In this document: positions 1 to 64,000 of the stretch, one piece after another
How the letters are laid out: every line of letters starts with the position of its first letter
Position numbering within the stretch: position 1 is the first letter of the stretch
Program-made: the position numbers and the translations under genes
Assembly: GCF_000237325.1 (NCBI RefSeq)
Contig: NC_017542.1
Location: forward strand, 3,630,501-3,694,500
Direction of reading: 5' to 3'
DNA: 64,000 bases
Source: Paenibacillus polymyxa M1
Lineage (GTDB): Bacteria; Bacillota; Bacilli; Paenibacillales; Paenibacillaceae
The notes under the pieces: model-generated
The model's input: the letters and a program-made list of their open reading frames with translations, nothing else
What the model was told of the DNA's origin: nothing
The model's database searches: none

Positions 1-1091
1 AGTCCGCATTTGCTGTACTTGGACTCTTCATTATGTTGGTAGCTATGAATATTAAGATGGAAAAATATAAAAAGCTTTTTGTGCCTTTATTTTTCATAAC
101 CATATTACTGCTAATCATCGTTCTTTTTACAGGCTCTCTGAATGGTGCAAAAAGCTGGCTCAGATTTGGTAGTATTGGCTTCCAGCCAACGGAACTTGCA
201 AAAATCTCCATCATTCTTTACTTATCCGCACTGATTGTGAAAAAAGGAGATCGATTTAGAGATTTGCGGACTGGCTACATACCTGTAACTGTCATTGTAG
301 GCTCTGTCGCAGGACTCATCATGCTTCAACCGGATTTAGGCTCCTGCTTTATTTTGGTAGCCACCAGTGGCCTGATTATTTATGCCGGGGGAGCCAGCGT
401 CAAACACATTACCGCATCAATCATCCTGCTCGTGCTAGGCGCTTCCATCGTATTTGGTATTGGGTCATTGTTTGGAGGAGATTCCGAAAGCGCAAATGGA
501 CAAGCTACTGCTGCCAAGCAAGATTATAAAATCGGACGCTTTCAAGCCTTTCTTGATCCTGAGAAGTATAGACAAGGAACGGGATACAATCTGGTGCAGT
601 CTTTGCAAGCTATTGGCGAAGGCGGCTTAAACGGATCAGGATTTGGTAAAGGCATTATCAAGCTTCATTATTTGCCCAATTCATTTAATGATTTTATCTT
701 TTCTGTCATTGGTGAAGAGTTTGGATTTATCGGAACAGCCATTTTCTTAATGTTATATTTGTATTTCATTTGGCGAGGCATGCTCATTGCTCTGCGTTGC
801 CATGATCCGTTCGGAACGTTGGTGGGCACTGGCATCATGGGTTTGATCGCCATTCAGGCCTTCATTAATATCGGCGGAGTAACCCAAACGATTCCAATCA
901 CTGGCGTAACCCTTCCGTTTATTAGCTTTGGTGGTTCCTCCCTGCTTGTTATGATGTTCTCCATGGGCATCATGCTCAGTATTTCTCGTGAGAACACCAA
1001 ACAAGCAGTGCAAGAACGCACTACAGGGGTAACTGTCCGTAATGAAGTCCCTACTCGCTTTCAAACTCGTAGAACCAACCGTTACCGCTAA
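1..1091 (+). CDS. FtsW/RodA/SpoVE-family peptidoglycan glycosyltransferase (5' partial)
   Basis: Integral membrane SEDS-family protein that polymerises lipid II or partners a class B PBP during division, elongation or sporulation. The reading frame is open to the left edge (residues SAFAVLGLF precede the first internal Met at 33), so the N-terminus is missing. Typical SEDS features are visible: NGAKSWLRFG after an early membrane segment, QPDLGSCFI, an extracellular loop ending in GTGYNLVQSLQAIGEGGLNGSGFGKG, and the conserved tail PITGVTLPFISFGGSS. The C-terminus is short and basic (TRRTNRYR). An intrinsic terminator follows immediately. Family assignment is secure; whether it is FtsW, RodA or SpoVE cannot be settled from the fragment, though GITxPFxSxGGSS-type tails are shared by all. 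Confidence 0.93.
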   Translation, partial: SAFAVLGLFIMLVAMNIKMEKYKKLFVPLFFITILLLIIVLFTGSLNGAKSWLRFGSIGFQPTELAKISIILYLSALIVKKGDRFRDLRTGYIPVTVIVGSVAGLIMLQPDLGSCFILVATSGLIIYAGGASVKHITASIILLVLGASIVFGIGSLFGGDSESANGQATAAKQDYKIGRFQAFLDPEKYRQGTGYNLVQSLQAIGEGGLNGSGFGKGIIKLHYLPNSFNDFIFSVIGEEFGFIGTAIFLMLYLYFIWRGMLIALRCHDPFGTLVGTGIMGLIAIQAFINIGGVTQTIPITGVTLPFISFGGSSLLVMMFSMGIMLSISRENTKQAVQERTTGVTVRNEVPTRFQTRRTNRYR

Positions 1092-1145
1092 AAAAAGAAC
1101 TTCCATATAGCCACTAACCACGGTGGCATTGGAAGTTCTTTTTTT
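1091..1145 (+). terminator. Intrinsic terminator of the ftsW-like gene
   Basis: Long stem AGAACTTCCA / TGGAAGTTCT around a loop that itself contains CCAC..GTGG, followed by seven T. It overlaps the stop codon of the upstream gene. The A-tract at the 5' side means it could also work on the opposite strand. Confidence 0.9.
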
Positions 1146-1201
1146 GTATATGTATATAACTACAGGTCCGTCTGCAAAATGTTATCCAGCAGATTCACAA
1201 A

Positions 1202-1236
1202 ACGAAAACTGGCGTTTTATAACCACCAGTTTTCGT
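1202..1236 (-). terminator. Probable terminator of the Asp23-family gene
   Basis: Perfect 11-bp inverted repeat ACGAAAACTGG / CCAGTTTTCGT with a 13-nt loop, about 80 bp downstream of the minus-strand Asp23 gene. On the minus strand it is followed by only a weak T-rich run (TTTTG), so it may be an inefficient terminator or an mRNA-end stabiliser. Confidence 0.5.
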
Positions 1237-1318
1237 GTAACTTATTCGGATTATCGCAGGGAATTCCCGGCATCTATACCATTGGTGAAAAATGTCCATT
1301 TAGCATGTGATGGGTCTA

Positions 1319-1684
1319 TTACACTGCATCGTCCTTGAAGGCGACACCTTCCACTTTTACGTTCACTTCCACGACCCGCAATCCCGTCATACTTTCGACG
1401 GCTTCTCGCACATTTTGCTGAAGAATTCGGGACACCTCATGAATAGGTGTTTCGTAGAGCACGATAATACGTAGATCAATGGCAGCTTCCAGTTGTCCAA
1501 CCTCCACTGATACGCCCTTTTGTACATTTTTACCGCTCAGCCTTTTGGCCCAGCCTTCCGATAAGCCGCCTGACATTGCAGCAATGCCTGGTGTCTCTAA
1601 TGCGGCCATCCCGGCAATTTTTCCTACGACATCGTTGGAAATCTTGATGTTTCCTGCTTCCAGTTGTTGAATTTGCTCTGCCAT
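1319..1684 (-). CDS. Asp23/Gls24-family envelope stress protein
   Basis: Small (121 aa) soluble protein of the Asp23/Gls24 (DUF322) family. The visible family pattern is an N-terminal helix entering GNIKISNDVVGKIAGMAALETPGIAAM, then GVSVEVGQLEAAIDLRIIVLYETPIHEVSRILQQNVREAVESMTGLRVVEVNVKV. Proteins of this family are membrane-associated through partners or function near fatty-acid/cell-wall metabolism in Firmicutes (YqhY, YloU). Start is supported by a GGGGG-rich Shine-Dalgarno just upstream. It is a single-gene unit divergent from the cation antiporter. Precise role cannot be deduced here. Confidence 0.9.
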   Translation of the reverse strand: MAEQIQQLEAGNIKISNDVVGKIAGMAALETPGIAAMSGGLSEGWAKRLSGKNVQKGVSVEVGQLEAAIDLRIIVLYETPIHEVSRILQQNVREAVESMTGLRVVEVNVKVEGVAFKDDAV

Positions 1685-1875
1685 GACCTATGTCCCCCTT
1701 CATCCATCCTTTATTTGTATTGTAAAGCCTCAGCCACTCCAAATGCAAACCTTACGTATAAAAACATCGTTCGTTTACAACCTATATCATTTTGGGTATA
1801 TTAATTTAGAAAATCCATACAAGTGACAGTATTCACCAAACTTGTACACAACTATTGATATCGAGGTGCTCTTCA

Positions 1876-2946
1876 TTGAAAAAATGGTTATCTCCCGCTT
1901 TGCTTATAGCCACATTTGCTCTTAGTGCAGTCGCTCATTACACACATTGGAATGCCATAGCCCAATTTGTCATTTGTGCGATTTCTGTTGTATTCGTAGC
2001 CGGTTTTCTCGGTAGGGCGACTGAAAGTGTTGCTCATTATGCTGGTCAACGTTTAGGTGGATTCTTAAATGCCACCTTTGGTAACGCAGCCGAACTGATC
2101 ATCGCCATTTTTCTCGTCAAAGAAGGTCTTTACGATATGGTAAAGGCCAGTCTTACCGGTTCGATCATCGGCAATCTGCTGCTGGTGCTCGGAGCGAGTC
2201 TGTTTGCTGGCGGTTTGAAATATAAAGTACAAAATTTCAATATATCGCTGGCTGGATTAAGTGGCTCCCTGATGATTGTGGCTGTTATTGCCTTGTTCGT
2301 TCCAGCTGTCTTTCTGAACACGCATGTGATCACGGATAGCGAGTCAGATACACTCAGTCTTATCGTTGCAGGCACGCTTATTGTCGCGTATATTGCTTGG
2401 CTTATTTTTTCTATGATTACGCATAAGGACTATTTAGCTGACGTGACCGAACAAAAAGATGAAGAATTGCCGCATGAGCATGCCCCTGTATGGTCTAGAA
2501 ATAAATCCATTGCCTATTTGGTACTCGCTACCGTTATGGTCGCTTTTGTCAGCGAATGGCTGGTAGGTACACTGGAAGTATTTACGACTCAATTTGGACT
2601 AAGCGAATTGTTCGTGGGTGCATTTCTTGTCGCTATTATTGGTAATGCGGCCGAACATAGCGCTGCCATTTTACTGGCTATGAAGAACAAAATCGGTGCA
2701 TCTGTTGAAATTGCTGTCGGCAGCAGTTTGCAAATTGCCCTATTCGTTGCCCCTGTGCTGATTTTTGTCAGTTACTTTATGGGAAACACGATGAATATTG
2801 TTTTCACAACCATTGAATTGGTAGCCATTGCCGTCGCTGTATTTATCGCCAAATCCATCACCCAGGACGGCTCAACCAACTGGTATGAGGGACTTATGCT
2901 GCTGGTAGTGTATGTATTGTTAGGTGTATCCTTCTTCCTTGTGTAG
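1876..2946 (+). CDS. cax: Ca2+/H+ antiporter, CaCA/CAX family
   Basis: Membrane protein of about 356 aa that exports Ca2+ in exchange for protons. Two homologous halves are clear: the first carries GNAAELIIAIFLVKEG and GSIIGNLLLVLGASLF, the second GNAAEHSAAILLAMKNK and GSSLQIALFVAPVLI, the paired alpha-repeats with the essential Glu residues. About eleven hydrophobic segments and an acidic/histidine-rich loop (residues near 200, EQKDEELPHEHAP) between the halves are visible. I chose the TTG at 1876 (LKKWLS) because GAGGTG lies seven bases upstream; an earlier in-frame TTG at 1855 has no ribosome-binding site. Confidence 0.93.
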   Translation: MKKWLSPALLIATFALSAVAHYTHWNAIAQFVICAISVVFVAGFLGRATESVAHYAGQRLGGFLNATFGNAAELIIAIFLVKEGLYDMVKASLTGSIIGNLLLVLGASLFAGGLKYKVQNFNISLAGLSGSLMIVAVIALFVPAVFLNTHVITDSESDTLSLIVAGTLIVAYIAWLIFSMITHKDYLADVTEQKDEELPHEHAPVWSRNKSIAYLVLATVMVAFVSEWLVGTLEVFTTQFGLSELFVGAFLVAIIGNAAEHSAAILLAMKNKIGASVEIAVGSSLQIALFVAPVLIFVSYFMGNTMNIVFTTIELVAIAVAVFIAKSITQDGSTNWYEGLMLLVVYVLLGVSFFLV

Positions 2947-3017
2947 CTTCCAAAGTTTTAAAATGTAGATTAAATTGTAGTGACTGCTTCGCGTTTCATT
3001 TAAACATCTGATCACTA

Positions 3018-3074
3018 TTGCCCTTGAATTTTTAAGACAATATAATCCTGTAAGCTGTTAAAATTCAAGGGCAA
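3018..3074. repeat. 17-bp near-perfect inverted repeat downstream of cax
   Basis: TTGCCCTTGAATTTTTAA at 3018-3035 pairs with TTAAAATTCAAGGGCAA at 3058-3074 with one bulged T. The loop is about 22 nt and there is no T-run directly after it. It sits between the cax stop and a second small hairpin. Confidence 0.7.
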
Positions 3075-3111
3075 AGGTGAACGCTAAAAAGCGACCTCTC
3101 ATCCTCTTTTT
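3075..3111 (+). terminator. Possible terminator after cax
   Basis: Short hairpin AGGTGAACGCT / AGCGACCT with an AAAA loop followed after a few bases by TTTTT. Weak but well placed downstream of cax. Confidence 0.4.
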
Positions 3112-3123
3112 AAAAAATGGCAT

Positions 3124-3155
3124 CAAAAAAAGCATGCTCTCAAATTTCGCATGCT
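3124..3155 (-). terminator. Intrinsic terminator of ylaN
   Basis: On the minus strand AGCATGC / GCATGCT stem with an 11-nt loop followed by seven T, twenty bases after the ylaN stop. Confidence 0.85.
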
Positions 3156-3176
3156 CTCATCAATTCAACCGTCTTC

Positions 3177-3467
3177 CTAATTAGCCTTATTATTCATGGC
3201 CTCATATAGAATAGCCAGATTGCGTTCCAGCTCACTGACCAGCTGTTTACCTACCATTTCCGGAAGAAGTCCGGCGCGAACCGCAAAATCCACTTCCTTG
3301 GAAAATCCGTACATCTGAGTATCCAGCACTTCCTCATAGAGAGGGCAATAACGGGTTGCCAGATTCTCCATCTGTACTTCAATAAGCTTCTTTATTTTAT
3401 CTGCATCTTCCTGAAGCAGATTAATGGCCTTGATATTCAATTGTTCCTGCAAATCAGATGAAGTCAT
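3177..3467 (-). CDS. ylaN: YlaN-family protein (DUF1507)
   Basis: Small cytosolic alpha-helical protein (96 aa) of the YlaN/UPF0358 family. The diagnostic stretch is [51 protein letters not shown], found near-identically in Bacillales. YlaN of other Firmicutes has been linked to iron homeostasis through contact with Fur; that is family knowledge, nothing here proves it. The start at 3467 (MTSSDLQ) is preceded by GGGGGGAAG with good spacing; an upstream Met at 3491 would lack a site. Monocistronic, with its own terminator. Confidence 0.92.
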
Positions 3468-3554
3468 GGATTCTTCCCCCCTATGTCTCAATGTCGCACA
3501 AGACGTCCTAACCTTAATATTAGACCAAATTGCAGGCTAATACAAGAACCTGAC

Positions 3555-3593
3555 AAAAAAAGCATCCCTACAGTTACAGGTAGGGATGCTTTT
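3555..3593 (-). terminator. Intrinsic terminator of the HPr-like gene
   Basis: Perfect 11-bp stem AGCATCCCTAC / GTAGGGATGCT, eight-base loop, seven T on the minus strand. Confidence 0.92.
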
Positions 3594-3607
3594 GCTTCCT
3601 CAATAAG

Positions 3608-3850
3608 TTAGGTGGCTACTGAAATGTGCAGCCCGTGCTTCTGGAACACCTCAATAATCGCTTTTTTGGCTTCCTCGGCGTCAGGCCCGTGAACATGCAG
3701 CTCATAACTGTGACTGCTGACCAAGGTCGTAAACAAGCCCAGTATACTTTTCACATCAATATACTTATTTTCGGAATGAAGGACGATGGAAGAAGTGAAT
3801 TTGCTTGCCGTCTGTGCAATTTCAACAACCGCCGCATTATTGTTGGACAT
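3608..3850 (-). CDS. HPr-like protein lacking the phosphorylatable His15
   Basis: An 80-aa protein matching the HPr fold of the phosphotransferase system: VVEIAQTASKF (helix 1), IDVKSILGLFTTL (regulatory-serine helix), ELHVHGPDAEEAKKAIIEVFQKHG (last strand and helix). Compared with HPr, the first strand and the active-site GIHARPA motif are absent; the residue aligned with His15 is Asn4. The serine equivalent to regulatory Ser46 is kept (Ser35 in KSILG). An in-frame stop lies just upstream of the start and GAGGG precedes the ATG, so the short N-terminus is real. It cannot pass phosphate from PEP but could, like Crh of Bacillus, act as a Ser-phosphorylated cofactor of CcpA; that is inference. 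Monocistronic. Confidence 0.85.
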   Translation of the reverse strand: MSNNNAAVVEIAQTASKFTSSIVLHSENKYIDVKSILGLFTTLVSSHSYELHVHGPDAEEAKKAIIEVFQKHGLHISVAT

Positions 3851-3941
3851 AGTGAGATCCCTCGCTTTACTGGATTTTCATATATCAATGCTCATTCATT
3901 ATGATACATTGAAATCGCTTTCTCAGCAAGAACAGATATTG

Positions 3942-5057
3942 TTATTTCAAGTTTTCAGGATTTAACGGCTCCAGCTCAGGCAGCACAAAAATACCGTCCT
4001 TACGGATTAAAACATCATCAAAATAAATTTCACCGCCACCATATTCCGGACGCTGAATCAATACCAAATCCCAATGAATCGAAGAACGGTTACCGTTATC
4101 CGCCGTTTCATAAGCTTGACCTGGTGTAAAGTGCAAGCTACCTGCAATCTTCTCGTCAAACAGAATATCCTTCATTGGGTGTAAAATGTGTGGGTTAAAC
4201 CCGATGGCAAACTCGCCAATATAGCGTGCTCCCTCATCGGAATCGAGAATATCATTTAACCGCTTGGTATCGTTGCTTGTCGCTTCCACGATTTTACCAT
4301 TTTCAAAACGGAATTTAACATTCTCAAAGGTAATTCCATTATATAGGGTTTGTGCATTATAGCTAATGGTTCCGTTAACTGAATCACGTACAGGCGCGCT
4401 ATATACTTCGCCATCCGGAATATTGCATTGACCCGAACACTTAATGGCTCCAATTTGCTTGATAGAGAAGCTCAGATCAGTACCTGGACCGCTGATCCGT
4501 ACTTTGTCTGTCCGGTTCATCAGGTCTGCCAATGCATCTTGAGCTTTGTCCATTTTCGCGTAATCCAGGTTACATACATCGAAATAAAAATCTTCGAATG
4601 CTTCAGTGCTAATATTGGCCAGTTGAGCCATGCTGTCATTCGGATAACGCAGCACTACCCATTTGGTGTGTTTCACTCGTTGTTCGCTATGTACCGCATG
4701 CTGATAAATGGAATTATACATTTTCATTTTATCTTCCGGTACATCTGACAGATCATTTACATTTTCGCCTGCACGAATTCCGATGTAACAGTGCATTTGT
4801 TTCATCCGGTTGAGGTCAATTTCAGCCCAAGTTTCCAGCATTTCCTTTGTCGCATTACGAAGCATAGCGCTCTGCACCTTACGATCTGTAAGCTGAACAA
4901 AAACATTTCCGCCTTTTTTACCAACTTCATGAATGATGGCGTTAAGCAAGTCACGCTCTGTACCAATCATTTCGATCAATACATTTTCTCCAGGCTGCAC
5001 TTCAACAGAGTAACCTACCAGATTTTCCGCCAGCTTAAGTATTCTAGGATCTTTCAT
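3942..5057 (-). CDS. Aminopeptidase, M29 family (AmpS/PepS type)
   Basis: A 371-aa cytoplasmic metallo-aminopeptidase of peptidase family M29, which removes N-terminal residues from peptides using two cobalt/zinc ions. Recognisable parts are PGENVLIEMIGTERDLLNAI near the N-terminus, ISGPGTDLSFSI, NIPDGEVYSAPVRDSVNGTI (metal-ligand Glu region), IGEFAIGFNPHI and the C-terminal RSSIHWDLVLIQRPEYGGGEIYFDD with His-Trp-Asp. Start at 5057 (MKDPRIL) follows GAAGGAGAG with seven-base spacing. Single gene, with a short gap to the lipoprotein gene upstream on the same strand, so co-transcription is possible. Confidence 0.92.
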   Translation of the reverse strand: MKDPRILKLAENLVGYSVEVQPGENVLIEMIGTERDLLNAIIHEVGKKGGNVFVQLTDRKVQSAMLRNATKEMLETWAEIDLNRMKQMHCYIGIRAGENVNDLSDVPEDKMKMYNSIYQHAVHSEQRVKHTKWVVLRYPNDSMAQLANISTEAFEDFYFDVCNLDYAKMDKAQDALADLMNRTDKVRISGPGTDLSFSIKQIGAIKCSGQCNIPDGEVYSAPVRDSVNGTISYNAQTLYNGITFENVKFRFENGKIVEATSNDTKRLNDILDSDEGARYIGEFAIGFNPHILHPMKDILFDEKIAGSLHFTPGQAYETADNGNRSSIHWDLVLIQRPEYGGGEIYFDDVLIRKDGIFVLPELEPLNPENLK

Positions 5058-5133
5058 GTAGTGTCTCTCCTTCTTTATTTCGCTCTTTTTGAACAACGGT
5101 TAATTCAATTTCCATTGTATCATGCCCGCTCCG

Positions 5134-5979
5134 TTACTTGTAGTCCTCAAAAGCAACTCTGGTTATCAGAGCCTCTTGGTGCAGCTCTTCATTCGCAACC
5201 TGTCGGGAAATTCGGCATTCTGACGACAGCTTTAAAGGCAAACCCGTTTGGCGGTCTATAGTTAAATGGTACACAGTCCGCACATCGGAATGCTCCAGCT
5301 GGTTGTTCATATCCTCACAACTTTGCTTCCATACTTGACTCAGCTTTTGTTGCAGCTCTTGGTTCGTTTCTGTATGCTGCGTTTTTAAAATCCTGATTTG
5401 AGGATTTAACGTATTCATTTCTTCCATTAAACGTTCTTTCAACCAACGCTTTGCTGAGGCAGGTTCTGGTTCAATCCTCACCACCCAAGTTCCCCGGGCA
5501 GCTCCCTTTTCCATACGAATGCTCTTATTCAGTGTGTTTAATTCCTCAAGCTCCTGAATCGGATTGAAGCGATTTAACATGCCATTTTGAACTATAGAAG
5601 TATCCCCAGATGTCAGCGCAATCCATTTTCCATTTTGACGAAGAAACCGTTCATGTGTAACACCAGGCTCAAACTTATCTTCTTTCAGTGCTACATAGTC
5701 GCCTTGCTTACGCAAAGCCTCTGCAGATCCCCAGTGCATGATCAGTTCATCGTGATTTTTTAGCTTCCCGCGATATTCAAACTGTTTAGTCGTAGGCAGG
5801 CCGTCAGTTCTGATTCTAGTCTGTCCGATAAACGTTATCCTCTCTCTGCCAGCCATTCCTGCAACAGCTCTTCTAAAAATCTGCTCAGGAGTATATTGCC
5901 GATCCAGTGCACAACCGCTTAACACACATATAATCAGAAACATACAGCCCCGCATTACCCATTGCTTTCTCCAATGCAT
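5134..5979 (-). CDS. Lipoprotein of unknown function
   Basis: A 281-aa exported lipoprotein: basic N-terminus, hydrophobic stretch GCMFLIICV and lipobox LSGC with the lipidated Cys about residue 23. The mature part is rich in charged residues and has no domain I can name. It repeatedly alternates beta-like segments (ERITFIGQTRIRTDG, DELIMHWG, TWVVRIEPEP, TVYHLTIDRQTGLPLKLSSE), which recalls LolA/outer-surface carrier-like beta sheets in Firmicute lipoproteins, but this is only an impression. Lies 76 bp upstream of the aminopeptidase gene on the same strand. Confidence 0.8.
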   Translation of the reverse strand: MHWRKQWVMRGCMFLIICVLSGCALDRQYTPEQIFRRAVAGMAGRERITFIGQTRIRTDGLPTTKQFEYRGKLKNHDELIMHWGSAEALRKQGDYVALKEDKFEPGVTHERFLRQNGKWIALTSGDTSIVQNGMLNRFNPIQELEELNTLNKSIRMEKGAARGTWVVRIEPEPASAKRWLKERLMEEMNTLNPQIRILKTQHTETNQELQQKLSQVWKQSCEDMNNQLEHSDVRTVYHLTIDRQTGLPLKLSSECRISRQVANEELHQEALITRVAFEDYK

Positions 5980-6124
5980 ACCATCATCCGTCCTATCCTA
6001 AACATGACTATAAATCATGATAAAAATTCTGTTTCAGAACATCCAGGTTATAGCTATGCTTAGGATTACCTGTCTACAATCGGTTATGCAAAACAAAAAG
6101 AGAACATTCCCTAAGGAATATTCT

Positions 6125-8110
6125 CTACATATCGCCTACATGATCAATAACTATACGATTACGTCCTTCATTTTTCGCTTCATACAAGGCCATATCAGCC
6201 CTATAAAATAAAGATTCGATGCTGATTTGCTCGTCCAGCCAGTTCCATTCGGCAATCCCGCAAGAAACAGTCACCTGAGGATTAGTTTCATGCTGTACAC
6301 AGCTACGTATTTTTTCTGCATATCCCAGTGCCTGTTGAACCCCCAACTGCGGCAAATAAATGGCAAGCTCCTCTCCGCCCCATCTGGCACATACATCCTC
6401 ATCACGAGTCGCCGAGCGAACAATATTGCTAACGCTTTTCAGAATTTCGTCACCCGTCTGGTGCCCATACGTATCATTCACCTGCTTGAATTGATCAATA
6501 TCAACCAAAATAAGAGAGCCACAGAAATCCTTTTCCTGATGTTCCTGAATAATTCGGTCTACATAATGACGTACATATAAACCTGTTAACATGTCCATAT
6601 TAGCCAGACGCCGCACCTCGGCATGTAGCATAGCATTGGTTACGGCCAGTCCGATATGAGGAGCTAGCATTTGCAGCATCTTGTAATTATCGTAAGAAAA
6701 AAAATGTGGAAGCTTGCTCGACAATAATATAACCCCTCTAGGAGTCCCCCTGTTCTTCATAGGCACAGCCATCAAAGACTGAGAGTCCGTCGTATCCATA
6801 AACCGAGAGGATATCTTCCCATCCTTTCTATAGTCAGACACAATCACGGGTTCTCCTGTTTTGCATATCAGTCCAGCAAATCCACCTTCACGAGGGTAAC
6901 TCTCCAGCTTTAAACTTTCCACATTGCTTGACATCACCCTAAAGCAACTTCCATCCTGATCCAGCTGCACAATACAACAAAAGTCGGCCATGAACATTTT
7001 TAATAATTCCTGCACGGCAAACTCAAATATTTCATTTAATTTCAGGCTCTGATTCAAACGCTGAACCAACTCATTAATGAGCCGTAATTCATGGATAAGT
7101 ACATTCGATTGCTCCAGCAGCTTCGCATTTTCAAATGCGGTGCCAGCTGTATCTGCCATCATCGCAATCAGCTCTACGTCCACTTTTTCCATACTATCCG
7201 CACCTGCCGGAAGAATCATATGGAAAACACCATATACGCCCTGCTTGCCACGTAACGGGATACCGATTTCAGTTATTTCATCTTGTGGACCGGCAGGCTC
7301 ATTCACAGCCATTTGCCCTTTCATAAATGCACGGACACATACATCCTCGTCCCGTTCATGTAGCAACAAAGGCTTGACCTGAGGATTTCGACTGTGCCGA
7401 TCCTGACTCATATACAACGTGATATCCACATGGGGAAACAAATAGGCGATACTTCCAAATACTTCATCCAGCACGCCTTCCACATCAATCTTGTCATGCA
7501 TCCGTTTTACAATCTGAAATAAAATAGAGCGGCGTCTGCCTTCACGTTCACTCCGATTCTGCATCCCTAGGATATCTTCCATAAATATATACTCAAACTT
7601 CGAGTAAAAGCAGGACCTAAAATGCAAAGAAGCCACTAACAATGCGTCCTGATTCGAGACAAAATGTTGAGCAGGCCGTGTAAAACGAAGAGCGGCGAAA
7701 GGCTCTCTCTTGTAATTGCGGCATAGTATGGGAACCATGTATACAAATGTAAGACTCCCATCCCGAAGTTTACGCTGGCTCACTTCCATCTCTCTAGATA
7801 TGCAACAACGCTCGACCAACTCTAAATCCTCGTCATCATCCTCTTCCCTACCAGCAACCCGAACACCTGTAAAATTAAAGACAGCAGTATACTCTTCACT
7901 GATCCAGGATATACCATTGCTCTGCTGTAACCAATTCCGATATCCTTGGACGAGAAGCTGATTAATATAGGGGTAATCATAGGGTGTCATATCCATGTTC
8001 TGGAGCCAGGCAAAAGACGTATATCCTTTATCATCAAACAGCGGAGCACCGCTAGCCTGCACTGTTTTACTGTCAAGCGTTTGCTGATCCGTTGTTGAAA
8101 ATTCCGACAT
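6125..8110 (-). CDS. Diguanylate cyclase with tandem GAF domains
   Basis: A 661-aa cytoplasmic signalling enzyme that makes c-di-GMP. From N to C: an unassigned region (1-190), two GAF-like sensor domains (about 205-340 and 350-495; the second shows GGFAGLICKTGEPVIVSD and a DSQSLMAVPM core), and a GGDEF domain (about 500-655) starting MDMLTGLYVR. The catalytic motif reads RWGGEEL, an accepted active variant, and an RxxD inhibitory I-site (RDED) lies five residues before it. No membrane segment is seen, so it senses an internal signal. Start at 8110 (MSEFST) has AAGGAG nine bases upstream; the longer frame from 8167 has no site. Transcribed alone, divergent from rpsD. Confidence 0.93.
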   Translation of the reverse strand: MSEFSTTDQQTLDSKTVQASGAPLFDDKGYTSFAWLQNMDMTPYDYPYINQLLVQGYRNWLQQSNGISWISEEYTAVFNFTGVRVAGREEDDDEDLELVERCCISREMEVSQRKLRDGSLTFVYMVPILCRNYKREPFAALRFTRPAQHFVSNQDALLVASLHFRSCFYSKFEYIFMEDILGMQNRSEREGRRRSILFQIVKRMHDKIDVEGVLDEVFGSIAYLFPHVDITLYMSQDRHSRNPQVKPLLLHERDEDVCVRAFMKGQMAVNEPAGPQDEITEIGIPLRGKQGVYGVFHMILPAGADSMEKVDVELIAMMADTAGTAFENAKLLEQSNVLIHELRLINELVQRLNQSLKLNEIFEFAVQELLKMFMADFCCIVQLDQDGSCFRVMSSNVESLKLESYPREGGFAGLICKTGEPVIVSDYRKDGKISSRFMDTTDSQSLMAVPMKNRGTPRGVILLSSKLPHFFSYDNYKMLQMLAPHIGLAVTNAMLHAEVRRLANMDMLTGLYVRHYVDRIIQEHQEKDFCGSLILVDIDQFKQVNDTYGHQTGDEILKSVSNIVRSATRDEDVCARWGGEELAIYLPQLGVQQALGYAEKIRSCVQHETNPQVTVSCGIAEWNWLDEQISIESLFYRADMALYEAKNEGRNRIVIDHVGDM

Positions 8111-8297
8111 ATTAAGGCGCTCCTTCACAGCAAAATTAGCTGTACCAAGACAGCGGCTATACACCACTATAGCTCATAATATGATCTATTTTACTCTCAA
8201 CTTTAGAAATTTGCATCCATTTTTCAGAAATTCGTCCCACCTTTTTAGTTCTTAAGCCCTATCGACAAATTTTGACGTTTTCATTCTTTTTCTCTAC

Positions 8298-8325
8298 TTG
8301 ACATTGACCCACTATAACATATAAT
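8298..8325 (+). promoter_or_regulatory. Sigma-A promoter of rpsD
   Basis: TTGACA at 8298-8303 and TATAAT at 8320-8325, 16-bp spacer. Both hexamers are perfect, as expected for a ribosomal-protein gene. Confidence 0.85.
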
Positions 8326-8331
8326 ATATAT

Positions 8332-8545
8332 TATTGAAAAAGACTGTACGGCAGAACTATCTACTGTGCGGATCTTAAATTTTGGGCGTAACAGTTTGTG
8401 TCACCCTCATCTTATTTGTTGCTGACAGGACAGCGGCTGAACTTTTCTGTCAGTAGTGCGTCTCACCTTCTAGGTAGCGCCGAACAAATTGGAGCGCAAA
8501 GAGAGCCCCAACTCAAATTTTAATTATGAAGGAGTTAACTCTATA
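8332..8545 (+). promoter_or_regulatory. Long rpsD mRNA leader, probable S4 autoregulatory site
   Basis: About 200 nt of untranslated leader between the promoter and the rpsD start. It contains complementary segments (for example CTGACAG near 8423 and CTGTCAG near 8446; GCGC elements flanking the ribosome-binding region). In Bacillus, ribosomal protein S4 represses its own mRNA by binding such a leader. The assignment rests on position, length and folding potential, not on a detailed structure match. Confidence 0.55.
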
Positions 8546-9145
8546 ATGGCACGTTACACTGGTCCTAAATTTAAATTGAGCCGTCGTCTCGGTATTTCCC
8601 TGAGCGGCACAGGTAAAGAATTGAAACGCCCTTTCCCTCCGGGACAACATGGTGCAAACCAACGGAGAAAAATCAGTAACTACGGTATGCAGCTTCAAGA
8701 AAAACAAAAGCTGCGCCACATGTACGGTTTGGGTGAAAAACAATTCCGTACCCTGTTCAACAAAGCTCAACACATGCACGGTATCGCTGGTGAAAACTTT
8801 ATGTTCTTGCTGGAAAGCCGCCTGGACAACCTTGTATTCCGTCTTGGCTTTGCTAATTCCCGTGCAGGCGCACGTCAATTGGTAGCTCATGGTCACGTTA
8901 CTGTGAACGGCAAAAAAGTTGACATCGCTTCTTACCAAGTAAGCCCTGGCGACGTGATCGGTCTTCGTGAAAGAAGTCGTTCCCTGTCTTCCATCAAAGA
9001 AGCTTTGGAAAACCGTAACCACTTGGTAGCTTACCTGGAGTACAATGACGCAGCTCTGGAAGGTAAATACATTCGTTTGCCTGAGCGTGCTGAATTGTCC
9101 CAAGATATCGATGAAAAACAAATCGTCGAGTTCTACAACCGCTAA
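8546..9145 (+). CDS. rpsD: 30S ribosomal protein S4
   Basis: Primary 16S rRNA-binding protein that nucleates assembly of the 30S body; 200 aa, full length. [19 protein letters not shown] is the classic N-terminus, and the S4 RNA-binding domain is plain from [37 protein letters not shown]. It ends QIVEFYNR as usual. ATG at 8546 follows GAAGGAG; codons upstream belong to the leader. Monocistronic with its own terminator, as in B. subtilis where it also autoregulates. It contains no zinc-knuckle cysteines near the N-terminus (the Cys-minus form). Confidence 0.98.
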
Positions 9146-9162
9146 TCCTTGCATTAGCACCG

Positions 9163-9195
9163 AAAAGCACCCGAATTCATTCGGGTGCTTTTTTT
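9163..9195 (+). terminator. Intrinsic terminator of rpsD
   Basis: AGCACCCGA / TCGGGTGCT stem with ATTCAT loop and seven T. Confidence 0.93.
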
Positions 9196-9224
9196 ATATT
9201 CCCCACGCATTAAGCCTGAGAGTT

Positions 9225-10091
9225 TTATTCAATGGGGATGTACACTTTCATATTCAAATGATCAGGAGAGGAATTCATCACATCCGTAATTTCAAAATCA
9301 GGCCCTTCCCTCCGTTCAAAATTAGAATTAGGAAGCCATGTGCCGTAGATAAAGTCTCGTATATTCTGAACTCGTCCATTTGAACCTGAAGCGTCAAACT
9401 CAGCATACTTGCCTGCTGGAATCTCCATATTTATGAAACCCTCTGCCAGTTCTTTTGACTCTTTTTCAACTTCCTCACCCACCACAAATGAAAATGCACC
9501 GTTATCTTCAAATCGACAGGCAATCCCATATGACATTCCCGGAGCGATTTTATTCGGAATACACATAAAATATTCATGTGCGCCAAAGTGTTCATAAAAT
9601 CCTGGGATTTCTTTATAGTGCTGCTCATTATTCAGATTTGTTTTATATTCATATCCTACAATTTTGGTCGTTTCGAGTTGCAATATTACAGGCTTGTTCA
9701 CCTCTAATTCCTCCGTTGCGTTTTTTTGGTAATCCAAAAAATTGATTTTGCTTTGACCAGAAAGCTCAATATCACAGTTACGATATTTCCCAGGGGTGAT
9801 CCCAAAACTTTTTTCAAATGCGCGAGTAAAAGCTTCTTGCGAGTTGTACTGATACTCAATAGCAATGTCCAATACCTTTTGATTGGATTGCTTTAGCCGT
9901 TTAGCCGCCTCGGACAATCTTCTCCTTCTTATATATTGTTGCACTGTAAAACCCGAAATGGCCTGAAAAACCCGCTGGAAATGAAAAGCTGAAAAGTATG
10001 CCTGTGAAGCAACCTCGGCAATTTTTAAATCCTCCCGGAGATTCAATTCAATAAACTCAATCGCACACTGAATTCGTTTAAAGTAGTCCAT
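9225..10091 (-). CDS. AraC-family regulator with GyrI-like effector domain
   Basis: A 288-aa transcription regulator. Residues 1-105 form the AraC/XylS DNA-binding domain with two helix-turn-helices (DLKIAEVASQAYFSAFHFQRVFQ and QKVLDIAIEYQYNSQEAFTRAFEKSFGITPGKYR). Residues 125-288 are a GyrI-like/SOUL-fold effector-binding domain (KIVGYEYKTNL, HEYFMCIPNKI, AGKYAEFDASG, the closing DFEITDVMNSS). This HTH-GyrI order is that of SoxS/Rob- or TipA-like multidrug and small-molecule sensors. GGAAGGA precedes the ATG. It stands alone between rpsD and tyrS, on the opposite strand to rpsD, so no target is indicated. Confidence 0.92.
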   Translation of the reverse strand: MDYFKRIQCAIEFIELNLREDLKIAEVASQAYFSAFHFQRVFQAISGFTVQQYIRRRRLSEAAKRLKQSNQKVLDIAIEYQYNSQEAFTRAFEKSFGITPGKYRNCDIELSGQSKINFLDYQKNATEELEVNKPVILQLETTKIVGYEYKTNLNNEQHYKEIPGFYEHFGAHEYFMCIPNKIAPGMSYGIACRFEDNGAFSFVVGEEVEKESKELAEGFINMEIPAGKYAEFDASGSNGRVQNIRDFIYGTWLPNSNFERREGPDFEITDVMNSSPDHLNMKVYIPIE

Positions 10092-10228
10092 ATAATCCTT
10101 CCCCGCACTTGTAATTTATCTAGCCTACATCCACATTGGGTAACCCACGTATTCATTATGTATAACTCTTTACCTACTTGTTTGATTATTTGTGCTAAGT
10201 TTACCACGGCTTTTCACTTGGCAGAAAT

Positions 10229-10274
10229 AAAAAAAGCAGCACTGAGATGTAAAATTAATCTCAACGCTGCTAGT
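10229..10274 (-). terminator. Intrinsic terminator of tyrS
   Basis: On the minus strand GCAGCGTTGAGAT / ATCTCAGTGCTGC with a short AT-rich loop and seven T. Confidence 0.88.
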
Positions 10275-10287
10275 GAATGTATTTTAA

Positions 10288-11541
10288 TTATCCAAGCTTG
10301 ATTTTAGCAAATTTCCGTTTACCCACCTGTACAATGTCGCCTTCTTGCGGCTTGTATGCTTCGTTCACATCAGTCCACTTCTCTTCATTAATTTTAACTG
10401 ACCCCTGCTGAATACTACGCTTGGCCTCACCGTTAGATGCTGCAAAGCCTAGATGAGTCAGCAACTGGATCACACGAATGCCGCCTTCTTCTAACTGATC
10501 AGCTGTCAAAGTGAATTCTTCAATATCGTCAGGAAGCGCACGTTGTTGGAATACGGTCACAAAATGCTGCTTGGCCGCTTCCGCCGCCTCTTCACCGTGG
10601 TACATGCGGACTAATGTTCCGGCCAGTTTCATTTTGGCATCACGTGGATGCACTGAACCCTCCTTAACACCTTTCGCCAGCTCTGCCAGCTCCTCATTGG
10701 TAATATCCGTTGCAAGCTCAAAATATTTCAGCATCAGCTCGTCAGGAACGGACATCGATTTACCGTAAATTTCGTTTGGCTCCTCATCCACACCAATGTA
10801 GTTCCCCAAACTTTTGCTCATCTTCTGAACGCCATCAAGACCCTCAAGCAGTGGTAATGTAATAGTTGCCTGCGGCTCCACTCCGTATTCTTTTTGCAGG
10901 GTTCTGCCCATCAGCAGATTAAACTTTTGATCTGTCCCTCCCAATTCTATATCGCTTTGGAGAGCCACGGAGTCCATGCCCTGCATCAGCGGGTAAAAGA
11001 ACTCATGGATGCTGATTGGCAAGCCGTTTTGGTATCTTTTTGTAAAATCATCCCGCTCCAACATACGGGCAACCGTTACTTTGGCAGACAGGGTTACCAC
11101 ATCCGCAAAAGACATCGGTCCTAACCACTCAGAATTGTAGTATACCTTTGTCTTTTCAGGATCGAGAATCTTAAAAATTTGTTCCTTGTATGTTTGTGCA
11201 TTGCGCTGTACATCTTCCTCAGTCAGTTGCTTGCGGGTCTCCGATTTACCTGTCGGATCACCAATTCTGCCTGTAAAATCTCCGATAATCAGTTGCACTT
11301 GGTGCCCTAATTCCTGGAACTGGCGCAGTTTGTGCATAACAACCGTATGTCCGATGTGAATGTCGGGCGCAGACGGATCCAGACCCAGCTTAATTTTGAG
11401 TGGCTCGCCGCTAACAACCGATTTAACAACCTTACGCTTCAGCTCATCCTCAGGTACAATTTCCGCTACTCCACGACGTATCACTTCTAGTTGTCGTTCT
11501 ACCTCTGCCTGTTGCTCAGGCTTCAATTCTTCCCACTTCAT
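10288..11541 (-). CDS. tyrS: Tyrosyl-tRNA synthetase
   Basis: Class I aminoacyl-tRNA synthetase (417 aa) that charges tRNA-Tyr. The HIGH motif appears as [10 protein letters not shown] and the KMSKS loop as [20 protein letters not shown] [16 protein letters not shown] and [15 protein letters not shown] form the tyrosyl-adenylate site. The C-terminal 70 residues are an S4-type RNA-binding domain ([10 protein letters not shown]). HIGH followed by the RQFQELGHQ pattern places it with the TyrZ/TyrS2-type enzymes rather than the HIGN type of B. subtilis TyrS. GGAGGGATTCAGG precedes the ATG. Expression is under the T-box described separately. Confidence 0.97.
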
Positions 11542-11589
11542 CCTGAATCCCTCCTATTTTTCATCCAAAAATTACTATTTTAACAAACC

Positions 11590-11892
11590 AAAAAGCCCCT
11601 TTCATCCCAAGGGACGAGAAGGAGCTGCTCGCGTTACCACCCTAATTAAAGAAACGTATGCAAAAGCAAACGTTTCTTTCACTTCATTCCTATAACGGGT
11701 CTACACCCGGTACCGGATTACTATGATGAGCTTCGCAAACCTGCAAAAGCCTTCCATTCATCCAGACAGCTCCAGACGGTAATTCAAAGGAGGGACGCTA
11801 CCGATTCACACCACCCATCGGCTCTCTGCACAACGTGATTCCGCCTTCTACTGAAGTCTTTCTCTGCTTTTCACGATATTTACTTTGACCTA
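11590..11892 (-). promoter_or_regulatory. Tyrosine T-box riboswitch leader of tyrS
   Basis: Minus-strand leader with the T-box core AGGGTGGTAACGCG (11630-11643), an AGAGAG element near the 5' end, and a candidate specifier triplet TAC (Tyr) at 11779-11781 inside GAATTACCG. The leader ends with a terminator stem AGCTCC..CGTCCC / GGGATGAAAGGGGCT plus five T (11590-11627). Uncharged tRNA-Tyr would pair with the T-box and specifier and allow read-through into tyrS. The tyrosine triplet agrees with the gene downstream. Confidence 0.93.
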
Positions 11893-11921
11893 TTTATAAC
11901 ACACTGTTTTTATGTAGTCAA
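11893..11921 (-). promoter_or_regulatory. Promoter of the tyrS T-box transcript
   Basis: Minus strand TTGACT (11916-11921), 17-bp spacer, TATAAA (11893-11898), just upstream of the T-box leader. Confidence 0.75.
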
Positions 11922-12008
11922 CGACACCAAAAGACAGGCTTTTTAGCATATGGGTTCATTTTGTAATTTTATGCTATAATAATGGCTGTTATAAAGGAGG
12001 AAGACTTA

Positions 12009-15000
12009 ATGGTTGAAGAAAAAAACAATGTATCAGAGCCAAAGCCTTCCCGCTTACGGAGAACCATGCGAAGGCTCGGCCGTGTCATAAAGTGGGTCGT
12101 CATCATCGGTTTTATGGGAGCACTATTCGCAGGAGGAACCGCCGCCGGCTATATTGCTTCTATTGTAAAAAACGAGCCCGTGCGTTCCAGATCTACGATT
12201 CTACAGGAAGTAGATAAAAATGCAATTACAGGCTTCGCTTATTTCAATGATGGCTCTCCCATCGGGCAGCTTCGGACCGAGGAAGATCGAAGACCTGTTA
12301 CATTTAAGGAGATTCCTCAGCTCGTCATTGACGCAGTCATTGCTATTGAAGATAACCATTTTTACGAGCATAAAGGTGTCGATTTGTCGGGAACGCTGCG
12401 TGCTGTGAAGCAAAAGGCACTACATGAATCCGTACAAACTGGAGGGAGTACTCTTACCCAGCAGCTTGCACGTCGTGTCTTTTTAAATCTTGATCGTACG
12501 GATGACCGCAAGGTCAAAGAAATTTTACTATCTCTGCGCCTGGAGCGCTTCCTGAGTAAGCAGCAAATAATTACAGCCTATCTCAATAAGGTACCTTTCG
12601 GTAACGGATCAAGCGGTTACAACGTCTTTGGTATTAAAGCAGCGGCCAAAGGTATTTTTAATGAGAATGATTTGGGCAAGCTTAATGTAGCCCAAGCTGC
12701 CTATCTGGCAGGTTTGCCACAACTCCCTTCTTCTTATTCTGCTTACAACGGTAAAGGCGAATTTAATGAAGCTGGTTTTAAAAGAGCGATCAACCGCCAG
12801 CACCTGGTGCTCAGCCGAATGCTGGAGGAGAACAAAATCAATAAAGCACAATATGATGAAGCGATGGCTTTTGATATCAAAAAATCTCTCGCACCACGCA
12901 CTGTTAAGGCTTATAACACCTATCCATATCTTATGATGGAAACAGAGCGGCAAGCTGCGCAGGCACTCATGTCTGTCACCAATCCGAGTCAAAAGGCTAA
13001 TGCCAGTGCGGATACCAAAACCAAGGATGATAACGACTTGCTCAAAGAAGCCGAACAGCAGCTTCGCACAGGCGGCTATATGGTATATACCACCATTGAT
13101 AAGAGCGTGTACAAATCTATGCGTCAAATTGCAGAAAATAAGGACAACTTCTCTGCTACTAGTAAAACCAAAGGTGACGAGCAAGCGGCAGCCATTCTGA
13201 TTCAGCATAAAACCGGCGCCATTCTCGGTATGATGGAAGGTCGGGACTTCCAAAAAGAGCAAATGAACTACGCTACCCAGATGGTACGCCAGCCGGGTTC
13301 AGCCATGAAACCGATTGCTGCTTATCTGCCTGCTTTGGACAGCGGTCTCGTACAGCCTGGCACGATTGTGGATGATGCCCCTATTATTTTGAAGGATGGC
13401 AGTAATGGATATCACATCCCGAAAAATTCCAACAACCGCTACCAAGGATTAGTCACAGCGCGTTATGCACTGAATCAATCGCTAAATACGATAGCACTCA
13501 AGCTGTTTAACGAAAAGGTAGGGATCAATAAGGCGTGGGCTTTTGCTAAAAAACTGGGTATTACCACCTTGGAACCAAGCGATAACAACGCCCAAACCGG
13601 TGTACTCGGTGGCTTGGCCCACGGGGTAACCGTTGAGGAGCTCACCAATGCATATGGAGCCATCCCAAATGGCGGTGTGTTTAATGATGCCTACATGATC
13701 GAAAAGATCGTGGATTCGCAAGGCAATATTGTATACAAGCATCAGCCTAATCCCGTGCAAGCCTTCACACCACAAACTGCCTACCTGATGACGGATATGT
13801 TACGTACAGCCGTATCGGAAGGCACAGGCAAACTGGTGAGACGTAACTTTAATCAATCCGGCAAGATTCCGATTGCCGGTAAGACAGGCACTACGCAATC
13901 CTACACCGATGTGTGGTTCGAGGGCTTTACACCTGACGTCACGCTGGGAGTGTGGGTTGGATACAAGCAACCTGTCAATAAGCTTGAAACGAAAGCACAA
14001 AAAGAGCGGGCTCGTCGTCTATGGGCTCTAATCATGAATGAAGTAACGGCTAAAGATTCTCAGTTATTCCAAACGGATAGTTTCAAGAGACCTGACGGTA
14101 TTGTAAGCCGGACAGCATCCGCTTATGGTTCAGACATTTATAACAGTAAATATTTACCCAAAAACAGTGAAAATGGCGTTACCCGTGCGAAATATATTAC
14201 CTATCAGGGTGTAAATTACATTCCACGTGATGGTACGCCAGATGATATGTTGTATGAACGGACCGTTAGAAAACGGGAAAAGCCAATCTCAGAATTGATT
14301 AAAGAGCTTCAGCAAGCCTTTACAGTGATGAGACGGCATAATTCGTTGTCCTACTATCTGCCTCAAGATGCAGATAAAGAAGCTCCTACTCAGATTGATC
14401 CACGCAGGGACGATGGGGCAGCTCCTAACGCTCCATCTAGCGTCAGCGTAAGCTATAGCGACGGCAAGGCCATAATTAGCTTTAGCCCAAGCGGAAACAG
14501 TGATGTTGTAGGTTACCGTCTATATCGTTCTACAGATGGAGGCAGCTTCGAGCGGCTTGGCAAGGTTGTCATGGCTGATGGCTCCAAGGTATTCTCCGAC
14601 AGCCCTGGTGGAAGCAGCGCAAGTTACTATGTGACCGCCGTTGATGTGGGAGGACATGAGTCTGGACCAAGCAGCAAAGCAGACACAGCACCTGTAGTAC
14701 CACCTGCGGATTCTGAGTCACCAGAAGCTCCGGGCGAGGGAGATGAAACAGGTGCGCAGCCTACAGAAGTTCCTACTGCTCCTGAACAGCCCCAAGCTAA
14801 AGCGGCAGGCACGTCCGTAGTGCTCCAATGGAGTGCAGGAAAGCCTGCGGACGCTATAACAGGCTATAACGTATATTACAGTGAAAGCGGTGCGGAGCCT
14901 TTTAAAAACATAGGCTCTACCGCAAACACCAACTTTGAGTATAAACCAGGCCGCAAGCCCAAAGGCTGGTTCCGTGTTACTTCCATGAATACCATGGGGG

Positions 15001-15032
15001 AATCGGCTCCTTCTGGAGCCGTTCGTCCATAG
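12009..15032 (+). CDS. Class A penicillin-binding protein with two C-terminal FN3 domains
   Basis: Bifunctional peptidoglycan synthase of PBP1A type (1007 aa). A cytoplasmic basic tail and one membrane anchor (about 25-50) precede the GT51 glycosyltransferase domain, with catalytic Glu114 in EDNHFYEHKG and GGSTLTQQLARR. The transpeptidase domain has Ser431 in SAMK, SLN at 491 and KTGT at 625. The C-terminus carries two fibronectin type III domains (about 800-890 and 925-1007: YRLYRSTDGGSF, YNVYYSESG) joined by a Pro/Glu-rich linker near 890-925, probably wall-binding or spacing modules. AAGGAGG lies eight bases before the ATG at 12009. Divergent from tyrS; single gene. Confidence 0.95.
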   Translation: MVEEKNNVSEPKPSRLRRTMRRLGRVIKWVVIIGFMGALFAGGTAAGYIASIVKNEPVRSRSTILQEVDKNAITGFAYFNDGSPIGQLRTEEDRRPVTFKEIPQLVIDAVIAIEDNHFYEHKGVDLSGTLRAVKQKALHESVQTGGSTLTQQLARRVFLNLDRTDDRKVKEILLSLRLERFLSKQQIITAYLNKVPFGNGSSGYNVFGIKAAAKGIFNENDLGKLNVAQAAYLAGLPQLPSSYSAYNGKGEFNEAGFKRAINRQHLVLSRMLEENKINKAQYDEAMAFDIKKSLAPRTVKAYNTYPYLMMETERQAAQALMSVTNPSQKANASADTKTKDDNDLLKEAEQQLRTGGYMVYTTIDKSVYKSMRQIAENKDNFSATSKTKGDEQAAAILIQHKTGAILGMMEGRDFQKEQMNYATQMVRQPGSAMKPIAAYLPALDSGLVQPGTIVDDAPIILKDGSNGYHIPKNSNNRYQGLVTARYALNQSLNTIALKLFNEKVGINKAWAFAKKLGITTLEPSDNNAQTGVLGGLAHGVTVEELTNAYGAIPNGGVFNDAYMIEKIVDSQGNIVYKHQPNPVQAFTPQTAYLMTDMLRTAVSEGTGKLVRRNFNQSGKIPIAGKTGTTQSYTDVWFEGFTPDVTLGVWVGYKQPVNKLETKAQKERARRLWALIMNEVTAKDSQLFQTDSFKRPDGIVSRTASAYGSDIYNSKYLPKNSENGVTRAKYITYQGVNYIPRDGTPDDMLYERTVRKREKPISELIKELQQAFTVMRRHNSLSYYLPQDADKEAPTQIDPRRDDGAAPNAPSSVSVSYSDGKAIISFSPSGNSDVVGYRLYRSTDGGSFERLGKVVMADGSKVFSDSPGGSSASYYVTAVDVGGHESGPSSKADTAPVVPPADSESPEAPGEGDETGAQPTEVPTAPEQPQAKAAGTSVVLQWSAGKPADAITGYNVYYSESGAEPFKNIGSTANTNFEYKPGRKPKGWFRVTSMNTMGESAPSGAVRP

Positions 15033-15087
15033 TTCAAGACAAAAACAAGAAGCAATAGTTTGGGTGAGATGAATGAGTTCATCCTAA

Positions 15088-15137
15088 TAAAAAAGGGAGT
15101 CTTCATAGCTATAATGGCTATGGAGACTCCCTTTTTA
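15088..15137. terminator. Bidirectional terminator between the PBP gene and acsA
   Basis: AAGGGAGTCT..CATAGC / GGCTATGGAGACTCCCTT long stem flanked by A6 and T5, serving both convergent genes. Confidence 0.88.
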
Positions 15138-15155
15138 GTGCAAACATGCATCAAT

Positions 15156-16871
15156 TCAATCCTCAATGGTAGACAGGTCACCTGTAGGAAGGTTAAGCTC
15201 CCAGGCTTTCAGCACACGTCTCATAATTTTGCCGGAACGGGTTTTGGGTAACTTTTCCTTAAATTCAATTTCACGCGGAGCAGCATGAGCAGACAGCCCT
15301 TCCTTGACGAAGCGGTAAATGTCCTGTTGTAACGCTTCCGACGCGGTATAGCCATCACGCAGGGCGACAAATGCTTTAATGATCTCTCCTCGAACAGTAT
15401 CTGGTTTCCCAATGACTCCAGCTTCCGCTACAGCAGGATGCTCCAGAAGCTTGCTCTCCACCTCAAAAGGACCGATGCGCTCTCCGGAGGAGTTGATAAC
15501 ATCATCAATTCTTCCCTGAAACCAGAAGTATCCGTCCTCATCCATGTAAGCTGAATCACCGGATACATACCAACCGGGAAAGCGGAAATATTCCTGAAAC
15601 TTATTTGGGTTGTTCCATATACGGTTCATCATGGATGGCCATGGTGTACGAATCGCCAAATGTCCCATCCTATTAGGAGGCAACACCTGGCCTCTGTCGT
15701 CCAAAATAGCAGCTTGAATACCTGGAAGTGGCTTTCCCATCGAACCTGGTTTAATCGGCAGCTCTGGGTAATTACAGATCAACTGGCCTCCTGTTTCCGT
15801 CATCCACCAAGTATCATGAATACGCTGTGTGTATACTTGCCAGCCCCATCTCACTACCTCGGGATTCAGTGGCTCCCCAACGGATAATACATGCCGCAAG
15901 CTGCTGAGATCATAGTTGGAAACTACCTGCTCCCCTGCGCTCATCAACATCCGAAACGCCGTAGGAGCACTATACCAAATCGTCACTTCGTGACGTTCAA
16001 TCGTACGGTACCAGTCCTCTGGGCTGAAACGGCCTCCACGGATGACATTTGTTGCTCCATTTAGCCAAGGAGCAAAAATGCCATATGACGTTCCCGTAAC
16101 CCAGCCAGGATCCGCAGTACACCAATATACATCATCTTCCCGCAGATCCAGCACCGTTTTACCCGTATAGTAATGCTGAATCATTGCATTTTGTACATGA
16201 TACACGCCTTTGGGCTTGCCCGTTGAGCCTGATGTATAGTGAATAATTAATCCATCTTCACGACTCAGCCATTCGGGCTCAAGCTCTTCTGAGGATGTGA
16301 GCATTTCCGTTTCGAAATCAATAATTCCCTGCTCCCGTTCGTCCATATCACCGACCACAAAAATATGACGCAACTCAGGAAGCTCCTCACGTTTTACCCG
16401 TGAAAGAAGCGCAGGTGTGGTTACTAATGCCACCGCCCCGCTATCCTCCAAGCGATCTTTAATCGCCGTTTCCATAAACGCCTCAAACAGTGGGCCGACA
16501 ACAGCGCCTACCTTTAAAACCCCAAGCATACTAATGACCAGTTCAGGTGAACGCGGCATGAATATAAACACCCGTTCCCCTTTACCAATACCGTATTTGC
16601 GCAGCACATTTCCGAACCTGTTCGAGCTGGCACGAAGCTGAGAAAAAGTGTAGGTTTCATGACGGTTTGCATCACAATACAAAAGTGCTGCTTTCTCCCC
16701 CCGTCCTTCCTCTACATGTCGATCAATCGCTTCATGTGCCATATTCACTTTGCCTGTTTCATACCACGTAAAATGACGTTCTACATCTTCCCACTGAAAG
16801 TTGTTGTAAGCTTGTTCATAAGAGCCCATGTTGGATGTGGGAACTACAGCCTGGAGTTCTTCAATCTTCAT
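15156..16871 (-). CDS. acsA: Acetyl-CoA synthetase (AMP-forming)
   Basis: Activates acetate to acetyl-CoA through acetyl-AMP; 571 aa, the normal length of the Bacillales AcsA. AMP-binding motif YTSGSTGKPKG, WWMTETGG, and the C-terminal PKTRSGKIMRR carrying the catalytic lysine (Lys548), the residue acetylated by AcuA in B. subtilis. GGAGG sits upstream of the ATG. The gene faces acuA divergently, as in B. subtilis, which strongly supports both names. A CcpA-type cre site overlaps the candidate -10 element, predicting carbon catabolite repression. Confidence 0.96.
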   Translation of the reverse strand: MKIEELQAVVPTSNMGSYEQAYNNFQWEDVERHFTWYETGKVNMAHEAIDRHVEEGRGEKAALLYCDANRHETYTFSQLRASSNRFGNVLRKYGIGKGERVFIFMPRSPELVISMLGVLKVGAVVGPLFEAFMETAIKDRLEDSGAVALVTTPALLSRVKREELPELRHIFVVGDMDEREQGIIDFETEMLTSSEELEPEWLSREDGLIIHYTSGSTGKPKGVYHVQNAMIQHYYTGKTVLDLREDDVYWCTADPGWVTGTSYGIFAPWLNGATNVIRGGRFSPEDWYRTIERHEVTIWYSAPTAFRMLMSAGEQVVSNYDLSSLRHVLSVGEPLNPEVVRWGWQVYTQRIHDTWWMTETGGQLICNYPELPIKPGSMGKPLPGIQAAILDDRGQVLPPNRMGHLAIRTPWPSMMNRIWNNPNKFQEYFRFPGWYVSGDSAYMDEDGYFWFQGRIDDVINSSGERIGPFEVESKLLEHPAVAEAGVIGKPDTVRGEIIKAFVALRDGYTASEALQQDIYRFVKEGLSAHAAPREIEFKEKLPKTRSGKIMRRVLKAWELNLPTGDLSTIED

Positions 16872-16916
16872 GCGTTCAGCCTCCTCACAATAGAATAATG
16901 AGAATTACACAGAACA

Positions 16917-16945
16917 AAATAGCGCTTACAAAATTAATAGTGCAA
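16917..16945 (-). promoter_or_regulatory. acsA promoter overlapped by a cre-like site
   Basis: Minus strand TTGCAC (16940-16945), 17-bp spacer, CTATTT (16917-16922). TGTAAGCGCTATTT (16917-16930) agrees with the cre consensus TGNAANCGNTNNCA at 12 of 14 positions and covers the -10. acsA of B. subtilis is likewise CcpA-controlled; ccpA itself is 2 kb away. Confidence 0.5.
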
Positions 16946-17117
16946 ATGATTTCTTTTGATTTGTGGTTTGATTTAAAGCACTTAATTGTGAACAATTCGT
17001 GTCTAAATCAGTATATCATAGGTAAGGATGTGACGACCATCCTTTTCATTTATTTGTTTTTTTGTTATAAGTAGGGGATATGAAGAGCTACTGATGGCAA
17101 ACAAGGAGGTCGCACCC

Positions 17118-17750
17118 ATGCAGCATTTAAAATTGTACCACTTGGACACGCTGGATCACAACGGACAAACCATCTATGTAGAAGGACCGATATCCGCTGA
17201 TCGATTGCGTTCATTTCAAATGCATACGCAATTGGACGCCTTTCGTAAACCAAAGGAGCAATTCGAGGCGCTGGTGGAAATTTCAGAACTGCCAGAAGGC
17301 AGAATTATCATTGCCCATGACGGAGAAACCCTTCTGGGATACGTTACTTTTCACTATCCTGATGAGATGGAACGCTGGTCGGAAGCTGGCATGAAGGATT
17401 TACTGGAACTCGGAGCTGTCGAGGTAGCCGATGACTATCGCGGACTGGGCCTAGGTAGCCGAATGATTCGGATTGCCTTTGAAGACGGACAGCTCGAATC
17501 CTATATTATTTTTACAACCGAATATTACTGGCACTGGGATTTAAAAGGCAGCGGTCTTTCCGTATGGGAATACCGCCGCATGATGGAACGCCTGATGAAA
17601 ACCGTAAATATGGTATGGTACGCCACGGATGATCCTGAAATATGCTCACATCCTGCGAACTGTCTGATGGTACGAATGGGAGATGATGTGCCCCTCGAAT
17701 CACGAGAACAGTTTGACCGCATCCGGTTTGTCCGAAGATTCATGTATTAA
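17118..17750 (+). CDS. acuA: Protein acetyltransferase AcuA
   Basis: GNAT-fold enzyme (210 aa) that inactivates acetyl-CoA synthetase by acetylating its active-site lysine. Matches AcuA over its length: IYVEGPISADRLRSFQMHTQLDAFRKP, acetyl-CoA loop VEVADDYRGLGLGSRMI, EYYWHWDLKGSGLSVWEYRRMMERLM and CSHPANCLMVRMG. The start at 17118 follows AAGGAGG with eight bases; the frame is open further upstream but without a site. It is divergent from acsA. Unlike B. subtilis, acuB and the deacetylase gene acuC do not follow; the next gene is the convergent mtnN. Confidence 0.94.
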   Translation: MQHLKLYHLDTLDHNGQTIYVEGPISADRLRSFQMHTQLDAFRKPKEQFEALVEISELPEGRIIIAHDGETLLGYVTFHYPDEMERWSEAGMKDLLELGAVEVADDYRGLGLGSRMIRIAFEDGQLESYIIFTTEYYWHWDLKGSGLSVWEYRRMMERLMKTVNMVWYATDDPEICSHPANCLMVRMGDDVPLESREQFDRIRFVRRFMY

Positions 17751-17763
17751 AAAAATTACACCC

Positions 17764-18462
17764 TTAATCCAAATGCTTGAGCATGAACTCCACAATACGG
17801 TGTGAACGATGTGAAGCTTCCACTGTAAACTCAGCATAATTCACGTGAGCCGATCCATCAGCCTTATCTGACATAGATCGTAGGACAACATAAGGCACAG
17901 CATTCATATGAGCTGTCTGAGCCACTGCGGCGCCTTCCATCTCGGTACAAGCACCGTCCATTTCTTGATGCAATGCTGTTACTATCTCACGGCTTGCGAC
18001 AAATTGATCGCCGGAAAGTACTTTTCCGACAATATATCGATCTCCAAACGATTTGCAGGCTTGTTCAGCCAGACGGACAAGTTCGGGATCGGCCGCGAAC
18101 TCTGAGGTGTCCTGATAAGGAATGACCCCTCTGGCATAACCCAAAGGCGTTACATCCATGTCATGTTGCATACATGTTGATGAAATGACAATATCCCCAA
18201 TGTTTAAATCCGGGTGTACCGCCCCTGCCACTCCCGTGAATATAATTTGTTCTACGCCAAAATGATCAATCAGGATTTGTGTTGTTACCGCAGCATTGAC
18301 TTTGCCCACACCGGACTTGCAGACAACCACCCTTTGCCCGTGAATCATTCCTGTAGTGTATGTGATTCCCGCCTTGGTCGTCTTACTTGCTTCCGTCATC
18401 GCCGAGAGCAGCAATTCAATTTCTTCATCCATAGCACCCATTAATCCATAAAGTCGGCTCAT
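17764..18462 (-). CDS. mtnN: 5'-methylthioadenosine/S-adenosylhomocysteine nucleosidase
   Basis: Hydrolyses methylthioadenosine and S-adenosylhomocysteine to adenine and the thioribose, for methionine salvage and relief of methylation inhibition (232 aa). Hallmarks are GLMGAMDEEIE at the start, FTGVAGAVHPDLNIGDIVIS, the substrate site CTEMEGAAVAQTA and VLRSMSDKADGSAH with the catalytic Asp. A GAGGG site precedes the ATG. Convergent with acuA (13-bp gap without an obvious terminator), so antisense overlap of the two mRNAs is likely. Confidence 0.96.
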   Translation of the reverse strand: MSRLYGLMGAMDEEIELLLSAMTEASKTTKAGITYTTGMIHGQRVVVCKSGVGKVNAAVTTQILIDHFGVEQIIFTGVAGAVHPDLNIGDIVISSTCMQHDMDVTPLGYARGVIPYQDTSEFAADPELVRLAEQACKSFGDRYIVGKVLSGDQFVASREIVTALHQEMDGACTEMEGAAVAQTAHMNAVPYVVLRSMSDKADGSAHVNYAEFTVEASHRSHRIVEFMLKHLD

Positions 18463-18518
18463 TACGCATCCCTCGTTTCTTAGTTTGATGATGATTTCAC
18501 AAGAGAATATGTATCTAC

Positions 18519-18545
18519 GAAAAAAGCTCCGTCAAAGGAGCTTTC
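18519..18545 (-). terminator. Terminator of ccpA
   Basis: AAAGCTCC / GGAGCTTT stem with a TTTGAC loop and six T on the minus strand. Confidence 0.85.
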
Positions 18546-18575
18546 ATCGAAGGTATATCCTATTCAGCACTGCCG

Positions 18576-19583
18576 CTAGTCTAAATAATTAACTGATAAC
18601 CGTAAAATAGTTTCGTGCGGCAAAATAACGCGAGAGTTCTCCACGTTTTCCTTCTTCATCAGCTTGGTTAGCAAACGCATTGCCACCGCACCCAAATCGT
18701 ACATCGGTTGTGCGACGGTTGTCAGCTGAGGACGAACCATGGAGGCCATGCGAATATTGTCAACACTGATGACCGAAAAATCATCAGGTACTTTCAATCC
18801 CTCATCCTGAATGCTATGAATCGCACCAATTGCCATTTCATCTGTAGCGGCAAAAATAGCACTTGGTTTCTTCTTCAGACCGAGGAAGTATTTCATGGCT
18901 TCAACACCGGATTCATAGCGGTAATTCCCGATTCGCACGAGATCTTCCTGATAATCAATTCCGGCTGTTTCCAATGCTCTCTTGTAACCTTGGAAACGTG
19001 CATAACCATTTGCAGGGTCTTGAAGCGTACCACTGATCATTGCGATTTGACGGTGTCCATGGCGGATCAATGTGTTAACCGCATCGAAAGCAGCGGCTTC
19101 ATGGTCAATATCGACCGAAGGATAGCTACCTTTTTCATCACTCGTTGCACATAGAACAATAGGGACAGCAGCTGTGTGGAACGCTTGAATATGCTCGTCC
19201 GTTACTGTGCCGCCCATGAACAGAAGCCCGTCGACTTGCTTTTCAAGTAACGTATTGATAACACGGATCTCTTTTTCTTTCCGTTTGTCGGCATTACATA
19301 AAATGATGTTATAGTGATACATATTTGCAATATCCTCAATACCGCGCGCAATTTCTGCAAAAATTGAGTTCGATATATCCGGAATAACAACGCCAACAGT
19401 CGTTGTCTTCTTGCTAGCCAGACCTCTAGCTACCGCATTTGGGCGATATCCCAATTGTTCAATCGCTTCGTACACCTTCTTGCGAGTTTGAGGTTTTACA
19501 TTAGGATTATTGTTAACTACGCGGGACACTGTCGCCATTGAGACCCCAGCTTCGCGAGCTACATCATAGATCGTTACCGTCAC
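18576..19583 (-). CDS. ccpA: Catabolite control protein A
   Basis: LacI/GalR-family master regulator of carbon catabolite control; binds cre sites with HPr(Ser-P) or Crh. The HTH ([31 protein letters not shown]), hinge helix ([22 protein letters not shown]) and effector domain match CcpA closely, including [19 protein letters not shown] and ILRLSVN-like ends. I chose the GTG at 19583 (MTVTIYDVA, 335 aa) because CcpA proteins begin there and GGAG lies nine bases upstream; the ATG at 19604 or 19598 has no site. Cre-like sequences upstream of acsA, the malic enzyme gene and the galactan genes in this window are its likely targets. Confidence 0.95.
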
Positions 19584-19690
19584 ATTCCTTCTCTCCATTG
19601 CCAATAAATTTTCAACCGAATCCTAGATCAACTAATTAGAACCATGATACGACAAAATACTACTTTATGCAACGACAGCACTCATTCTAT

Positions 19691-20032
19691 CTATGTGAGA
19701 TGATCGTGGAGCGCACGGGCTGTAATATTCGAATGGGATGTATGCCAGACAGCCTCCCCGTCCTTGACTAAAATGGCTTGCGGCGATTCATGTTTCACCT
19801 GAAGCTTGTCCGAAGCCGCATTGGACACCGGCCGATCTTCTACTACATAAATGATACCGTATTCAATATTTTCGTCGGGAGCACCTTCCAAATAAGACTC
19901 CACTTCCTGGTATGCGCCTGCACTTATCGGACAACGTGTGCTGTGCTTAAAGAGGAGTAACGGTTTGTCTGATGACGCTTCCAGAGCCGTATTTAATTGT
20001 TGAATAGTAGTCATTTTCGTCATCGTCGCCAT
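19691..20032 (-). CDS. ytxJ: Bacillithiol-system redox protein YtxJ
   Basis: Small thioredoxin-fold protein (113 aa) of the monothiol bacilliredoxin-like YtxJ family. The key motif is FKHSTRCPISAGAYQEV with a single cysteine, followed by YVVEDRPVSNAASDKLQVKHESPQAILVKDGEAVWHTSH, the cis-Pro side of the fold. It is thought to act on bacillithiol-mixed disulfides. It lies directly upstream of ccpA on the same strand; the two are also near each other in B. subtilis. An AAAGGA site precedes the ATG. Confidence 0.94.
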   Translation of the reverse strand: MATMTKMTTIQQLNTALEASSDKPLLLFKHSTRCPISAGAYQEVESYLEGAPDENIEYGIIYVVEDRPVSNAASDKLQVKHESPQAILVKDGEAVWHTSHSNITARALHDHLT

Positions 20033-20133
20033 TGGATATACATTCCTTTCTGTGTCTTGTCGTATGGCCTATTCTCATCGTAACAAAAAGAACATGTAAA
20101 ATCCAATGGTGACCATGAAAATTTTCATATTTT

Positions 20134-20580
20134 TTAGTTTTTCGTATTCGTGAACACCGATTTACTGGTAAAACCGGATAATTGAACCAATCTTTTCTCT
20201 ACATCATTCATCCAGTCTTCATCTCCTAGGCTTCTCGCATAGCGATAAAGATCCAGCAAGAGATTAATTCGAAGCTCCATTCGCTCCTCCAAAGCAGATT
20301 GCCAATCAACATTGGGATTGTCCGCTTCCTCCAGTACAAGCTTGCGAATAATTTCTGCCAGTTCATTGTTGCGAGCAAAAGATATTCGCCGGGGCGCAGG
20401 TTTGCTCCCTAGACTTTGTAGAAGTTCCTTAATGTCCTTCGTCACATGTTGCAGAACCTCACTGGAAAAGCATGACGGGCATGAAAATACAGGAACATGC
20501 AAAATTTCAACCTTACTCGCATATATTACCTTTCGCAATTCCAGTCCCATCGGTTCACCGCATTGGCATTGCTTTTGCAC
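20134..20580 (-). CDS. Zinc-ribbon (YgiT-type) protein of unknown function
   Basis: 148-aa protein with an N-terminal zinc ribbon, CQCGEPM and CPSC separated by about 30 residues (VEILHVPVFSCPSC), the layout of YgiT-type MqsA-like N-termini. The rest is helical and acidic/basic (WQSALEERMELRINLLLDLYRYARSLGDEDW) with no HTH that I can recognise. I chose the GTG at 20580 because GAGGTGG precedes it by five bases; the frame extends to 20631 but that part is low-complexity and lacks a site. Upstream of ytxJ on the same strand. Function unknown. Confidence 0.75.
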   Translation of the reverse strand: MQKQCQCGEPMGLELRKVIYASKVEILHVPVFSCPSCFSSEVLQHVTKDIKELLQSLGSKPAPRRISFARNNELAEIIRKLVLEEADNPNVDWQSALEERMELRINLLLDLYRYARSLGDEDWMNDVEKRLVQLSGFTSKSVFTNTKN

Positions 20581-20917
20581 TATTACCACCTCATTACATA
20601 GGATCAAACTATATAAGGATCTCTTCAGCATCCAGATATATCTATCTACTAGTCTATAAAATATTTGTTAACTCTATAAAATCTATCATACCTTTTTTTA
20701 TTTCGACTTTGGGGTCTCAAATCCTTCCACAGATTGCAGCAATGAACAAATTACCAAGGCATTAGAGGGTCAAAAAATGACGGCGATTGTTGTAAAAGAG
20801 CGACTCCTAACCTGAGAATCTGCGAAGGAATGGACTTCGGGCTTACTTTTTCTTAAGATGTAAAAGTACAGATTACAAAACAAAGGTGTCATATGTGACC
20901 CATGAAAGGATGGTTAG
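20581..20917. other. Intergenic stretch, no gene seen
   Basis: 337 bp between the divergent zinc-ribbon and DJ-1/PfpI genes. Both promoters must lie here, but I find no convincing -35/-10 pair, hairpin or small reading frame with a ribosome-binding site. Confidence 0.5.
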
Positions 20918-21454
20918 ATGTCAAGACTTACCGGAAAAAAGGTCATTGCCCTCGTAGATGAGGAATTCGAGGATCTGGAATTATGGTACCCGGTGTATCG
21001 TGTTCGTGAAGAAGGCGCAGAGGTACATTTAGCCGGTGCTGAAAAGGGGAAAAAATATATTGGAAAATACGGCGTACCTGCTGAAGCAGAATATGCCTTT
21101 GAAGAACTCAATAGTAGCGATTATGACGGTATTCTTGTCCCTGGTGGTTGGGCGCCCGATAAACTGCGCCGCTACCCCAAGGTTATTCAACTTGTACAGG
21201 AGTTTCATGCCGCACATAAACCCATCGGACAAATCTGTCATGCAGGCTGGGTACTGATTTCTGCTAAAATATTGGATGGTGTTACAGTCACCTCCACGCC
21301 AGGTATCCGTGATGATATGGAAAATGCAGGAGCAATCTGGAAGGATGAAGCTGTTGTGACAGACGGACACATTGTATCCGCTCGTCGACCGCCCGATCTT
21401 CCACCTTACGGAAAAGCGTTCTGCGATGTATTAGCTAATAGCGCTCGGAAATAA
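20918..21454 (+). CDS. DJ-1/PfpI-family protein
   Basis: 178-aa member of the DJ-1/PfpI/YhbO superfamily (Class I glutamine amidotransferase-like fold). The nucleophile elbow reads GQICHAGWVLISA with the reactive Cys, the acidic partner is in VDEEFEDLELWYP, and YDGILVPGGWAPDKLRRYP and GIRDDMENAGAIWKDE are typical of the PfpI branch, which includes general-stress proteins with protease or glyoxal/deglycase activity. AAAGGATGG precedes the ATG. Monocistronic. Confidence 0.93.
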   Translation: MSRLTGKKVIALVDEEFEDLELWYPVYRVREEGAEVHLAGAEKGKKYIGKYGVPAEAEYAFEELNSSDYDGILVPGGWAPDKLRRYPKVIQLVQEFHAAHKPIGQICHAGWVLISAKILDGVTVTSTPGIRDDMENAGAIWKDEAVVTDGHIVSARRPPDLPPYGKAFCDVLANSARK

Positions 21455-21507
21455 GATATGTAGTCCGCACATTCAGGACTTGAGTAACCTTATCTATGGC
21501 TATATCG

Positions 21508-21557
21508 AAAAAGCACCTTCAAAACCACTTTATTCATGGTTTTGAAGGTGCTTTTTT
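21508..21557. terminator. Bidirectional terminator between pfpI-like gene and ptsI
   Basis: AAGCACCTTCAAAACCA / TGGTTTTGAAGGTGCTT, 17-bp perfect stem with A-run before and six T after; serves both convergent genes. Confidence 0.93.
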
Positions 21558-21593
21558 GTACGAGCCAAGCTAAGCATTGCGGATATTAAAATA

Positions 21594-23339
21594 TTACGGC
21601 CGCCCGGGTCCGGCCGGGGTACAGCTGATATTAGCTGCAGTCAGCTTGTCTTCGATCGCTGCACCAGTGGACATGCCAAAGCAAGCACGAGCGATTGCCA
21701 TTGCTTCAGATGCAGTCGTATTCAGCACACGATGCTTGACCCGCAACAAAGATTGGGGGGACATACTGAGCTGATGTATTCCCAGTTCCAGCCAAAGTGG
21801 AACGGATCGTTCATCTCCAGCCATCTCACCGCAGACACTCACATCAATTCCGGCATGATGTGCCGCTTGTGCAGTCATGCGCAGCATTCGAAGTACAGCG
21901 GGGTGGTATGGATGGTACATATGCGCAATCTGCTCATTCATACGGTCTACAGCCAGCACATACTGAACTAGATCATTCGTTCCGATACTAAAAAAGTCGG
22001 TTTCAGCTGCTAATAGATCCGCGATCATCGCTGCAGCCGGAACCTCAATCATAATCCCTCGCTGAATTTTAGGATTATAGGCAAGTCCTCTTGCATCCAA
22101 ATCCGCCATAGCTTCTTTCAAAAGAGCATCTGCCTGACGGACTTCCTCCACGGATGAGATCATCGGATACATGACCTTGATATTCCCCATTGCACTGGCT
22201 CGCAAAATTGCAGTCAACTGAGTTTTAAACATTTCCTTCCAATCCAGACTAATCCGTATAGCACGATAACCTAGAAAAGGATTTTCTTCCTCTGGGAGCT
22301 CAAGATAATCCAACGGCTTATCGCCGCCGATATCCAATGTACGGATGACTACGGAGTGATTGCCTGCCTTTTCCGCTATTAGTCGATATACTTGATACTG
22401 CTCCTCTTCATTAGGAGCAGATTTACGATCCATATATAAAAATTCCGTGCGGAACAGCCCCACACCTTGAGCTCCATGCTTCAAAGCGGCCTCCAGCTCT
22501 TTAACGGAGCTAATATTGGCTGCCAGCTTCAGCGTGGTTCCATCCTTGGTCACAGCTTCTACTGAAGCGAGTACCTGAAGCTGCTCTTTTCTTCGTCGCT
22601 GCTCGTCACGCAAAATGATATAGTGGTCTGTTACAGATTTTTCCGGATTCACATACACCCTACCCAGGTCTCCGTCCACAACCATCATATCTCCGGTTTG
22701 AACAGGCAAATTCATATTGCTCTCCAATCCAGAAACGAGTGGAATACCAAGCGCACGGGCCATAATCGCGGAATGTGATGTTTTACCACCATTCATAGTC
22801 ACAATCCCTAACACATAGCTGGGATTCAAGTGTGCCGATTGGGATGGTGAGAGCTCTTTGGCTACCAGGATATAGGGCTGAGTGTCCTTGGGTAGAGTCA
22901 CTTCCGGTGCGCCCAGCAAATGCTTGAGCAGTCGGTTCCCCACATCCTTGATGTCGATTGCCCGCTCCTTCATATATTCATCATCCAGCAAATCAAACAT
23001 TGTCACAAAATGATCAATAGCTTCCTTCACAGCCACCTCGGCCGCCTTATACTGACGCTGAATAATGCCGCTAATTTCATTCATGAACTCCGGATCTTCC
23101 AATATCGCTAGATGAGCATCAAAAATGCTGGATTCCTCCGCTCCCACCATCTCTCGGAACTCATCCTTAATAAACTGGATTTCACTTTTGGATGTACGTA
23201 TCCCTTCATACAAACGTTCAAATTCCTTCGCTAGATCTACCGTATCCATTTTTTGATCAGGTAAATCCCATTCCCAGCTCGGCAGGACAAATGCCTTCCC
23301 GATGGCCACACCTGCTGCGGCGCCGATGCCTTCTATCAT
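21594..23339 (-). CDS. ptsI: PTS enzyme I (PEP-protein phosphotransferase)
   Basis: General cytoplasmic PTS component that takes phosphate from PEP and passes it to HPr (581 aa). N-terminal HPr-binding helical part, then the phospho-histidine swivelling domain with GGKTSHSAIMARALGIP, and the PEP-binding barrel with GVGLFRTEFLYMDR, RTLDIGGDKPL, GIMIEVPAA, FFSIGTNDLVQY and VCGEMAGD. GGAGGGG precedes the ATG. Its start overlaps the ptsG stop by four bases (ATGA), so it is translationally coupled to ptsG. No HPr gene accompanies it. Confidence 0.97.
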   Translation of the reverse strand: MIEGIGAAAGVAIGKAFVLPSWEWDLPDQKMDTVDLAKEFERLYEGIRTSKSEIQFIKDEFREMVGAEESSIFDAHLAILEDPEFMNEISGIIQRQYKAAEVAVKEAIDHFVTMFDLLDDEYMKERAIDIKDVGNRLLKHLLGAPEVTLPKDTQPYILVAKELSPSQSAHLNPSYVLGIVTMNGGKTSHSAIMARALGIPLVSGLESNMNLPVQTGDMMVVDGDLGRVYVNPEKSVTDHYIILRDEQRRRKEQLQVLASVEAVTKDGTTLKLAANISSVKELEAALKHGAQGVGLFRTEFLYMDRKSAPNEEEQYQVYRLIAEKAGNHSVVIRTLDIGGDKPLDYLELPEEENPFLGYRAIRISLDWKEMFKTQLTAILRASAMGNIKVMYPMISSVEEVRQADALLKEAMADLDARGLAYNPKIQRGIMIEVPAAAMIADLLAAETDFFSIGTNDLVQYVLAVDRMNEQIAHMYHPYHPAVLRMLRMTAQAAHHAGIDVSVCGEMAGDERSVPLWLELGIHQLSMSPQSLLRVKHRVLNTTASEAMAIARACFGMSTGAAIEDKLTAANISCTPAGPGRP

Positions 23340-25219
23340 GTTTCTACCCCTCCAACATTCCTGTCATGCAGCACAACGGACATTACCGAGGCCTGACCTT
23401 TTTTCACTGTTTTAAACGGAGCAAAGCTCCACGACTTGACGCGATCCGGATTCGTGATGACCATAGGAGTCACCAGCGATGGAGCTTGCTCTCGTAGCGC
23501 CTGCAAATCAAATTTGATCAGCAATTGCCCCGGTTCCACCGTATCGCCTGCTTCTACCATAGCAGTAAAATTCCCTTTTAGCTGTGAAGTATCAATCCCG
23601 ATGTGAAGCAGAACCTCAAGTCCTTCTCGTGTGGAGATGCCTAAAGCGTGCATGGTCGGATACAAGTGCATCACAGTACCATACACCGGAGACACAAGTT
23701 CACCGCGTTCAGGAACAAAAGCAACACCGTCCCCAACCAGCTTCGTTGCAAAAATTTTGTCAGGCACTTCATGAATCGGTAGCATTTTTCCATGTACAGG
23801 AGCATTGAACAAAATTTGAGGGAGATCACGCTCCATCAGCTTTGCAATTTCCTCACGAATCAGTTCTGAATAGGTTCCAAATACGACTTGTAAATTCCCC
23901 CCGCCCAGATTAATAAGCCCGGCCGATCCCAATGCCTTCATCGCTCCGGTATCAATCAGCCTGTCATTATGGACAGTCAGCCGTAAACGGGTGATGCAGG
24001 CTTCTACCTGCACAATGTTCTCCTTCCCACCGAGTGCTTCCAAAATAAGTGGAGCACTGTATGGAATATTACCGGCCCAATCCTCCAGAACCGAGCCTTC
24101 CTCACGTCCAGGAGTTGGAATCCGGAAGCGACGGATTGCCCATCGAAACAGTACATAATACACAAGCCCGTATGCCACTCCGACTGGAATTAACAACCAG
24201 GCGTTATGTGATAGATGGAAATTAAGGACATAATCTATAAAACCCGCCGAATATGAAAAGCCATGATGAATGTCCAGCTCAAAGGTAAGCCACATGGCCA
24301 GACCGGACATAACCGCATGAACGAGGAACAAATAAGGAGCAGCAAACAAAAAGGCAAATTCAATCTGTTCTGACACACCGGTAAAAAAGCAGACCAATGC
24401 AGCTGTGAGAAACGTTTTTTGCACCTTTGGCTTCAAATCTTCACGAGCTTCCTGAATGATCGCTAAAGCAATCGCAGGGATCGCAAACATCATAATGGGA
24501 AACAACCCAGACATGAAATAGCCCGCTGTCGGATCGCCAGCAAAAAACCGGGGTAGATCCCCCTGCACAACGTTGCCAGACGGAGTTTTGTATGTACCCA
24601 GTTGAAACCAAAATATATTGTTAAGCAGATGGTGAAGACCAAAAGCGGCCAACAGCCGGTATAGAATGCCGTAAATAAGCAGTCCAAAACCGCCCAAGCT
24701 CGATTCCAGGCCTACAATAAATTCCAGTCCTCGTTGAATCAGCGGAGCAATAATCAACATGAGCCCTGCAAATACAGCAGAGAACAGACCAATAAGCAGC
24801 AGAACAAATCGGGTTCCCCCAAAAAACTGAAGCACTTCAGGCAACTTAATGCTTTTGAAGCGATTATAAGCCAACCCTGAAATGATCCCCAAAATGATAC
24901 CAATGAGCGTCGCTGGCTGAATGAGTCCGTTTCCAAATCTCAATGTGACCTGATCATATATAGCCATACCAGCCAATGCAGCAAGTCCCGCCTGACCTGC
25001 TTGATTCGACATACCCAGTGCAACACCAACCGCAAACAAATACGGCAAAAAATAAAAAATCCCGTGTCCCGCCGCATTTGCCATATCGGACACCATAGGA
25101 AATCCCCACGTGGCCCAAGGAAGGCTGCCGAGACTTAGCAATATTGCAGCTGCCGGTAGCACCATCGTCGGGAGCATGACAGCACGACCAAGCTGTTGTA
25201 AGGATCCGAGCCAATTCAT
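23336..25219 (-). CDS. ptsG: Glucose-type PTS permease, EIICBA
   Basis: Membrane permease that imports and phosphorylates glucose (627 aa). Order: EIIC domain with about ten membrane segments (residues 1-390; GMSNQAGQAGLAALAG, NIFWFQLG), EIIB domain with the phospho-Cys in EACITRLRLTV (about 430), and EIIA domain with the phospho-His in LLHIGIDTSQL (about 545-560). The C-B-A order and the ATGF-type EIIC are those of glucose/GlcNAc permeases; glucose is the better guess because ptsI follows. GGGAGAGG precedes the ATG at 25219; 75 further in-frame bases upstream contain no better site. Confidence 0.92.
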   Translation of the reverse strand: MNWLGSLQQLGRAVMLPTMVLPAAAILLSLGSLPWATWGFPMVSDMANAAGHGIFYFLPYLFAVGVALGMSNQAGQAGLAALAGMAIYDQVTLRFGNGLIQPATLIGIILGIISGLAYNRFKSIKLPEVLQFFGGTRFVLLLIGLFSAVFAGLMLIIAPLIQRGLEFIVGLESSLGGFGLLIYGILYRLLAAFGLHHLLNNIFWFQLGTYKTPSGNVVQGDLPRFFAGDPTAGYFMSGLFPIMMFAIPAIALAIIQEAREDLKPKVQKTFLTAALVCFFTGVSEQIEFAFLFAAPYLFLVHAVMSGLAMWLTFELDIHHGFSYSAGFIDYVLNFHLSHNAWLLIPVGVAYGLVYYVLFRWAIRRFRIPTPGREEGSVLEDWAGNIPYSAPLILEALGGKENIVQVEACITRLRLTVHNDRLIDTGAMKALGSAGLINLGGGNLQVVFGTYSELIREEIAKLMERDLPQILFNAPVHGKMLPIHEVPDKIFATKLVGDGVAFVPERGELVSPVYGTVMHLYPTMHALGISTREGLEVLLHIGIDTSQLKGNFTAMVEAGDTVEPGQLLIKFDLQALREQAPSLVTPMVITNPDRVKSWSFAPFKTVKKGQASVMSVVLHDRNVGGVET

Positions 25220-25255
25220 GGCATTCCTCTCCCTTCTATCCCTGATGGTAAGCCG

Positions 25256-25305
25256 AATAAATACTTTTGTCAAAGCCATGGTTCCGTCAGCCAAAAATAT
25301 TTATT
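25256..25305 (-). promoter_or_regulatory. Stem in the ptsG leader, possible antiterminator target
   Basis: Minus strand AATAAATATTTTT (25293-25305) can pair with AAAAGTATTTATT (25256-25268), 13 bp with one G-U, enclosing a 24-nt loop. ptsG of Bacillus is controlled by the antiterminator GlcT at such a leader stem, but no following terminator hairpin is obvious here, so this is only a candidate. Confidence 0.3.
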
Positions 25306-25444
25306 TACGCTTTTACAGGTCATATAACTTATTACTCAACGATAACCCTATGAATTTAACTAGACCACATCACATTCCAAGCATATATACATTATATGGA
25401 TTCCTGAAAGTATAATATACTGTATCATGATTCTGATTTCACAC

Positions 25445-25487
25445 CAAAAACCTTCAACCCTATGAAACAAGGGAAGAAGGTTTTCTT
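25445..25487 (-). terminator. Terminator of the CoA-binding protein gene
   Basis: Minus strand AAAACCTTCTTCCCTTG / CATAGGGTTGAAGGTTTT hairpin followed by a further T. Confidence 0.75.
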
Positions 25488-25518
25488 CATGTGCATATAG
25501 CATGGGTCAGAGGTGTGA

Positions 25519-25953
25519 TTATCCTTTACGAACAGCTTGGGTCACTGAATCCTCCACCTTAATGCAACGATCCATAATAACCATCATTCCATGCTCCTGC
25601 GCAATGTCAGCGGCTTCCTGGCTTATAATTCCTTGTTGCAGCCACAATATCTTAGCTCCAATAGCAGCGGCTTCACGCGCAACCTCTGCGCAGTATTCGC
25701 TACGACGGAATACATTAACCAATTCAACGGGCTCTGGTACTTCAGCAAGACTGGCATAGCAAGTCTCTCCAAGAATTGTTTGCCCTGCGGCCGCAGGATT
25801 AACCGGAATAATCCGGTATCCCCGCTTTTGCATAGCATAAGAAACCATGTATGAGGTGCGGTCTGATTTATCAGACAAACCTACAACCGCAATATTGCCT
25901 ACTTGTTCCAAAATATTCTTAATCTCTTCTCTGGATGGATTTTCAAAAGCCAT
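25519..25953 (-). CDS. CoA-binding domain protein (YccU family)
   Basis: 144-aa soluble protein consisting of one CoA-binding Rossmann domain: NIAVVGLSDKSDRTSYMVSYAMQKRGYRIIPVNP, then LAEVPEPVELVNVFRRSEYCAEVAREA, and GAKILWLQQGIISQEAADIAQEHGMMVIMDRCIKVE with the conserved Cys near the C-terminus. Family members bind CoA or CoA disulfides; no enzymatic role is established. GGAGGAGA precedes the ATG. It sits 33 bp downstream of aroA on the same strand and is probably co-transcribed with it. Confidence 0.93.
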   Translation of the reverse strand: MAFENPSREEIKNILEQVGNIAVVGLSDKSDRTSYMVSYAMQKRGYRIIPVNPAAAGQTILGETCYASLAEVPEPVELVNVFRRSEYCAEVAREAAAIGAKILWLQQGIISQEAADIAQEHGMMVIMDRCIKVEDSVTQAVRKG

Positions 25954-25986
25954 TCTATCTCCTCCTGTCTGTATCTTAATTTACCT

Positions 25987-27279
25987 TTATTTTACCCATT
26001 CTACGGAAGCACCAAGCGTCGTCAGATGGTCGAAATACTGTGGATACGATTTGGCGACATGATGCGCATCCTTGATCACTAGCGGCTTCTGCGCGCGCAA
26101 ACCTACAACCGTCAATGCCATAATGACACGGTGATCATAATGCGCGTTGATTTCCACTCCACCTTCGACACCCTCCGGTCTACCATGCACAATGATTTCC
26201 GCTTGACGTTCTTCTACCCGAGCCCCAGCCTTGCTCAACTCATTCAAATAATCCGTAATTCGGTCACATTCCTTATACCGTAAATTTTCCACGTTATAAA
26301 AACGAGATGTACCTTCGGCAAATACAGCCGCAGCTACCATGGCAAGTACAGCATCTGTCGCGGCATCACCATCAAACTCGATGGCCTTCAATCGGCCGTT
26401 CCCCTTTACAACAACGGTATCGTTCTCATGTGTCAGTGGTACTTCCATCATACGCAGTACATCTACAATAGCGCGTTCTCCCTGTTTGCTCTGCTCTTTA
26501 AGACGATGGATGGTAACATCGGAATTCGTTACTGCAGCCGCCGCCAGCACCGCAGCACTCCCTGGATAATCCCCCTGTACAGTATACGTACGTGGCTGAT
26601 AGGATTGCCGACCCGGGACGCGGAAAGACATGTAGTCATCACTTGCATGAATGGTAATACCAGCCTCTTGCAATACCTCTAGAGTCTGCCCAATGACCAC
26701 TTTGGATTTCAAATCATGCAGTACTTCAATTTCACTATCTTCCTCCAGTAAAGGTGTAAGGAACAACAGAGCGCTTAAATACTGTGAGCTAACCGAGCCG
26801 GACACCTCAATTTTACCGCCCTTCGCCTGACCACCCTGAATACGTATTGGCAACTTGCCTTCACGATGATCTACTTTAACACCTAGTTGGCCCAATGCAT
26901 CAATTAGATCGTCATGGGGCCTTTTCCCCAATGAGTCGGGATATGTATTCACAAATGTAACATCCGGACATAGGGACGCAATTCCCATCAAAAAACGGAG
27001 CACCGCTCCTGCATTGCCTACGTTCAGTTCCTTCACAGCTTGAGGATGGCTACCAAAACCTGTAATCACTATTTTTTCATCATCCTCTTCCAGCACTGCT
27101 CCCAGATCGGTGATACAACGACGCATAGCGTCACTGTCCTCACTATGAGCTGGATAATAAATAGTACTTTGTCCATCGGCTAGTGCAGCCGTAAGCAGAT
27201 AACGAGTAGTGTAGTTTTTGGAGGACAAAGCCCCAATCTCTCCTTGCAAGGAAGGGGTAGGTCTAACGATAACATCCAT
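25987..27279 (-). CDS. aroA: 5-enolpyruvylshikimate-3-phosphate synthase
   Basis: Joins PEP and shikimate-3-phosphate in the sixth step of aromatic amino acid synthesis (430 aa). Two-domain fold recognised by LSSKNYTTRYLLTAALA (S3P-binding Lys), GNAGAVLRFLMG (PEP-binding loop), SSQYLSALL, GDYPGSAAVLAAAAV, GDAATDAVLAMVA and NLRYKECDRI. The PEP loop is unusual: the Thr and Pro of the E. coli GNAGTAMRPL are Ala and Phe. The second ATG (27279, MDVIVRP) is ten bases after AAGGAG; the first, at 27288, is too close to it. Not linked to other aro genes, so it may be one of two copies. Confidence 0.92.
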   Translation of the reverse strand: MDVIVRPTPSLQGEIGALSSKNYTTRYLLTAALADGQSTIYYPAHSEDSDAMRRCITDLGAVLEEDDEKIVITGFGSHPQAVKELNVGNAGAVLRFLMGIASLCPDVTFVNTYPDSLGKRPHDDLIDALGQLGVKVDHREGKLPIRIQGGQAKGGKIEVSGSVSSQYLSALLFLTPLLEEDSEIEVLHDLKSKVVIGQTLEVLQEAGITIHASDDYMSFRVPGRQSYQPRTYTVQGDYPGSAAVLAAAAVTNSDVTIHRLKEQSKQGERAIVDVLRMMEVPLTHENDTVVVKGNGRLKAIEFDGDAATDAVLAMVAAAVFAEGTSRFYNVENLRYKECDRITDYLNELSKAGARVEERQAEIIVHGRPEGVEGGVEINAHYDHRVIMALTVVGLRAQKPLVIKDAHHVAKSYPQYFDHLTTLGASVEWVK

Positions 27280-27442
27280 ATTATACATGCTCCTTTTCGA
27301 TTCAAACCATCCTAGTTTACGTTAATTATACAAGTTGTAACGTTCATTTCTCCACCTAAAAAATAAGGAATATTCATCTAGGTCTATCGAGGTTTAGCAA
27401 CCTGGTTGACTAATCTTTATTTGATTTTTAGATTTAGGCTAA

Positions 27443-27472
27443 TTGACAGCTTAGAGATCGCTTCGCTATCAT
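27443..27472 (+). promoter_or_regulatory. Promoter of the rhodanese gene
   Basis: TTGACA (27443-27448), 18-bp spacer, TATCAT (27467-27472), about 75 bp before the start codon. Confidence 0.65.
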
Positions 27473-27482
27473 ACATAGAGAG

Positions 27483-27498
27483 TGTGATGTTTCTCACA
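27483..27498 (+). promoter_or_regulatory. Perfect CRP/FNR-family box TGTGA-N6-TCACA
   Basis: TGTGATGTTTCTCACA lies ten bases after the -10 of the rhodanese promoter, that is at the transcription start. It matches the CRP/FNR-type consensus exactly. At this position a bound protein would repress. The palindrome can also form a small RNA hairpin. Confidence 0.5.
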
Positions 27499-27547
27499 CG
27501 CCAACAATACAAGTAATACCCATTTACATTAGAAAAGAGGTCCAGCC

Positions 27548-27853
27548 ATGACGCAAATCGCTCTGATTGAACCTTCTGAGCTTCGCGCACGCCTGCAAGC
27601 AGGAGAACAATTGCAATTGATTGACGTCCGTGAGGCAGAAGAAGTAGCGGAAGGTATGATTGAAGGTGCCAAGCACATTCCGCTCGGACAGATTCCGGGC
27701 CGCCTTGAGGAAATTGAACGCACCGGTGAAATTATCTTCATTTGCCGGAGCGGTTATCGCAGTGAACGTGCCTGCGAATATTTGCAGCAGCTAGGTTACG
27801 AGGGATGCACCAACATGACTGGTGGCATGCTGCAATGGTCACAGGAGCAGTAA
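27548..27853 (+). CDS. Rhodanese-domain protein
   Basis: Single-domain rhodanese (101 aa) that moves sulfane sulfur through an active-site cysteine. LIDVREAEEVAEGMIEGAKHIPLGQIPGRL and the catalytic loop FICRSGYRSERACEYL with Cys at about residue 67 are clear, and NMTGGMLQW closes the domain. AGAGG lies seven bases before the ATG. A monocistronic unit with its own promoter, a CRP/FNR-type palindrome and a terminator. Substrate partner unknown. Confidence 0.94.
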   Translation: MTQIALIEPSELRARLQAGEQLQLIDVREAEEVAEGMIEGAKHIPLGQIPGRLEEIERTGEIIFICRSGYRSERACEYLQQLGYEGCTNMTGGMLQWSQEQ

Positions 27854-27867
27854 AACAGCTAGTCTAT

Positions 27868-27898
27868 AAAAGAGACGGAAACTTTCCGTCTCTTTTAT
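27868..27898 (+). terminator. Terminator of the rhodanese gene
   Basis: AAAGAGACGGAAA / TTTCCGTCTCTTT stem with flanking A and T runs; usable in both directions. Confidence 0.9.
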
Positions 27899-27916
27899 TT
27901 AGGCTCAGGCTTAGAC

Positions 27917-27986
27917 GCGGTAAAGCATTAAAATATTATGCTTCTATCATACCACAGCGTCAAAAGATTACACAATCCTTTACCGC
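27917..27986. repeat. Inverted repeat with nested hairpin
   Basis: GCGGTAAAG (27917-27925) and CTTTACCGC (27978-27986) flank 52 bp holding an inner AAGCAT/ATGCTT stem. Lies between the rhodanese and gnd terminators and belongs to neither. Confidence 0.5.
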
Positions 27987-28017
27987 ATCCAAAATCGTAT
28001 CTAAAATACCAAATTAA

Positions 28018-28061
28018 AAAACGGAAGCTTCTTCTACCCCAAGGGCAAAAAAGCTTCCGTT
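28018..28061 (-). terminator. Terminator of gnd
   Basis: AACGGAAGCTT / AAGCTTCCGTT stem with T6 on the minus strand. Confidence 0.88.
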
Positions 28062-28098
28062 GTGTTACATACTGCATCCTTACATATTCGTCAGTTCA

Positions 28099-29505
28099 TT
28101 AGAACCATTGATGATGGAATACGCCTTCTTTGTCTACACGCTTAAACGTATGTGCACCAAAGTAGTCACGTTGCGCTTGCAGCAGGTTTGCTGGCAAACG
28201 CTCAGTGCGATAGCTGTCATAGTAAGCAAGCGCGCTGGAGAAGCCAGGCACTGGAATACCTTGAGATACAGCCACGGAAATCACTTGACGCCATGCATCT
28301 TGATACGTTTCTACTACATTTTTGAAATAAGAGTCCAGCAACAGGTTTTTCAGAGCAGGATCACGGTCATACGCATCCTTGATGTTTTGCAGGAATTGCG
28401 AACGGATAATGCAACCACCGCGGAAGATCATTGCAATTTTTCCGTATTTCAAATCCCAATCATACTCATCGGAAGCTGCACGCATTTGAGCGAAACCTTG
28501 AGCATAAGACACAATTTTACTTGCGAACAGTGCTTTACGTACGCTTTCGATAAATTCTTTTTTGTCGCCGCTGAAGGATTCAGCTTTAGGACCGCTCAGC
28601 ACTTTGCTTGCCGCAATACGCTCGTCTTTCATAGCAGACAAGAAACGGGAGAATACGGACTCAGTAATCATGGACAATGGCACACCCAGATCCAGCGCGC
28701 TTTGGCTTGTCCATTTACCAGTCCCTTTTTGACCTGCAGCGTCCAAGATCACATCTACCATAGGCTTGCCTGTTTCAGCATCATACTGGGAGAAGATGTC
28801 AGCTGTAATTTCGATCAGGTAACTGTCCAATTCACCTTTATTCCATTCTGTAAAGATTTCATGAAGCTCTTCTGCACTCACATTCAGAACTGATTTCAGC
28901 AAGTGATATGCTTCACCAATCAATTGCATGTCGCCGTACTCGATACCGTTATGCACCATTTTTACATAGTGACCAGCACCGTCGGGACCGATATATGTAC
29001 AGCATGGGTCGCCGTCCACTTTAGCAGAGATTGCAGTCAGAATCGGCTCTACCAGTTTGTAGGCACTTTCTTGTCCACCTGGCATAATGGCAGGACCATT
29101 CAAGGCACCTTCTTCACCACCGGATACGCCTGTACCAATAAAGCGAAGTCCTTTTTCCTCCAGCTCCTTGCTGCGGCGCTGTGTATCAGGGAAGTAGGCA
29201 TTGCCTCCGTCTATAATAATGTCGCCCTTGTCCAGATGAGGCACAAGCTGTTCAATCGTGGCATCTGTAGCTTTACCAGCTTGAACCATGATCAGGATTT
29301 TACGGGGTGATTCCAGTGAGTTCACAAATTCTTCAATGGAGAAAGTACCCGTCAGTTTTTTACCTTCTGCTTCTTTGATAAGATCGTGCGTTTTTTCTGG
29401 AGAGCGGTTAAAAACCGAAACGGTGAAGCCTCTGCTCTCAATATTAAGGGCCAAGTTTTTACCCATTACCGCCAGGCCGATCACACCAATTTGCTGTTTT
29501 GCCAT
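28099..29505 (-). CDS. gndA: 6-phosphogluconate dehydrogenase, decarboxylating
   Basis: Oxidises 6-phosphogluconate to ribulose-5-phosphate with CO2 release in the oxidative pentose phosphate pathway (468 aa, normal length). The Rossmann motif [33 protein letters not shown], with Asn-Arg after strand 2, indicates NADP preference. The substrate site is [21 protein letters not shown] and [16 protein letters not shown]; the C-terminal part contains [20 protein letters not shown] precedes the ATG at 29505; the frame extends 24 bases upstream without a better site. Single gene. Confidence 0.97.
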
Positions 29506-29643
29506 CTGGTTCCTCATCCTTTGCAACATATTTTGTGTTCTATATCGCCGCTTTACCGCATTACACTTTATGTGAATCGGAACACGTGCACTTCTATTTT
29601 AACGTTTTTAGTGTCAGAAGTGAACCCCTGTCTAATCGCAGAT

Positions 29644-29674
29644 CAAAACACCCCATTTTGCATGAGGTGTTCTG
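29644..29674 (-). terminator. Probable terminator of the 199-aa unknown gene
   Basis: Minus strand GAACACCTCATG / AATGGGGTGTTTT hairpin, close to the stop codon, T4 tail. Confidence 0.6.
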
Positions 29675-29679
29675 ATGTA

Positions 29680-30279
29680 CTACGCTTCCATCATCAGCAG
29701 TTGGTGAGATAGCGTTTGCAGGCGTTTATGGCTATTCTCGATTTTAATCGTATCTTTCTCCGTCATCGCCTTGAACAGCTTCTCCAATTCATCGTCTACT
29801 TCCATCTTAAGCAGCAGCAGCCGGGTTTCCCCTTCATTGGAAGCATACATATCCTCCATTTCCTGAGCGGACAGCACCGGTCCCTTCTGATAAATAACGC
29901 GCTGCTTAAAGCCAGTAACCTCGACCAGACGAATGACCTCGCCGAACAAAATATTTTCCACCAAAATATGATGATCCTTGACTCTTTTGACAATGGCATG
30001 ACCTCGGGTGCTTCCAATCAGCTTCTCCAACCACTCAGCCAGCTTGGCATCGCGGATTACATAATCTCCAGCCAGCTTGTAGTGTCCAGTGCGCAATTGT
30101 TGAAAACGGAGCTTCACCAGCTTGCGCCCGGTTCTCACCGACAAAACCAGATACGACTCATCCTCGCTCCAGTACAGCGAATACCCTTCCGATATCAAAT
30201 CCTTGATCAGATTATGGATATGCCGACGGCTAAACCGGAGCTCTAGATTGCAATATTCTACCTCACAGCCCTTGTTCAC
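29680..30279 (-). CDS. Conserved hypothetical protein
   Basis: 199-aa soluble protein I do not recognise. It starts at GTG with AAAGGAGGGAATGCC upstream, a very strong site, so it is surely translated. The N-terminal 115 residues are basic and strand-rich (LYWSEDESYLVLSVRTGRKLVKLRFQQLRTGHYKLAGDY); the C-terminal third (residues about 130-195) is acidic and helical (LLLKMEVDDELEKLFKAMTEKDTIKIENSHKRLQ). No cysteines pair up as metal ligands and no signal or membrane segment is seen. It stands alone, divergent from the yktB-like gene. Confidence 0.75.
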   Translation of the reverse strand: MNKGCEVEYCNLELRFSRRHIHNLIKDLISEGYSLYWSEDESYLVLSVRTGRKLVKLRFQQLRTGHYKLAGDYVIRDAKLAEWLEKLIGSTRGHAIVKRVKDHHILVENILFGEVIRLVEVTGFKQRVIYQKGPVLSAQEMEDMYASNEGETRLLLLKMEVDDELEKLFKAMTEKDTIKIENSHKRLQTLSHQLLMMEA

Positions 30280-30558
30280 GGCATTCCCTCCTTTTTCAAG
30301 TCCGATTCAAGAAGTCCGGCTACAGCAAGCCTGCGGCTTTCCCGCTTGATCTTCCCTTGCTCTATTTTATACTTCATTTTATGTAAGGGTACTTGGTTAT
30401 TTGACCTATTTTTATGAGTAACAACGCACAATCCTACTTTTGCCTTATATGCTTGTACCGAGCCCGGCCTAAAGTCGGCCAAGCCCGCTGACATTATGCT
30501 ATAATCGGACATATTATGCCACACGATATGATACAACCCAGTTACAGGAGGAATAGGA

Positions 30559-31191
30559 ATGACATTTAGTGGATTTACTGCAAAGGACTTTGATGTTTTT
30601 GAGATACCAGGCTTGGAACCTCGCATGGAGGTGCTGATTCAGCAGGTTCGGCCCAAGTTGGAGGCGATTGGCGAGGAGTTAGCCCCCTTCCTGACGGACT
30701 TATGCGGGGAACCCATGCACGTTCACGTGGCCAAGCATGCACGACGCAAGGTCAATCCCCCGATCGATACATGGGTAGCCTGGGCGGCAAATAAACGCGG
30801 GTATAAGGCGTTGCCGCATTTTGAGGTAGGTATGTTCGCTTCCCATATATTCGTCATATTCGCAGTCATTTATGAAAGTCCGAATAAAATCACGTTTGCC
30901 CAGGCGCTTGAAGCCAACCTGAGCGATGTGCGCTCTAACATACCAGGTCATTTCTACTGGTCCATGGATCATATGGATCCAAAAGGTACAGAACAGCAGC
31001 AAATGGACATGGAAGAGTTTCAAACCATCATTAACAAGCTGCAGCAGGTGAAAAAAGCCGAGGTCATGTGTGGGCTCCGTATTGATCGTAATGACCCTCT
31101 TGCCAGTGACGGAGCTGCGTTACTGCAGACGGTGCGTTCCACCTTTGAGCATTTACTGCCACTGTACCGGATGTCTTTTCCAAAGGACTAG
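30559..31191 (+). CDS. DUF1054 (UPF0637, YktB) family protein
   Basis: 210-aa soluble protein of the UPF0637/DUF1054 family, common in Firmicutes and without known function. Family features: FTAKDFDVFEIPGLEPRME at the N-terminus, HVAKHARRKVNPPIDTWVAWA, RGYKALPHFEVGMFASHIFVIFAVIYE, and WSMDHMDPKG. The conserved His, Arg and Asp residues are all present. AGGAGG lies seven bases before the ATG. Monocistronic. Confidence 0.92.
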   Translation: MTFSGFTAKDFDVFEIPGLEPRMEVLIQQVRPKLEAIGEELAPFLTDLCGEPMHVHVAKHARRKVNPPIDTWVAWAANKRGYKALPHFEVGMFASHIFVIFAVIYESPNKITFAQALEANLSDVRSNIPGHFYWSMDHMDPKGTEQQQMDMEEFQTIINKLQQVKKAEVMCGLRIDRNDPLASDGAALLQTVRSTFEHLLPLYRMSFPKD

Positions 31192-31232
31192 CTTCAGATA
31201 AATGCGTCCCTGATCGCTACTAAGAGCACCGT

Positions 31233-32519
31233 TCAAGCCTTAACAACGGTTTTTCTCCGTGGATTGCGCGCCAAAGCCAGATGGCAGCCAAACATGAGCA
31301 GCATCACGATCCCACTGATGATAAAGGGAGCTGTGTGTCCAGCACGGTCCCATAGCACTCCTGAAACGAGCGGGCCAATAACCATACCAGAGCCTTGGAG
31401 TGTTAAAAAAAAGCCCCATACTGTTGCACGCTCGCTTTCCGGAATCAGTTGGGCAAGAAACGTGTTCCATGCAGGCAAAATGAGCGCATACCCCAAGCCA
31501 ATAATGGCTACAGATACAAACACAAGTGGAATGGTCTGTACTGTTGAAAAGAAAAATAGCGTGGTCCCGGCAAGCAAAAAACCGATGTGCAAAAAGTACT
31601 TGGTTCCAAGGCGATCCACCAGCTTGCCACAAGGGATCAATGCCAGCACAGTCACCCCACCACCGGCAATCAGAAGCACGCTATACAGGTTCGGTGAAAT
31701 TCCGAGATCCGTGCGCGCGTACAGCGTTAGCACAGGGCTGATCAAGCCGATGACAAAGGACTGCAAAAACAGCGCAGGATAAATTAACGGATTTACATTA
31801 AGCTTTGTTTTGAGCGTGTTGATCGTCTCCTTGATACCTCTCAACACTTGCCGCTTCTGCTTGGAGTTCCCACCAGAAGATATGAGAGCGCTCTGTTCGA
31901 GGTCGTCTTTGCCAGCAGACCTGTTCGTTCCAGGCAGCATAAGAGCAACCAGCAGTAATACAATACTGCATCCTATCAAAATCATGAACACCATACCGTA
32001 AGAGTGTCCGTAATGGGATATGGCGAAATTCATAATGAGTGGACCGAAGCCCGTTCCGCCCATGGACGCAATTTCCAGTGTCCCCATCGCTGCACCGTTA
32101 TTGTTATTAGGACCAGACATTTCGGTCGTTCCAGTCATCACACAAGGCCAGAGCGGAGATGTCCCCAGTCCTAGCAGCAGACACGCGATGACGAGCCACA
32201 CAGGTTCTGTCAGGGTGCTTAGCATAATGATCGCTACAAGGGTAAACAACAACGCGGTTGACATCGTTCCACGATAACCGAGCCGTTCAGCCATCCAGCC
32301 CGCCGGTGCCCGGAATGCATTGTCTCCAAAATACTGAAGCGAAAAGGCTAAACCGATAATTCCGGCCGACAGCCCTAACGTTTCTCCCATATATACCGGC
32401 AGGATGGATACCAGAAGAGATCCCTTCATGAATTCGACCAGAAACACCAGTATCCATAATTTGGCGAAAAAAGGAGTCCACAGCCGCTGCGAAGCTTTTT
32501 TTCGTCTTATTTGCTTCAT
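31233..32519 (-). CDS. MFS transporter
   Basis: 428-aa major facilitator superfamily protein with about twelve membrane segments in two six-helix halves and a long central cytoplasmic loop (near 205-235, GTNRSAGKDDLEQ..SKQKRQVLR). The MFS loop motif appears as GWMAERLGYRG after segment 2 and as GKLVDRLGTKYFL in the second half. Sequence looks like the drug/efflux type (SPLWPCVMTGTTEMSGPNNNNGAAMG) but no substrate can be named. GGAGG precedes the ATG. Divergent from speA. Confidence 0.9.
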   Translation of the reverse strand: MKQIRRKKASQRLWTPFFAKLWILVFLVEFMKGSLLVSILPVYMGETLGLSAGIIGLAFSLQYFGDNAFRAPAGWMAERLGYRGTMSTALLFTLVAIIMLSTLTEPVWLVIACLLLGLGTSPLWPCVMTGTTEMSGPNNNNGAAMGTLEIASMGGTGFGPLIMNFAISHYGHSYGMVFMILIGCSIVLLLVALMLPGTNRSAGKDDLEQSALISSGGNSKQKRQVLRGIKETINTLKTKLNVNPLIYPALFLQSFVIGLISPVLTLYARTDLGISPNLYSVLLIAGGGVTVLALIPCGKLVDRLGTKYFLHIGFLLAGTTLFFFSTVQTIPLVFVSVAIIGLGYALILPAWNTFLAQLIPESERATVWGFFLTLQGSGMVIGPLVSGVLWDRAGHTAPFIISGIVMLLMFGCHLALARNPRRKTVVKA

Positions 32520-32706
32520 TTATCCCACATCCTCCGCCTTCGTTTATTGTCTATACATTCGGGGTTCTCCGCCTACTCCGCTCTTTCGCAAATAAATGCG
32601 CCCTCAATCGCTTGCATTCCTACTTCAAACTGCTATACTCAATTTTGTTCTATTATCAATTGCACAGGATTGTCGAAATCCTGCATGAAAGGTTGTGACA
32701 ACACTA

Positions 32707-34182
32707 ATGAATCAAAGCAACACCCCGCTTTTTACTGCTTTGAAAAAGCATGCTCAGAGCAACCCGGTTCAATTTCACATCCCAGGTCATAAAAAGGGAG
32801 TGGGCGCAGATCGGGAATTTCGCGAATTTATGGGGGATAATGCTTTTTCCATAGATATGATTAACATCGCTCCATTGGACGATCTGCATCAGCCATCAGG
32901 CGTCATTGAAGAAGCTCAAAAGCTTGCAGCAGAAGCCTTCGGAGCTGATTATACTTATTACAGTGTACAGGGGACAAGCGGAGCCATTATCACCATGATT
33001 ATGTCCATTTGCATGCCAGGTGATAAAATTATTGTACCCCGAAATATACACAAATCCATAATGTCTGCCATTATCTTCGCTGGTGCGAAGCCGGTATTCA
33101 TTTCTCCGGTCAGTGATGAGAATCTCGGTATTCACCACGGGGTTACAACCAAGTCCGTACGCCGGGCATTGGAACGTCACCCTGACGCCAAGGGCGTCCT
33201 TGTCATCAACCCGACATATTACGGTGTGTGCGCCGATTTGAAGGAAATTGTAGATCTCGCTCACAGCTATAATGTGCCGGTCCTGGTCGATGAGGCTCAC
33301 GGAGTACTGATTCATTTTCACGCTGATTTGCCGATGTCCGCTATGGAGGCGGGGGCAGACATGTCAGCTACAAGCGTCCACAAACTGGGTGGTTCCTTGA
33401 CTCAAAGCTCGATACTGAATGTCAATACAAAAAACGGATTCGTTAATCCGCAACGTGTACAAACTATTTTCAGCATGCTGACAACGACGTCCACTTCGTA
33501 TATCCTGCTGGCTTCGTTGGACACATCCCGACGCAACCTGGCCCTTAACGGCCATGAAATAGCACAACGTGCTCTGGAATTAGCTGAATATTGCCGCGCA
33601 GAGGTCAACAAAATCGAAGGGTTATATTGCTTTGGCAGCGAAATTCTTGGCACAGAAGCTACCTATGATTATGATCCGACCAAAGTTACAGTTCATATTC
33701 GCCATTTAGGCCTTACCGGATATGATGTGGAAAATTGGCTGAGAGATCACTACAATATCGAGGTTGAGCTTAGCGATATGTATAATATTCTCTGTTTGGT
33801 GACCCCTGGTGATACCAAAGAGGAAATTGACATTTTATTAAAAGCTTTGCGAGAGCTGGCTGCACTGCACTATTCCACAGGTCAGCAGCATGAGCTGGTT
33901 GTAAAGATACCGGATATACCGCAGCTCTCCCTCATTCCGAGAGACGCTTTTTACGGAGATACAGAAATCGTGCCCTTCAAGGAATCTGCTGGCCGTATCA
34001 TTGCAGAATTCATTTATGTATACCCACCGGGCATCCCGATCCTATTGCCGGGAGAAGTTATTTCGCAGGACAATATTGATTATATTGTAGATCATGTGGA
34101 AGTAGGCCTGCCTGTTAAAGGACCTGAGGATCGAACGGTACATCAGGTGAAGGTTATCGTTGAAACTGACGCTATTTCTTAA
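32707..34182 (+). CDS. speA: Arginine decarboxylase
   Basis: PLP-dependent, aspartate-aminotransferase-fold (group III) decarboxylase that makes agmatine, the first step of spermidine synthesis in Bacillales (491 aa). It aligns end to end with B. subtilis SpeA: TPLFTALKKHA, PVQFHIPGHKKG, YSVQGTSGAI, the PLP lysine in SATSVHKLGGSLTQSS, SMLTTTSTSY and the C-terminal IPRDAFYGDTEIVPFKESAGRI. I take the ATG at 32707 (MNQSNTPL) because SpeA proteins begin there; a GTG at 32695 lies too close to AAAGG. Related lysine decarboxylases share this fold but not this closeness. Confidence 0.95.
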   Translation: MNQSNTPLFTALKKHAQSNPVQFHIPGHKKGVGADREFREFMGDNAFSIDMINIAPLDDLHQPSGVIEEAQKLAAEAFGADYTYYSVQGTSGAIITMIMSICMPGDKIIVPRNIHKSIMSAIIFAGAKPVFISPVSDENLGIHHGVTTKSVRRALERHPDAKGVLVINPTYYGVCADLKEIVDLAHSYNVPVLVDEAHGVLIHFHADLPMSAMEAGADMSATSVHKLGGSLTQSSILNVNTKNGFVNPQRVQTIFSMLTTTSTSYILLASLDTSRRNLALNGHEIAQRALELAEYCRAEVNKIEGLYCFGSEILGTEATYDYDPTKVTVHIRHLGLTGYDVENWLRDHYNIEVELSDMYNILCLVTPGDTKEEIDILLKALRELAALHYSTGQQHELVVKIPDIPQLSLIPRDAFYGDTEIVPFKESAGRIIAEFIYVYPPGIPILLPGEVISQDNIDYIVDHVEVGLPVKGPEDRTVHQVKVIVETDAIS

Positions 34183-34229
34183 ACATGATCTGTTAACACC
34201 TGCTTGCAAAAAATGTTGATAGTCAACAA

Positions 34230-34256
34230 AAAAAGCCCCCATTTGGGGGCTTTTCT
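34230..34256. terminator. Bidirectional terminator between speA and the DUF1292 gene
   Basis: AGCCCCCA / TGGGGGCT stem with TT loop, A7 on the left and T4 on the right. Confidence 0.9.
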
Positions 34257-34293
34257 ATTGTGTGATGAGCAAGAACAGCTACTGTATCCAATC

Positions 34294-34599
34294 CTATTCG
34301 TATTGGGCAACAAGCTCGCTATATGCAGCTTCTACACGCTTCCACTCATCTTCGTCCTCAATATTGTAAAGCACCATTTCTTCGTTTTCTTCTTCCATAC
34401 GAAGAATGATACCATCCGCTTCGGGATTGCCTCGCTCAAGCAAAAGAGCATACACGTGATCTTCTACGTCAAAGGTCTCTACCAGCACCATTTCTACATC
34501 TTTGCCATTTTCATCAGTTAGCGTAAGAACCATTTCTTCATGTTCGTGGTCATGATCGTGGTTGCAGGCTTCACCGTGTTCATGTTTGTGATCACTCAT
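34294..34599 (-). CDS. DUF1292 protein with histidine-rich N-terminus
   Basis: 101-aa acidic protein of the DUF1292 (YrzB) family: MVLTLTDENGKDVEMVLVETFDVEDHVYALLLERG and DGIILRMEEENEEMVLYNIEDEDEWKRVEAAY. It has an added N-terminal tail, residues 2-21, with eight His plus Cys and acidic residues (HKHEHG, CNHDHDHEHEE), a likely transition-metal-binding segment not needed for the DUF1292 core. The start at 34599 follows GAAGGTAGG. Role unknown. Confidence 0.9.
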   Translation of the reverse strand: MSDHKHEHGEACNHDHDHEHEEMVLTLTDENGKDVEMVLVETFDVEDHVYALLLERGNPEADGIILRMEEENEEMVLYNIEDEDEWKRVEAAYSELVAQYE

Positions 34600-34678
34600 G
34601 GAAATACCTACCTTCAAATTGTTTTATTTTCCCTCGTATCGTAACATGATCAAGAGTGCAGGTCAATTTGTGGTATGC

Positions 34679-35236
34679 CTAATTTATCGCTGTAATGACT
34701 TTTTCGGACACGAGGGTATAACTGCCATCTTTACTTTCTTTAATGTAGAAACCGACCCGATAGTTTCCTGCTGTCTTGAAATCATACGTAAAGTCGTTTG
34801 TACGGAACCAGAAGTTATCCTTTTGCGCTCCTTTGATATCTTGGGACTGAATATCCTTTACATTGCCCGAAGGGTCGGTAATTGCTACTTTCACTCCGGA
34901 AATATCTGTTTTCAGGGTGTCAATTTGACTGAAAACATTAAACTTCACTTTGTTACCTTTATTCACGTTACCAAACACAGTATCCCCCTTGAACAGGAAC
35001 ATATGCACGTTCGGCTGGTCGAAAACAACTTTTCCACCAGAGGGATCAAAATTTACAAGCCCATTAAAATCACGGATAGGCACATAAGTTTTCCCATCAA
35101 TGACAACTGCGCCATCTTTTGACACTTCTCCGTTAATAATCAACTGCACTTGGTCCTTGGCGGACTCCGCCGAAATGACGGTCCCTCCCATTATTGAAAA
35201 GGCCATCACTAGGGCCATCACTTTTCTCCATTTCAT
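34679..35236 (-). CDS. Secreted protein with copper amine oxidase N-terminal-like domain
   Basis: 185-aa exported protein. Residues 1-24 form a signal peptide (MKWRKVMALVMAFSIMGGTVISAES). Next comes a short copper amine oxidase N-like repeat (VQLIINGEVSKDGAVVIDGKTYVPIRDF), a cell-surface module frequent in Paenibacillus with no catalytic role. The remainder (NKVKFNVFSQIDTLKTDISGVKVAITDPSGNV to GNYRVGFYIKES) looks like an Ig-like beta sandwich. GGAGGG before the ATG at 35236 sets the start. Function unknown; surface or wall association is likely. Confidence 0.85.
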   Translation of the reverse strand: MKWRKVMALVMAFSIMGGTVISAESAKDQVQLIINGEVSKDGAVVIDGKTYVPIRDFNGLVNFDPSGGKVVFDQPNVHMFLFKGDTVFGNVNKGNKVKFNVFSQIDTLKTDISGVKVAITDPSGNVKDIQSQDIKGAQKDNFWFRTNDFTYDFKTAGNYRVGFYIKESKDGSYTLVSEKVITAIN

Positions 35237-35436
35237 ACTACATATCCCTCCATCATTATCTGTTAAAAACCATCTGTCGTACATTTATACCTAGCTCAGC
35301 CGCACAAGTTGCGCTGTGTTTCACAAATTGTCCAAAGTTTTTACATGAGGAGCCAAATCTTTAGTTCTCGCAGCCTAGATGTTAAAATACGATTGTAGAA
35401 TGTCTTATAACACATCGTCTGGAGGGTGAATCCATA

Positions 35437-36195
35437 ATGGGCCTAACGATACAAATGCTTGGTACAGGCAGCGCCTTTGCCAAGCATTATTACAACAATA
35501 ACGCACTGCTGGATAGCGGGGAAGGCAAGCTGCTGATCGATTGCGGTACAACCGCATCGCTGGCATTACACCAGATGGGTGTCCCTTTGCCTGATATTGA
35601 CGCTATTTTAATCACACATATTCACGCAGATCATGTCGGAGGCTTAGAGGAATTTGGTTTTCAAATGAATATCCTCCATCGTCGCAAACCTCTACTTTAT
35701 ATCGCCGAACCATTAATCCACCCTTTATGGGAGCATACGCTCAAGGGCGGCATGTCCCAGCAAGGTATGATTGACAAGCTTGAGGATGTATTTGAGGTAA
35801 ATGTCATAACGCCTGGCGTATCCACCACATTAGTACCCGGTATCCAGGTAGAGCTGATCCCTACACAGCATATTCCTGGTAAACACAGTTACTCTTTGTT
35901 CATAAATGATCGTCTTTTTTATAGTGCGGACATGGTTTTTGATCCCGATTTACTTCATCATCTGGTGCATGAACGGGGATGCCGGAGCATTTTACATGAG
36001 GTTCAGTTACAAGGCGCTGGAGAAGTACATACAACGTTAGATGAGCTGCTAAGCTTGCCAACACCTCTGCAAGAGCAAATTCATCTGATGCACTATAGTG
36101 ATGATATGGAACAATTTAGAGATAAGGCAGGGATTATGTCCTTTCTGGAGCAGCAGCGAGTTTATCCGCTAGCAGATTTGGAACGTGCAGAGTAG
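35437..36195 (+). CDS. MBL-fold metallo-hydrolase
   Basis: 252-aa metallo-beta-lactamase-fold protein with the zinc motif THIHADHVGGLEEFG, an early GTGSAFAKHYYNNN strand like RNase Z/PhnP-type members, a later HIPGKHSYSLFI and YSADMVFD (bridging Asp), and a terminal LMHYSDD histidine. The layout suggests a phosphodiesterase-like or ribonuclease Z-like hydrolase but the substrate is open. GGAGGG precedes the ATG. Single gene with a terminator. Confidence 0.9.
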   Translation: MGLTIQMLGTGSAFAKHYYNNNALLDSGEGKLLIDCGTTASLALHQMGVPLPDIDAILITHIHADHVGGLEEFGFQMNILHRRKPLLYIAEPLIHPLWEHTLKGGMSQQGMIDKLEDVFEVNVITPGVSTTLVPGIQVELIPTQHIPGKHSYSLFINDRLFYSADMVFDPDLLHHLVHERGCRSILHEVQLQGAGEVHTTLDELLSLPTPLQEQIHLMHYSDDMEQFRDKAGIMSFLEQQRVYPLADLERAE

Positions 36196-36224
36196 CCGAG
36201 CTAATGAGAGCTTAAATAATTAAC

Positions 36225-36268
36225 AAAAAGCCGCCTGGCTTTCCTACAAAGGATAGCCGGGCGGCTTG
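36225..36268. terminator. Terminator after the MBL-fold gene
   Basis: AAGCCGCCTGGCT / AGCCGGGCGGCTT stem with A5 to the left; T-run on the right is weak, on the minus strand T5 follows, so it also ends the DUF3892 transcript. Confidence 0.8.
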
Positions 36269-36323
36269 CTGCATATTTTTTGTATACAATGATAAGCTTG
36301 GACGTTAATGTTGCGAGTCAAGG

Positions 36324-36560
36324 TCAGAACAACGGCAGTTGATCCAGGTTATTAGAAGGATCTCCATCGGCATCTCCTCGAATTCGTTTGCTTCCATCCT
36401 TGGCCTTGAACACGTTGACGCCTGCAATGGAGCCTGCTTCAATCTCGTTCAACGCTTGGCTATAATCCAAAATCCGTCCAGTAGATGTCTGAAATGACGT
36501 AAGATCGCCATCCCCGTTTTTACGTACTGCCGTAATTTGTTCTCGTTCTGTATTCGCCAT
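36324..36560 (-). CDS. DUF3892 protein
   Basis: Small (78 aa) DUF3892 domain protein: EQITAVRKNGDGDLTSFQTSTGRILDYSQALNEIEAGSIAGVNVFKAKDGSKRIRGDADGDPSNNLDQLP. The family is widespread in spore formers, function unknown. The start at 36560 has AAGGAG nine bases upstream. Ends with an aspartate-rich loop before a hydrophobic tail. Confidence 0.88.
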   Translation of the reverse strand: MANTEREQITAVRKNGDGDLTSFQTSTGRILDYSQALNEIEAGSIAGVNVFKAKDGSKRIRGDADGDPSNNLDQLPLF

Positions 36561-36646
36561 GCTGCATCGCTCCTTATCCATAGTATAGTGGAGGAACTTT
36601 TACTAGCATGTGCATTGTACAGCTTTGTATACACCCCGTGCCTCAA

Positions 36647-37090
36647 TTACAACTTTTTACGCATACGTACGTGCGGTATTCCCGCATCGTCAAAAGGTTC
36701 ATCAGAGATCGTTTCATAGCCTAGCTTTTCGTAAAACTTCTCAGCTTGACATTGAGCATCTAGCAACGAGTATCTCAGCCCCAGTTCACGTGCACGTTCC
36801 TCCAGTGCTAGCAGTAATACGCGTCCATAACCTGCTGCACGATGCTCCTTGAGAACGGCAATACGTTGCATTTTAGCTGTATCCTCATCATAATATGTCA
36901 ACCGACCAGTAGCCACCATTTCCCCATGTTCACAAATTAGTAAATGATGGGCGGTATCTCCCAGCTTGTCATAATGATCAATTTCAAGATCTAGAGGAAC
37001 CTTTTGCTCTTCGACAAACACTTTGGTCCGGATTAATATTGCCTTCTGCAGTTGCTCTTCTGTTGTTACAGTTATAATTTCTGCGGCCAT
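36647..37090 (-). CDS. GNAT-family N-acetyltransferase
   Basis: 147-aa GNAT enzyme of the YjcF/ElaA-like group. The acetyl-CoA loop is RIAVLKEHRAAGYGRVLLLALEERARELG, preceded by VATGRLTYYDEDTAKMQR and followed by AQCQAEKFYEKLGYE. GGAGGAACAG stands before two adjacent ATGs (37093 and 37090); either could be used. Substrate unknown. Divergent from the tRNA gene. Confidence 0.92.
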   Translation of the reverse strand: MAAEIITVTTEEQLQKAILIRTKVFVEEQKVPLDLEIDHYDKLGDTAHHLLICEHGEMVATGRLTYYDEDTAKMQRIAVLKEHRAAGYGRVLLLALEERARELGLRYSLLDAQCQAEKFYEKLGYETISDEPFDDAGIPHVRMRKKL

Positions 37091-37188
37091 CATCTGTTCC
37101 TCCATCCCTAATTTCAAATGTAAACTCGCTAAATTTGAATTATATATATAAATGGTTATGAAGTACAGGCTGATTTGTATTTTTTCAC

Positions 37189-37218
37189 TTTACATATATG
37201 GTTAATACATGATATTAT
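37189..37218 (+). promoter_or_regulatory. Promoter of tRNA-Val
   Basis: TTTACA (37189-37194), 18-bp spacer, TATTAT (37213-37218), about 11 bp before the mature tRNA. Confidence 0.6.
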
Positions 37219-37229
37219 CTAGTAACTAC

Positions 37230-37301
37230 AGGACGGTAGCTCAGCGGGAGAGCATTATCTTGACAGGGTAAGGGTCATGGGTTCGATCCCCATCCGTCCT
37301 A
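37230..37301 (+). tRNA. tRNA-Val(GAC)
   Basis: Cloverleaf folds completely: acceptor AGGACGG/CCGTCCT, D arm GCTC/GAGC, anticodon arm TTATC/GGTAA with loop TTGACAG (anticodon GAC), T arm ATGGG/CCCAT with loop TTCGATC. The 3' CCA is not encoded. It is a single gene with its own promoter and terminator rather than part of a tRNA cluster. Confidence 0.93.
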
Positions 37302-37308
37302 TACGCCT

Positions 37309-37335
37309 AAAGCCTTGATATTCAAGGCTTTTTTT
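37309..37335 (+). terminator. Terminator of tRNA-Val
   Basis: AAGCCTTGA / TCAAGGCTT stem with T7. Confidence 0.92.
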
Positions 37336-37401
37336 GTTTATTTGGAGATACAGCGAATTTTGCTAAAAAGAGAAACAGGTCATTGTTTAAGATTTGAGCA
37401 C

Positions 37402-37435
37402 AAAAAAGCCAACCTGAAATAAGGTTGACTTTTTT
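37402..37435. terminator. Hairpin with flanking A/T runs between tRNA-Val and nirD
   Basis: AGCCAACCT / AGGTTGACT stem (one mismatch) flanked by A6 and T6. It is 145 bp downstream of the minus-strand nirD stop and probably ends the nirBD transcript. The rest of 37336-37580 shows nothing else. Confidence 0.6.
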
Positions 37436-37580
37436 ATATACTCTACCACTACAATTAAGCTGTAATATCTCTTTATTCAGTAAGATTGAATTCTAGAGAA
37501 TCGTTGGGCAATACATATCTCTTCTATTATATAGAAGAACAACTAAGCCCAGCACCCCAAGCACAATAAACTCAAAGCCT

Positions 37581-37910
37581 CTAGATTATAATAAAAACAG
37601 CTCCATTCTCACTATCAATCTCCGTCGGGTAAGTGGTCACACATCCAGTATCCGGATCTCGCACCTGGCCGGTGGATAGGTCGACTTTCCAGTCATGGAG
37701 CGGACAATGGACTACCGATCCACAGATCATTCCTTCAGATAACCGTCCCCCTTTGTGCGGACAACGGTTCTCAAGCGCACGCACGCTGCCGTCACTAAGG
37801 CGGAATACGGCTATCTCTGTATTTAGAATGCGAACTGTTCTTGCTCCACGTTGGTCAATTTCGTTCAGATCTGCAATCCTGATTCTGCTGGTTATCGTAT
37901 TGCTCTCCAT
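37581..37910 (-). CDS. nirD: Nitrite reductase small subunit (Rieske protein)
   Basis: 109-aa Rieske-fold [2Fe-2S]-type subunit of assimilatory NAD(P)H nitrite reductase. The cluster-ligand boxes are CPHKGGRLSEG and CPLHDWKVDLSTG, both intact, so unlike some NirD proteins it can bind a cluster. Starts 12 bp after nirB and is surely co-transcribed. It completes the six-electron reduction of nitrite to ammonium with NirB. Confidence 0.95.
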   Translation of the reverse strand: MESNTITSRIRIADLNEIDQRGARTVRILNTEIAVFRLSDGSVRALENRCPHKGGRLSEGMICGSVVHCPLHDWKVDLSTGQVRDPDTGCVTTYPTEIDSENGAVFIII

Positions 37911-37922
37911 TTGGTCAGCCCC

Positions 37923-40355
37923 CTATTCCATTACTGCCTTAAGCTCTGGCAGCTGCACAAAATTTTTGCGCAGCTCTTCGTTATGAATGATTTCGTGCCA
38001 CGGATCCGTCGTTGTGCTTAACGTCTCCTCAATTCTGCTTACCAGTTGCTGCCTCATCTCCGCATTTGCTAGTACCTGTTTGATCGAGTCTACGCCTACC
38101 CGTTCTACCCAATGAGCTGTTCGCTCGTTCCAATTCGCCTGCTCACGGTAATACTGTAAATAGGCACCAGTCCATTCCATCACTTCATCCTCGGTTTTTA
38201 CAGTACACAGCAGTTCTGCTGCCCGCACCTTAATACCGCCATTACCTCCAATGTAGATCCCCCAGCCACCATCAATAGCGACAACGCCCAAATCCTTAAT
38301 CGTCGCTTCTGCGCAGTTACGCGGACAGCCCGACACAGCCAGTTTGACTTTGGATGGTGCATTCAGACGCTCGAATGCCTTTTCCAACCGGATGCCCATA
38401 CCCATAGCATCCTGTGTGCCAAAGCGACAAAAGGTGTTTCCAACGCACGTCTTGACCGTTCGCAATGTCTTTCCATATGCATACCCTGACGGCATATCCA
38501 ATTCAGACCAGATTCCCGGTAGATCTTCCTTTTTCACACCAAGCAAGTCGAGACGTTGGCCACCCGTAAATTTAACCAAAGGCACGTTGTATTTCTCCGC
38601 GACAGCGGCAATCTTCTTCAGGTCGGCAGGTGAAGTAACTCCTCCATAAATTCGGGGCACCACAGAGTAGGTACCATCCTTCTGGATATTGGCATGGTAC
38701 CTTTCATTCGTGAATCTGGATTCCTTCTCATCCTCATAATCCAGTGGCCACAGCAGACCTAGATAATAGTTGAGGGCCGGCCGACATTTGGTACACCCTT
38801 CAGGTTCGTTCCAGCCCAGCACGTTCATCACTTCTTTGACGCTCTTCAGCCCCATTTCCCGGATACCATCAATAATCGCTTCCCGATCAAGCGTTGTACA
38901 ACGACATATCCCTTCTTTAATCGGTTCTCCGGTTTCTGCACCTGCGTACAGCTGTAAGAGCCCCTCCACTATTGGCTTACAGCCGCCGCATGATGCCGAT
39001 GCCTTCGTACAGGCCTTAATCTCCCCAAGACTCCTGCAGCCTGCCGCAACCGCCTCTCCAATGTCACCCTTGGATACACCATTACATCCGCATACAATTT
39101 CATCCTCAGGCATCTGCTCCAGCATCATGGTGCCACTACCTTCTGGTTGGCCAGGGTTAAAACCAAGTAACAACTCTTTCTCTCGACCAACCACCGAATC
39201 ACCACTTTTGATCAAAGAAAACAACATGGCTCCATCAGATGTATCCCCAAACAGGACGGCTCCGGTCAGTTTTTCTTCCTTGATGACGATTTTTTTGTAG
39301 ACGCCACCAATATCATCCTGATACCGCAGAGATCGCGTTTCTGGCTCATCCTTGTAATTGCCTGCTGAAAACACATCGACGCCCGATACCTTCAACCTTG
39401 TCGAAGTAACGGAACCACTGTAGCCGGGAGTCTCCATTCCCGCGAGTCGCTGAGCAAGGACACCCCCCTGCTCATATAATGGGGCAACCAGACCGTAAGT
39501 GATTCCCCGGTGTTCTGCACATTCTCCAACGGCGTATATGCCAGGAATGTTCGTTTCCATGTTATCATTTACGATGATGCCACGGTTTACGGGAATTCCC
39601 GCCGAAACCGCCAGTTCAATATCTGGTTTGATACCTACCGCCATAACGATCAAATCCGCTTCCAGTTCGCTTCCATCAGCAAACTTCAGCCCTTCCACGC
39701 GACGACGCCCGGTGATAGCCGCCGTCCGCTTATTGACCAGAAAAGTCATTCCCTGTTCCTCCAGCTCGCGCCGTAACATAAGGGAAGCTGCCTCATCCAG
39801 CTGTCGGTCCATAATATATCCATTGAGATGAATAACTGTAACGTCCATCCCCAAATTAAGCAGCCCCCTGGCTGCCTCTAGCCCAAGCAATCCGCCGCCG
39901 ATAACGGCTGCTTTTTTGTGCGTCTTCGCAGTCTCTATCATCGTCTCGCAGTCACGGATATCCCGGAAACCAATCACACCATCCTTGTCGGCTCCTGGAA
40001 GCGGCAGGATGAAAGCTTTAGAACCTGTTGCCAACAACAGTAAATCATAAGAGACGCATACACCGGATCGTGAAGTCACCTGCCGATTTTCCGTATCGAT
40101 AGCTGTGACAGGATCATCGGTATACAATCGGATATTATTCTCTTCATACCAACTCCAATCGTTGATGATAATATCCTGCAAACCTGCTCCTCCAGCCAGA
40201 ACAGAGGACAGCATGATCCGATTATAGTTGGGATGGGGCTCGGCCCCAAATACCGTAATCTCATAAGCACCTGGTGCGATCTTCAGCAAATGTTCGAGAG
40301 TGCGTATCCCCGCCATTCCGTTGCCGACCAGCACTAATTTTTGGATGTAGTTCAT
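37923..40355 (-). CDS. nirB: Nitrite reductase [NAD(P)H] large subunit
   Basis: 810-aa multidomain enzyme. Domains: FAD/NAD(P)-binding reductase (1-300; GNGMAGIRTLEHLLK, VIGGGLLGLEAARGL), NirB-type C-terminal dimer part (about 320-390), a BFD-like [2Fe-2S] domain (CGCNGVSKGDI...CGGCKP), a second cysteine set (CRCTTLD...CTKCRP), ferredoxin-like half domain, and the siroheme/[4Fe-4S] domain with TFCRFGTQD and SGCPRNCAEATIKDLG. All cofactor cysteines are present. Transcription starts from the promoter at 40514-40542 and must pass the ANTAR-type leader terminator. Forms an operon with nirD. Confidence 0.97.
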   Translation of the reverse strand: MNYIQKLVLVGNGMAGIRTLEHLLKIAPGAYEITVFGAEPHPNYNRIMLSSVLAGGAGLQDIIINDWSWYEENNIRLYTDDPVTAIDTENRQVTSRSGVCVSYDLLLLATGSKAFILPLPGADKDGVIGFRDIRDCETMIETAKTHKKAAVIGGGLLGLEAARGLLNLGMDVTVIHLNGYIMDRQLDEAASLMLRRELEEQGMTFLVNKRTAAITGRRRVEGLKFADGSELEADLIVMAVGIKPDIELAVSAGIPVNRGIIVNDNMETNIPGIYAVGECAEHRGITYGLVAPLYEQGGVLAQRLAGMETPGYSGSVTSTRLKVSGVDVFSAGNYKDEPETRSLRYQDDIGGVYKKIVIKEEKLTGAVLFGDTSDGAMLFSLIKSGDSVVGREKELLLGFNPGQPEGSGTMMLEQMPEDEIVCGCNGVSKGDIGEAVAAGCRSLGEIKACTKASASCGGCKPIVEGLLQLYAGAETGEPIKEGICRCTTLDREAIIDGIREMGLKSVKEVMNVLGWNEPEGCTKCRPALNYYLGLLWPLDYEDEKESRFTNERYHANIQKDGTYSVVPRIYGGVTSPADLKKIAAVAEKYNVPLVKFTGGQRLDLLGVKKEDLPGIWSELDMPSGYAYGKTLRTVKTCVGNTFCRFGTQDAMGMGIRLEKAFERLNAPSKVKLAVSGCPRNCAEATIKDLGVVAIDGGWGIYIGGNGGIKVRAAELLCTVKTEDEVMEWTGAYLQYYREQANWNERTAHWVERVGVDSIKQVLANAEMRQQLVSRIEETLSTTTDPWHEIIHNEELRKNFVQLPELKAVME

Positions 40356-40391
40356 TAGGTCACTCCCTCTCCATTTCTATCCTTAAAACAT

Positions 40392-40449
40392 AAAAAGCCT
40401 GCTTCACATACGGGGATGAAAAATATCCCTCCACATGTAAAAACAGGCT
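40392..40449 (-). terminator. Regulated terminator in the nirBD leader
   Basis: Minus strand AGCCTGTTTTTACAT / ATGTGAAGCAGGCT hairpin with an inner GGGAT/ATCCC stem and T5, located 40 bp before the nirB start. Its 5' arm AGCC overlaps hairpin P2, so the two cannot form together. Confidence 0.8.
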
Positions 40450-40483
40450 CCATTGCCGTTTCATCGAATACGCCGTTGTATCC
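40446..40483 (-). promoter_or_regulatory. ANTAR-type tandem hexaloop hairpins, nirBD leader
   Basis: P1 is GGATAC-[AACGGC]-GTATTC at 40466-40483, P2 is GGC-[AATGGA]-GCC at 40446-40457, eight bases apart. Both loops are six bases with A at position 1 and G at position 4, the known signature of ANTAR-protein targets. Binding would favour P2 over the downstream terminator. Confidence 0.78.
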
Positions 40484-40513
40484 ATCAGAGTATGAATTTA
40501 AAGTACTGTAGCC

Positions 40514-40553
40514 AATATATAACGATTCAAATCACATGTCAATATTCCTTACG
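40514..40553 (-). promoter_or_regulatory. nirB promoter with GlnR/TnrA-like box
   Basis: Minus strand TTGACA (40537-40542), 17-bp spacer, TATATT (40514-40519). The box CGTAA-N7-TGACA (40537-40553) differs from TGTNAN7TNACA at one position and includes the -35 hexamer. Confidence 0.65.
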
Positions 40554-40798
40554 CATTATCTTATAAAAAATTATATTTTATCACTAAGTAACATATCCAT
40601 GACGTATAAAATATCACTCTTCTGCAAAATTAGGATTGATTTTCAGTCCAAAACACGCCAAAATGGTTTAAAAGTCTGTTTCTACTTCATTATGATGGAA
40701 AAGTAAAACCATCTCGCAAAGTTCTATGTCACATTTCTTATCAAGACATACAATCCTCATGCTTATTTACCCTTGAGTTAAAGAGAGGAGGAGCCCGC

Positions 40799-41401
40799 TT
40801 GCGTTCCTTGTTGGTAATCCACTTACACGCTGACCCTGCATCCGAGCAGGCAAACGCCATTCCCTCATGGCAGGCAGGACCTGAGCACCTTTTAGAATCC
40901 AACGGATACCTACCTTTGCCCTGCCGCAATGAATCTGAAATCAAACAGCTCATCCATAATGCAGATGCGGCAGTACTTAACATACCTGTCGGCACAATCA
41001 GCATGTGGAGCAGCAGGTTAGAGCAAACCAAAGCAATTCCGTTGCTCTGGTGGTGCAGCCCGATATCAGCGCTGTCATCGACGGAGGCTTGCGAAGCAGA
41101 TGTGATTGTCGACGGTATTCTAACCCCTTCCATGGCAGCTCATGAACTGAATTGGGCTCTTCATTTTAGCGCCAAACACTTTTTTGAACGCCAGCATTGG
41201 CAAAGTGAACGCAAACAACTGACCGCTCGGCTGGAAGAACGCAAATGGATTGATATGGCGAAGGGGATACTTGGCGAAGTAAACGGCATCCCGGAAGCGG
41301 AGGCATATGATCTACTGCGTAAAAAAGCGATGAATGAACGCAAACGAATCGTTGATGTGGCCATCTCCATTGTGAAAGCACAGCAAATGCTAAAAGCATA
41401 A
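40799..41401 (+). CDS. ANTAR-domain RNA-binding antiterminator (NasT/NasR-like)
   Basis: 200-aa regulator. Residues 144-198 are an ANTAR domain (RLEERKWIDMAKGILGE, AYDLLRKKAMNERKRIVDVA), a three-helix RNA-binding module that binds paired hexaloop hairpins and prevents termination. Residues 1-125 look like a decayed receiver domain: the strand that should end in the phospho-acceptor Asp reads AAVLNIP with Asn61 instead, and the acidic pair after strand 1 is missing, so phosphorylation control is unlikely. A coiled linker (FERQHWQSERKQLTARLEE) joins the two. Start is TTG with GGAGGAG upstream. Its targets are evidently the three hairpin leaders of nirBD, nasBC and nasA around it. Followed 19 bp later by the TrpD2-type gene. 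Confidence 0.88.
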   Translation: MRSLLVIHLHADPASEQANAIPSWQAGPEHLLESNGYLPLPCRNESEIKQLIHNADAAVLNIPVGTISMWSSRLEQTKAIPLLWWCSPISALSSTEACEADVIVDGILTPSMAAHELNWALHFSAKHFFERQHWQSERKQLTARLEERKWIDMAKGILGEVNGIPEAEAYDLLRKKAMNERKRIVDVAISIVKAQQMLKA

Positions 41402-41420
41402 ATCTGAAAGGGGCCTGAAC

Positions 41421-42494
41421 ATGAATATCATTGAAATATTAAAAGAAGTTGGGCGCGGCAAAAGAGGCGCCCGTGATCTGAACTACGCCGAAGCCGAAGC
41501 TGCCGCCGAACTGATTATGACCCGGTCGGCAACCCCTGCTCAAATCGGAGCCTTCTTTGCCGCGGAACGCATCAAAATGGAGAGTGTTGACGAGCTGGAA
41601 GCATTCGTTAATGTCTGTCGTAAATATTCCCACCACTTTCCCATGGAGGAAGGCATTGATTTCGCTGGTCCGTACGACGGTAGAAAGTCATCATTTATTG
41701 CCACCTTCGCAACTGCCTTTCTGCTTTCCTCCTACGGAATACCTGTAACGATGCATGGCAGTGCACCTCTCCCTCCCAAATGGGGGGTTACACTCCCACT
41801 TTTGTTGCAGGAGATGGGGGTAGCAACTGCGGACATAACACACGAAACCGCCATTCATGCTGCGAAGCAGACAGGCGTGCTTTTCGTCGTTTCCGAACAA
41901 TGGTGCCCGCCCCTGCGAGATCTGCGGCCTATTCGCGAAGAGTTGGGGCTTCGCACAGTACTGAACACAGCCGAGAAACTAGTTGATTACGGTTCTTCCC
42001 CGTACATTGTATTCGGCGTTTTCCACAACACCGTATTCGACAAGACGGCGAAAGTTATGCAGAATCTGAATTATCGCAGGGCTTTGATCATTCAGGGGAG
42101 CGAAGGATCGGAGGACCTGTTCATTGATCGACCGACCCGGACTTACCTGTTTGCTAACGGTGAAGTGTCTCTCCAGGTTATAGATCCCGAAATGTACGGG
42201 CTGGATTCGGTAGTACCAGAACACAACTGGACCCCCGCTGAACAACTGCGCATATCAGAGGAAGTGCTGCAAGGTACAGCTCCTACTGCCTTCTCGAATC
42301 AAGTGTTGCTCAACGGCGCGGTCCGACTGTTCGTTGCAGGGCGAGTAGACTCCATTGAGGAAGGCTTATATACCTGCAAACCACTGCTTGAAAACGGGGA
42401 AGCCTGGGATTTGTACTGCCGTTGGCGTGAAGCTATGTTGAGAAAAGAAATAAAAACGGGAGTCGGCACATCCGAAACCCGTTCGTATTTATAA
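41421..42494 (+). CDS. TrpD2-type (anthranilate phosphoribosyltransferase-like) protein
   Basis: 357-aa protein of the TrpD2/YbiB family, which shares the nucleoside-phosphorylase/TrpD fold but is not the tryptophan enzyme. Visible: LNYAEAEAAAELIMTRSATPAQIGAFFAAERIKMESVDELEAFV (N-terminal helical domain), FAGPYDGRKSSFIATFATAFLLSSYGIPVTMHGS, and VFGVFHNTVFDKTAKVMQNLNYRRALIIQGSEGSEDL. The PRPP-binding motif GTGGD of true TrpD is replaced by GPYDGR. E. coli YbiB is a dimer that binds nucleic acids. Here it is in an operon with the ANTAR antiterminator inside the nitrate cluster, which suggests a regulatory job in nitrate assimilation. Good ribosome-binding site (AAAGGGG). Confidence 0.88.
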   Translation: MNIIEILKEVGRGKRGARDLNYAEAEAAAELIMTRSATPAQIGAFFAAERIKMESVDELEAFVNVCRKYSHHFPMEEGIDFAGPYDGRKSSFIATFATAFLLSSYGIPVTMHGSAPLPPKWGVTLPLLLQEMGVATADITHETAIHAAKQTGVLFVVSEQWCPPLRDLRPIREELGLRTVLNTAEKLVDYGSSPYIVFGVFHNTVFDKTAKVMQNLNYRRALIIQGSEGSEDLFIDRPTRTYLFANGEVSLQVIDPEMYGLDSVVPEHNWTPAEQLRISEEVLQGTAPTAFSNQVLLNGAVRLFVAGRVDSIEEGLYTCKPLLENGEAWDLYCRWREAMLRKEIKTGVGTSETRSYL

Positions 42495-42517
42495 TATCGG
42501 TCTTATACAGTCGTGCT

Positions 42518-44698
42518 CTAGAATTGAGACCACTCCCCATTATGTCCACTGGTCGCAGATACAGCTAGGCGAAGGGGACGGATGCGTACAGCAGCCGTTT
42601 TAAAGCCAGGCATCCGGCAGAACGGATCAAGGTCGGGGCGGGTCGCCCGATTTACATTTTGCGCCCCGCCCCAATGCATAGGTACGAAAAGCGTATCTTC
42701 GCGAATATGCGGCCTGATCCGGCTGCGGACAGTAAAGCTACCGCGCTGGGATACTATTTCTACCCACTCCCCGTCCTTGATATACCAGCGCTGTGCTGTA
42801 CGCGGATGAATTTCTACATAATTCTCAATCTCACGCGCGGCCAGCGAAGGACTTCTGCGTGTTTGTGCGCCGGTCAAATAGTGAGCCAGCACGCGGCCAT
42901 TCGTCAAAGTAAGCGGGTATTCCTCGGATATTTCCTCTCCTGCTCCACAGCTTTCAACCACTGTAAAAACAGCCCTTCGGTCGGAAAGAGCAAAGCTTTC
43001 CCGAAACATCGTATCCATACCAGCTTCATCCGTAGATGGGCATGGCCAATATACTCCTTCCTCGCGACGCAGCCTGTCATAAGTGATCCCGTAATAATCA
43101 GCAACCCCTCCCCGGCTAGCGAGGCGCAGTTCTTCAAAGATATCCTCTGTATCCTTATACGCGAAATATCCACCCTTGTTCAGTCTTGAAGCTATCTGGC
43201 ATAAAATGCTCCAGTCATCTCTAGCTTCGCCCGGTGCAATCCGCACCGCTTCCCGCAGCAAAACGCGGCCTTCTAGATTAGTCATCGTCCCCGTATTCTC
43301 CAAATAAGACGTCACAGGCAAAACAACGTCGGCCATTCGCGCCGTTTCAGTGAGAAACATATCCGCCACAATCAACAAATCCAGCTTTTTCAGCGCCTCC
43401 TCGACCAACCGGGCATTCGGGTTAGATACAACAGGATTAGAGCCCATCACGAACAGAGCTTGGATTTCTCTCTGATGAACCAGTTCCATCATTTCATAGG
43501 CCGACACTCCTTTTCCCGGCAAACTGCTTGGTTCAACTCCCCACACGGACGCAACATAGGCTCGATCTTCTTCATTCTCAATCGATCTGTAGCCAGGAAG
43601 CTGGTCAGCCTTTTGACCGTGCTCTCGTCCCCCTTGCCCGTTTCCCTGACCTGTGATGGCCCCATACCCACACCCTTCTCTTCCAATCTTTCCGGTGGCC
43701 AGCACAAGATTAAGAAATGCACGCACTGCCATGTGCCCATCCGTCTGCTGTTCGACACCCCTGGCAGTAAAAACGATACCCGTTTCCACACTGCCAAAGG
43801 CACGCGCTGCCTGCCGGATCATCTCTGCCTCGACTCCGCACAGCGCAGCTGATTCGTTCAGATCCACCCCATCCAAATGAGTCAACAACTGTTCATACCC
43901 GTTGGTCCGCTTGCGGATAAATTCTTCATTTACCAATCCCTCATCCACGATGACCTTTAGCATGGCATTGGCCAGCACAGCATCCGTACCCGGTCTGATT
44001 TGCAGGTGCAGATCGGCTATTGCCGCTGTGGGTGTCGCGCGCGGGTCAATTACGATGACAAACGCACCATTTTCCTTCGCTTGGTGAAAATAAGGCATTA
44101 ACGTCGGCTGACATTCAGCGATATTCGTACCTGCAAGCACAATACAACGAGCTAACGGAATATCAGCCAGCCTGCAGGTCAGTCCGCGGTCAATACCAAA
44201 CACTTTGCTGCCAGCAGATGCTGCTGCCGACATGCAAAAGCGCCCGTTATAATCGATATAGCGCGTGCCAATAGCCACCCGCGCAAATTTCCCGAGTAAA
44301 TAAGCCGTTTCATTCGATAGCGAGCCTCCGCCGTAAATGCCGATTCCGTCAGGGCCCTGCGTGGACAGCAGCGAAGAGAAACTGCTACCTACAGCATCCA
44401 TCGCTTCCCCCCATTGAACGGGAACAAGCTTGCCCTCTTTGCGCAGTAGGGGCTGTGTCAGCCTTTCTGCATGAGTTGCATGCTGATGCGCATTCATACC
44501 CTTGATGCATAACCTACCTTGTGAGGCTGCGTTAGATTTGCCTTCCGCTTTATACACCGTTCGAATGATACCCGCGAGTGTCTCCGTTTCCGTACTAACG
44601 GTCATCTTACATTGCACGCTGCAAAATGGGCATTGTGTCTCCACCACAGGGAGGATGAATTGACCGACTTCCAGTTTGTTTTCTCCTGACTGACACAT
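42518..44698 (-). CDS. nasC: Assimilatory nitrate reductase, catalytic subunit
   Basis: Molybdopterin-guanine-dinucleotide enzyme (726 aa) that reduces nitrate to nitrite in the cytoplasm. The N-terminal [4Fe-4S] ligands are CPFCSVQC and GRLCIKG; Mo-bis-MGD segments include GTNIAECQPTLMPYFHQA, VIDPRATPTAAIADLHLQIRPGTDAVLANAML, GYGAITGQGNGQGGREHG and the C-terminal LTNGRVLAHYLTGAQTRRSP. No twin-arginine signal, as expected for the assimilatory type. The ATG at 44698 follows GAAGGTGA. It lies 70-80 bp after nasB, its electron-transfer partner, on the same transcript. Confidence 0.95.
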   Translation of the reverse strand: MCQSGENKLEVGQFILPVVETQCPFCSVQCKMTVSTETETLAGIIRTVYKAEGKSNAASQGRLCIKGMNAHQHATHAERLTQPLLRKEGKLVPVQWGEAMDAVGSSFSSLLSTQGPDGIGIYGGGSLSNETAYLLGKFARVAIGTRYIDYNGRFCMSAAASAGSKVFGIDRGLTCRLADIPLARCIVLAGTNIAECQPTLMPYFHQAKENGAFVIVIDPRATPTAAIADLHLQIRPGTDAVLANAMLKVIVDEGLVNEEFIRKRTNGYEQLLTHLDGVDLNESAALCGVEAEMIRQAARAFGSVETGIVFTARGVEQQTDGHMAVRAFLNLVLATGKIGREGCGYGAITGQGNGQGGREHGQKADQLPGYRSIENEEDRAYVASVWGVEPSSLPGKGVSAYEMMELVHQREIQALFVMGSNPVVSNPNARLVEEALKKLDLLIVADMFLTETARMADVVLPVTSYLENTGTMTNLEGRVLLREAVRIAPGEARDDWSILCQIASRLNKGGYFAYKDTEDIFEELRLASRGGVADYYGITYDRLRREEGVYWPCPSTDEAGMDTMFRESFALSDRRAVFTVVESCGAGEEISEEYPLTLTNGRVLAHYLTGAQTRRSPSLAAREIENYVEIHPRTAQRWYIKDGEWVEIVSQRGSFTVRSRIRPHIREDTLFVPMHWGGAQNVNRATRPDLDPFCRMPGFKTAAVRIRPLRLAVSATSGHNGEWSQF

Positions 44699-44777
44699 AA
44701 AAGTCACCTTCTCTCTCCATTCGCTGCAATGTTACTGTCCTCGCACACGTATCTATCACTACAACTCCCACAATCCG

Positions 44778-46952
44778 TTAACCTGTCAGCATGGTGGACC
44801 GCAGACTACCGGTCAGTTCACTTCGCAGAGTAGCGTCGAGCACACTTTCCCGCAGCGCCAGAACGCCAGTCCGTTCAATCCATTCCCACATTTTCTCCCC
44901 ATACCTAGCACTATGCCTGTATATTTGCAAGCAGGTTACAGCCATCAGCACTACTTCTTCTGGATTCTCCTCCAATCCAAGCAGCAACCCCTGACGAACC
45001 GGGTGCCCTGCATGCCCACCGGCATAAACCTCCCAACCTGCTGGTGATCGGGATATTCCAATGTCATGGACAAGCACGCCACCGGGATACTCTGAACCCG
45101 GACTGACAGCAACCGCAACTGGTGACGGTAATGAAAGACTGCCCCATACTGCCGCTAGCCGCTCTCTTAGCCAGATCACTCCACCACAAGCCTGATCGAT
45201 CGGGGCAGGATCAACACAATCCCGACGTTCAGCATTCAAATTTGTAAAACTCAGGCCCACAGAACCCACTTCCCCTTCGTACGGTAGGGTGGACTGAACC
45301 GCAACGTCTATTCCCAGTTGGTTTGTTGCAGATCCGTTCCGCAAACCTAGAGATTCCAGATAATAAAGTACAGCTGGACGACATAATTCACACCCCTGCT
45401 GTCTGGTCCAACCAAGACGGGATACTACTTCCTCTGGAGTTCGACAAACTGCGTCCACCATCGCTGTCTTAAGCGAATCATGATCATAATGCGTACAACC
45501 ACACACAGAAACAACTTCTTGAGCAGTCGGAGTTACCACAGGTCCAGAAGCTGTTTCTCGGGACAAACCATTTTTGACCAGTGCAGCCACTAGCGGCCGG
45601 CAGCCTCCGCAGGAACCGGACGCTTTGGTACGGCTCTTCACCTCTTCAACTGTTTTCAACTTATCCGTGGCAATCGCTCGCAAAATATCCCCCTTGCTCA
45701 CACCATTGCATGCGCATACCGTCTCTCCTTCGGGCAATGCTTCCGCAGCATCCTCCGCTTTGCTTTTGCTATTATTCTGGGATGTAAGCTCTGTAGTTGG
45801 CGCGCCGCGCCGTACCATTCCAAGCAGCGAGGTGCTTTCCGCCGTATCTCCAAACAAAATTGCTCCAGTGATATTGCCGGCGCGCATCATCACTTTTTTG
45901 TAAATCTCCTGCATACCGTTATATTCCATGATCGCGATCTCGCTGCCCTCTTCACGAATGTCTCCTGCCGAAAACACATGAATTCCCGCCACCTTGAGCT
46001 GTGCATACGGGACCGTCCCTTCATAGGGAGCCGTTTCACGACCACAAATCACCTTTGCCAGCACTTTGGCCTGCTCATATAGCGGCGCCACCAGCCCATA
46101 TGAAATCCCGCGGTGCTCAGCACATTCGCCAACTGCGTAAATACCAGGAATACTCGTGCGCATATAATCGTCCACGACAATGGCACGGTTTACTGTCAGA
46201 CCACTGTCCTGAGCCAAACCAATATTCGGCCGGATACCAACCGCCAGCACAACCAAGTCCGTTTCCAATCTGTTCCCGTCCGCAAACATCAATCCTTGTG
46301 CCCGGTTGCGACCTATAATGTTGACTGTATCTTTCGCCAAATGAAACCGCATGCCCTGTTGCTCCAACCGTCGTTGTAAAAGTACAGCCGCAGTACGGTC
46401 AAGCTGACGATTCATCAGATACTGCGCATTATGAACAACGTCAGTTTCCATCCCCAGATTCAGCAAGCCTTGAGCAGCCTCAAGCCCCAATAACCCTCCT
46501 CCGATGACAGTGGCCTTGCGGTACGTCTTGGCATATCTCGCCATGGTTTCACAGTCATTTACATCACGAAAAGCAATTACTCCCTCTTTTCGAACTCCGG
46601 GAATGGGTGGCATGAAAGGCAATGAGCCAGTTGCCAGTACGAGAATGTCATAGGGCTCTTGAATACCGGATTCCGTTTCCACCATACCAGTTGCCACATC
46701 AATACGACACACACGTTCACCAGCTTGCAACTTTACCCCATTTTCTTCGTACCAGTCCCAGCTATGGGTAACGATATGTTGGAACGTACTCTCCTCCTGA
46801 AGCATTTTGGACAGGAGCACACGGTTGTATCCGGGCCGCGGTTCAGCACCAAATATTGTGATTTGGAACCGTTCCGGCTCCAGACTGAGAATTTCCTCCA
46901 CACATTTGATGCCTGCCATACCATTACCGATGACGACCAGCCTTTTTATCAT
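44778..46952 (-). CDS. nasB: Nitrate reductase electron-transfer subunit, NirB paralogue with decayed siroheme domain
   Basis: 724-aa flavoprotein that passes electrons from NAD(P)H to NasC. Residues 1-300 are an FAD/NAD(P) reductase (GNGMAGIKCVEEI, VIGGGLLGLEAAQGL), followed by two BFD-type [2Fe-2S] cysteine sets (CACNGVSKGDI..CGGCRP and CGCTHYD..CELCRP). The C-terminal 170 residues still resemble the sirohaem domain of NirB in length and order (VHDIGISRSPAGWEVYAGGHAG), but the four cluster cysteines are lost: where NirB has SGCPRNCAEA this protein has SPGSEYPGGV. It therefore cannot reduce nitrite, matching the NasB role next to nasC. Regulated by the leader at 46992-47058. Confidence 0.92.
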   Translation of the reverse strand: MIKRLVVIGNGMAGIKCVEEILSLEPERFQITIFGAEPRPGYNRVLLSKMLQEESTFQHIVTHSWDWYEENGVKLQAGERVCRIDVATGMVETESGIQEPYDILVLATGSLPFMPPIPGVRKEGVIAFRDVNDCETMARYAKTYRKATVIGGGLLGLEAAQGLLNLGMETDVVHNAQYLMNRQLDRTAAVLLQRRLEQQGMRFHLAKDTVNIIGRNRAQGLMFADGNRLETDLVVLAVGIRPNIGLAQDSGLTVNRAIVVDDYMRTSIPGIYAVGECAEHRGISYGLVAPLYEQAKVLAKVICGRETAPYEGTVPYAQLKVAGIHVFSAGDIREEGSEIAIMEYNGMQEIYKKVMMRAGNITGAILFGDTAESTSLLGMVRRGAPTTELTSQNNSKSKAEDAAEALPEGETVCACNGVSKGDILRAIATDKLKTVEEVKSRTKASGSCGGCRPLVAALVKNGLSRETASGPVVTPTAQEVVSVCGCTHYDHDSLKTAMVDAVCRTPEEVVSRLGWTRQQGCELCRPAVLYYLESLGLRNGSATNQLGIDVAVQSTLPYEGEVGSVGLSFTNLNAERRDCVDPAPIDQACGGVIWLRERLAAVWGSLSLPSPVAVAVSPGSEYPGGVLVHDIGISRSPAGWEVYAGGHAGHPVRQGLLLGLEENPEEVVLMAVTCLQIYRHSARYGEKMWEWIERTGVLALRESVLDATLRSELTGSLRSTMLTG

Positions 46953-46991
46953 AATGAATCCAGCCCCATTCTCCGTACTAAAATAAGACAG

Positions 46992-47023
46992 AAAAAGCCC
47001 TTCTCCATTCGATGGAAAAGGGC
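46992..47023 (-). terminator. Regulated terminator in the nasBC leader
   Basis: Minus strand GCCCTTTTCCAT / ATGGAGAAGGGC with a short CGA loop and T5, a very strong terminator 40 bp before nasB. Its first GCC is also the 3' arm of hairpin P2. Confidence 0.9.
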
Positions 47024-47058
47024 ACCGTTGCCGTTAATGTCGGCACATCGTTGTACCG
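47021..47058 (-). promoter_or_regulatory. ANTAR-type tandem hexaloop hairpins, nasBC leader
   Basis: P1 CGGTAC-[AACGAT]-GTGCCG at 47041-47058 and P2 GGC-[AACGGT]-GCC at 47021-47032, eight bases apart. Both hexaloops have A1 and G4. P2 overlaps the terminator 5' arm. Confidence 0.85.
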
Positions 47059-47069
47059 ATATGTACTTA

Positions 47070-47109
47070 AGATTACTGAATTGTGAGCGTCATGTCAATA
47101 TTCAATACA
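47070..47109 (-). promoter_or_regulatory. nasB promoter with GlnR/TnrA-like box
   Basis: Minus strand TTGACA (47093-47098), 17-bp spacer, weak -10 TAATCT (47070-47075). The box TGTAT-N7-TGACA (47093-47109) has one mismatch to TGTNAN7TNACA and contains the -35. Confidence 0.55.
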
Positions 47110-47154
47110 TGAAACCTGTATTTAAACCTTATTTTAAATTTATTATAATTTTAA

Positions 47155-47194
47155 TGTTATGTATATTGACATATATAGAATGTCTTTTTATAAT
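47155..47194 (+). promoter_or_regulatory. nasA promoter with perfect GlnR/TnrA box
   Basis: TTGACA (47166-47171), 17-bp spacer, TATAAT (47189-47194). TGTTA-N7-TGACA at 47155-47171 matches TGTNAN7TNACA exactly and ends with the -35 hexamer. Confidence 0.8.
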
Positions 47195-47232
47195 TTGAAT
47201 TAAAATCACTACGATGTGATCATATCAAAGCG

Positions 47233-47270
47233 ATGCACAATGAGGTGTGTCAAACACGGCAATGAAGCCG
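47233..47270 (+). promoter_or_regulatory. ANTAR-type tandem hexaloop hairpins, nasA leader
   Basis: P1 ATGCAC-[AATGAG]-GTGTGT at 47233-47250 and P2 CGGC-[AATGAA]-GCCG at 47257-47270. Both loops are hexanucleotides with A1 and G4. P2 shares GCCG with the terminator stem that follows. Confidence 0.85.
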
Positions 47271-47316
47271 CAAAGCGTTTCCCAGATACGATGTCGGGAC
47301 GATTTGCGGTTTTTTT
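47267..47316 (+). terminator. Regulated terminator in the nasA leader
   Basis: CCGCAAAGCGTTTCCC / GGGACGATTTGCGG stem with T7, about 60 bp before the nasA start. Confidence 0.85.
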
Positions 47317-47379
47317 ATGTTCAACAGAAAATTGAGGACTGAGCTCTACAAACCACAATAAGAAGAGGAGAGATCGAGA

Positions 47380-48603
47380 ATGAAGAAAAAAAGTTTCTGG
47401 CAAAGCGGACACAAGCCCACCCTATTGGGCTCCTTTCTGTATTTTGATATTAGCTTTATGATATGGGGAATGATCGGACCGTTGGTCGTTGTCATTGCTA
47501 ATGACTATCCAATGGACCCTGTACAAAAAGCCAACCTTGTCGCTCTCCCAATACTTAGTGGTTCCCTGCTGCGACTCGTGCTTGGATTCATGTCAGATTA
47601 TATCGGTCCGAAGCTCACGGGACAGATCGGTATGCTTGTCACAATTATCCCTCTCCTGCTTGGCTGGCTGTGGGTTGATTCGCTGGAGCAGTTGTACGCT
47701 GTCGCCCTGCTTCTGGGTGTGGCCGGAGCCTCATTTGCAGCTGCACTGCCGTTGGCTGGCCAATGGTACCCCAAAGAGCATCAAGGGCTGGCCATGGGAA
47801 TTGCCGGTGCCGGCAACAGTGGGACCGTCCTCGCAACTTTGTTTGCCAACCGCATTGCCCAACATTTTGGCAGTTGGGAGGTCGTTTTTGGCTTAGCCAT
47901 CATCCCGATTTTCATCGTTTTTGTTCTATTTAGTATTTTTGCCCGCAACAGCCCTCATCGCCCAGCACCAAAAAGTCTTTCACAATATGCTTCGGTGCTC
48001 AAACAGAAAGATGCCTGGGTGTTCTGTGCCTTTTATTGCGTGACGTTCGGCGGGTTCGTTGGCCTTTCAAATTATTTGACCATTTTCTTCAATACCCAAT
48101 ACGGTCTCTCCGCGGTCCATGCTGCTGATTTTGCAACCGTTTGTGTCATTGCCGGAAGTTTCTTTCGCCCTGTAGGCGGCTTTTTGTCCGACCGGATTGG
48201 TGGTTCACGCATGTTAATGTACTTGTATGCCGGGGCCGGGATTATGCTCGCCAGCATTGCATTTTTACCACCCCTTGCCGTGGTCGTAGTCCTGCTGTTC
48301 GTAGGTATGATGTGCCTTGGTGCTGGCAACGGCTCCGTATTCCAGCTCGTGCCGCAGCGATTCGGCAACGAAATCGGGCTCATGACTGGCATCGTCGGTG
48401 CTGCTGGCGGCATAGGCGGGTACTTTCTTCCCCTGATTCTGGGACATCTGTACAAATTAACGGGTTCTTACATGCCAGGCTTCATCTGCCTAAGCCTGAT
48501 CACATTCTGTGCTCTTGTCCTCGTGATCATCATGCAATTGAAATGGCGCAACAGCTGGATGCGACGTTCTGCTCCAGTTGCTAATGAAGCCGTTAGATTT
48601 TAA
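47380..48603 (+). CDS. nasA: Nitrate/nitrite MFS transporter
   Basis: 407-aa twelve-segment transporter of the nitrate/nitrite porter (NarK/NasA) family that takes up nitrate for assimilation. Two nitrate signatures are present: GIAGAGNSGTVLATLFANR in the fifth segment and GIVGAAGGIGGYFLP in the eleventh. MFS loop motifs GFMSDYIGPK and GFLSDRIGGSR are also clear. GGAGAG precedes the ATG. It reads away from nasBC and has its own GlnR-type promoter and ANTAR leader, so uptake and reduction are co-ordinated. Confidence 0.95.
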   Translation: MKKKSFWQSGHKPTLLGSFLYFDISFMIWGMIGPLVVVIANDYPMDPVQKANLVALPILSGSLLRLVLGFMSDYIGPKLTGQIGMLVTIIPLLLGWLWVDSLEQLYAVALLLGVAGASFAAALPLAGQWYPKEHQGLAMGIAGAGNSGTVLATLFANRIAQHFGSWEVVFGLAIIPIFIVFVLFSIFARNSPHRPAPKSLSQYASVLKQKDAWVFCAFYCVTFGGFVGLSNYLTIFFNTQYGLSAVHAADFATVCVIAGSFFRPVGGFLSDRIGGSRMLMYLYAGAGIMLASIAFLPPLAVVVVLLFVGMMCLGAGNGSVFQLVPQRFGNEIGLMTGIVGAAGGIGGYFLPLILGHLYKLTGSYMPGFICLSLITFCALVLVIIMQLKWRNSWMRRSAPVANEAVRF

Positions 48604-48625
48604 GCCTCAATTATCCCTTATAATC

Positions 48626-48671
48626 AAAAATAGCTTAACTTCGTTTATAGAAAAATGAAGTTAAGCTATTT
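48626..48671 (+). terminator. Terminator of nasA
   Basis: AATAGCTTAACTTC / GAAGTTAAGCTATT 14-bp stem with flanking A and T runs. Confidence 0.8.
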
Positions 48672-48780
48672 CCTCATACATATTCAATCTAATTATAAAA
48701 TCTATGAAAAAAGTCACATTTAATGAATATTTACCGAAAACATTATGAAAATTTAATGAATTTTTCAGTTGAAAATCATT

Positions 48781-48794
48781 GAAAATCGCTTTCA
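48781..48794. promoter_or_regulatory. cre-like site upstream of the malic enzyme gene
   Basis: GAAAATCGCTTTCA; the right half is a perfect cre half-site, the left half TGAAAAT has one extra base. It lies about 60 bp upstream of the -35, a position compatible with CcpA activation or repression. Confidence 0.35.
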
Positions 48795-48845
48795 TTTTCA
48801 TATTTTTTCTTATGTAAACACTTATATAACCATTTTTCACACAAC

Positions 48846-48888
48846 ATACTTGTTCACTTGGTTTAAAATAAGGCGTATACTTGTTCAC
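48846..48888 (+). promoter_or_regulatory. Malate-gene promoter with two 12-bp direct repeats
   Basis: ATACTTGTTCAC occurs at 48846-48857 and again at 48877-48888, exactly 31 bp apart (three helical turns); a partial third copy TTGTTCA is at 48892-48898. The candidate promoter TTCACT (48853-48858), 17-bp spacer, TATACT (48876-48881) is overlapped by the repeats at both hexamers, so a regulator bound here would block or replace polymerase contacts. The remaining part of 48672-48845 is AT-rich without other signals. Confidence 0.6.
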
Positions 48889-48941
48889 GAATTGTTCAAG
48901 GGTTAACCAAATGTATTTTTTTAGGAAAGAAGGAATTGGAA

Positions 48942-50660
48942 ATGCGTGCTTTTCATGTTACGGAAGATGGAACTATCGAAACCAAATTAACCGGAAAGGA
49001 TCTTCTTGCCAACCCACTGCTGAACAAAGGAGTGGCTTTTACACTGGAAGAGCGTCAGCAACTTGGACTTGACGGCCTTCTTCCTCCTACCATATTAACG
49101 ATTGAGGAACAGGTTCAACGGGTGTATGAGCAATTTCAAAGCCAACCAGATAATTTACGTAAAAACGTTGCCTTAAATGATCTTTTTAATCGGAATACCG
49201 TCCTTTATTATCGTTTGCTTTCCGAACACCTGAGCGAGATGCTTCCGATTGTTTATACCCCAACAGTCGGTCAGGCTATTCAGGAATACAGTCATGAATA
49301 TCACAAACCAGGTGGTATGTATTTATCTATTGATAACCTTGCTGGCATCAAAGAAGCTTTTAAGAATTTGAACTTGGGCCCTGATGATATCGACCTGATT
49401 GTAGCCACAGATTCCGAAAGTATTTTGGGAATCGGGGACTGGGGAGTTGGCGGTATTAACATCTCTATTGGTAAGCTTGCTGTATATACAGCTGCTGCTG
49501 GAATTGATCCTAGCCGGGTGCTGGCCGTTGTGCTTGATGCAGGTACAAACAACGAAAAGCTGTTAGAAGATCCTTTGTACATGGGGAATCGTCATAAGCG
49601 TGTACGTGGAGAACAATATGATCAATTTATTGATACTTATGTTCAAGCTGCACTTTCTTCATTCCCGAACGCACTGCTGCACTGGGAAGATCTAGGTAAC
49701 GTCAATGCTCGGAATATTATCAACAAGTACGGAAATCATATTTTAACGTTTAATGATGACATTCAAGGTACTGGCGCGGTTACGCTCGCAGGTGTGATGT
49801 CTGGTGTCCAATTGTCCGGAATCCCACTGAGCAAGCATCGGGTTCTAGTGTTTGGTCCAGGAGCTGCCGGAATCGGCAATGCAGACCAAATTAGTGCGGC
49901 CATGATGCTGGAAGGATTGTCAGAAGCTGAAGCAAGACGTAACTTCTGGGCATATGATTACCGCGGTCTGCTTACCAATGAAACGGAAGGACTTTTCCCA
50001 TTCCAGGTCCCTTATGTGCGTGATGCTGCCGAATGCCGTGACTGGGAGCATGCTGAAGATGGCAAAATCCCTCTGCTTGAAGTCATTCGCCGTGTGAAAC
50101 CGACGATTATGATCGGAACTTCCGGTGTTGCTGGAGCATTTAGTGAGGAAATCGTGAAAGAGATGGCCAAGCATACAGAACGCCCTATTATTATGCCAAT
50201 GTCCAATCCGACTCCTCTGGCAGAGGCAACTCCTGAAGACCTGATCCACTGGACGGAAGGAAAAGCCCTTATTGCAACAGGAAGTCCTTTTGAGCCAGTA
50301 ATCTACAACAATATTAAGTTTGAAATTGGACAATCCAATAATGCTTTCGTATTCCCAGGTCTTGGTCTTGGAGCAATCGTAGTAAAATCCAAAATTATAA
50401 CAGATAGCATGTTTGCAGCAGCTGCCCATGCAGTAGCTCAAATGGTTGATTTGTCACAGCCTGGTGCTTCCCTGCTACCAAAAATCAACGAACTGCGAGA
50501 AGTATCTGAAGCTGTTGCTGTAGCAGTTGCTAAGGCGGCAGTTCAAGATGGAGTTGCGCGTCATCAGCCGGATGATATCGTACAAGCGGTTCGGGAATCC
50601 ATGTGGGAATGCAAATATAAACCCATCAAACAGTATGGACAGGAAGCCGTTCTGGTTTAA
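48942..50660 (+). CDS. NAD-dependent malic or malolactic enzyme
   Basis: 572-aa malic-enzyme family protein. Malate-binding [12 protein letters not shown]-binding [14 protein letters not shown], metal site [15 protein letters not shown] and [21 protein letters not shown] are complete. The N-terminus ([26 protein letters not shown]) is of the long NAD-type. Both malic enzyme (pyruvate + CO2 + NADH) and malolactic enzyme (lactate + CO2) share this sequence pattern. The malate-permease-like gene directly downstream favours a malate catabolism operon like mleSP. The ATG at 48942 follows AGAAGGA; a TTG six bases earlier is less likely. Confidence 0.93.
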
Positions 50661-50760
50661 AAATAGCGAACAACATCAAAATTTATACTTGCTGTAAGCA
50701 AAGTGATTATTTAACTGATGTCCGCCATTTTTGGCGGACATCTTTATTGGAGGCGACATC

Positions 50761-51720
50761 ATGGCTACAGGTCATATCTTTATTATCTTAATTCCTATTT
50801 TCTTTGTCATTTTAATTGGTTATTTTGCAGGTTTTTTTAAGGCTTTTAACCCAGCTTCATCTAAGGGATTAAATACACTGGTAACCAAATTCGCTTTACC
50901 TGCACACTTGTTTATTGGTATTACGACGACACCAAGAGAGACGTTAATCCAAAAGTGGCTCTTTCTTGTTGCATTGCTGCTTGGAGTGATCGGCTTTTAC
51001 ATTGTATTGCTCATCTTATATCGCTTAATTGCAAAAAAAGGTCTGACAGAATCCTCCATGTTCGCATTGAATTCAACACAGCCCTCTTTCGCATTCATGG
51101 GGATTCCGGTTTTGGGAAGCTTGTTCGGAAGTGCGGCGGTCGCCATTCCTATTGCGATTACCGGCATCGTCGTTAATGCGATTCTTGATCCGCTTGCAAG
51201 TATTTTGGGAACGGTCGGCCAGCGTAAATCAACAGAATCTGATGACACTAAAGGTAATTTATTTACAGTCACTATAAAATCTGTCCTTCATGGACTCAGC
51301 GAGCCGCTGGCTTGCGTACCCTTGATTGGTGTTGTATTGACTTTATGCGGATTCCAAGCTCCGAAGCTTTTGCAATCTATGTTTGATCAAATCGGCAATA
51401 TTACTGCTGGTACGGCTCTATTTGCCATCGGGGTAACTATTGGAATTAAAAAGATTACGTTCAGTCCAAAAGCGCTTAGTATCGCTGTACTGAAAGCGAT
51501 CGTGATGCCTATGGTTATGCTCGGTATTGCTGTTCTGATCGGACTGTCCCCTGAGGATGTAACTAAAGCCGTACTGCTTGTCGCATTTCCCGGATCTGCT
51601 GTAGCCGCTATGATCGCGACCCGCTATGAATCACTGGAAACAGAAGCGGCATCTGCATTTGTTATAAGCTCAGTATTATCGCTCATTTCGCTCCCTCTGC
51701 TCATTTCACTACTTGTATAA
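50761..51720 (+). CDS. AEC-family transporter, probable malate permease
   Basis: 319-aa auxin-efflux-carrier family permease with about ten membrane segments (FIILIPIFFVILIGYFAGFF, FALNSTQPSFAFMGIPVLGSLFG, PLACVPLIGVVLTLCGF, VLLVAFPGSAVAAMIATRYE). MleP malate permeases of lactic acid bacteria belong here, and the gene lies 100 bp after the malic/malolactic enzyme gene, so L-malate uptake is the best guess. GGAGG at the start supports 50761; the frame is open further upstream but with no site. Confidence 0.88.
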   Translation: MATGHIFIILIPIFFVILIGYFAGFFKAFNPASSKGLNTLVTKFALPAHLFIGITTTPRETLIQKWLFLVALLLGVIGFYIVLLILYRLIAKKGLTESSMFALNSTQPSFAFMGIPVLGSLFGSAAVAIPIAITGIVVNAILDPLASILGTVGQRKSTESDDTKGNLFTVTIKSVLHGLSEPLACVPLIGVVLTLCGFQAPKLLQSMFDQIGNITAGTALFAIGVTIGIKKITFSPKALSIAVLKAIVMPMVMLGIAVLIGLSPEDVTKAVLLVAFPGSAVAAMIATRYESLETEAASAFVISSVLSLISLPLLISLLV

Positions 51721-51880
51721 TGACAGAAAGCTTTCAACCTTCAGCGAAAGACTGTTATATATAATAGTTAAGGGCATTCGTTCGCCCTCATTTATGTTAT
51801 TTTTTAAATATTGTCCAAACAATAAAGTGATTTAGTCATATTTGAGCTGAAAACCAGTATGATATTCCGTTTTGCTAGCA

Positions 51881-51926
51881 AGCGGCAACCTACATTTATT
51901 CCATGTGGGTTGCCGCTTTTTATTTT
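51881..51926 (+). terminator. Terminator of the malate operon
   Basis: AGCGGCAACCTACAT / ATGTGGGTTGCCGCT with seven-base loop and T5. It is 160 bp after the permease stop; a smaller GGGCATTCGTTCGCCC hairpin at about 51771-51788 precedes it. Confidence 0.88.
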
Positions 51927-52027
51927 TGGTAAGCTTTCATACCTTTTGTTGGTTCTTATCATTATTTTCACTATCCATCAGTAAGTATATCCCAATTGTA
52001 ATAATTCGCTAACATTTATAAAGGAAA

Positions 52028-52057
52028 TTGACGAAATATATAAGGGATAGCTGTACT
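52028..52057 (+). promoter_or_regulatory. Candidate promoter of the chemoreceptor gene
   Basis: TTGACG (52028-52033), 18-bp spacer, TGTACT (52052-52057). I found no SigD-type promoter. Nothing else is seen in 51927-52093. Confidence 0.35.
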
Positions 52058-52093
52058 GTAGCATTAAATTAAAATTTAAAGGAGAAGAAACTT

Positions 52094-53857
52094 GTGAAAA
52101 ACTTGAAGTGGAGCACTATGTCCTTTTTTGGTAAAAATCTATTAATATCTTTTCTTAACATCGTATTAATAGGTGCTATTCTCATCACATCTAGCTATAT
52201 ACTTCAAAAGAACATTCTCACCACGCAGCTGCAAGATCAGGTAAAAGTGCTGACCAAAAAATGGGCAGAAGATGTTGACAAAACAAAAGTACAACAAGCA
52301 TTAAGCGAAAAAGATTATAACGGTTCTGCTCAACAAGAAATACGCAAATTTCTAGATTCCATTCACACATTTTATCCTAATGTCGCCCAAGCTTACATAT
52401 TTGGGACAGAACTAAAAGAAGGAAATCAAACCTCCATTATTGGCGTTCCCACTAATTTGGTTCAAGCTTTCCAAAACTCGAAGATGAATATTGGGGATAT
52501 GTACACGTTGCCTGACGAAAATGCAGACGCCGTAAATAAAATGCTTCAATCCAATGAATCAGCATTGAGCAGCTTTTATACGGACGAATATGGCACATGG
52601 ACTACTATTGTTTATCCGATTACAGATGCAAGCGGTAAAGTCACAAGTGCAATTTACTTTGACGTAGATGCGAGCTCTGTACCTACGGGTCTTCATAAGT
52701 TGCTTGTATATGGTGTTTCACTGCTCATTCTGTTTCTTGCTATCTTCTTGACAATTCAATACTTGCTGGTAAAACGCACGCTCTCCCCGATTCGTTCCTT
52801 GATGAAGGGCATTGAAGAAGTCAGCGAGGGTAATCTGAATGTAAAAATCAAGACAGGCCTAGACGATCTTGGTATTATCAATCAAAAATTTAATTCAATG
52901 ATCAAGCGCCTTAACGATACGATGGTGAAAGTACAGGATACGACGCAAGAAGTAACAGGATCAGCTCAGGAATTGTTAAGCATTAGTGAGAAAAACAGTA
53001 CGAATACAAACATCATTAACAGCAATATTCGGGAAATAACTCAGGGACTTGAAGCTCAGGATCACGCAGCACTTGAAAGCTCCAGGGCTATGAATGAAAT
53101 GTCTACAGTGATCCAAACCATTGCTGAAAGCTCCTCTTCTGTAGCGGATCAAGCTTATTCCATGGAAAAACGCTCCGTTGAAGGCAATCAGGTAGCCCAA
53201 AAGCTATCCACTCAAATGGACTCTATCTCCACTACAATGGGCAGTACAGTTGATTCGGTTAATGCACTGCAGAACCGTTCTAACGAAATCAGTAATATTG
53301 TAAGCATCATTACCGGCATTGCCAGCCAAACGAATCTGCTTGCTCTCAACGCTTCGATCGAAGCTGCCAGAGTGGGTGAAGAAGGCAAAGGTTTTGCAGT
53401 CGTAGCGGGAGAAGTGCGTAATTTGGCTGAACAATCTCAAGAGTCCGCCAAACAAATTGCAGAGCTTATTGAAGAAATTCAAAAAGAGATTGAACAAACT
53501 GTAAAAGGCATTAGCCTGGGTACACAAGAAGTTCAGGTCGGACTGGAAGTTACGAAGCAGACAGGCGAAATGTTCTCTGAAATTTTAGAAGCGTCCAATA
53601 AAGTGTCATCACAAATCCAGGAGGTATCCAGTGCAACTGAGCAAATCTCGGCCAGCACGCAGGAAATGTCAGCTACCTCGGACGAGTTGTCTTCCACAGT
53701 TAGCAAAACAGTCAACAGCAGCAAACAAATCGAACAAACCATTGGGGAACAAACCGAGTCTATGGCTTCAATTGTCCAAGCTTCGGACAAGCTTACATCA
53801 ATGTCCGGGGAGCTGGAAGAGCTTATTTCATTCTTCAAAGTAAACCGTGAAGTCTAA
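52094..53857 (+). CDS. Methyl-accepting chemotaxis protein
   Basis: 587-aa transmembrane chemoreceptor. Membrane segment 1 is about residues 12-35, an extracellular Cache-like sensor spans about 36-200 ([51 protein letters not shown]), segment 2 is about 206-228, a HAMP domain follows ([24 protein letters not shown]), and the methyl-accepting signalling domain (about 285-585) has the hairpin tip [39 protein letters not shown]. Start is GTG with AAGGAGAAG upstream. The ligand is unknown; its place after malate genes makes an organic acid plausible but unproven. Confidence 0.95.
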
Positions 53858-53885
53858 AACTATAACTATCCAATCCTCATAACAA

Positions 53886-53936
53886 TAAAGAACCTCTAGT
53901 CTGCATAGAATGCACATTAGAGGTTCTTTGATATTT
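53886..53936. terminator. Bidirectional terminator between MCP gene and galactanase gene
   Basis: AAAGAACCTCTA / TAGAGGTTCTTT 12-bp stem flanked by A/T-rich runs. Confidence 0.85.
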
Positions 53937-53947
53937 TATACACTTCT

Positions 53948-55000
53948 TTAGTTTAGAAAGCCTTCCAACGCTGAGGTTGGCTTACCGTCAGCCTGCCAAG
54001 CACCTTTGTTATAACCTTGATTATAACCTGGGGTTGCAGCCGGCTCCCAATAAAATACGCCGACACCTTTGCCCCCTCCGATACTCCGAACCTTCGTTTT
54101 GATTGCAGAAATAAATGCCTTGGAGGCAGCAGGTTCATTATATTCCATTCCGATTTCACTGATGACAATGCCTTTGCCATATTTTGCAATGAGACTATTG
54201 GCATTGGTAATCGTCTGATCCACCTTACCCTGCCAGTCAGAGGAAGACGGATATAAAGACAGGCCAATAAGGTCGAACTGAGCTCCGTTTTCAATCAGTC
54301 CACCAATGTTCCAGTTTAAAACGGAACTGTTATCCCCATTAGCTAAATGCACGATTGTCTTGGTACTGCTGCTTACGGATTTAACAGCGTTATTCCCTGT
54401 ATTGACGAGCCACGCATAGTTTTTCATATTCACCGAGGCTTTGCCATCATCCCAGAGCATGCCATTGTTCGTCTCATTGCCGATTTGCACCCAATCCGGT
54501 GTCACACCCTTGCTCTTCATCGTGTTCATTACATAGACAGTATGGGACCAGACCGCATCCATAAGTTGTGTAAATGTAAAATTGCGCCATGCGTAAGGCT
54601 TATTCTGCTGGCCTGGATCAGCCCAGGAATCGCTATAATGCAGGGTCAGCATAACGCTCATGCCTAACTTTTGGGCTCGCTGCGCAAGTTCTGCCGCCTT
54701 CTCAGCATTCATGTATCCGCTTGCATAATCCTTCATGTCAGGATTTACCCAGACGCGAATACGAACCGAATTGATCTGATAATCGTCCCGTAAAATTTGC
54801 AGCACGTCCCGGCGAACCCCTTTTTTATCCTTCCAGGTCATACCTTGGGCTTCCATCCCTGCGACCCAGCTTATATCTGCTCCTTTGGCGAAAGCAGGGG
54901 CGGCCGAAGCCGCACCCACTCCCACAGAGCCCAATGGGTACAAAAAGCTGGATAACAAGATCAACATCGCAAATACCATAGTACGTTTACCTGTTTTCAT
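53948..55000 (-). CDS. ganB: Secreted arabinogalactan endo-beta-1,4-galactanase, GH53
   Basis: 350-aa secreted endo-galactanase that cuts beta-1,4-galactan side chains of pectin. A signal peptide occupies about residues 1-34 (MVFAMLILLSSFLYPLG, cut near SAAPA). The GH53 barrel is clear: FAKGADISWVAGMEAQG, VRIRVWVNPD, LTLHYSDSWADPGQQNKPYAW, the acid/base Glu in WVQIGNETNNGMLW and the nucleophile Glu in GIVISEIGMEY, plus GVGVFYWEPA. No extra binding module. Last gene of the galactan operon, 98 bp after the GH42 gene. AGGGGATGACTT precedes the ATG. Confidence 0.95.
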   Translation of the reverse strand: MKTGKRTMVFAMLILLSSFLYPLGSVGVGAASAAPAFAKGADISWVAGMEAQGMTWKDKKGVRRDVLQILRDDYQINSVRIRVWVNPDMKDYASGYMNAEKAAELAQRAQKLGMSVMLTLHYSDSWADPGQQNKPYAWRNFTFTQLMDAVWSHTVYVMNTMKSKGVTPDWVQIGNETNNGMLWDDGKASVNMKNYAWLVNTGNNAVKSVSSSTKTIVHLANGDNSSVLNWNIGGLIENGAQFDLIGLSLYPSSSDWQGKVDQTITNANSLIAKYGKGIVISEIGMEYNEPAASKAFISAIKTKVRSIGGGKGVGVFYWEPAATPGYNQGYNKGAWQADGKPTSALEGFLN

Positions 55001-55098
55001 AAGTCATCCCCTATCTAAATTATATACTCACATTGCCTCTGGCCAATCCACTTGCTCCCTCACTCGGGAAACGGCGGCGATCACATGTATAACGTGTT

Positions 55099-57186
55099 CT
55101 AATTATTGCGCTCTGCCTTTAAAACCTTAACAGCATAGGCACCCAGTTGAACGCTGCTATCTGCTATCACATGATTTTCAAGCAGATCCGAATAAGTTCG
55201 GCCATCCAGTGTAAGCTTTTGCGGCTCATGCGTAAAATTCATTACAAAAATATAGTCATGAACTCCATCAGTACGAATCGCTGTATTCACCCCATGTGGC
55301 AACTGCACATCGAGTGCTTTACTGAGACCTGCATCATCAATTAAACTTTTGTAAAAATGACTATGGAATAGTCCAGTGTTGCGTGAAGCGATGTAATAAG
55401 CTTTTCCCTGTCCCAAACGGTTCACCGTCAAAGCCGGACGGCCTGCATAAAAGTCTGCTCCGTACTCAGCCAGTACCTCTGCACCCTCCGTATGAATGAG
55501 ATCACACAATTCTACAGCTTCATATTCCCCTTGTAGATCCAGCTCATTGCCTTCAACCGGTATAATGTAATTACGATCATGATCATGCAATCCATCAATC
55601 TCTTCCGACCAAATCCCCAGCGTCTTACGAAGCGGTCCTGGAAAGCCTCCAAGAAAGCATAAATCATGTTCATCCACGATGCCGGACCAATAGGTTGCTA
55701 CGAATATGCCCCCGTTTTCAACAAACTTCTGTATGCGCTCTCCTACACCGCTGCGAACCATATACAACATCGGAGCTACCAAAAGCTTATATTTGGAGAA
55801 ATCTGCATCCATATGAATGACATCTACTGGCACTCCCTGCTCCCACAATGCCAAATAATGTGCTTCAGCTGTCTCCTCATATTTCACCCCTTTGTTCCGC
55901 GGTCCCTGTGAATCGTTGATTCCCCAACGGTTCTCCCAGTCAAAAATGACTGCGGCCTCAGCCGGTACGGATGTACCGATAACCTCTTCCAGTTTTTCCA
56001 GTGCATGACCGACATCTGTCACATCCCCGAATACCCGAGTATGCTCGTGTCCGACATGATCGACGACTGCACCATGCAGCTTTTCACTTGAACCGCGGCT
56101 TTTCCGCCACTGAAAATATTGAACGGTGTCTGAACCGTGCGCCACAGCCTGTAAAGACGATAGCAAATGCATACCTGGTCGCTTCAGCTTGCTAACGTCT
56201 TGCCAGTTCGTTAAGCTTGGCGTACTTTCCATGAGCATCCAGGGTTTCCCACCTTTAATGGAGCGAATAATATCGTGCATCATAGCCACTCTCGCAGCCT
56301 GACGGCTGTCATCCCCTTCACGGTCATGCCACGTCGGATAACTATCCCAGGATATAACATCGAGCAGATCAGCAAACTTCCAGTAATTCAATCCTTCAAA
56401 AAACTCCATTAAATTGGTTGTGACTGGAATGTCCGGATTCTCAGCCTTGAGCGGCACAATCTCATGTTTGATAAAATCTGCGGTCTGTTCGGTTACAAAT
56501 CGTCTCCAGTCCAAATTCATGGCATGAACCTGCGTTTCACCATGAGGTGCCGGAGATTCAACTTGGCTCCAGTCCGTAACTGTATGACTCCAAAATGTCG
56601 TCCACCATGCATGATTAAGTTTATCTAACGCACCATATTTATCCTGCACCCAAGCGCGAAATGCCTCCTGACAGTGATCACAGTGGCAATCTCCACCAAA
56701 TTCATTGGAAATGTGCCAGCCAATAACAGCAGGATGATTAGCGTAACGCTCAGCCAGCTTCGTATTCATGATACGTACTTTTTCCCGGTAGACAGGCGAC
56801 GTATAACAGTGGTTATGTCTAAACCCATGTAAGTTACGGACACGGTTAGCCTCCACTCGCAGTACCTCGGGGTATTTTTGCGACATCCAGGCTGGTCTTG
56901 CTCCGCTAGGAGTAGCCAAAAACGCATAGATTCCGTTTTCAGCAAATGAATCCAAAATACGATCCAGCCATTCAAACGTAAATACGCCCTCCTCAGGCTC
57001 TAATGAAACCCATGAGAAAATGCCGACAGACATCACGTTACATTTGGCTAGTTTCATCAAGCGAATATCCTCCGCTAATACCTCGGGATATTGCTGCCAT
57101 TGCTCCGGGTTATAGTCCGCTCCATGCAGCATACGTGGAACTCGCTTACTAATGGGAGGGTACTTGGTTATGTTTGAATAGGTCAT
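55099..57186 (-). CDS. ganA: Intracellular beta-galactosidase, GH42
   Basis: 695-aa cytoplasmic beta-galactosidase of glycoside hydrolase family 42; hydrolyses imported galacto-oligosaccharides. MLHGADYNPEQWQQYPEVLAEDIRLMKLA starts the barrel, the acid/base is in GWHISNEFGGDCHCDHC (also a zinc-binding Cys cluster), the nucleophile in KPWMLMESTPS, and the trimerisation and C-terminal beta domains follow (VENGGIFVATYWSGIVDEHDL). No signal peptide, as expected for action after uptake by the ABC system. AAGGAGATG precedes the ATG; it starts 28 bp after the permease gene. Confidence 0.96.
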   Translation of the reverse strand: MTYSNITKYPPISKRVPRMLHGADYNPEQWQQYPEVLAEDIRLMKLAKCNVMSVGIFSWVSLEPEEGVFTFEWLDRILDSFAENGIYAFLATPSGARPAWMSQKYPEVLRVEANRVRNLHGFRHNHCYTSPVYREKVRIMNTKLAERYANHPAVIGWHISNEFGGDCHCDHCQEAFRAWVQDKYGALDKLNHAWWTTFWSHTVTDWSQVESPAPHGETQVHAMNLDWRRFVTEQTADFIKHEIVPLKAENPDIPVTTNLMEFFEGLNYWKFADLLDVISWDSYPTWHDREGDDSRQAARVAMMHDIIRSIKGGKPWMLMESTPSLTNWQDVSKLKRPGMHLLSSLQAVAHGSDTVQYFQWRKSRGSSEKLHGAVVDHVGHEHTRVFGDVTDVGHALEKLEEVIGTSVPAEAAVIFDWENRWGINDSQGPRNKGVKYEETAEAHYLALWEQGVPVDVIHMDADFSKYKLLVAPMLYMVRSGVGERIQKFVENGGIFVATYWSGIVDEHDLCFLGGFPGPLRKTLGIWSEEIDGLHDHDRNYIIPVEGNELDLQGEYEAVELCDLIHTEGAEVLAEYGADFYAGRPALTVNRLGQGKAYYIASRNTGLFHSHFYKSLIDDAGLSKALDVQLPHGVNTAIRTDGVHDYIFVMNFTHEPQKLTLDGRTYSDLLENHVIADSSVQLGAYAVKVLKAERNN

Positions 57187-57214
57187 TACAAATCATCTCC
57201 TTGTATTAGTTCTA

Positions 57215-58093
57215 TTACTCTTTGACGGAACCTAGTGTCATACCTTTAACAAAATACTTTTGTAAAAAAGGATATACAACAAGAATAGGCGCTGCACCAA
57301 TGAAAATTTGTGCTGCATTAACCGTCGTTTGTGACAGTAATTCCATCTCTTTGGGACTCATGCTCATGGAACTCATGTCCTTCTGTATAATTACAGTTTG
57401 CAGGAACGTCGCTAGCGGATAATCCTTTGCATTGCTCAAATAGAGCAGACCGTCAAACCATGAGTTCCAATGAAATACCATACTGAACAGCGCAATCGTT
57501 GCAATGGAAGGCATGGATATTGGTAAGAAAATACTAAACAATGTCCGAAAATGCCCTGCTCCGTCGATCAATGCGGCCTCTTCCATCTCTTTGGGAATTC
57601 CTCTAAAAAAGTTCAGCATAAGAATGACCAGAAATGTATTGACCGCTCCTGGCAAAACAAGTACCCAGAAGCTGTCCATAAGATGGATCTTTTGAATAAC
57701 CATATAGAATGGAACCAGACCACCGTTAAAAATCATACTGAATACAAACAGCCATGAATAAATGTTGCGACTGCGGAACACCGTTGTTTCCTTCGAAAGC
57801 GGATAAGCAGCTAAAAAGGTAATAAGTAGCGTCAAGCCGGTTCCCAATACAGTCCGACAGACAGAAATCCAGATGGAGTGCAGAAAAATCGGGTTATTCA
57901 TCGTCTTCTTATAGGCTTCTAATGAAAACTGCACTGGCCACAGGCCAACCAGATTGGCATCTGCTGCTGATTTAGCACTAAATGATACTGCCAACACATG
58001 AATCAATGGAACGATACACATGATAGACAAAATCACTAGTAAGCAAATATTGAACACATTGAAAATGCGGTATGGCGTTGTTTTATGATACAT
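57215..58093 (-). CDS. Carbohydrate ABC transporter permease (LplC/YtcP type)
   Basis: 292-aa inner permease with six membrane segments and the ABC coupling loop EEAALIDGAGHFRTLFSIFLPIS. The N-terminus (FNICLLVILSIMCIVPLIHVLAVSFS) and VKGMTLGSVKE tail are those of the CUT1-type LplC/YtcP/YesQ family that pairs with an LplB-type permease. Part of the five-gene galactan operon; the ATPase is not encoded here and is presumably a shared MsmX-like one. GAGGGAGAG precedes the ATG. Confidence 0.94.
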   Translation of the reverse strand: MYHKTTPYRIFNVFNICLLVILSIMCIVPLIHVLAVSFSAKSAADANLVGLWPVQFSLEAYKKTMNNPIFLHSIWISVCRTVLGTGLTLLITFLAAYPLSKETTVFRSRNIYSWLFVFSMIFNGGLVPFYMVIQKIHLMDSFWVLVLPGAVNTFLVILMLNFFRGIPKEMEEAALIDGAGHFRTLFSIFLPISMPSIATIALFSMVFHWNSWFDGLLYLSNAKDYPLATFLQTVIIQKDMSSMSMSPKEMELLSQTTVNAAQIFIGAAPILVVYPFLQKYFVKGMTLGSVKE

Positions 58094-58120
58094 GACTCTC
58101 CCTCTTTCAGCCTCGTGGAA

Positions 58121-59011
58121 TCAGAATATGCGGTAACCTGCCCATTTGTAAGCAAGCCGATAAGATATCAGAATGAGAATCATACTGATAACGGATTTGA
58201 ACAACCCAATGGCGGTAGCAAAGCCCATCTCCCCATTGATCAATGCTGTCCGATAGACGAATGTGTCAATAATATCGCCTTTTTGGTATACCAACGGATT
58301 ATAAAGGTTGAAAATCTGGTCAAAACCGGCATTCAGAACATTACCAAGGGCGAGCGTCCCAACAACGACCACCATCGGAATCAATGAAGGTACAGTAATG
58401 TGCAGTGTCTGTCTCCATCGGCTCGCTCCATCCATTTCAGAAGCCTCATACAACGAAGGATTGATACCCGCCAGTGCAGCGAGGAATACGATGGTATTGT
58501 AGCCAAACTCTTTCCATATGTCCGATACAATGACGGTAAAACGAAACCAGTTGTTATCTCCCAGAAAGAAGATAGGCTGGATTCCTATACTTCCAAGAAT
58601 TCGGTTCATAAATCCATCAGTAGCCAACAGATCAATCAGAATTCCGCCCAAGATAACCCAGGACAGAAAATGTGGCAGATACACCATTGTCTGAATGGAG
58701 CGCTGAAGTCCGACCTTGCGAATTTCATTCAGCAGTATAGCAAAAACAAACGGAACCAGCAGATTGAAAAACATCTTTAACACAGCAATAATCAGCGTGT
58801 TCCATACGACCTGAAGACTGTCCTCCCGTTGAAACAAAAAGCGGAAATTATCCAGTCCAACCCATTCGGAACCAGTTATGCCTAGCCAAGGCTTGTAATT
58901 TTGAAAGGCCATCACGATGCCACCCATCGGAATGTAGCTGAATACAATTAAGAAAATGATGGCTGGCAGCAGCATGATATGAAATGGCCACGTACGTTGC
59001 AGACTTCTCAT
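58121..59011 (-). CDS. Carbohydrate ABC transporter permease (LplB/YteP type)
   Basis: 296-aa permease with six membrane segments. YIPMGGIVMAFQNYKPWLGITGSEWVGLDNF and the coupling loop YEASEMDGASRWRQTLHITVPSLIP are the marks of the LplB/YteP/YurN-type CUT1 permease. AGGAGGAACTGCA before the ATG at 59011 fixes the start; 36 upstream in-frame bases have no site. Partner of the downstream LplC-type permease; both lie between the binding protein and the glycosidases. Confidence 0.94.
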   Translation of the reverse strand: MRSLQRTWPFHIMLLPAIIFLIVFSYIPMGGIVMAFQNYKPWLGITGSEWVGLDNFRFLFQREDSLQVVWNTLIIAVLKMFFNLLVPFVFAILLNEIRKVGLQRSIQTMVYLPHFLSWVILGGILIDLLATDGFMNRILGSIGIQPIFFLGDNNWFRFTVIVSDIWKEFGYNTIVFLAALAGINPSLYEASEMDGASRWRQTLHITVPSLIPMVVVVGTLALGNVLNAGFDQIFNLYNPLVYQKGDIIDTFVYRTALINGEMGFATAIGLFKSVISMILILISYRLAYKWAGYRIF

Positions 59012-59051
59012 TGCAGTTCCTCCTGTAACTCTCATGGTATACCTCAATTAT

Positions 59052-59065
59052 AAAAGCGTTTTCGC
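59052..59065 (-). promoter_or_regulatory. cre-like site and possible internal promoter
   Basis: Minus strand CGAAAACGCTTTTA agrees with TGAAARCGYTTTCA at 12 of 14 positions and is directly followed by TATAAT (59049-59054 overlap). It lies between the binding-protein terminator and the permease genes, so CcpA could shut an internal promoter here. Confidence 0.4.
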
Positions 59066-59140
59066 AGTCTCAACAGTTCAAAAAACCAACATACATGGCA
59101 CAAAAGCAATCATTTTTATTAATCCGTGTGAAGCTTAAGT

Positions 59141-59170
59141 AAAAAGGCTGTCCACCTCGGGACAGCCCTC
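59141..59170 (-). terminator. Intercistronic terminator/attenuator after the binding-protein gene
   Basis: GGCTGTCC / GGACAGCC stem with a short CGAGGT loop and T5 on the minus strand, 30 bp after the solute-binding protein stop. Partial read-through would give more binding protein than permease, as usual for such operons. Confidence 0.75.
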
Positions 59171-59198
59171 CTAATTTGTTTTACATCATCAATAACTT

Positions 59199-60881
59199 TT
59201 ACTTTTCTACGCTCTTATACCATTCGTTTACTTCATTTGTAATTTGTTCGCCACCAGCGGCTTTCCACGTCTGTACAAAGGTATCAAAAGCAGAAATCGG
59301 CTGTTTGCCATAAATAATTTCATTGAAGGTCTGGCTTTCAATCTTATCCAGGTAATCCTTTTTAGCCTTCATGGTTGGCGTAGTTGGTCCTGTAAACTGA
59401 TCTTTCATAGAGATATCCTTTTGTTCCATAAGCACTTTGGCCGCAGCGGGAGTGTCTTTCCCGTAATTCACCATTACATCTTTCTCCAGTCTAGTTTTCG
59501 GTTCTGCACCGTCAGCCAAGCTTAACAAAGCCTTCATTTGGGCATCAGGGATACGTGCACCATCACGAACCAGCAAATAACGAATAGAGTTTACATAACC
59601 GCCTGGTATTTTATCAATAGACATCAGCTTTCCATTGGCATCTAAATCATAATCGTAGCCCTTAAACAGCCCATTCGACAAGTCACCGTCCGGTTTGGCA
59701 TTTGCATAATGGTCAAACAAGTAATTTTGATACGTGAAGAAAGCTTCAGGATGCTGCATTTGTTTGTTGATGAGTACGACACCATTGGTGTACTGCGTTC
59801 CATGGCGCATAGCTTTGTTGTCAGGTCCCGCTGGAATCTTGATCGGCTTCCATACAGCACTCGGCGCATTTTTAACCGTATCCTGGAGCGGCCAACCGCT
59901 CATCCAATATGGTCCTGGAATCATCCCGGCTGTCCCTGCAACTGTAGGTTCAGCCGTTTTATTTTCATCCCACAATGCTGCTTCCTGAGGAATATATCCT
60001 TTTTTGAGCCACTCGCTCAGCTTTTGCAGACCCGGCTTCATGCCAGGCTGAACAGAGCCATATTCCAAGCTACCGTTTGCACCTTTGTTCCACTGTTGGG
60101 GTAGTGTGCCATAAGCTCCGAAAATCCAGGACGGGTCACCCATCCATGTGTTCATGGATGTTTTGAAACCGATGCTGAGCGGAGTCACTTTGTCCGGAGC
60201 CAGTCCGTCTGGATTTTTGTTTTTAAAGGCATCCATCACTTTTTCCAGATCATCCATCGTCTCCGGAGCCTTCATCCCCAGCTTATCCAACCAATCTTGT
60301 CGTACCCACAATACATAATCATGGTTATAAGCGAAATCAAGCACAGGGATACCCATTTTTTTACCATCTCGGCTATACTGATTCCATACGTTCGTATCCT
60401 GACTCATTGCCTGCTTCCAAGAGTCCGAAGCATATTTATCAAATAATGGGCCAACTTCAGCGAACATACCGGAATCGATCATATCCTGGGCCAGCTGCTC
60501 ATTCTCTGTCCCCAGTACAACGACATCAGGCATCTCCTGACCGGAGGACATCGCCAACCGCAGCTTGGTAGCAAAAGCACCATTTGTATCCGTGACAGAC
60601 CAGAGTGATTTTACATTAATACCAAATTTCTCTTTGGCCCATTTTGTCGCAACGTTATTTTCGATAGATTCGCCATTTTTAAATTTTAAGGCGGGATCTA
60701 CACCCCATACCGTGGATATTGTAACTTCTGGGTTGTATTTTTCTTTGTATACGTTTTCAGTTTTAGCTGTGTTGTCCGCATTCCCATCATTTCCTGCACC
60801 TGAGCAGCCCACAAGGCCAACCCCTAATACCATAGTTGCGGCGAGCAACGACAATAGCTTTTTTTTCGAATGAACTCGCAT
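59199..60881 (-). CDS. Sugar ABC transporter substrate-binding lipoprotein
   Basis: 560-aa lipoprotein of the LipO/YtcQ-type extracellular solute-binding family (the large type found with LplBC permeases). Lipobox LVGC with Cys about residue 26; the mature protein has VVVLGTENEQLAQDMIDSGMFAEVGPLFDKYA, YVLWVRQDWLDKLGMKAPETMDDLEKVMDAF and a terminal EVNEWYKSVEK. From the neighbouring GH53 and GH42 enzymes its ligand is probably a galacto-oligosaccharide. AGAGGGGG precedes the ATG. A perfect -10 TATAAT lies at 60918-60923 but with no recognisable -35, which suits activation by the adjacent YesN-like regulator. Confidence 0.93.
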   Translation of the reverse strand: MRVHSKKKLLSLLAATMVLGVGLVGCSGAGNDGNADNTAKTENVYKEKYNPEVTISTVWGVDPALKFKNGESIENNVATKWAKEKFGINVKSLWSVTDTNGAFATKLRLAMSSGQEMPDVVVLGTENEQLAQDMIDSGMFAEVGPLFDKYASDSWKQAMSQDTNVWNQYSRDGKKMGIPVLDFAYNHDYVLWVRQDWLDKLGMKAPETMDDLEKVMDAFKNKNPDGLAPDKVTPLSIGFKTSMNTWMGDPSWIFGAYGTLPQQWNKGANGSLEYGSVQPGMKPGLQKLSEWLKKGYIPQEAALWDENKTAEPTVAGTAGMIPGPYWMSGWPLQDTVKNAPSAVWKPIKIPAGPDNKAMRHGTQYTNGVVLINKQMQHPEAFFTYQNYLFDHYANAKPDGDLSNGLFKGYDYDLDANGKLMSIDKIPGGYVNSIRYLLVRDGARIPDAQMKALLSLADGAEPKTRLEKDVMVNYGKDTPAAAKVLMEQKDISMKDQFTGPTTPTMKAKKDYLDKIESQTFNEIIYGKQPISAFDTFVQTWKAAGGEQITNEVNEWYKSVEK

Positions 60882-60917
60882 CTTGTTCCCCCTCTAAAAA
60901 TCATTTTCTACTCTTTT

Positions 60918-60923
60918 ATTATA
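60918..60923 (-). promoter_or_regulatory. -10 element of the galactan operon
   Basis: Minus strand TATAAT 37 bp before the binding-protein start. The correctly spaced -35 position reads TAGGCT, so transcription probably needs an activator. Confidence 0.5.
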
Positions 60924-61001
60924 AGAGGGCTTTTCTTAGCAGCCTATGTCACAAAATAAATATTTCTGCACCTTTCTCAACTGATCTTTACTCATTTGTC
61001 T

Positions 61002-62627
61002 TTACTGGTCCCGAAATTCATGCGGAGTCATTCCATAATGCTTTTTGAACATCTTGCTGAAATATTGGGGATTCTGATAGCCGAGTTCAGTGGTTATTTC
61101 ATATATTTTTTTGTTGGAATATTTGAGCAAATAAAGAGCCCGTTCCATTCTCATTCGGATAATATAATCTCCCAGACCTTCTCCAGTTTCAGCTTTATAG
61201 ATTTTAGACAAATAGACGGGATGAAGATAAACTTGGTCGGCAATCGTCTTAACAGACAGCTCCTGCCCTTTATCCTGGGCGATCAGCTCCTGGACCTGCT
61301 TGACCACATAGCTTTTGGCGCTTTGCTCGCTTGCAGACCACTCGGCTTTAAGCTTGTTCATCATGGAAAATATCCACTCTTTGAGGTGTGGGAACGAATG
61401 AACCAATTTCTGCGCATGTAACGGATCAAAGCCTACTTGGTCCATCTGTGTAATGAAACGTCCTTGTTTGTGAGCTGTATACATAAAGGCGCTCGTTACC
61501 GAAATAAACAGTTCATATAAATGCTCGCGTGTATATCCCGCCTCTTCCATTTTGCCAAATACACGGCTTACTTTTGCTTCGGCCTCTTCCCATTGCCTGG
61601 ACTCTAGCAGATGAGTAAGCGTAGGGTGCGTATAAAGCCCCTCCAGCGACTTCACTGAGTTGTGTGACTGTTCTGTCTGCTCTTCTATGAATAGGAGTGG
61701 ATTCGTCTCCTCCTGTTGGTTCCAATATAAGGATCTGATCGCTGTCTGATATAGCTTAGGCAGCTCATCCGGGAAATGAAACCAATTGGTTAATGTGACG
61801 TAAATTTCCCCTTTCAAGTAATTGCTCACATTTTTTCGAAAGGTTTCAATCGCTGCACGCAAAAAATGATTCTGCTCATCCACAGTCCGTTCAGGAAACA
61901 AATGCCAATTGCCTTCTATTAATACGATTAGGCAATCATGTGGCGCTTTGCAATGCCAAACATGAAAATCAGGAGCGAACACTTCTTCTGCAATATTCCC
62001 AATCGCATACTCAATTAAGGACACTGAGTGATAATCCATGTCAGAAAATTGCTTGCCCAGCTGAATAAGCAACATACTGGCAGGATGTTCTGTGCGTAGC
62101 TTGATTTCGTACTCGGACATTTTGTCCTTTATTTTTTGTACAGTCAAATCACGCCCGAGTAACAAATCGTGCATCAAATGAGTGCGCAGCACACCGTAAT
62201 CGTTCCTACGACTGTATTGTAATTGATGAACCTTGTCGAATGCTTCCCATTCTTCCTTTAGCGAATCCATGGCAGCTGACACACATTTGAAAAACTCTTC
62301 ATCATCCACCGGCTTTAAAATGTAATCAAAAGCCTTAAGCTGGAGCGCTTTTTTAGCGTATTCAAAATCAGCATAGCCTGTCAGTAATAAACTACGGATA
62401 TGCGGCCAACGCTCATTTACTTCAACAATCAACTCCAATCCCGTCATGCCGGGCATACGAATATCCGTAACCAGAATATCAATATCGTATGCTTCCAGCA
62501 CATCTATTGCTGCCAAGGCAGAAGCTGCTTGATGAACCTTTTCGATTCCCAACGTCTCCCACGGTATAGTAGCCGCCAGGCTTTCAGTAACATAGCTTTC
62601 ATCATCCACTAGTAATATCTGAACCAT
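61002..62627 (-). CDS. YesN-type AraC-family response regulator
   Basis: 541-aa response regulator. Residues 1-125 are a receiver domain with the acidic pair in LLVDDES, phospho-acceptor Asp in DILVTDIRMPG, and Lys in DYILKPVDDEEF. A long middle region (about 130-420) typical of YesN-like proteins follows, and the C-terminal 100 residues are an AraC/XylS DNA-binding domain (LSVKTIADQVYLHPVYLSKIYKAETGEGLGDYI and KIYEITTELGYQNPQYFSKMFKKHYGMTPHEFRDQ). GGAGG precedes the ATG. Its start overlaps the end of the sensor kinase gene by 26 bp, so the two are translationally coupled. Likely activates the binding-protein/galactan operon downstream. Confidence 0.95.
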   Translation of the reverse strand: MVQILLVDDESYVTESLAATIPWETLGIEKVHQAASALAAIDVLEAYDIDILVTDIRMPGMTGLELIVEVNERWPHIRSLLLTGYADFEYAKKALQLKAFDYILKPVDDEEFFKCVSAAMDSLKEEWEAFDKVHQLQYSRRNDYGVLRTHLMHDLLLGRDLTVQKIKDKMSEYEIKLRTEHPASMLLIQLGKQFSDMDYHSVSLIEYAIGNIAEEVFAPDFHVWHCKAPHDCLIVLIEGNWHLFPERTVDEQNHFLRAAIETFRKNVSNYLKGEIYVTLTNWFHFPDELPKLYQTAIRSLYWNQQEETNPLLFIEEQTEQSHNSVKSLEGLYTHPTLTHLLESRQWEEAEAKVSRVFGKMEEAGYTREHLYELFISVTSAFMYTAHKQGRFITQMDQVGFDPLHAQKLVHSFPHLKEWIFSMMNKLKAEWSASEQSAKSYVVKQVQELIAQDKGQELSVKTIADQVYLHPVYLSKIYKAETGEGLGDYIIRMRMERALYLLKYSNKKIYEITTELGYQNPQYFSKMFKKHYGMTPHEFRDQ

Positions 62628-64000
62628 CAGTATCCTCCAATTTACTATTTCTTGAATTTGACGAAGAATGGATCAAACCGTCTTCCTGCCCTTCTTCAAT
62701 TGACAGTGTCCATTTTAAAATCACTCTCAATCCTCCCAACGGAGACAACGAGAATTCCAAGCCCGCGTTTTCACCAAAATGTAATCGCATTCGTTGGTGC
62801 ACATTCCATAAACCATAACCACTTTTTTCTTCTACAGGTTTCTCTAGTGCTAATGTAAGGGACGTTATACCTTCATCACTCAAACCGAGCCCGTTATCAT
62901 CTACAATCAAGTACATGGATGAGCCGACACACTCAGTCATAATACGGATGATCCCCTCCTCCGCCTGAGGTTCTATTCCGTGCAACACCGCATTTTCCAC
63001 CAGGGGTTGCAACACAAGCGGTGGAACCAGCAGAGGATTGGCCTGTGAAGAAATATCAATAGTGAACGTTAACCGTGGCATACGCATCTGCTGAATTTTC
63101 AAATAATATTGCACAAACTCGACTTCATCTGATAAAGGAACCAAATCTCTTTCCTGTCTTGTCGTATAGCGATAATATTTGGATAAATTATGAGCCATGG
63201 CCACGACTGCCTCATGATTGCGCAACTTTGCCATACTCGTAATAAAGGAAAAACAATTATAGAAAAAATGGGGATTGATTTGAGACTGGAGCTGCTTTAG
63301 ACGTGCTTCCTTCACATGCAGCTTCTCAACGTAAACTTTCTCAAACAGCTCCTGAATCTGTTCGACCATCAGGTTGAATTGACGTGACAGAAATGCAAAC
63401 TCGTGACTGCCCTTAGGACTCAAACGAACAGCGTAGTCTCCATCCTTTAATCGCCGAAATGCCCGCACAAGCTGAAGAATCGGGACTTGTACCTGTGAGT
63501 GAAGGAGATAAGCACCAATGATGCCTACCAGTAGTGAGCCAACAACGGTTATATAAAATAGTCGGTTAGATGAGTAAATCGGAGACATCATATCGGACAA
63601 AGGCATGTAGTCAATCAAATACCAGCCTGTCGTTTGCGAAAGAACGGCGTGAACAAGGTAACTCTCTTCTCCAATTTTCACGGTCAAATTATCAACTTCA
63701 TGTAATCCCAATTTCTCCAGTTTCGCAATCAGCTGGCTTGACAATTCTGCATTTGCAGAGCGATTATAAATCACTCCTACGCCTTTTTTATAATAAAAAG
63801 GCTCCTTTCGTCCATCGCCTTTAAAGCGGTCAAGCATGTCCTGAATATTGCTGCTATCGAATTCCACTTTAATAATCGTGTTAGCGGTTTCCGGATTAGC
63901 TAGAGAGGAAAACGGGGATAAGGTATACAATGAAAATATAAATTGATCCTTACCGTACACTCTTTTCTTAGATACCTGCCAGCCGTTTGTAATCGATTGA
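62602..64000 (-). CDS. YesM-type sensor histidine kinase (N-terminus beyond window)
   Basis: C-terminal 465 residues or so of a two-component sensor kinase. The frame remains open to the right edge (residues QSITNGWQVSKKR precede), so the gene continues outside. Visible are the end of an extracellular Cache-like sensor, one membrane segment (RLFYITVVGSLLVGIIGAYLL), a HAMP domain (VPILQLVRAFRRLKDGDYAVRLS), the His_kinase domain with the phospho-acceptor region LKQLQSQINPHFFYNCF, and an ATPase domain (VPPLVLQPLVENAVLHGI, DNGLGLSD, GYGLWNVHQRMRLHFG). Partner of the YesN-like regulator; it probably senses galactan-derived sugars, an inference from context. Confidence 0.95.
   Translation of the reverse strand, partial: QSITNGWQVSKKRVYGKDQFIFSLYTLSPFSSLANPETANTIIKVEFDSSNIQDMLDRFKGDGRKEPFYYKKGVGVIYNRSANAELSSQLIAKLEKLGLHEVDNLTVKIGEESYLVHAVLSQTTGWYLIDYMPLSDMMSPIYSSNRLFYITVVGSLLVGIIGAYLLHSQVQVPILQLVRAFRRLKDGDYAVRLSPKGSHEFAFLSRQFNLMVEQIQELFEKVYVEKLHVKEARLKQLQSQINPHFFYNCFSFITSMAKLRNHEAVVAMAHNLSKYYRYTTRQERDLVPLSDEVEFVQYYLKIQQMRMPRLTFTIDISSQANPLLVPPLVLQPLVENAVLHGIEPQAEEGIIRIMTECVGSSMYLIVDDNGLGLSDEGITSLTLALEKPVEEKSGYGLWNVHQRMRLHFGENAGLEFSLSPLGGLRVILKWTLSIEEGQEDGLIHSSSNSRNSKLEDTDGSDITSG

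Follow-up and report, generated by a model that had tools for sequence, protein, structure and literature searches.

Three tandem-hexaloop leaders in the nitrate gene cluster of Paenibacillus polymyxa M1: a probable ANTAR antitermination regulon with a TrpD-like gene beside the regulator

Several described systems resemble the one reported here. In Enterococcus faecalis, the EutV/EutW system serves several leaders per protein, each with two hexanucleotide loops having A at position 1 and G at position 4 (A1/G4) and with a second hairpin (P2) overlapping a terminator; EutV is phosphorylated on receiver residue Asp54 and has EutW as its partner (PMC3369931 and PMC8934654). NasR of Klebsiella oxytoca controls nitrate assimilation by leader antitermination, through an ANTAR output domain fused to a nitrate-sensing NIT domain, and one operon is described as its target (PMC7496416 and PMC3369931). 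In Paracoccus and other bacteria, nitrate assimilation depends on a two-gene unit in which NasT is a receiver-like ANTAR protein and NasS, which resembles NrtA, binds nitrate in the cytoplasm; a nasS mutant is reported to be constitutive and yet to grow (PMC3795266). Finally, AmiR of Pseudomonas aeruginosa (1qo0) is a pseudo-receiver ANTAR protein held by its ligand-binding partner, AmiC.

The DNA analyzed here is a 64-kb stretch from the soil bacterium P. polymyxa M1 (the window). It carries on the minus strand nirD (37581–37910; TIGR02378, 86.2 bits, over cut-off) and nirB (37923–40355; TIGR02374, 1026.6 bits, over cut-off) for the small and large subunits of the assimilatory nitrite reductase, and nasC (42518–44707; NF047855, 1132.3 bits, over cut-off) for the catalytic subunit of the assimilatory nitrate reductase. 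The minus-strand gene at 44778–46952 codes for a NirB-like protein matching TIGR02374 over residues 5–536 and Pfam Pyr_redox_2 and Fer2_BFD; we call it nasB, the probable electron-transfer subunit, a name based on its position upstream of nasC and on similarity. On the plus strand, nasA (47380–48603) codes for a NarK-family nitrate/nitrite MFS transporter (TIGR00886, 296.5 bits, just below the cut-off of 311.7).

We computed the leader anatomy of these genes, its conservation, P1 covariation and genome-wide specificity, the co-occurrence of leaders with the ANTAR gene, and the conservation of RNA-contact residues. As a whole, these data are best explained by three leaders that are, very probably, ANTAR-dependent transcription attenuators of one nitrate regulon. 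Like EutV/EutW, the locus combines dual A1/G4 hexaloops, P2-terminator overlap and several leaders; unlike it, the targets are nitrate genes and no kinase gene is adjacent. It shares with NasR the nitrate-assimilation targets, here three operons instead of one. Antitermination of a nitrate regulon by an ANTAR protein is therefore the best reading and is known in kind (Ramesh 2012). Among the openly licensed PMC papers listed, none deals with ANTAR leaders of Paenibacillus; Table S2 of Ramesh 2012 may include hits from this genus. What is new lies on the sensor side, where a degenerate TrpD-like gene stands and where a NIT domain, a cytoplasmic NasS or a conserved phosphoacceptor was not found. 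The original prediction named neither this gene nor GlnR binding at the corresponding P. polymyxa promoters, nor did it note that a known nitrate-sensing part is lacking.

Leader anatomy, conservation and specificity

Both strands of the window were scanned by script for pairs of A..G.. hexaloop hairpins (P1 of at least 4 bp, P2 of at least 3 bp, loops 10–30 nt apart) in which the P2 3' arm lies within the stem of a terminator that continues into a T-run. Exactly three sites were returned, upstream of nirBD, nasBC and nasA, with the same six loops and the same shared arm in all three leaders that the original prediction had read from the letters. The nirB leader (minus strand) is composed of P1 with hexaloop AACGGC (40465–40484; 57.8 bits with our covariance model R1), P2 with AATGGA (40446–40457), and an intrinsic terminator with its T-run overlapping the P2 3' arm (40392–40451). 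In the nasB leader (minus strand), P1 presents AACGAT (47040–47059; R1 38.1 bits) and P2 presents AACGGT (47021–47032), followed by a terminator with a 12-bp stem and a T-run (46992–47023). The nasA leader (plus strand) contains P1 with AATGAG (47232–47251; R1 39.7 bits), P2 with AATGAA (47257–47270) and a terminator with a T-run (47264–47316). The P2 stem was claimed to be 3 bp long in nirB and nasB, and it is; that of nasA has 4 bp. Since P1, G-U pairs included, is 7 bp long in each leader, the hairpins are separated by 7, 7 and 5 nt in nirB, nasB and nasA; the predicted spacing of 7–8 nt thus applies to the first two but not to nasA, where a gap of 8 nt results only from counting four P1 pairs. 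With stems of 7+3, 7+3 and 7+4 bp, the three have the short linker and the stems of at least 3 bp of an ANTAR-target leader. Computed energies for nirB, nasB and nasA were -4.4, -9.4 and -6.3 kcal/mol for P1, -2.8, -2.8 and -5.2 kcal/mol for P2, and -23.0, -19.1 and -19.5 kcal/mol for the terminator part.

Taken by itself, the 12-nt P2 core occurs frequently (55 genome matches vs. 52 for the control), as would be expected if the hairpin pairs had arisen by chance in terminator-rich intergenic DNA. The full motif, however, turned up neither in 40 window-wide dinucleotide shuffles nor when the two intergenic regions were joined and shuffled 2000 times, and it is conserved with covariation; a chance origin is thus rejected, its probability being practically negligible.

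The original prediction was made dependent on conservation in relatives, and this conservation was found: of 80 related loci, 79 carry the nirB leader and 72 qualify under the strict terminator-overlap rule, model R1 recovering leaders in 7 loci missed by the scan. The leader alignment contains 84 rows, 72 of them distinct, with 95.4% of cells paired. Two-sided changes occur in 6 of the 8 P1 pairs, and no shuffle out of 500 gave a covariation score as high; the scan demanded the four inner P1 pairs, and the outer pairs, which it did not demand, covary as well. A1 and G4 are invariant in the 84 rows because the scan required them, and P2, which shows no variation in the 72 distinct rows, is thus without covariation support. 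The conserved element spans about 45 nt, taking in both hairpins and the short linker, which is conserved in part.

In the 6.2-Mb genome of the strain, R1 found only the three leaders (38–58 bits). The next match had E=3.7, and we therefore reject further leaders elsewhere in this genome (150 of 2899 first-look candidates were scored), where the P2 pattern by itself also does no better than its control. Outside this genome, 24 secondary matches were obtained, of which 19 fall within 17 regions; one leader per region was inspected, leaving aside G060, G131, G154, G099 and G075. Sixteen of these 17 leaders precede nasB, nasA or moeA-nasBC; for 13 of the sixteen, the ANTAR gene lies megabases off or on a different contig. 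The remaining one (L152) was a false match. The identity of moeA was checked by family search in three of six operons (over the Pfam and below the NCBIfam equivalog cut-offs) and by eye in the remaining ones. As a positive control, the scan also picked up leaders at the eut locus of a relative that possesses both an EutV-like protein and a kinase.

The covariance-model search of relatives that had been proposed with the prediction gave a match in 119 of the 127 genomes of the family that have this ANTAR gene vs. 0 of the 70 that do not, among the matches listed. These 197 genomes were assigned from matches listed at E<=1e-30 for the ANTAR gene and above 160 bits for the TrpD-like gene. The two genome sets of the analysis have species in common and are not independent. 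NirB-like matches exist in 41 of the 70 genomes without the ANTAR gene, at 1111 bits or less vs. 1166 or more where it is present (among the matches listed). The co-occurrence is thus partly whole-cluster loss, because genomes without the ANTAR gene are also without close nirB orthologues. Other, distant ANTAR-like matches were seen in 21 of the 70. Eight genomes have the ANTAR gene but gave no match to the model at E<=0.01. Among these eight, G104, apparently the strain of locus L057, is missing the 5' region of nirB, G160 has an orphan ANTAR gene, and G002 (L128) has a weak match whose P2 loop begins with G instead of A.

At gathering score, Rfam matched only a T-box and tRNA in the window, both away from the leaders, and at E<=1 its sole match in region 40350–47390 was a sub-threshold mir-34 inside nasC. 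A known Rfam element is thus rejected as the identity of the leaders, which makes an undescribed element conceivable, that is, plain attenuators or a riboswitch with a reader other than the ANTAR protein. We consider this very unlikely, as the dual A1/G4 hexaloops, the invariant RNA-contact residues described below, the co-occurrence with ANTAR and the shortness of the conserved element all stand against it.

The ANTAR protein

The ANTAR gene predicted among the leaders is located at 40799–41401 (plus strand), between nirB and nasC. It has a TTG start and encodes 200 amino acids, with a Pfam ANTAR score of 62.9 bits for a curated cut-off of 27.3; a search of the whole genome with PF03861 (E<=0.001) gave this single match. 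The AlphaFold2 model (mean pLDDT 90.8) shows a pseudo-receiver, a long helix and an ANTAR three-helix bundle, and the nearest solved folds are EutV-RNA and EutV (6ww6 and 6wsh being the closest), Rv1626 and AmiR. K149, Y170, R174, M178, N179, R181 and R183 are invariant in 68 of 68 rows (the window protein and 67 relatives). These seven positions are equivalent to RNA contacts of EutV (PMC8934654), the correspondence, with an EutV numbering offset of +6, being taken from our own alignment. An eighth highlighted EutV position, printed as L147 in PMC8934654 and Lys in our alignment, is Met in the window protein.

In contrast to EutV, a conserved phosphoacceptor Asp was not found in the 68-row alignment: position 61, at the end of beta-3 in a register set by predicted strand 57–61, is H in 33 rows, D in 16, Q in 10, N in 6 and another residue in 3. 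As the pseudo-receiver is without a conserved phosphoacceptor, the ANTAR protein is probably controlled by protein contact or through its own N-terminal domain. A NIT partner elsewhere in the genome was rejected, no NIT-domain match being found in it at E<=0.01, which also distinguishes the system from NasR. A NasS partner elsewhere was rejected too, since the sole PF13379 protein of the genome is an ABC-transporter lipoprotein (judged by eye from its N-terminus), encoded beside an ABC ATPase about 390 kb away. As in NasS-NasT, a receiver-like ANTAR protein here belongs to a two-gene unit at nitrate-assimilation genes, but the second gene is TrpD-like. The system also offers a sharp test of ANTAR control without NIT domain, NasS protein or phosphorylation.

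GlnR at the promoters and a proposed two-layer control

Upstream of the nirB leader, a sigma-70-like promoter (TTGACA-17-TATATT, 11/12; 40514–40542, minus strand) is overlapped by a GlnR-like box with one mismatch (40537–40553). On the plus strand, a GlnR-like box with 0 mismatches (47155–47171) overlaps the sigma-70-type promoter of nasA (47166–47194; 12/12). Another box with one mismatch lies upstream of nasB (47093–47109), one base off a P. polymyxa WLY78 site (compared by eye, PMC9948412); no strong nasB promoter appeared among the predictions listed. In WLY78, GlnR binding is reported at the corresponding promoters, and expression of nasA and nasD is lower in the wild type than in a glnR mutant under both nitrogen conditions, so that GlnR acts negatively on these genes (PMC9948412). 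The word ANTAR is absent from that paper, and expression data of glnR mutants may therefore need re-reading.

We propose that RNA polymerase would start at the promoters whose WLY78 counterparts bind GlnR and that, by default, the strong terminator built with the P2 3' arm would stop transcription. The active ANTAR protein would bind the P1 hexaloop, then the P2 hexaloop, keeping P2 closed; the terminator would therefore not form, and nirBD, nasBC and nasA would be transcribed together. A single ANTAR protein would thus mediate a nitrate-dependent release of all three operons. General nitrogen status would be read at initiation by GlnR, and the ANTAR protein would add, during elongation, the response to a second signal that is most likely nitrate or nitrite. 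If so, nitrate use in this plant-associated genus would be governed by a concrete circuit of two layers, with GlnR acting at the promoter and an ANTAR-dependent RNA switch in the leader.

The TrpD-like gene beside the regulator

The plus-strand gene at 41421–42494 encodes a TrpD-like protein of the glycosyltransferase family 3 (357 amino acids; Pfam Glycos_transf_3, 97.3 bits), a putative ANTAR partner on the basis of this match, its adjacency and its fold. Of 97 genomes, 96 have it immediately behind the ANTAR gene, and elsewhere in the 197 genomes a gene of this class was not seen (both among the matches listed). A wide distribution in Bacillota was rejected, only 4 of 299 genomes of the phylum having a match at E<=1e-45, all from the family of Paenibacillus itself. 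The protein has the TrpD fold, and true TrpD structures are its nearest matches by sequence (156 bits) and by fold (best 50). AmiC, for comparison, is a small-molecule-binding protein of another fold.

We tentatively suggest that the ANTAR protein has a partner of a new kind in the TrpD-fold protein, which would restrain it and release it on nitrate, nitrite or another nitrogen signal; among candidates for such a restraint the TrpD-like protein ranks first, although we give this role clearly less than an even chance. If true, Paenibacillaceae would run a NasS-NasT-like logic with an unrelated sensor of tryptophan-biosynthesis fold. In 7 of 82 rows of the ANTAR tree, the gene is missing or reduced to a remnant while ANTAR and full leaders persist. 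This requires about five changes on the tree (at least four by well-supported branches), as counted on an ANTAR gene tree made by a quick method with midpoint root; we read them as losses because of the remnants in L040 and L047 and the rarity of absence. Such tolerated absence suggests an inhibitory or accessory partner, and the nasS-mutant phenotype would fit it (PMC3795266).

The same seven rows would agree with a TrpD-like gene that only rides in the operon, as a metabolic or nucleic-acid-binding protein, while the ANTAR protein is its own sensor of nitrate, nitrite or redox state. This is a substantial possibility, a little short of even, and a second ANTAR group of the family has leaders without the TrpD-like gene. 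A possible site is the conserved W84-W85-C86 with C98 in the N-terminal domain (C86 in 67 and C98 in 62 of the 68 rows). Nevertheless, C98 is absent from all six second-group rows although their leaders are kept, and the adjacency and confinement of the TrpD-like gene point to a shared function. The strict adjacency would also suit an active partner required for antitermination, for instance an RNA-binding co-activator, and the distant relative YbiB binds nucleic acids (PMC10123104). We regard this role as unlikely, since seven loci without an intact gene would not be expected to keep ANTAR and full leaders if the protein were required.

In anthranilate phosphoribosyltransferase, the GTGG and HGNRS motifs have functional roles; in an alignment with the TrpD of the same genome, they are replaced in the TrpD-like protein by PYDG and HGSAP. 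This protein does not reach the cut-off of any of the six NCBIfam families that it matched (e.g., 177 vs. 287), including trpD (147.8 bits vs. 199.05) and YbiB (94.6 bits vs. 185). The fold is shared with TrpD and TrpD2 (E. coli YbiB; PMC10123104), the YbiB structure matching at 65.7 bits over profile positions 4–232 and being absent from the best 50 fold matches. In contrast to both, the gene stands beside an ANTAR regulator, neither in the trp operon nor with dinG. The reading as the tryptophan enzyme was rejected, as the trpD score and motifs are not reached and a full trpD is present in the trp operon of this genome. Databases name the protein anthranilate phosphoribosyltransferase, and the putative function in ANTAR control would be the first assignable role offered for a protein annotated in this way.

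Leaders of the nitrate region and their conservation

A scan for two A1/G4 hexaloop hairpins (P1 and P2) and a terminator that uses the 3′ arm of P2 found exactly three sites in the 64-kb window, which are the nirB, nasB and nasA leaders of the original prediction; the same scan gave no match on 40 shuffles of the window or on 2000 shuffles of intergenic DNA. Termination is expected to be the default of these leaders, because the computed terminators (about -19 to -23 kcal/mol) are far more stable than P2 (-2.8 to -5.2 kcal/mol). Promoter-like sites just upstream of the nasA (12/12) and nirB (11/12) leaders were the two best among 26 listed (16.5 expected by chance); none of the 26 belonged to nasB. 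The ANTAR-domain gene predicted among the leaders was located at 40799-41401 (+), and it is paired on the same strand with a TrpD-like gene (41421-42494, +), both lying between nirBD and nasBC. NCBIfam cut-offs were exceeded by nirB, nirD and nasC, nasB was NirB-like by family search, and the nasA transporter matched the NarK family just below the cut-off.

Public genomes were searched using aligned ANTAR protein sequences as the query, and the best 80 of 223 relatives were kept as named loci. The strict leader scan was positive in 72 of these 80, and the match was upstream of nirB in 71; in the remaining one (L059), no NirB match was found. Seven of the 8 misses have the hairpins and match the leader covariance model R1, built without these seven loci, at 55-63 bits. 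In total, 79 of the best 80 loci kept the nirB leader, and the conservation sought in relatives was thus observed. In the last one, from Paenibacillus phocaensis (L057:9600-10060), the stretch separating nirB from the ANTAR gene lacks the nirB start region and the leader, owing either to a deletion or to an assembly error.

The leader alignment comprised 84 rows (3 from the window and 81 from relatives, 72 distinct), in which 95.4% of cells were paired, the paired fraction falling to 24-44% in slid controls. Two-sided changes occurred in 6 of 8 P1 pairs. P2 was invariant, and hence without covariation support, as expected if the same bases serve as both P2 and terminator arm.

Extent of the probable regulon

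On the whole own genome (6.23 Mb, two contigs), R1 matched the leaders of nirB (57.8 bits), nasA (39.7 bits) and nasB (38.1 bits), partly by construction, because its 84 rows include these three. The informative part of this search is the absence of other leaders in the whole genome (next match, E = 3.7). A more distant second NirB-like gene (G000:C1:773843-776242, 58% identity) is without an R1 leader.

The covariance-model search of relatives proposed with the original prediction was run on 197 family genomes (R1, E ≤ 0.01 with stricter filters; ANTAR gene, E ≤ 1e-30). R1 was positive in 119, all among the 127 having this ANTAR gene (97 of a close group, 30 of a more distant second group), and gave no match at E ≤ 0.01 in the 70 genomes without it (21 of these show distant ANTAR-like matches). 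Loss of the whole cluster explains part of this co-occurrence, because NirB was matched in 127/127 genomes with this ANTAR gene and, among the matches listed, only more weakly in 41 NirB-positive genomes without it. Against cluster loss as the full explanation stand the leaders located away from the ANTAR gene. Outside the own genome, R1 gave 24 secondary matches, 19 of them within 17 regions examined, where one leader per region was inspected: 7 precede nasB-nasC, 6 moeA-nasB-nasC and 3 nasA-like transporters, and one (L152) was rejected as false. By coordinates, 11 of the 16 true leaders are on a contig other than that of the ANTAR gene, 2 share its contig at a distance of megabases (L141, L147), and the other 3 lie some 6-27 kb from it (L143, L144, L148). 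We consider it very probable that the window holds an ANTAR-controlled nitrate regulon; the 3 leaders close to the ANTAR gene lower this confidence slightly.

A leader precedes moeA-nasB-nasC in L138, L142, L143, L145, L149 and L150, so in some species the regulon has come to include a molybdenum-cofactor synthesis gene; the identity of MoeA was confirmed by Pfam in 3 of these 6 operons. A variant leader (L128:9537-9582), whose P2 loop GACGAA has G for A at position 1, occurs in a genome that carries an ANTAR gene of the second group. As a positive control, the scan found dual-hexaloop leaders upstream of both the dehydrogenase gene and eutA in the ethanolamine locus of a relative (L125, genome G048, 6323-13726), which encodes EutP, a EutV-like ANTAR protein, a kinase, EutA, EutB and an iron alcohol dehydrogenase.

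The ANTAR protein and its TrpD-like neighbor

The ANTAR protein shares 96% identity with a protein named from Paenibacillus polymyxa. Its predicted structure (mean pLDDT 90.8) comprises a receiver-like domain, a long helix and an ANTAR bundle, and the nearest solved structures are EutV with RNA, EutV, Rv1626 and AmiR. The equivalents of EutV K143, Y164, R168, M172, N173, R175 and R177 (residues from an excerpt of PMC8934654; numbering offset assigned by us) are invariant in 68 rows (window and 67 relatives). The protein is labelled a response regulator in databases, a misleading name because the phosphoacceptor position varies among the aligned proteins. An orphan second-group ANTAR gene (L117, 9116-9721), outside any nitrate cluster, encodes WWYS where others have WWCS; its genome (G160) gave no R1 match at E ≤ 0.01.

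In 96 of the 97 close-group genomes, the ANTAR gene is followed, 20-98 nt further on and in the same orientation, by the TrpD-like gene (in G124, the match is in two pieces); none of the 197 genomes showed a gene of this class elsewhere. Of the best 80 of 223 loci, 74 have the TrpD-like gene, which is interrupted in L104 and follows after a longer gap in L073 and L078; 4 lack it and 2 retain a remnant. Databases annotate it as anthranilate phosphoribosyltransferase. The protein carries PYDG at the position of TrpD GTGG and scores below the trpD cut-off, and the true trpD of this genome is in the trp operon. We only infer from these features that catalysis is absent, since true TrpD enzymes rank above YbiB as the protein's closest relatives of solved structure, whether judged by sequence or by fold.

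Neither a NIT domain nor a cytoplasmic NasS was found in the own genome. By analogy with the action of NasS on NasT, the TrpD-like protein may restrain or tune the ANTAR protein; according to an excerpt of PMC3795266, a nasS mutant grows although it is constitutive. About as compatible so far is that the TrpD-like protein is accessory and that sensing occurs inside the ANTAR protein itself. In the ANTAR tree (82 rows), absence of the TrpD-like gene amounts to 5 changes, or no fewer than 4 if well-supported branches alone are counted, and all seven tree loci without an intact copy kept strong leaders (55-63 bits). The second ANTAR group lacks the TrpD-like gene, but leaders and nasA stand immediately downstream. 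What is new here is the missing known sensor together with a putative TrpD-like partner, and we regard the comparative observation as strong.

Possible nitrogen control and previous work

This kind of ANTAR regulon is already known, because ANTAR RNAs were predicted before nitrate/nitrite transporters and nitrite reductase, and ANTAR regulons proposed, in Ramesh 2012 (PMC3369931). Among the matches listed from literature outside subscription, no publication reported an ANTAR leader in Paenibacillus. For P. polymyxa WLY78, excerpts of PMC9948412 report GlnR binding at nasA, nasD1 and nasD2EF, and higher expression of these genes when glnR is mutated than in the wild type; the word ANTAR does not occur in the paper. 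By eye, these GlnR sites differ by one base each from boxes of the window; the nasA-nasD1 spacing is 353 bp in WLY78, whereas nasB and nasA are 427 bp apart here. The ANTAR regulator may itself be under nitrogen control, since a GlnR-like box with one mismatch lies upstream of its gene (40727-40743), at a stringency that gives 35 places in the window. A T-box leader was also detected in the window, at 11607-11873 (-), with 113 bits.
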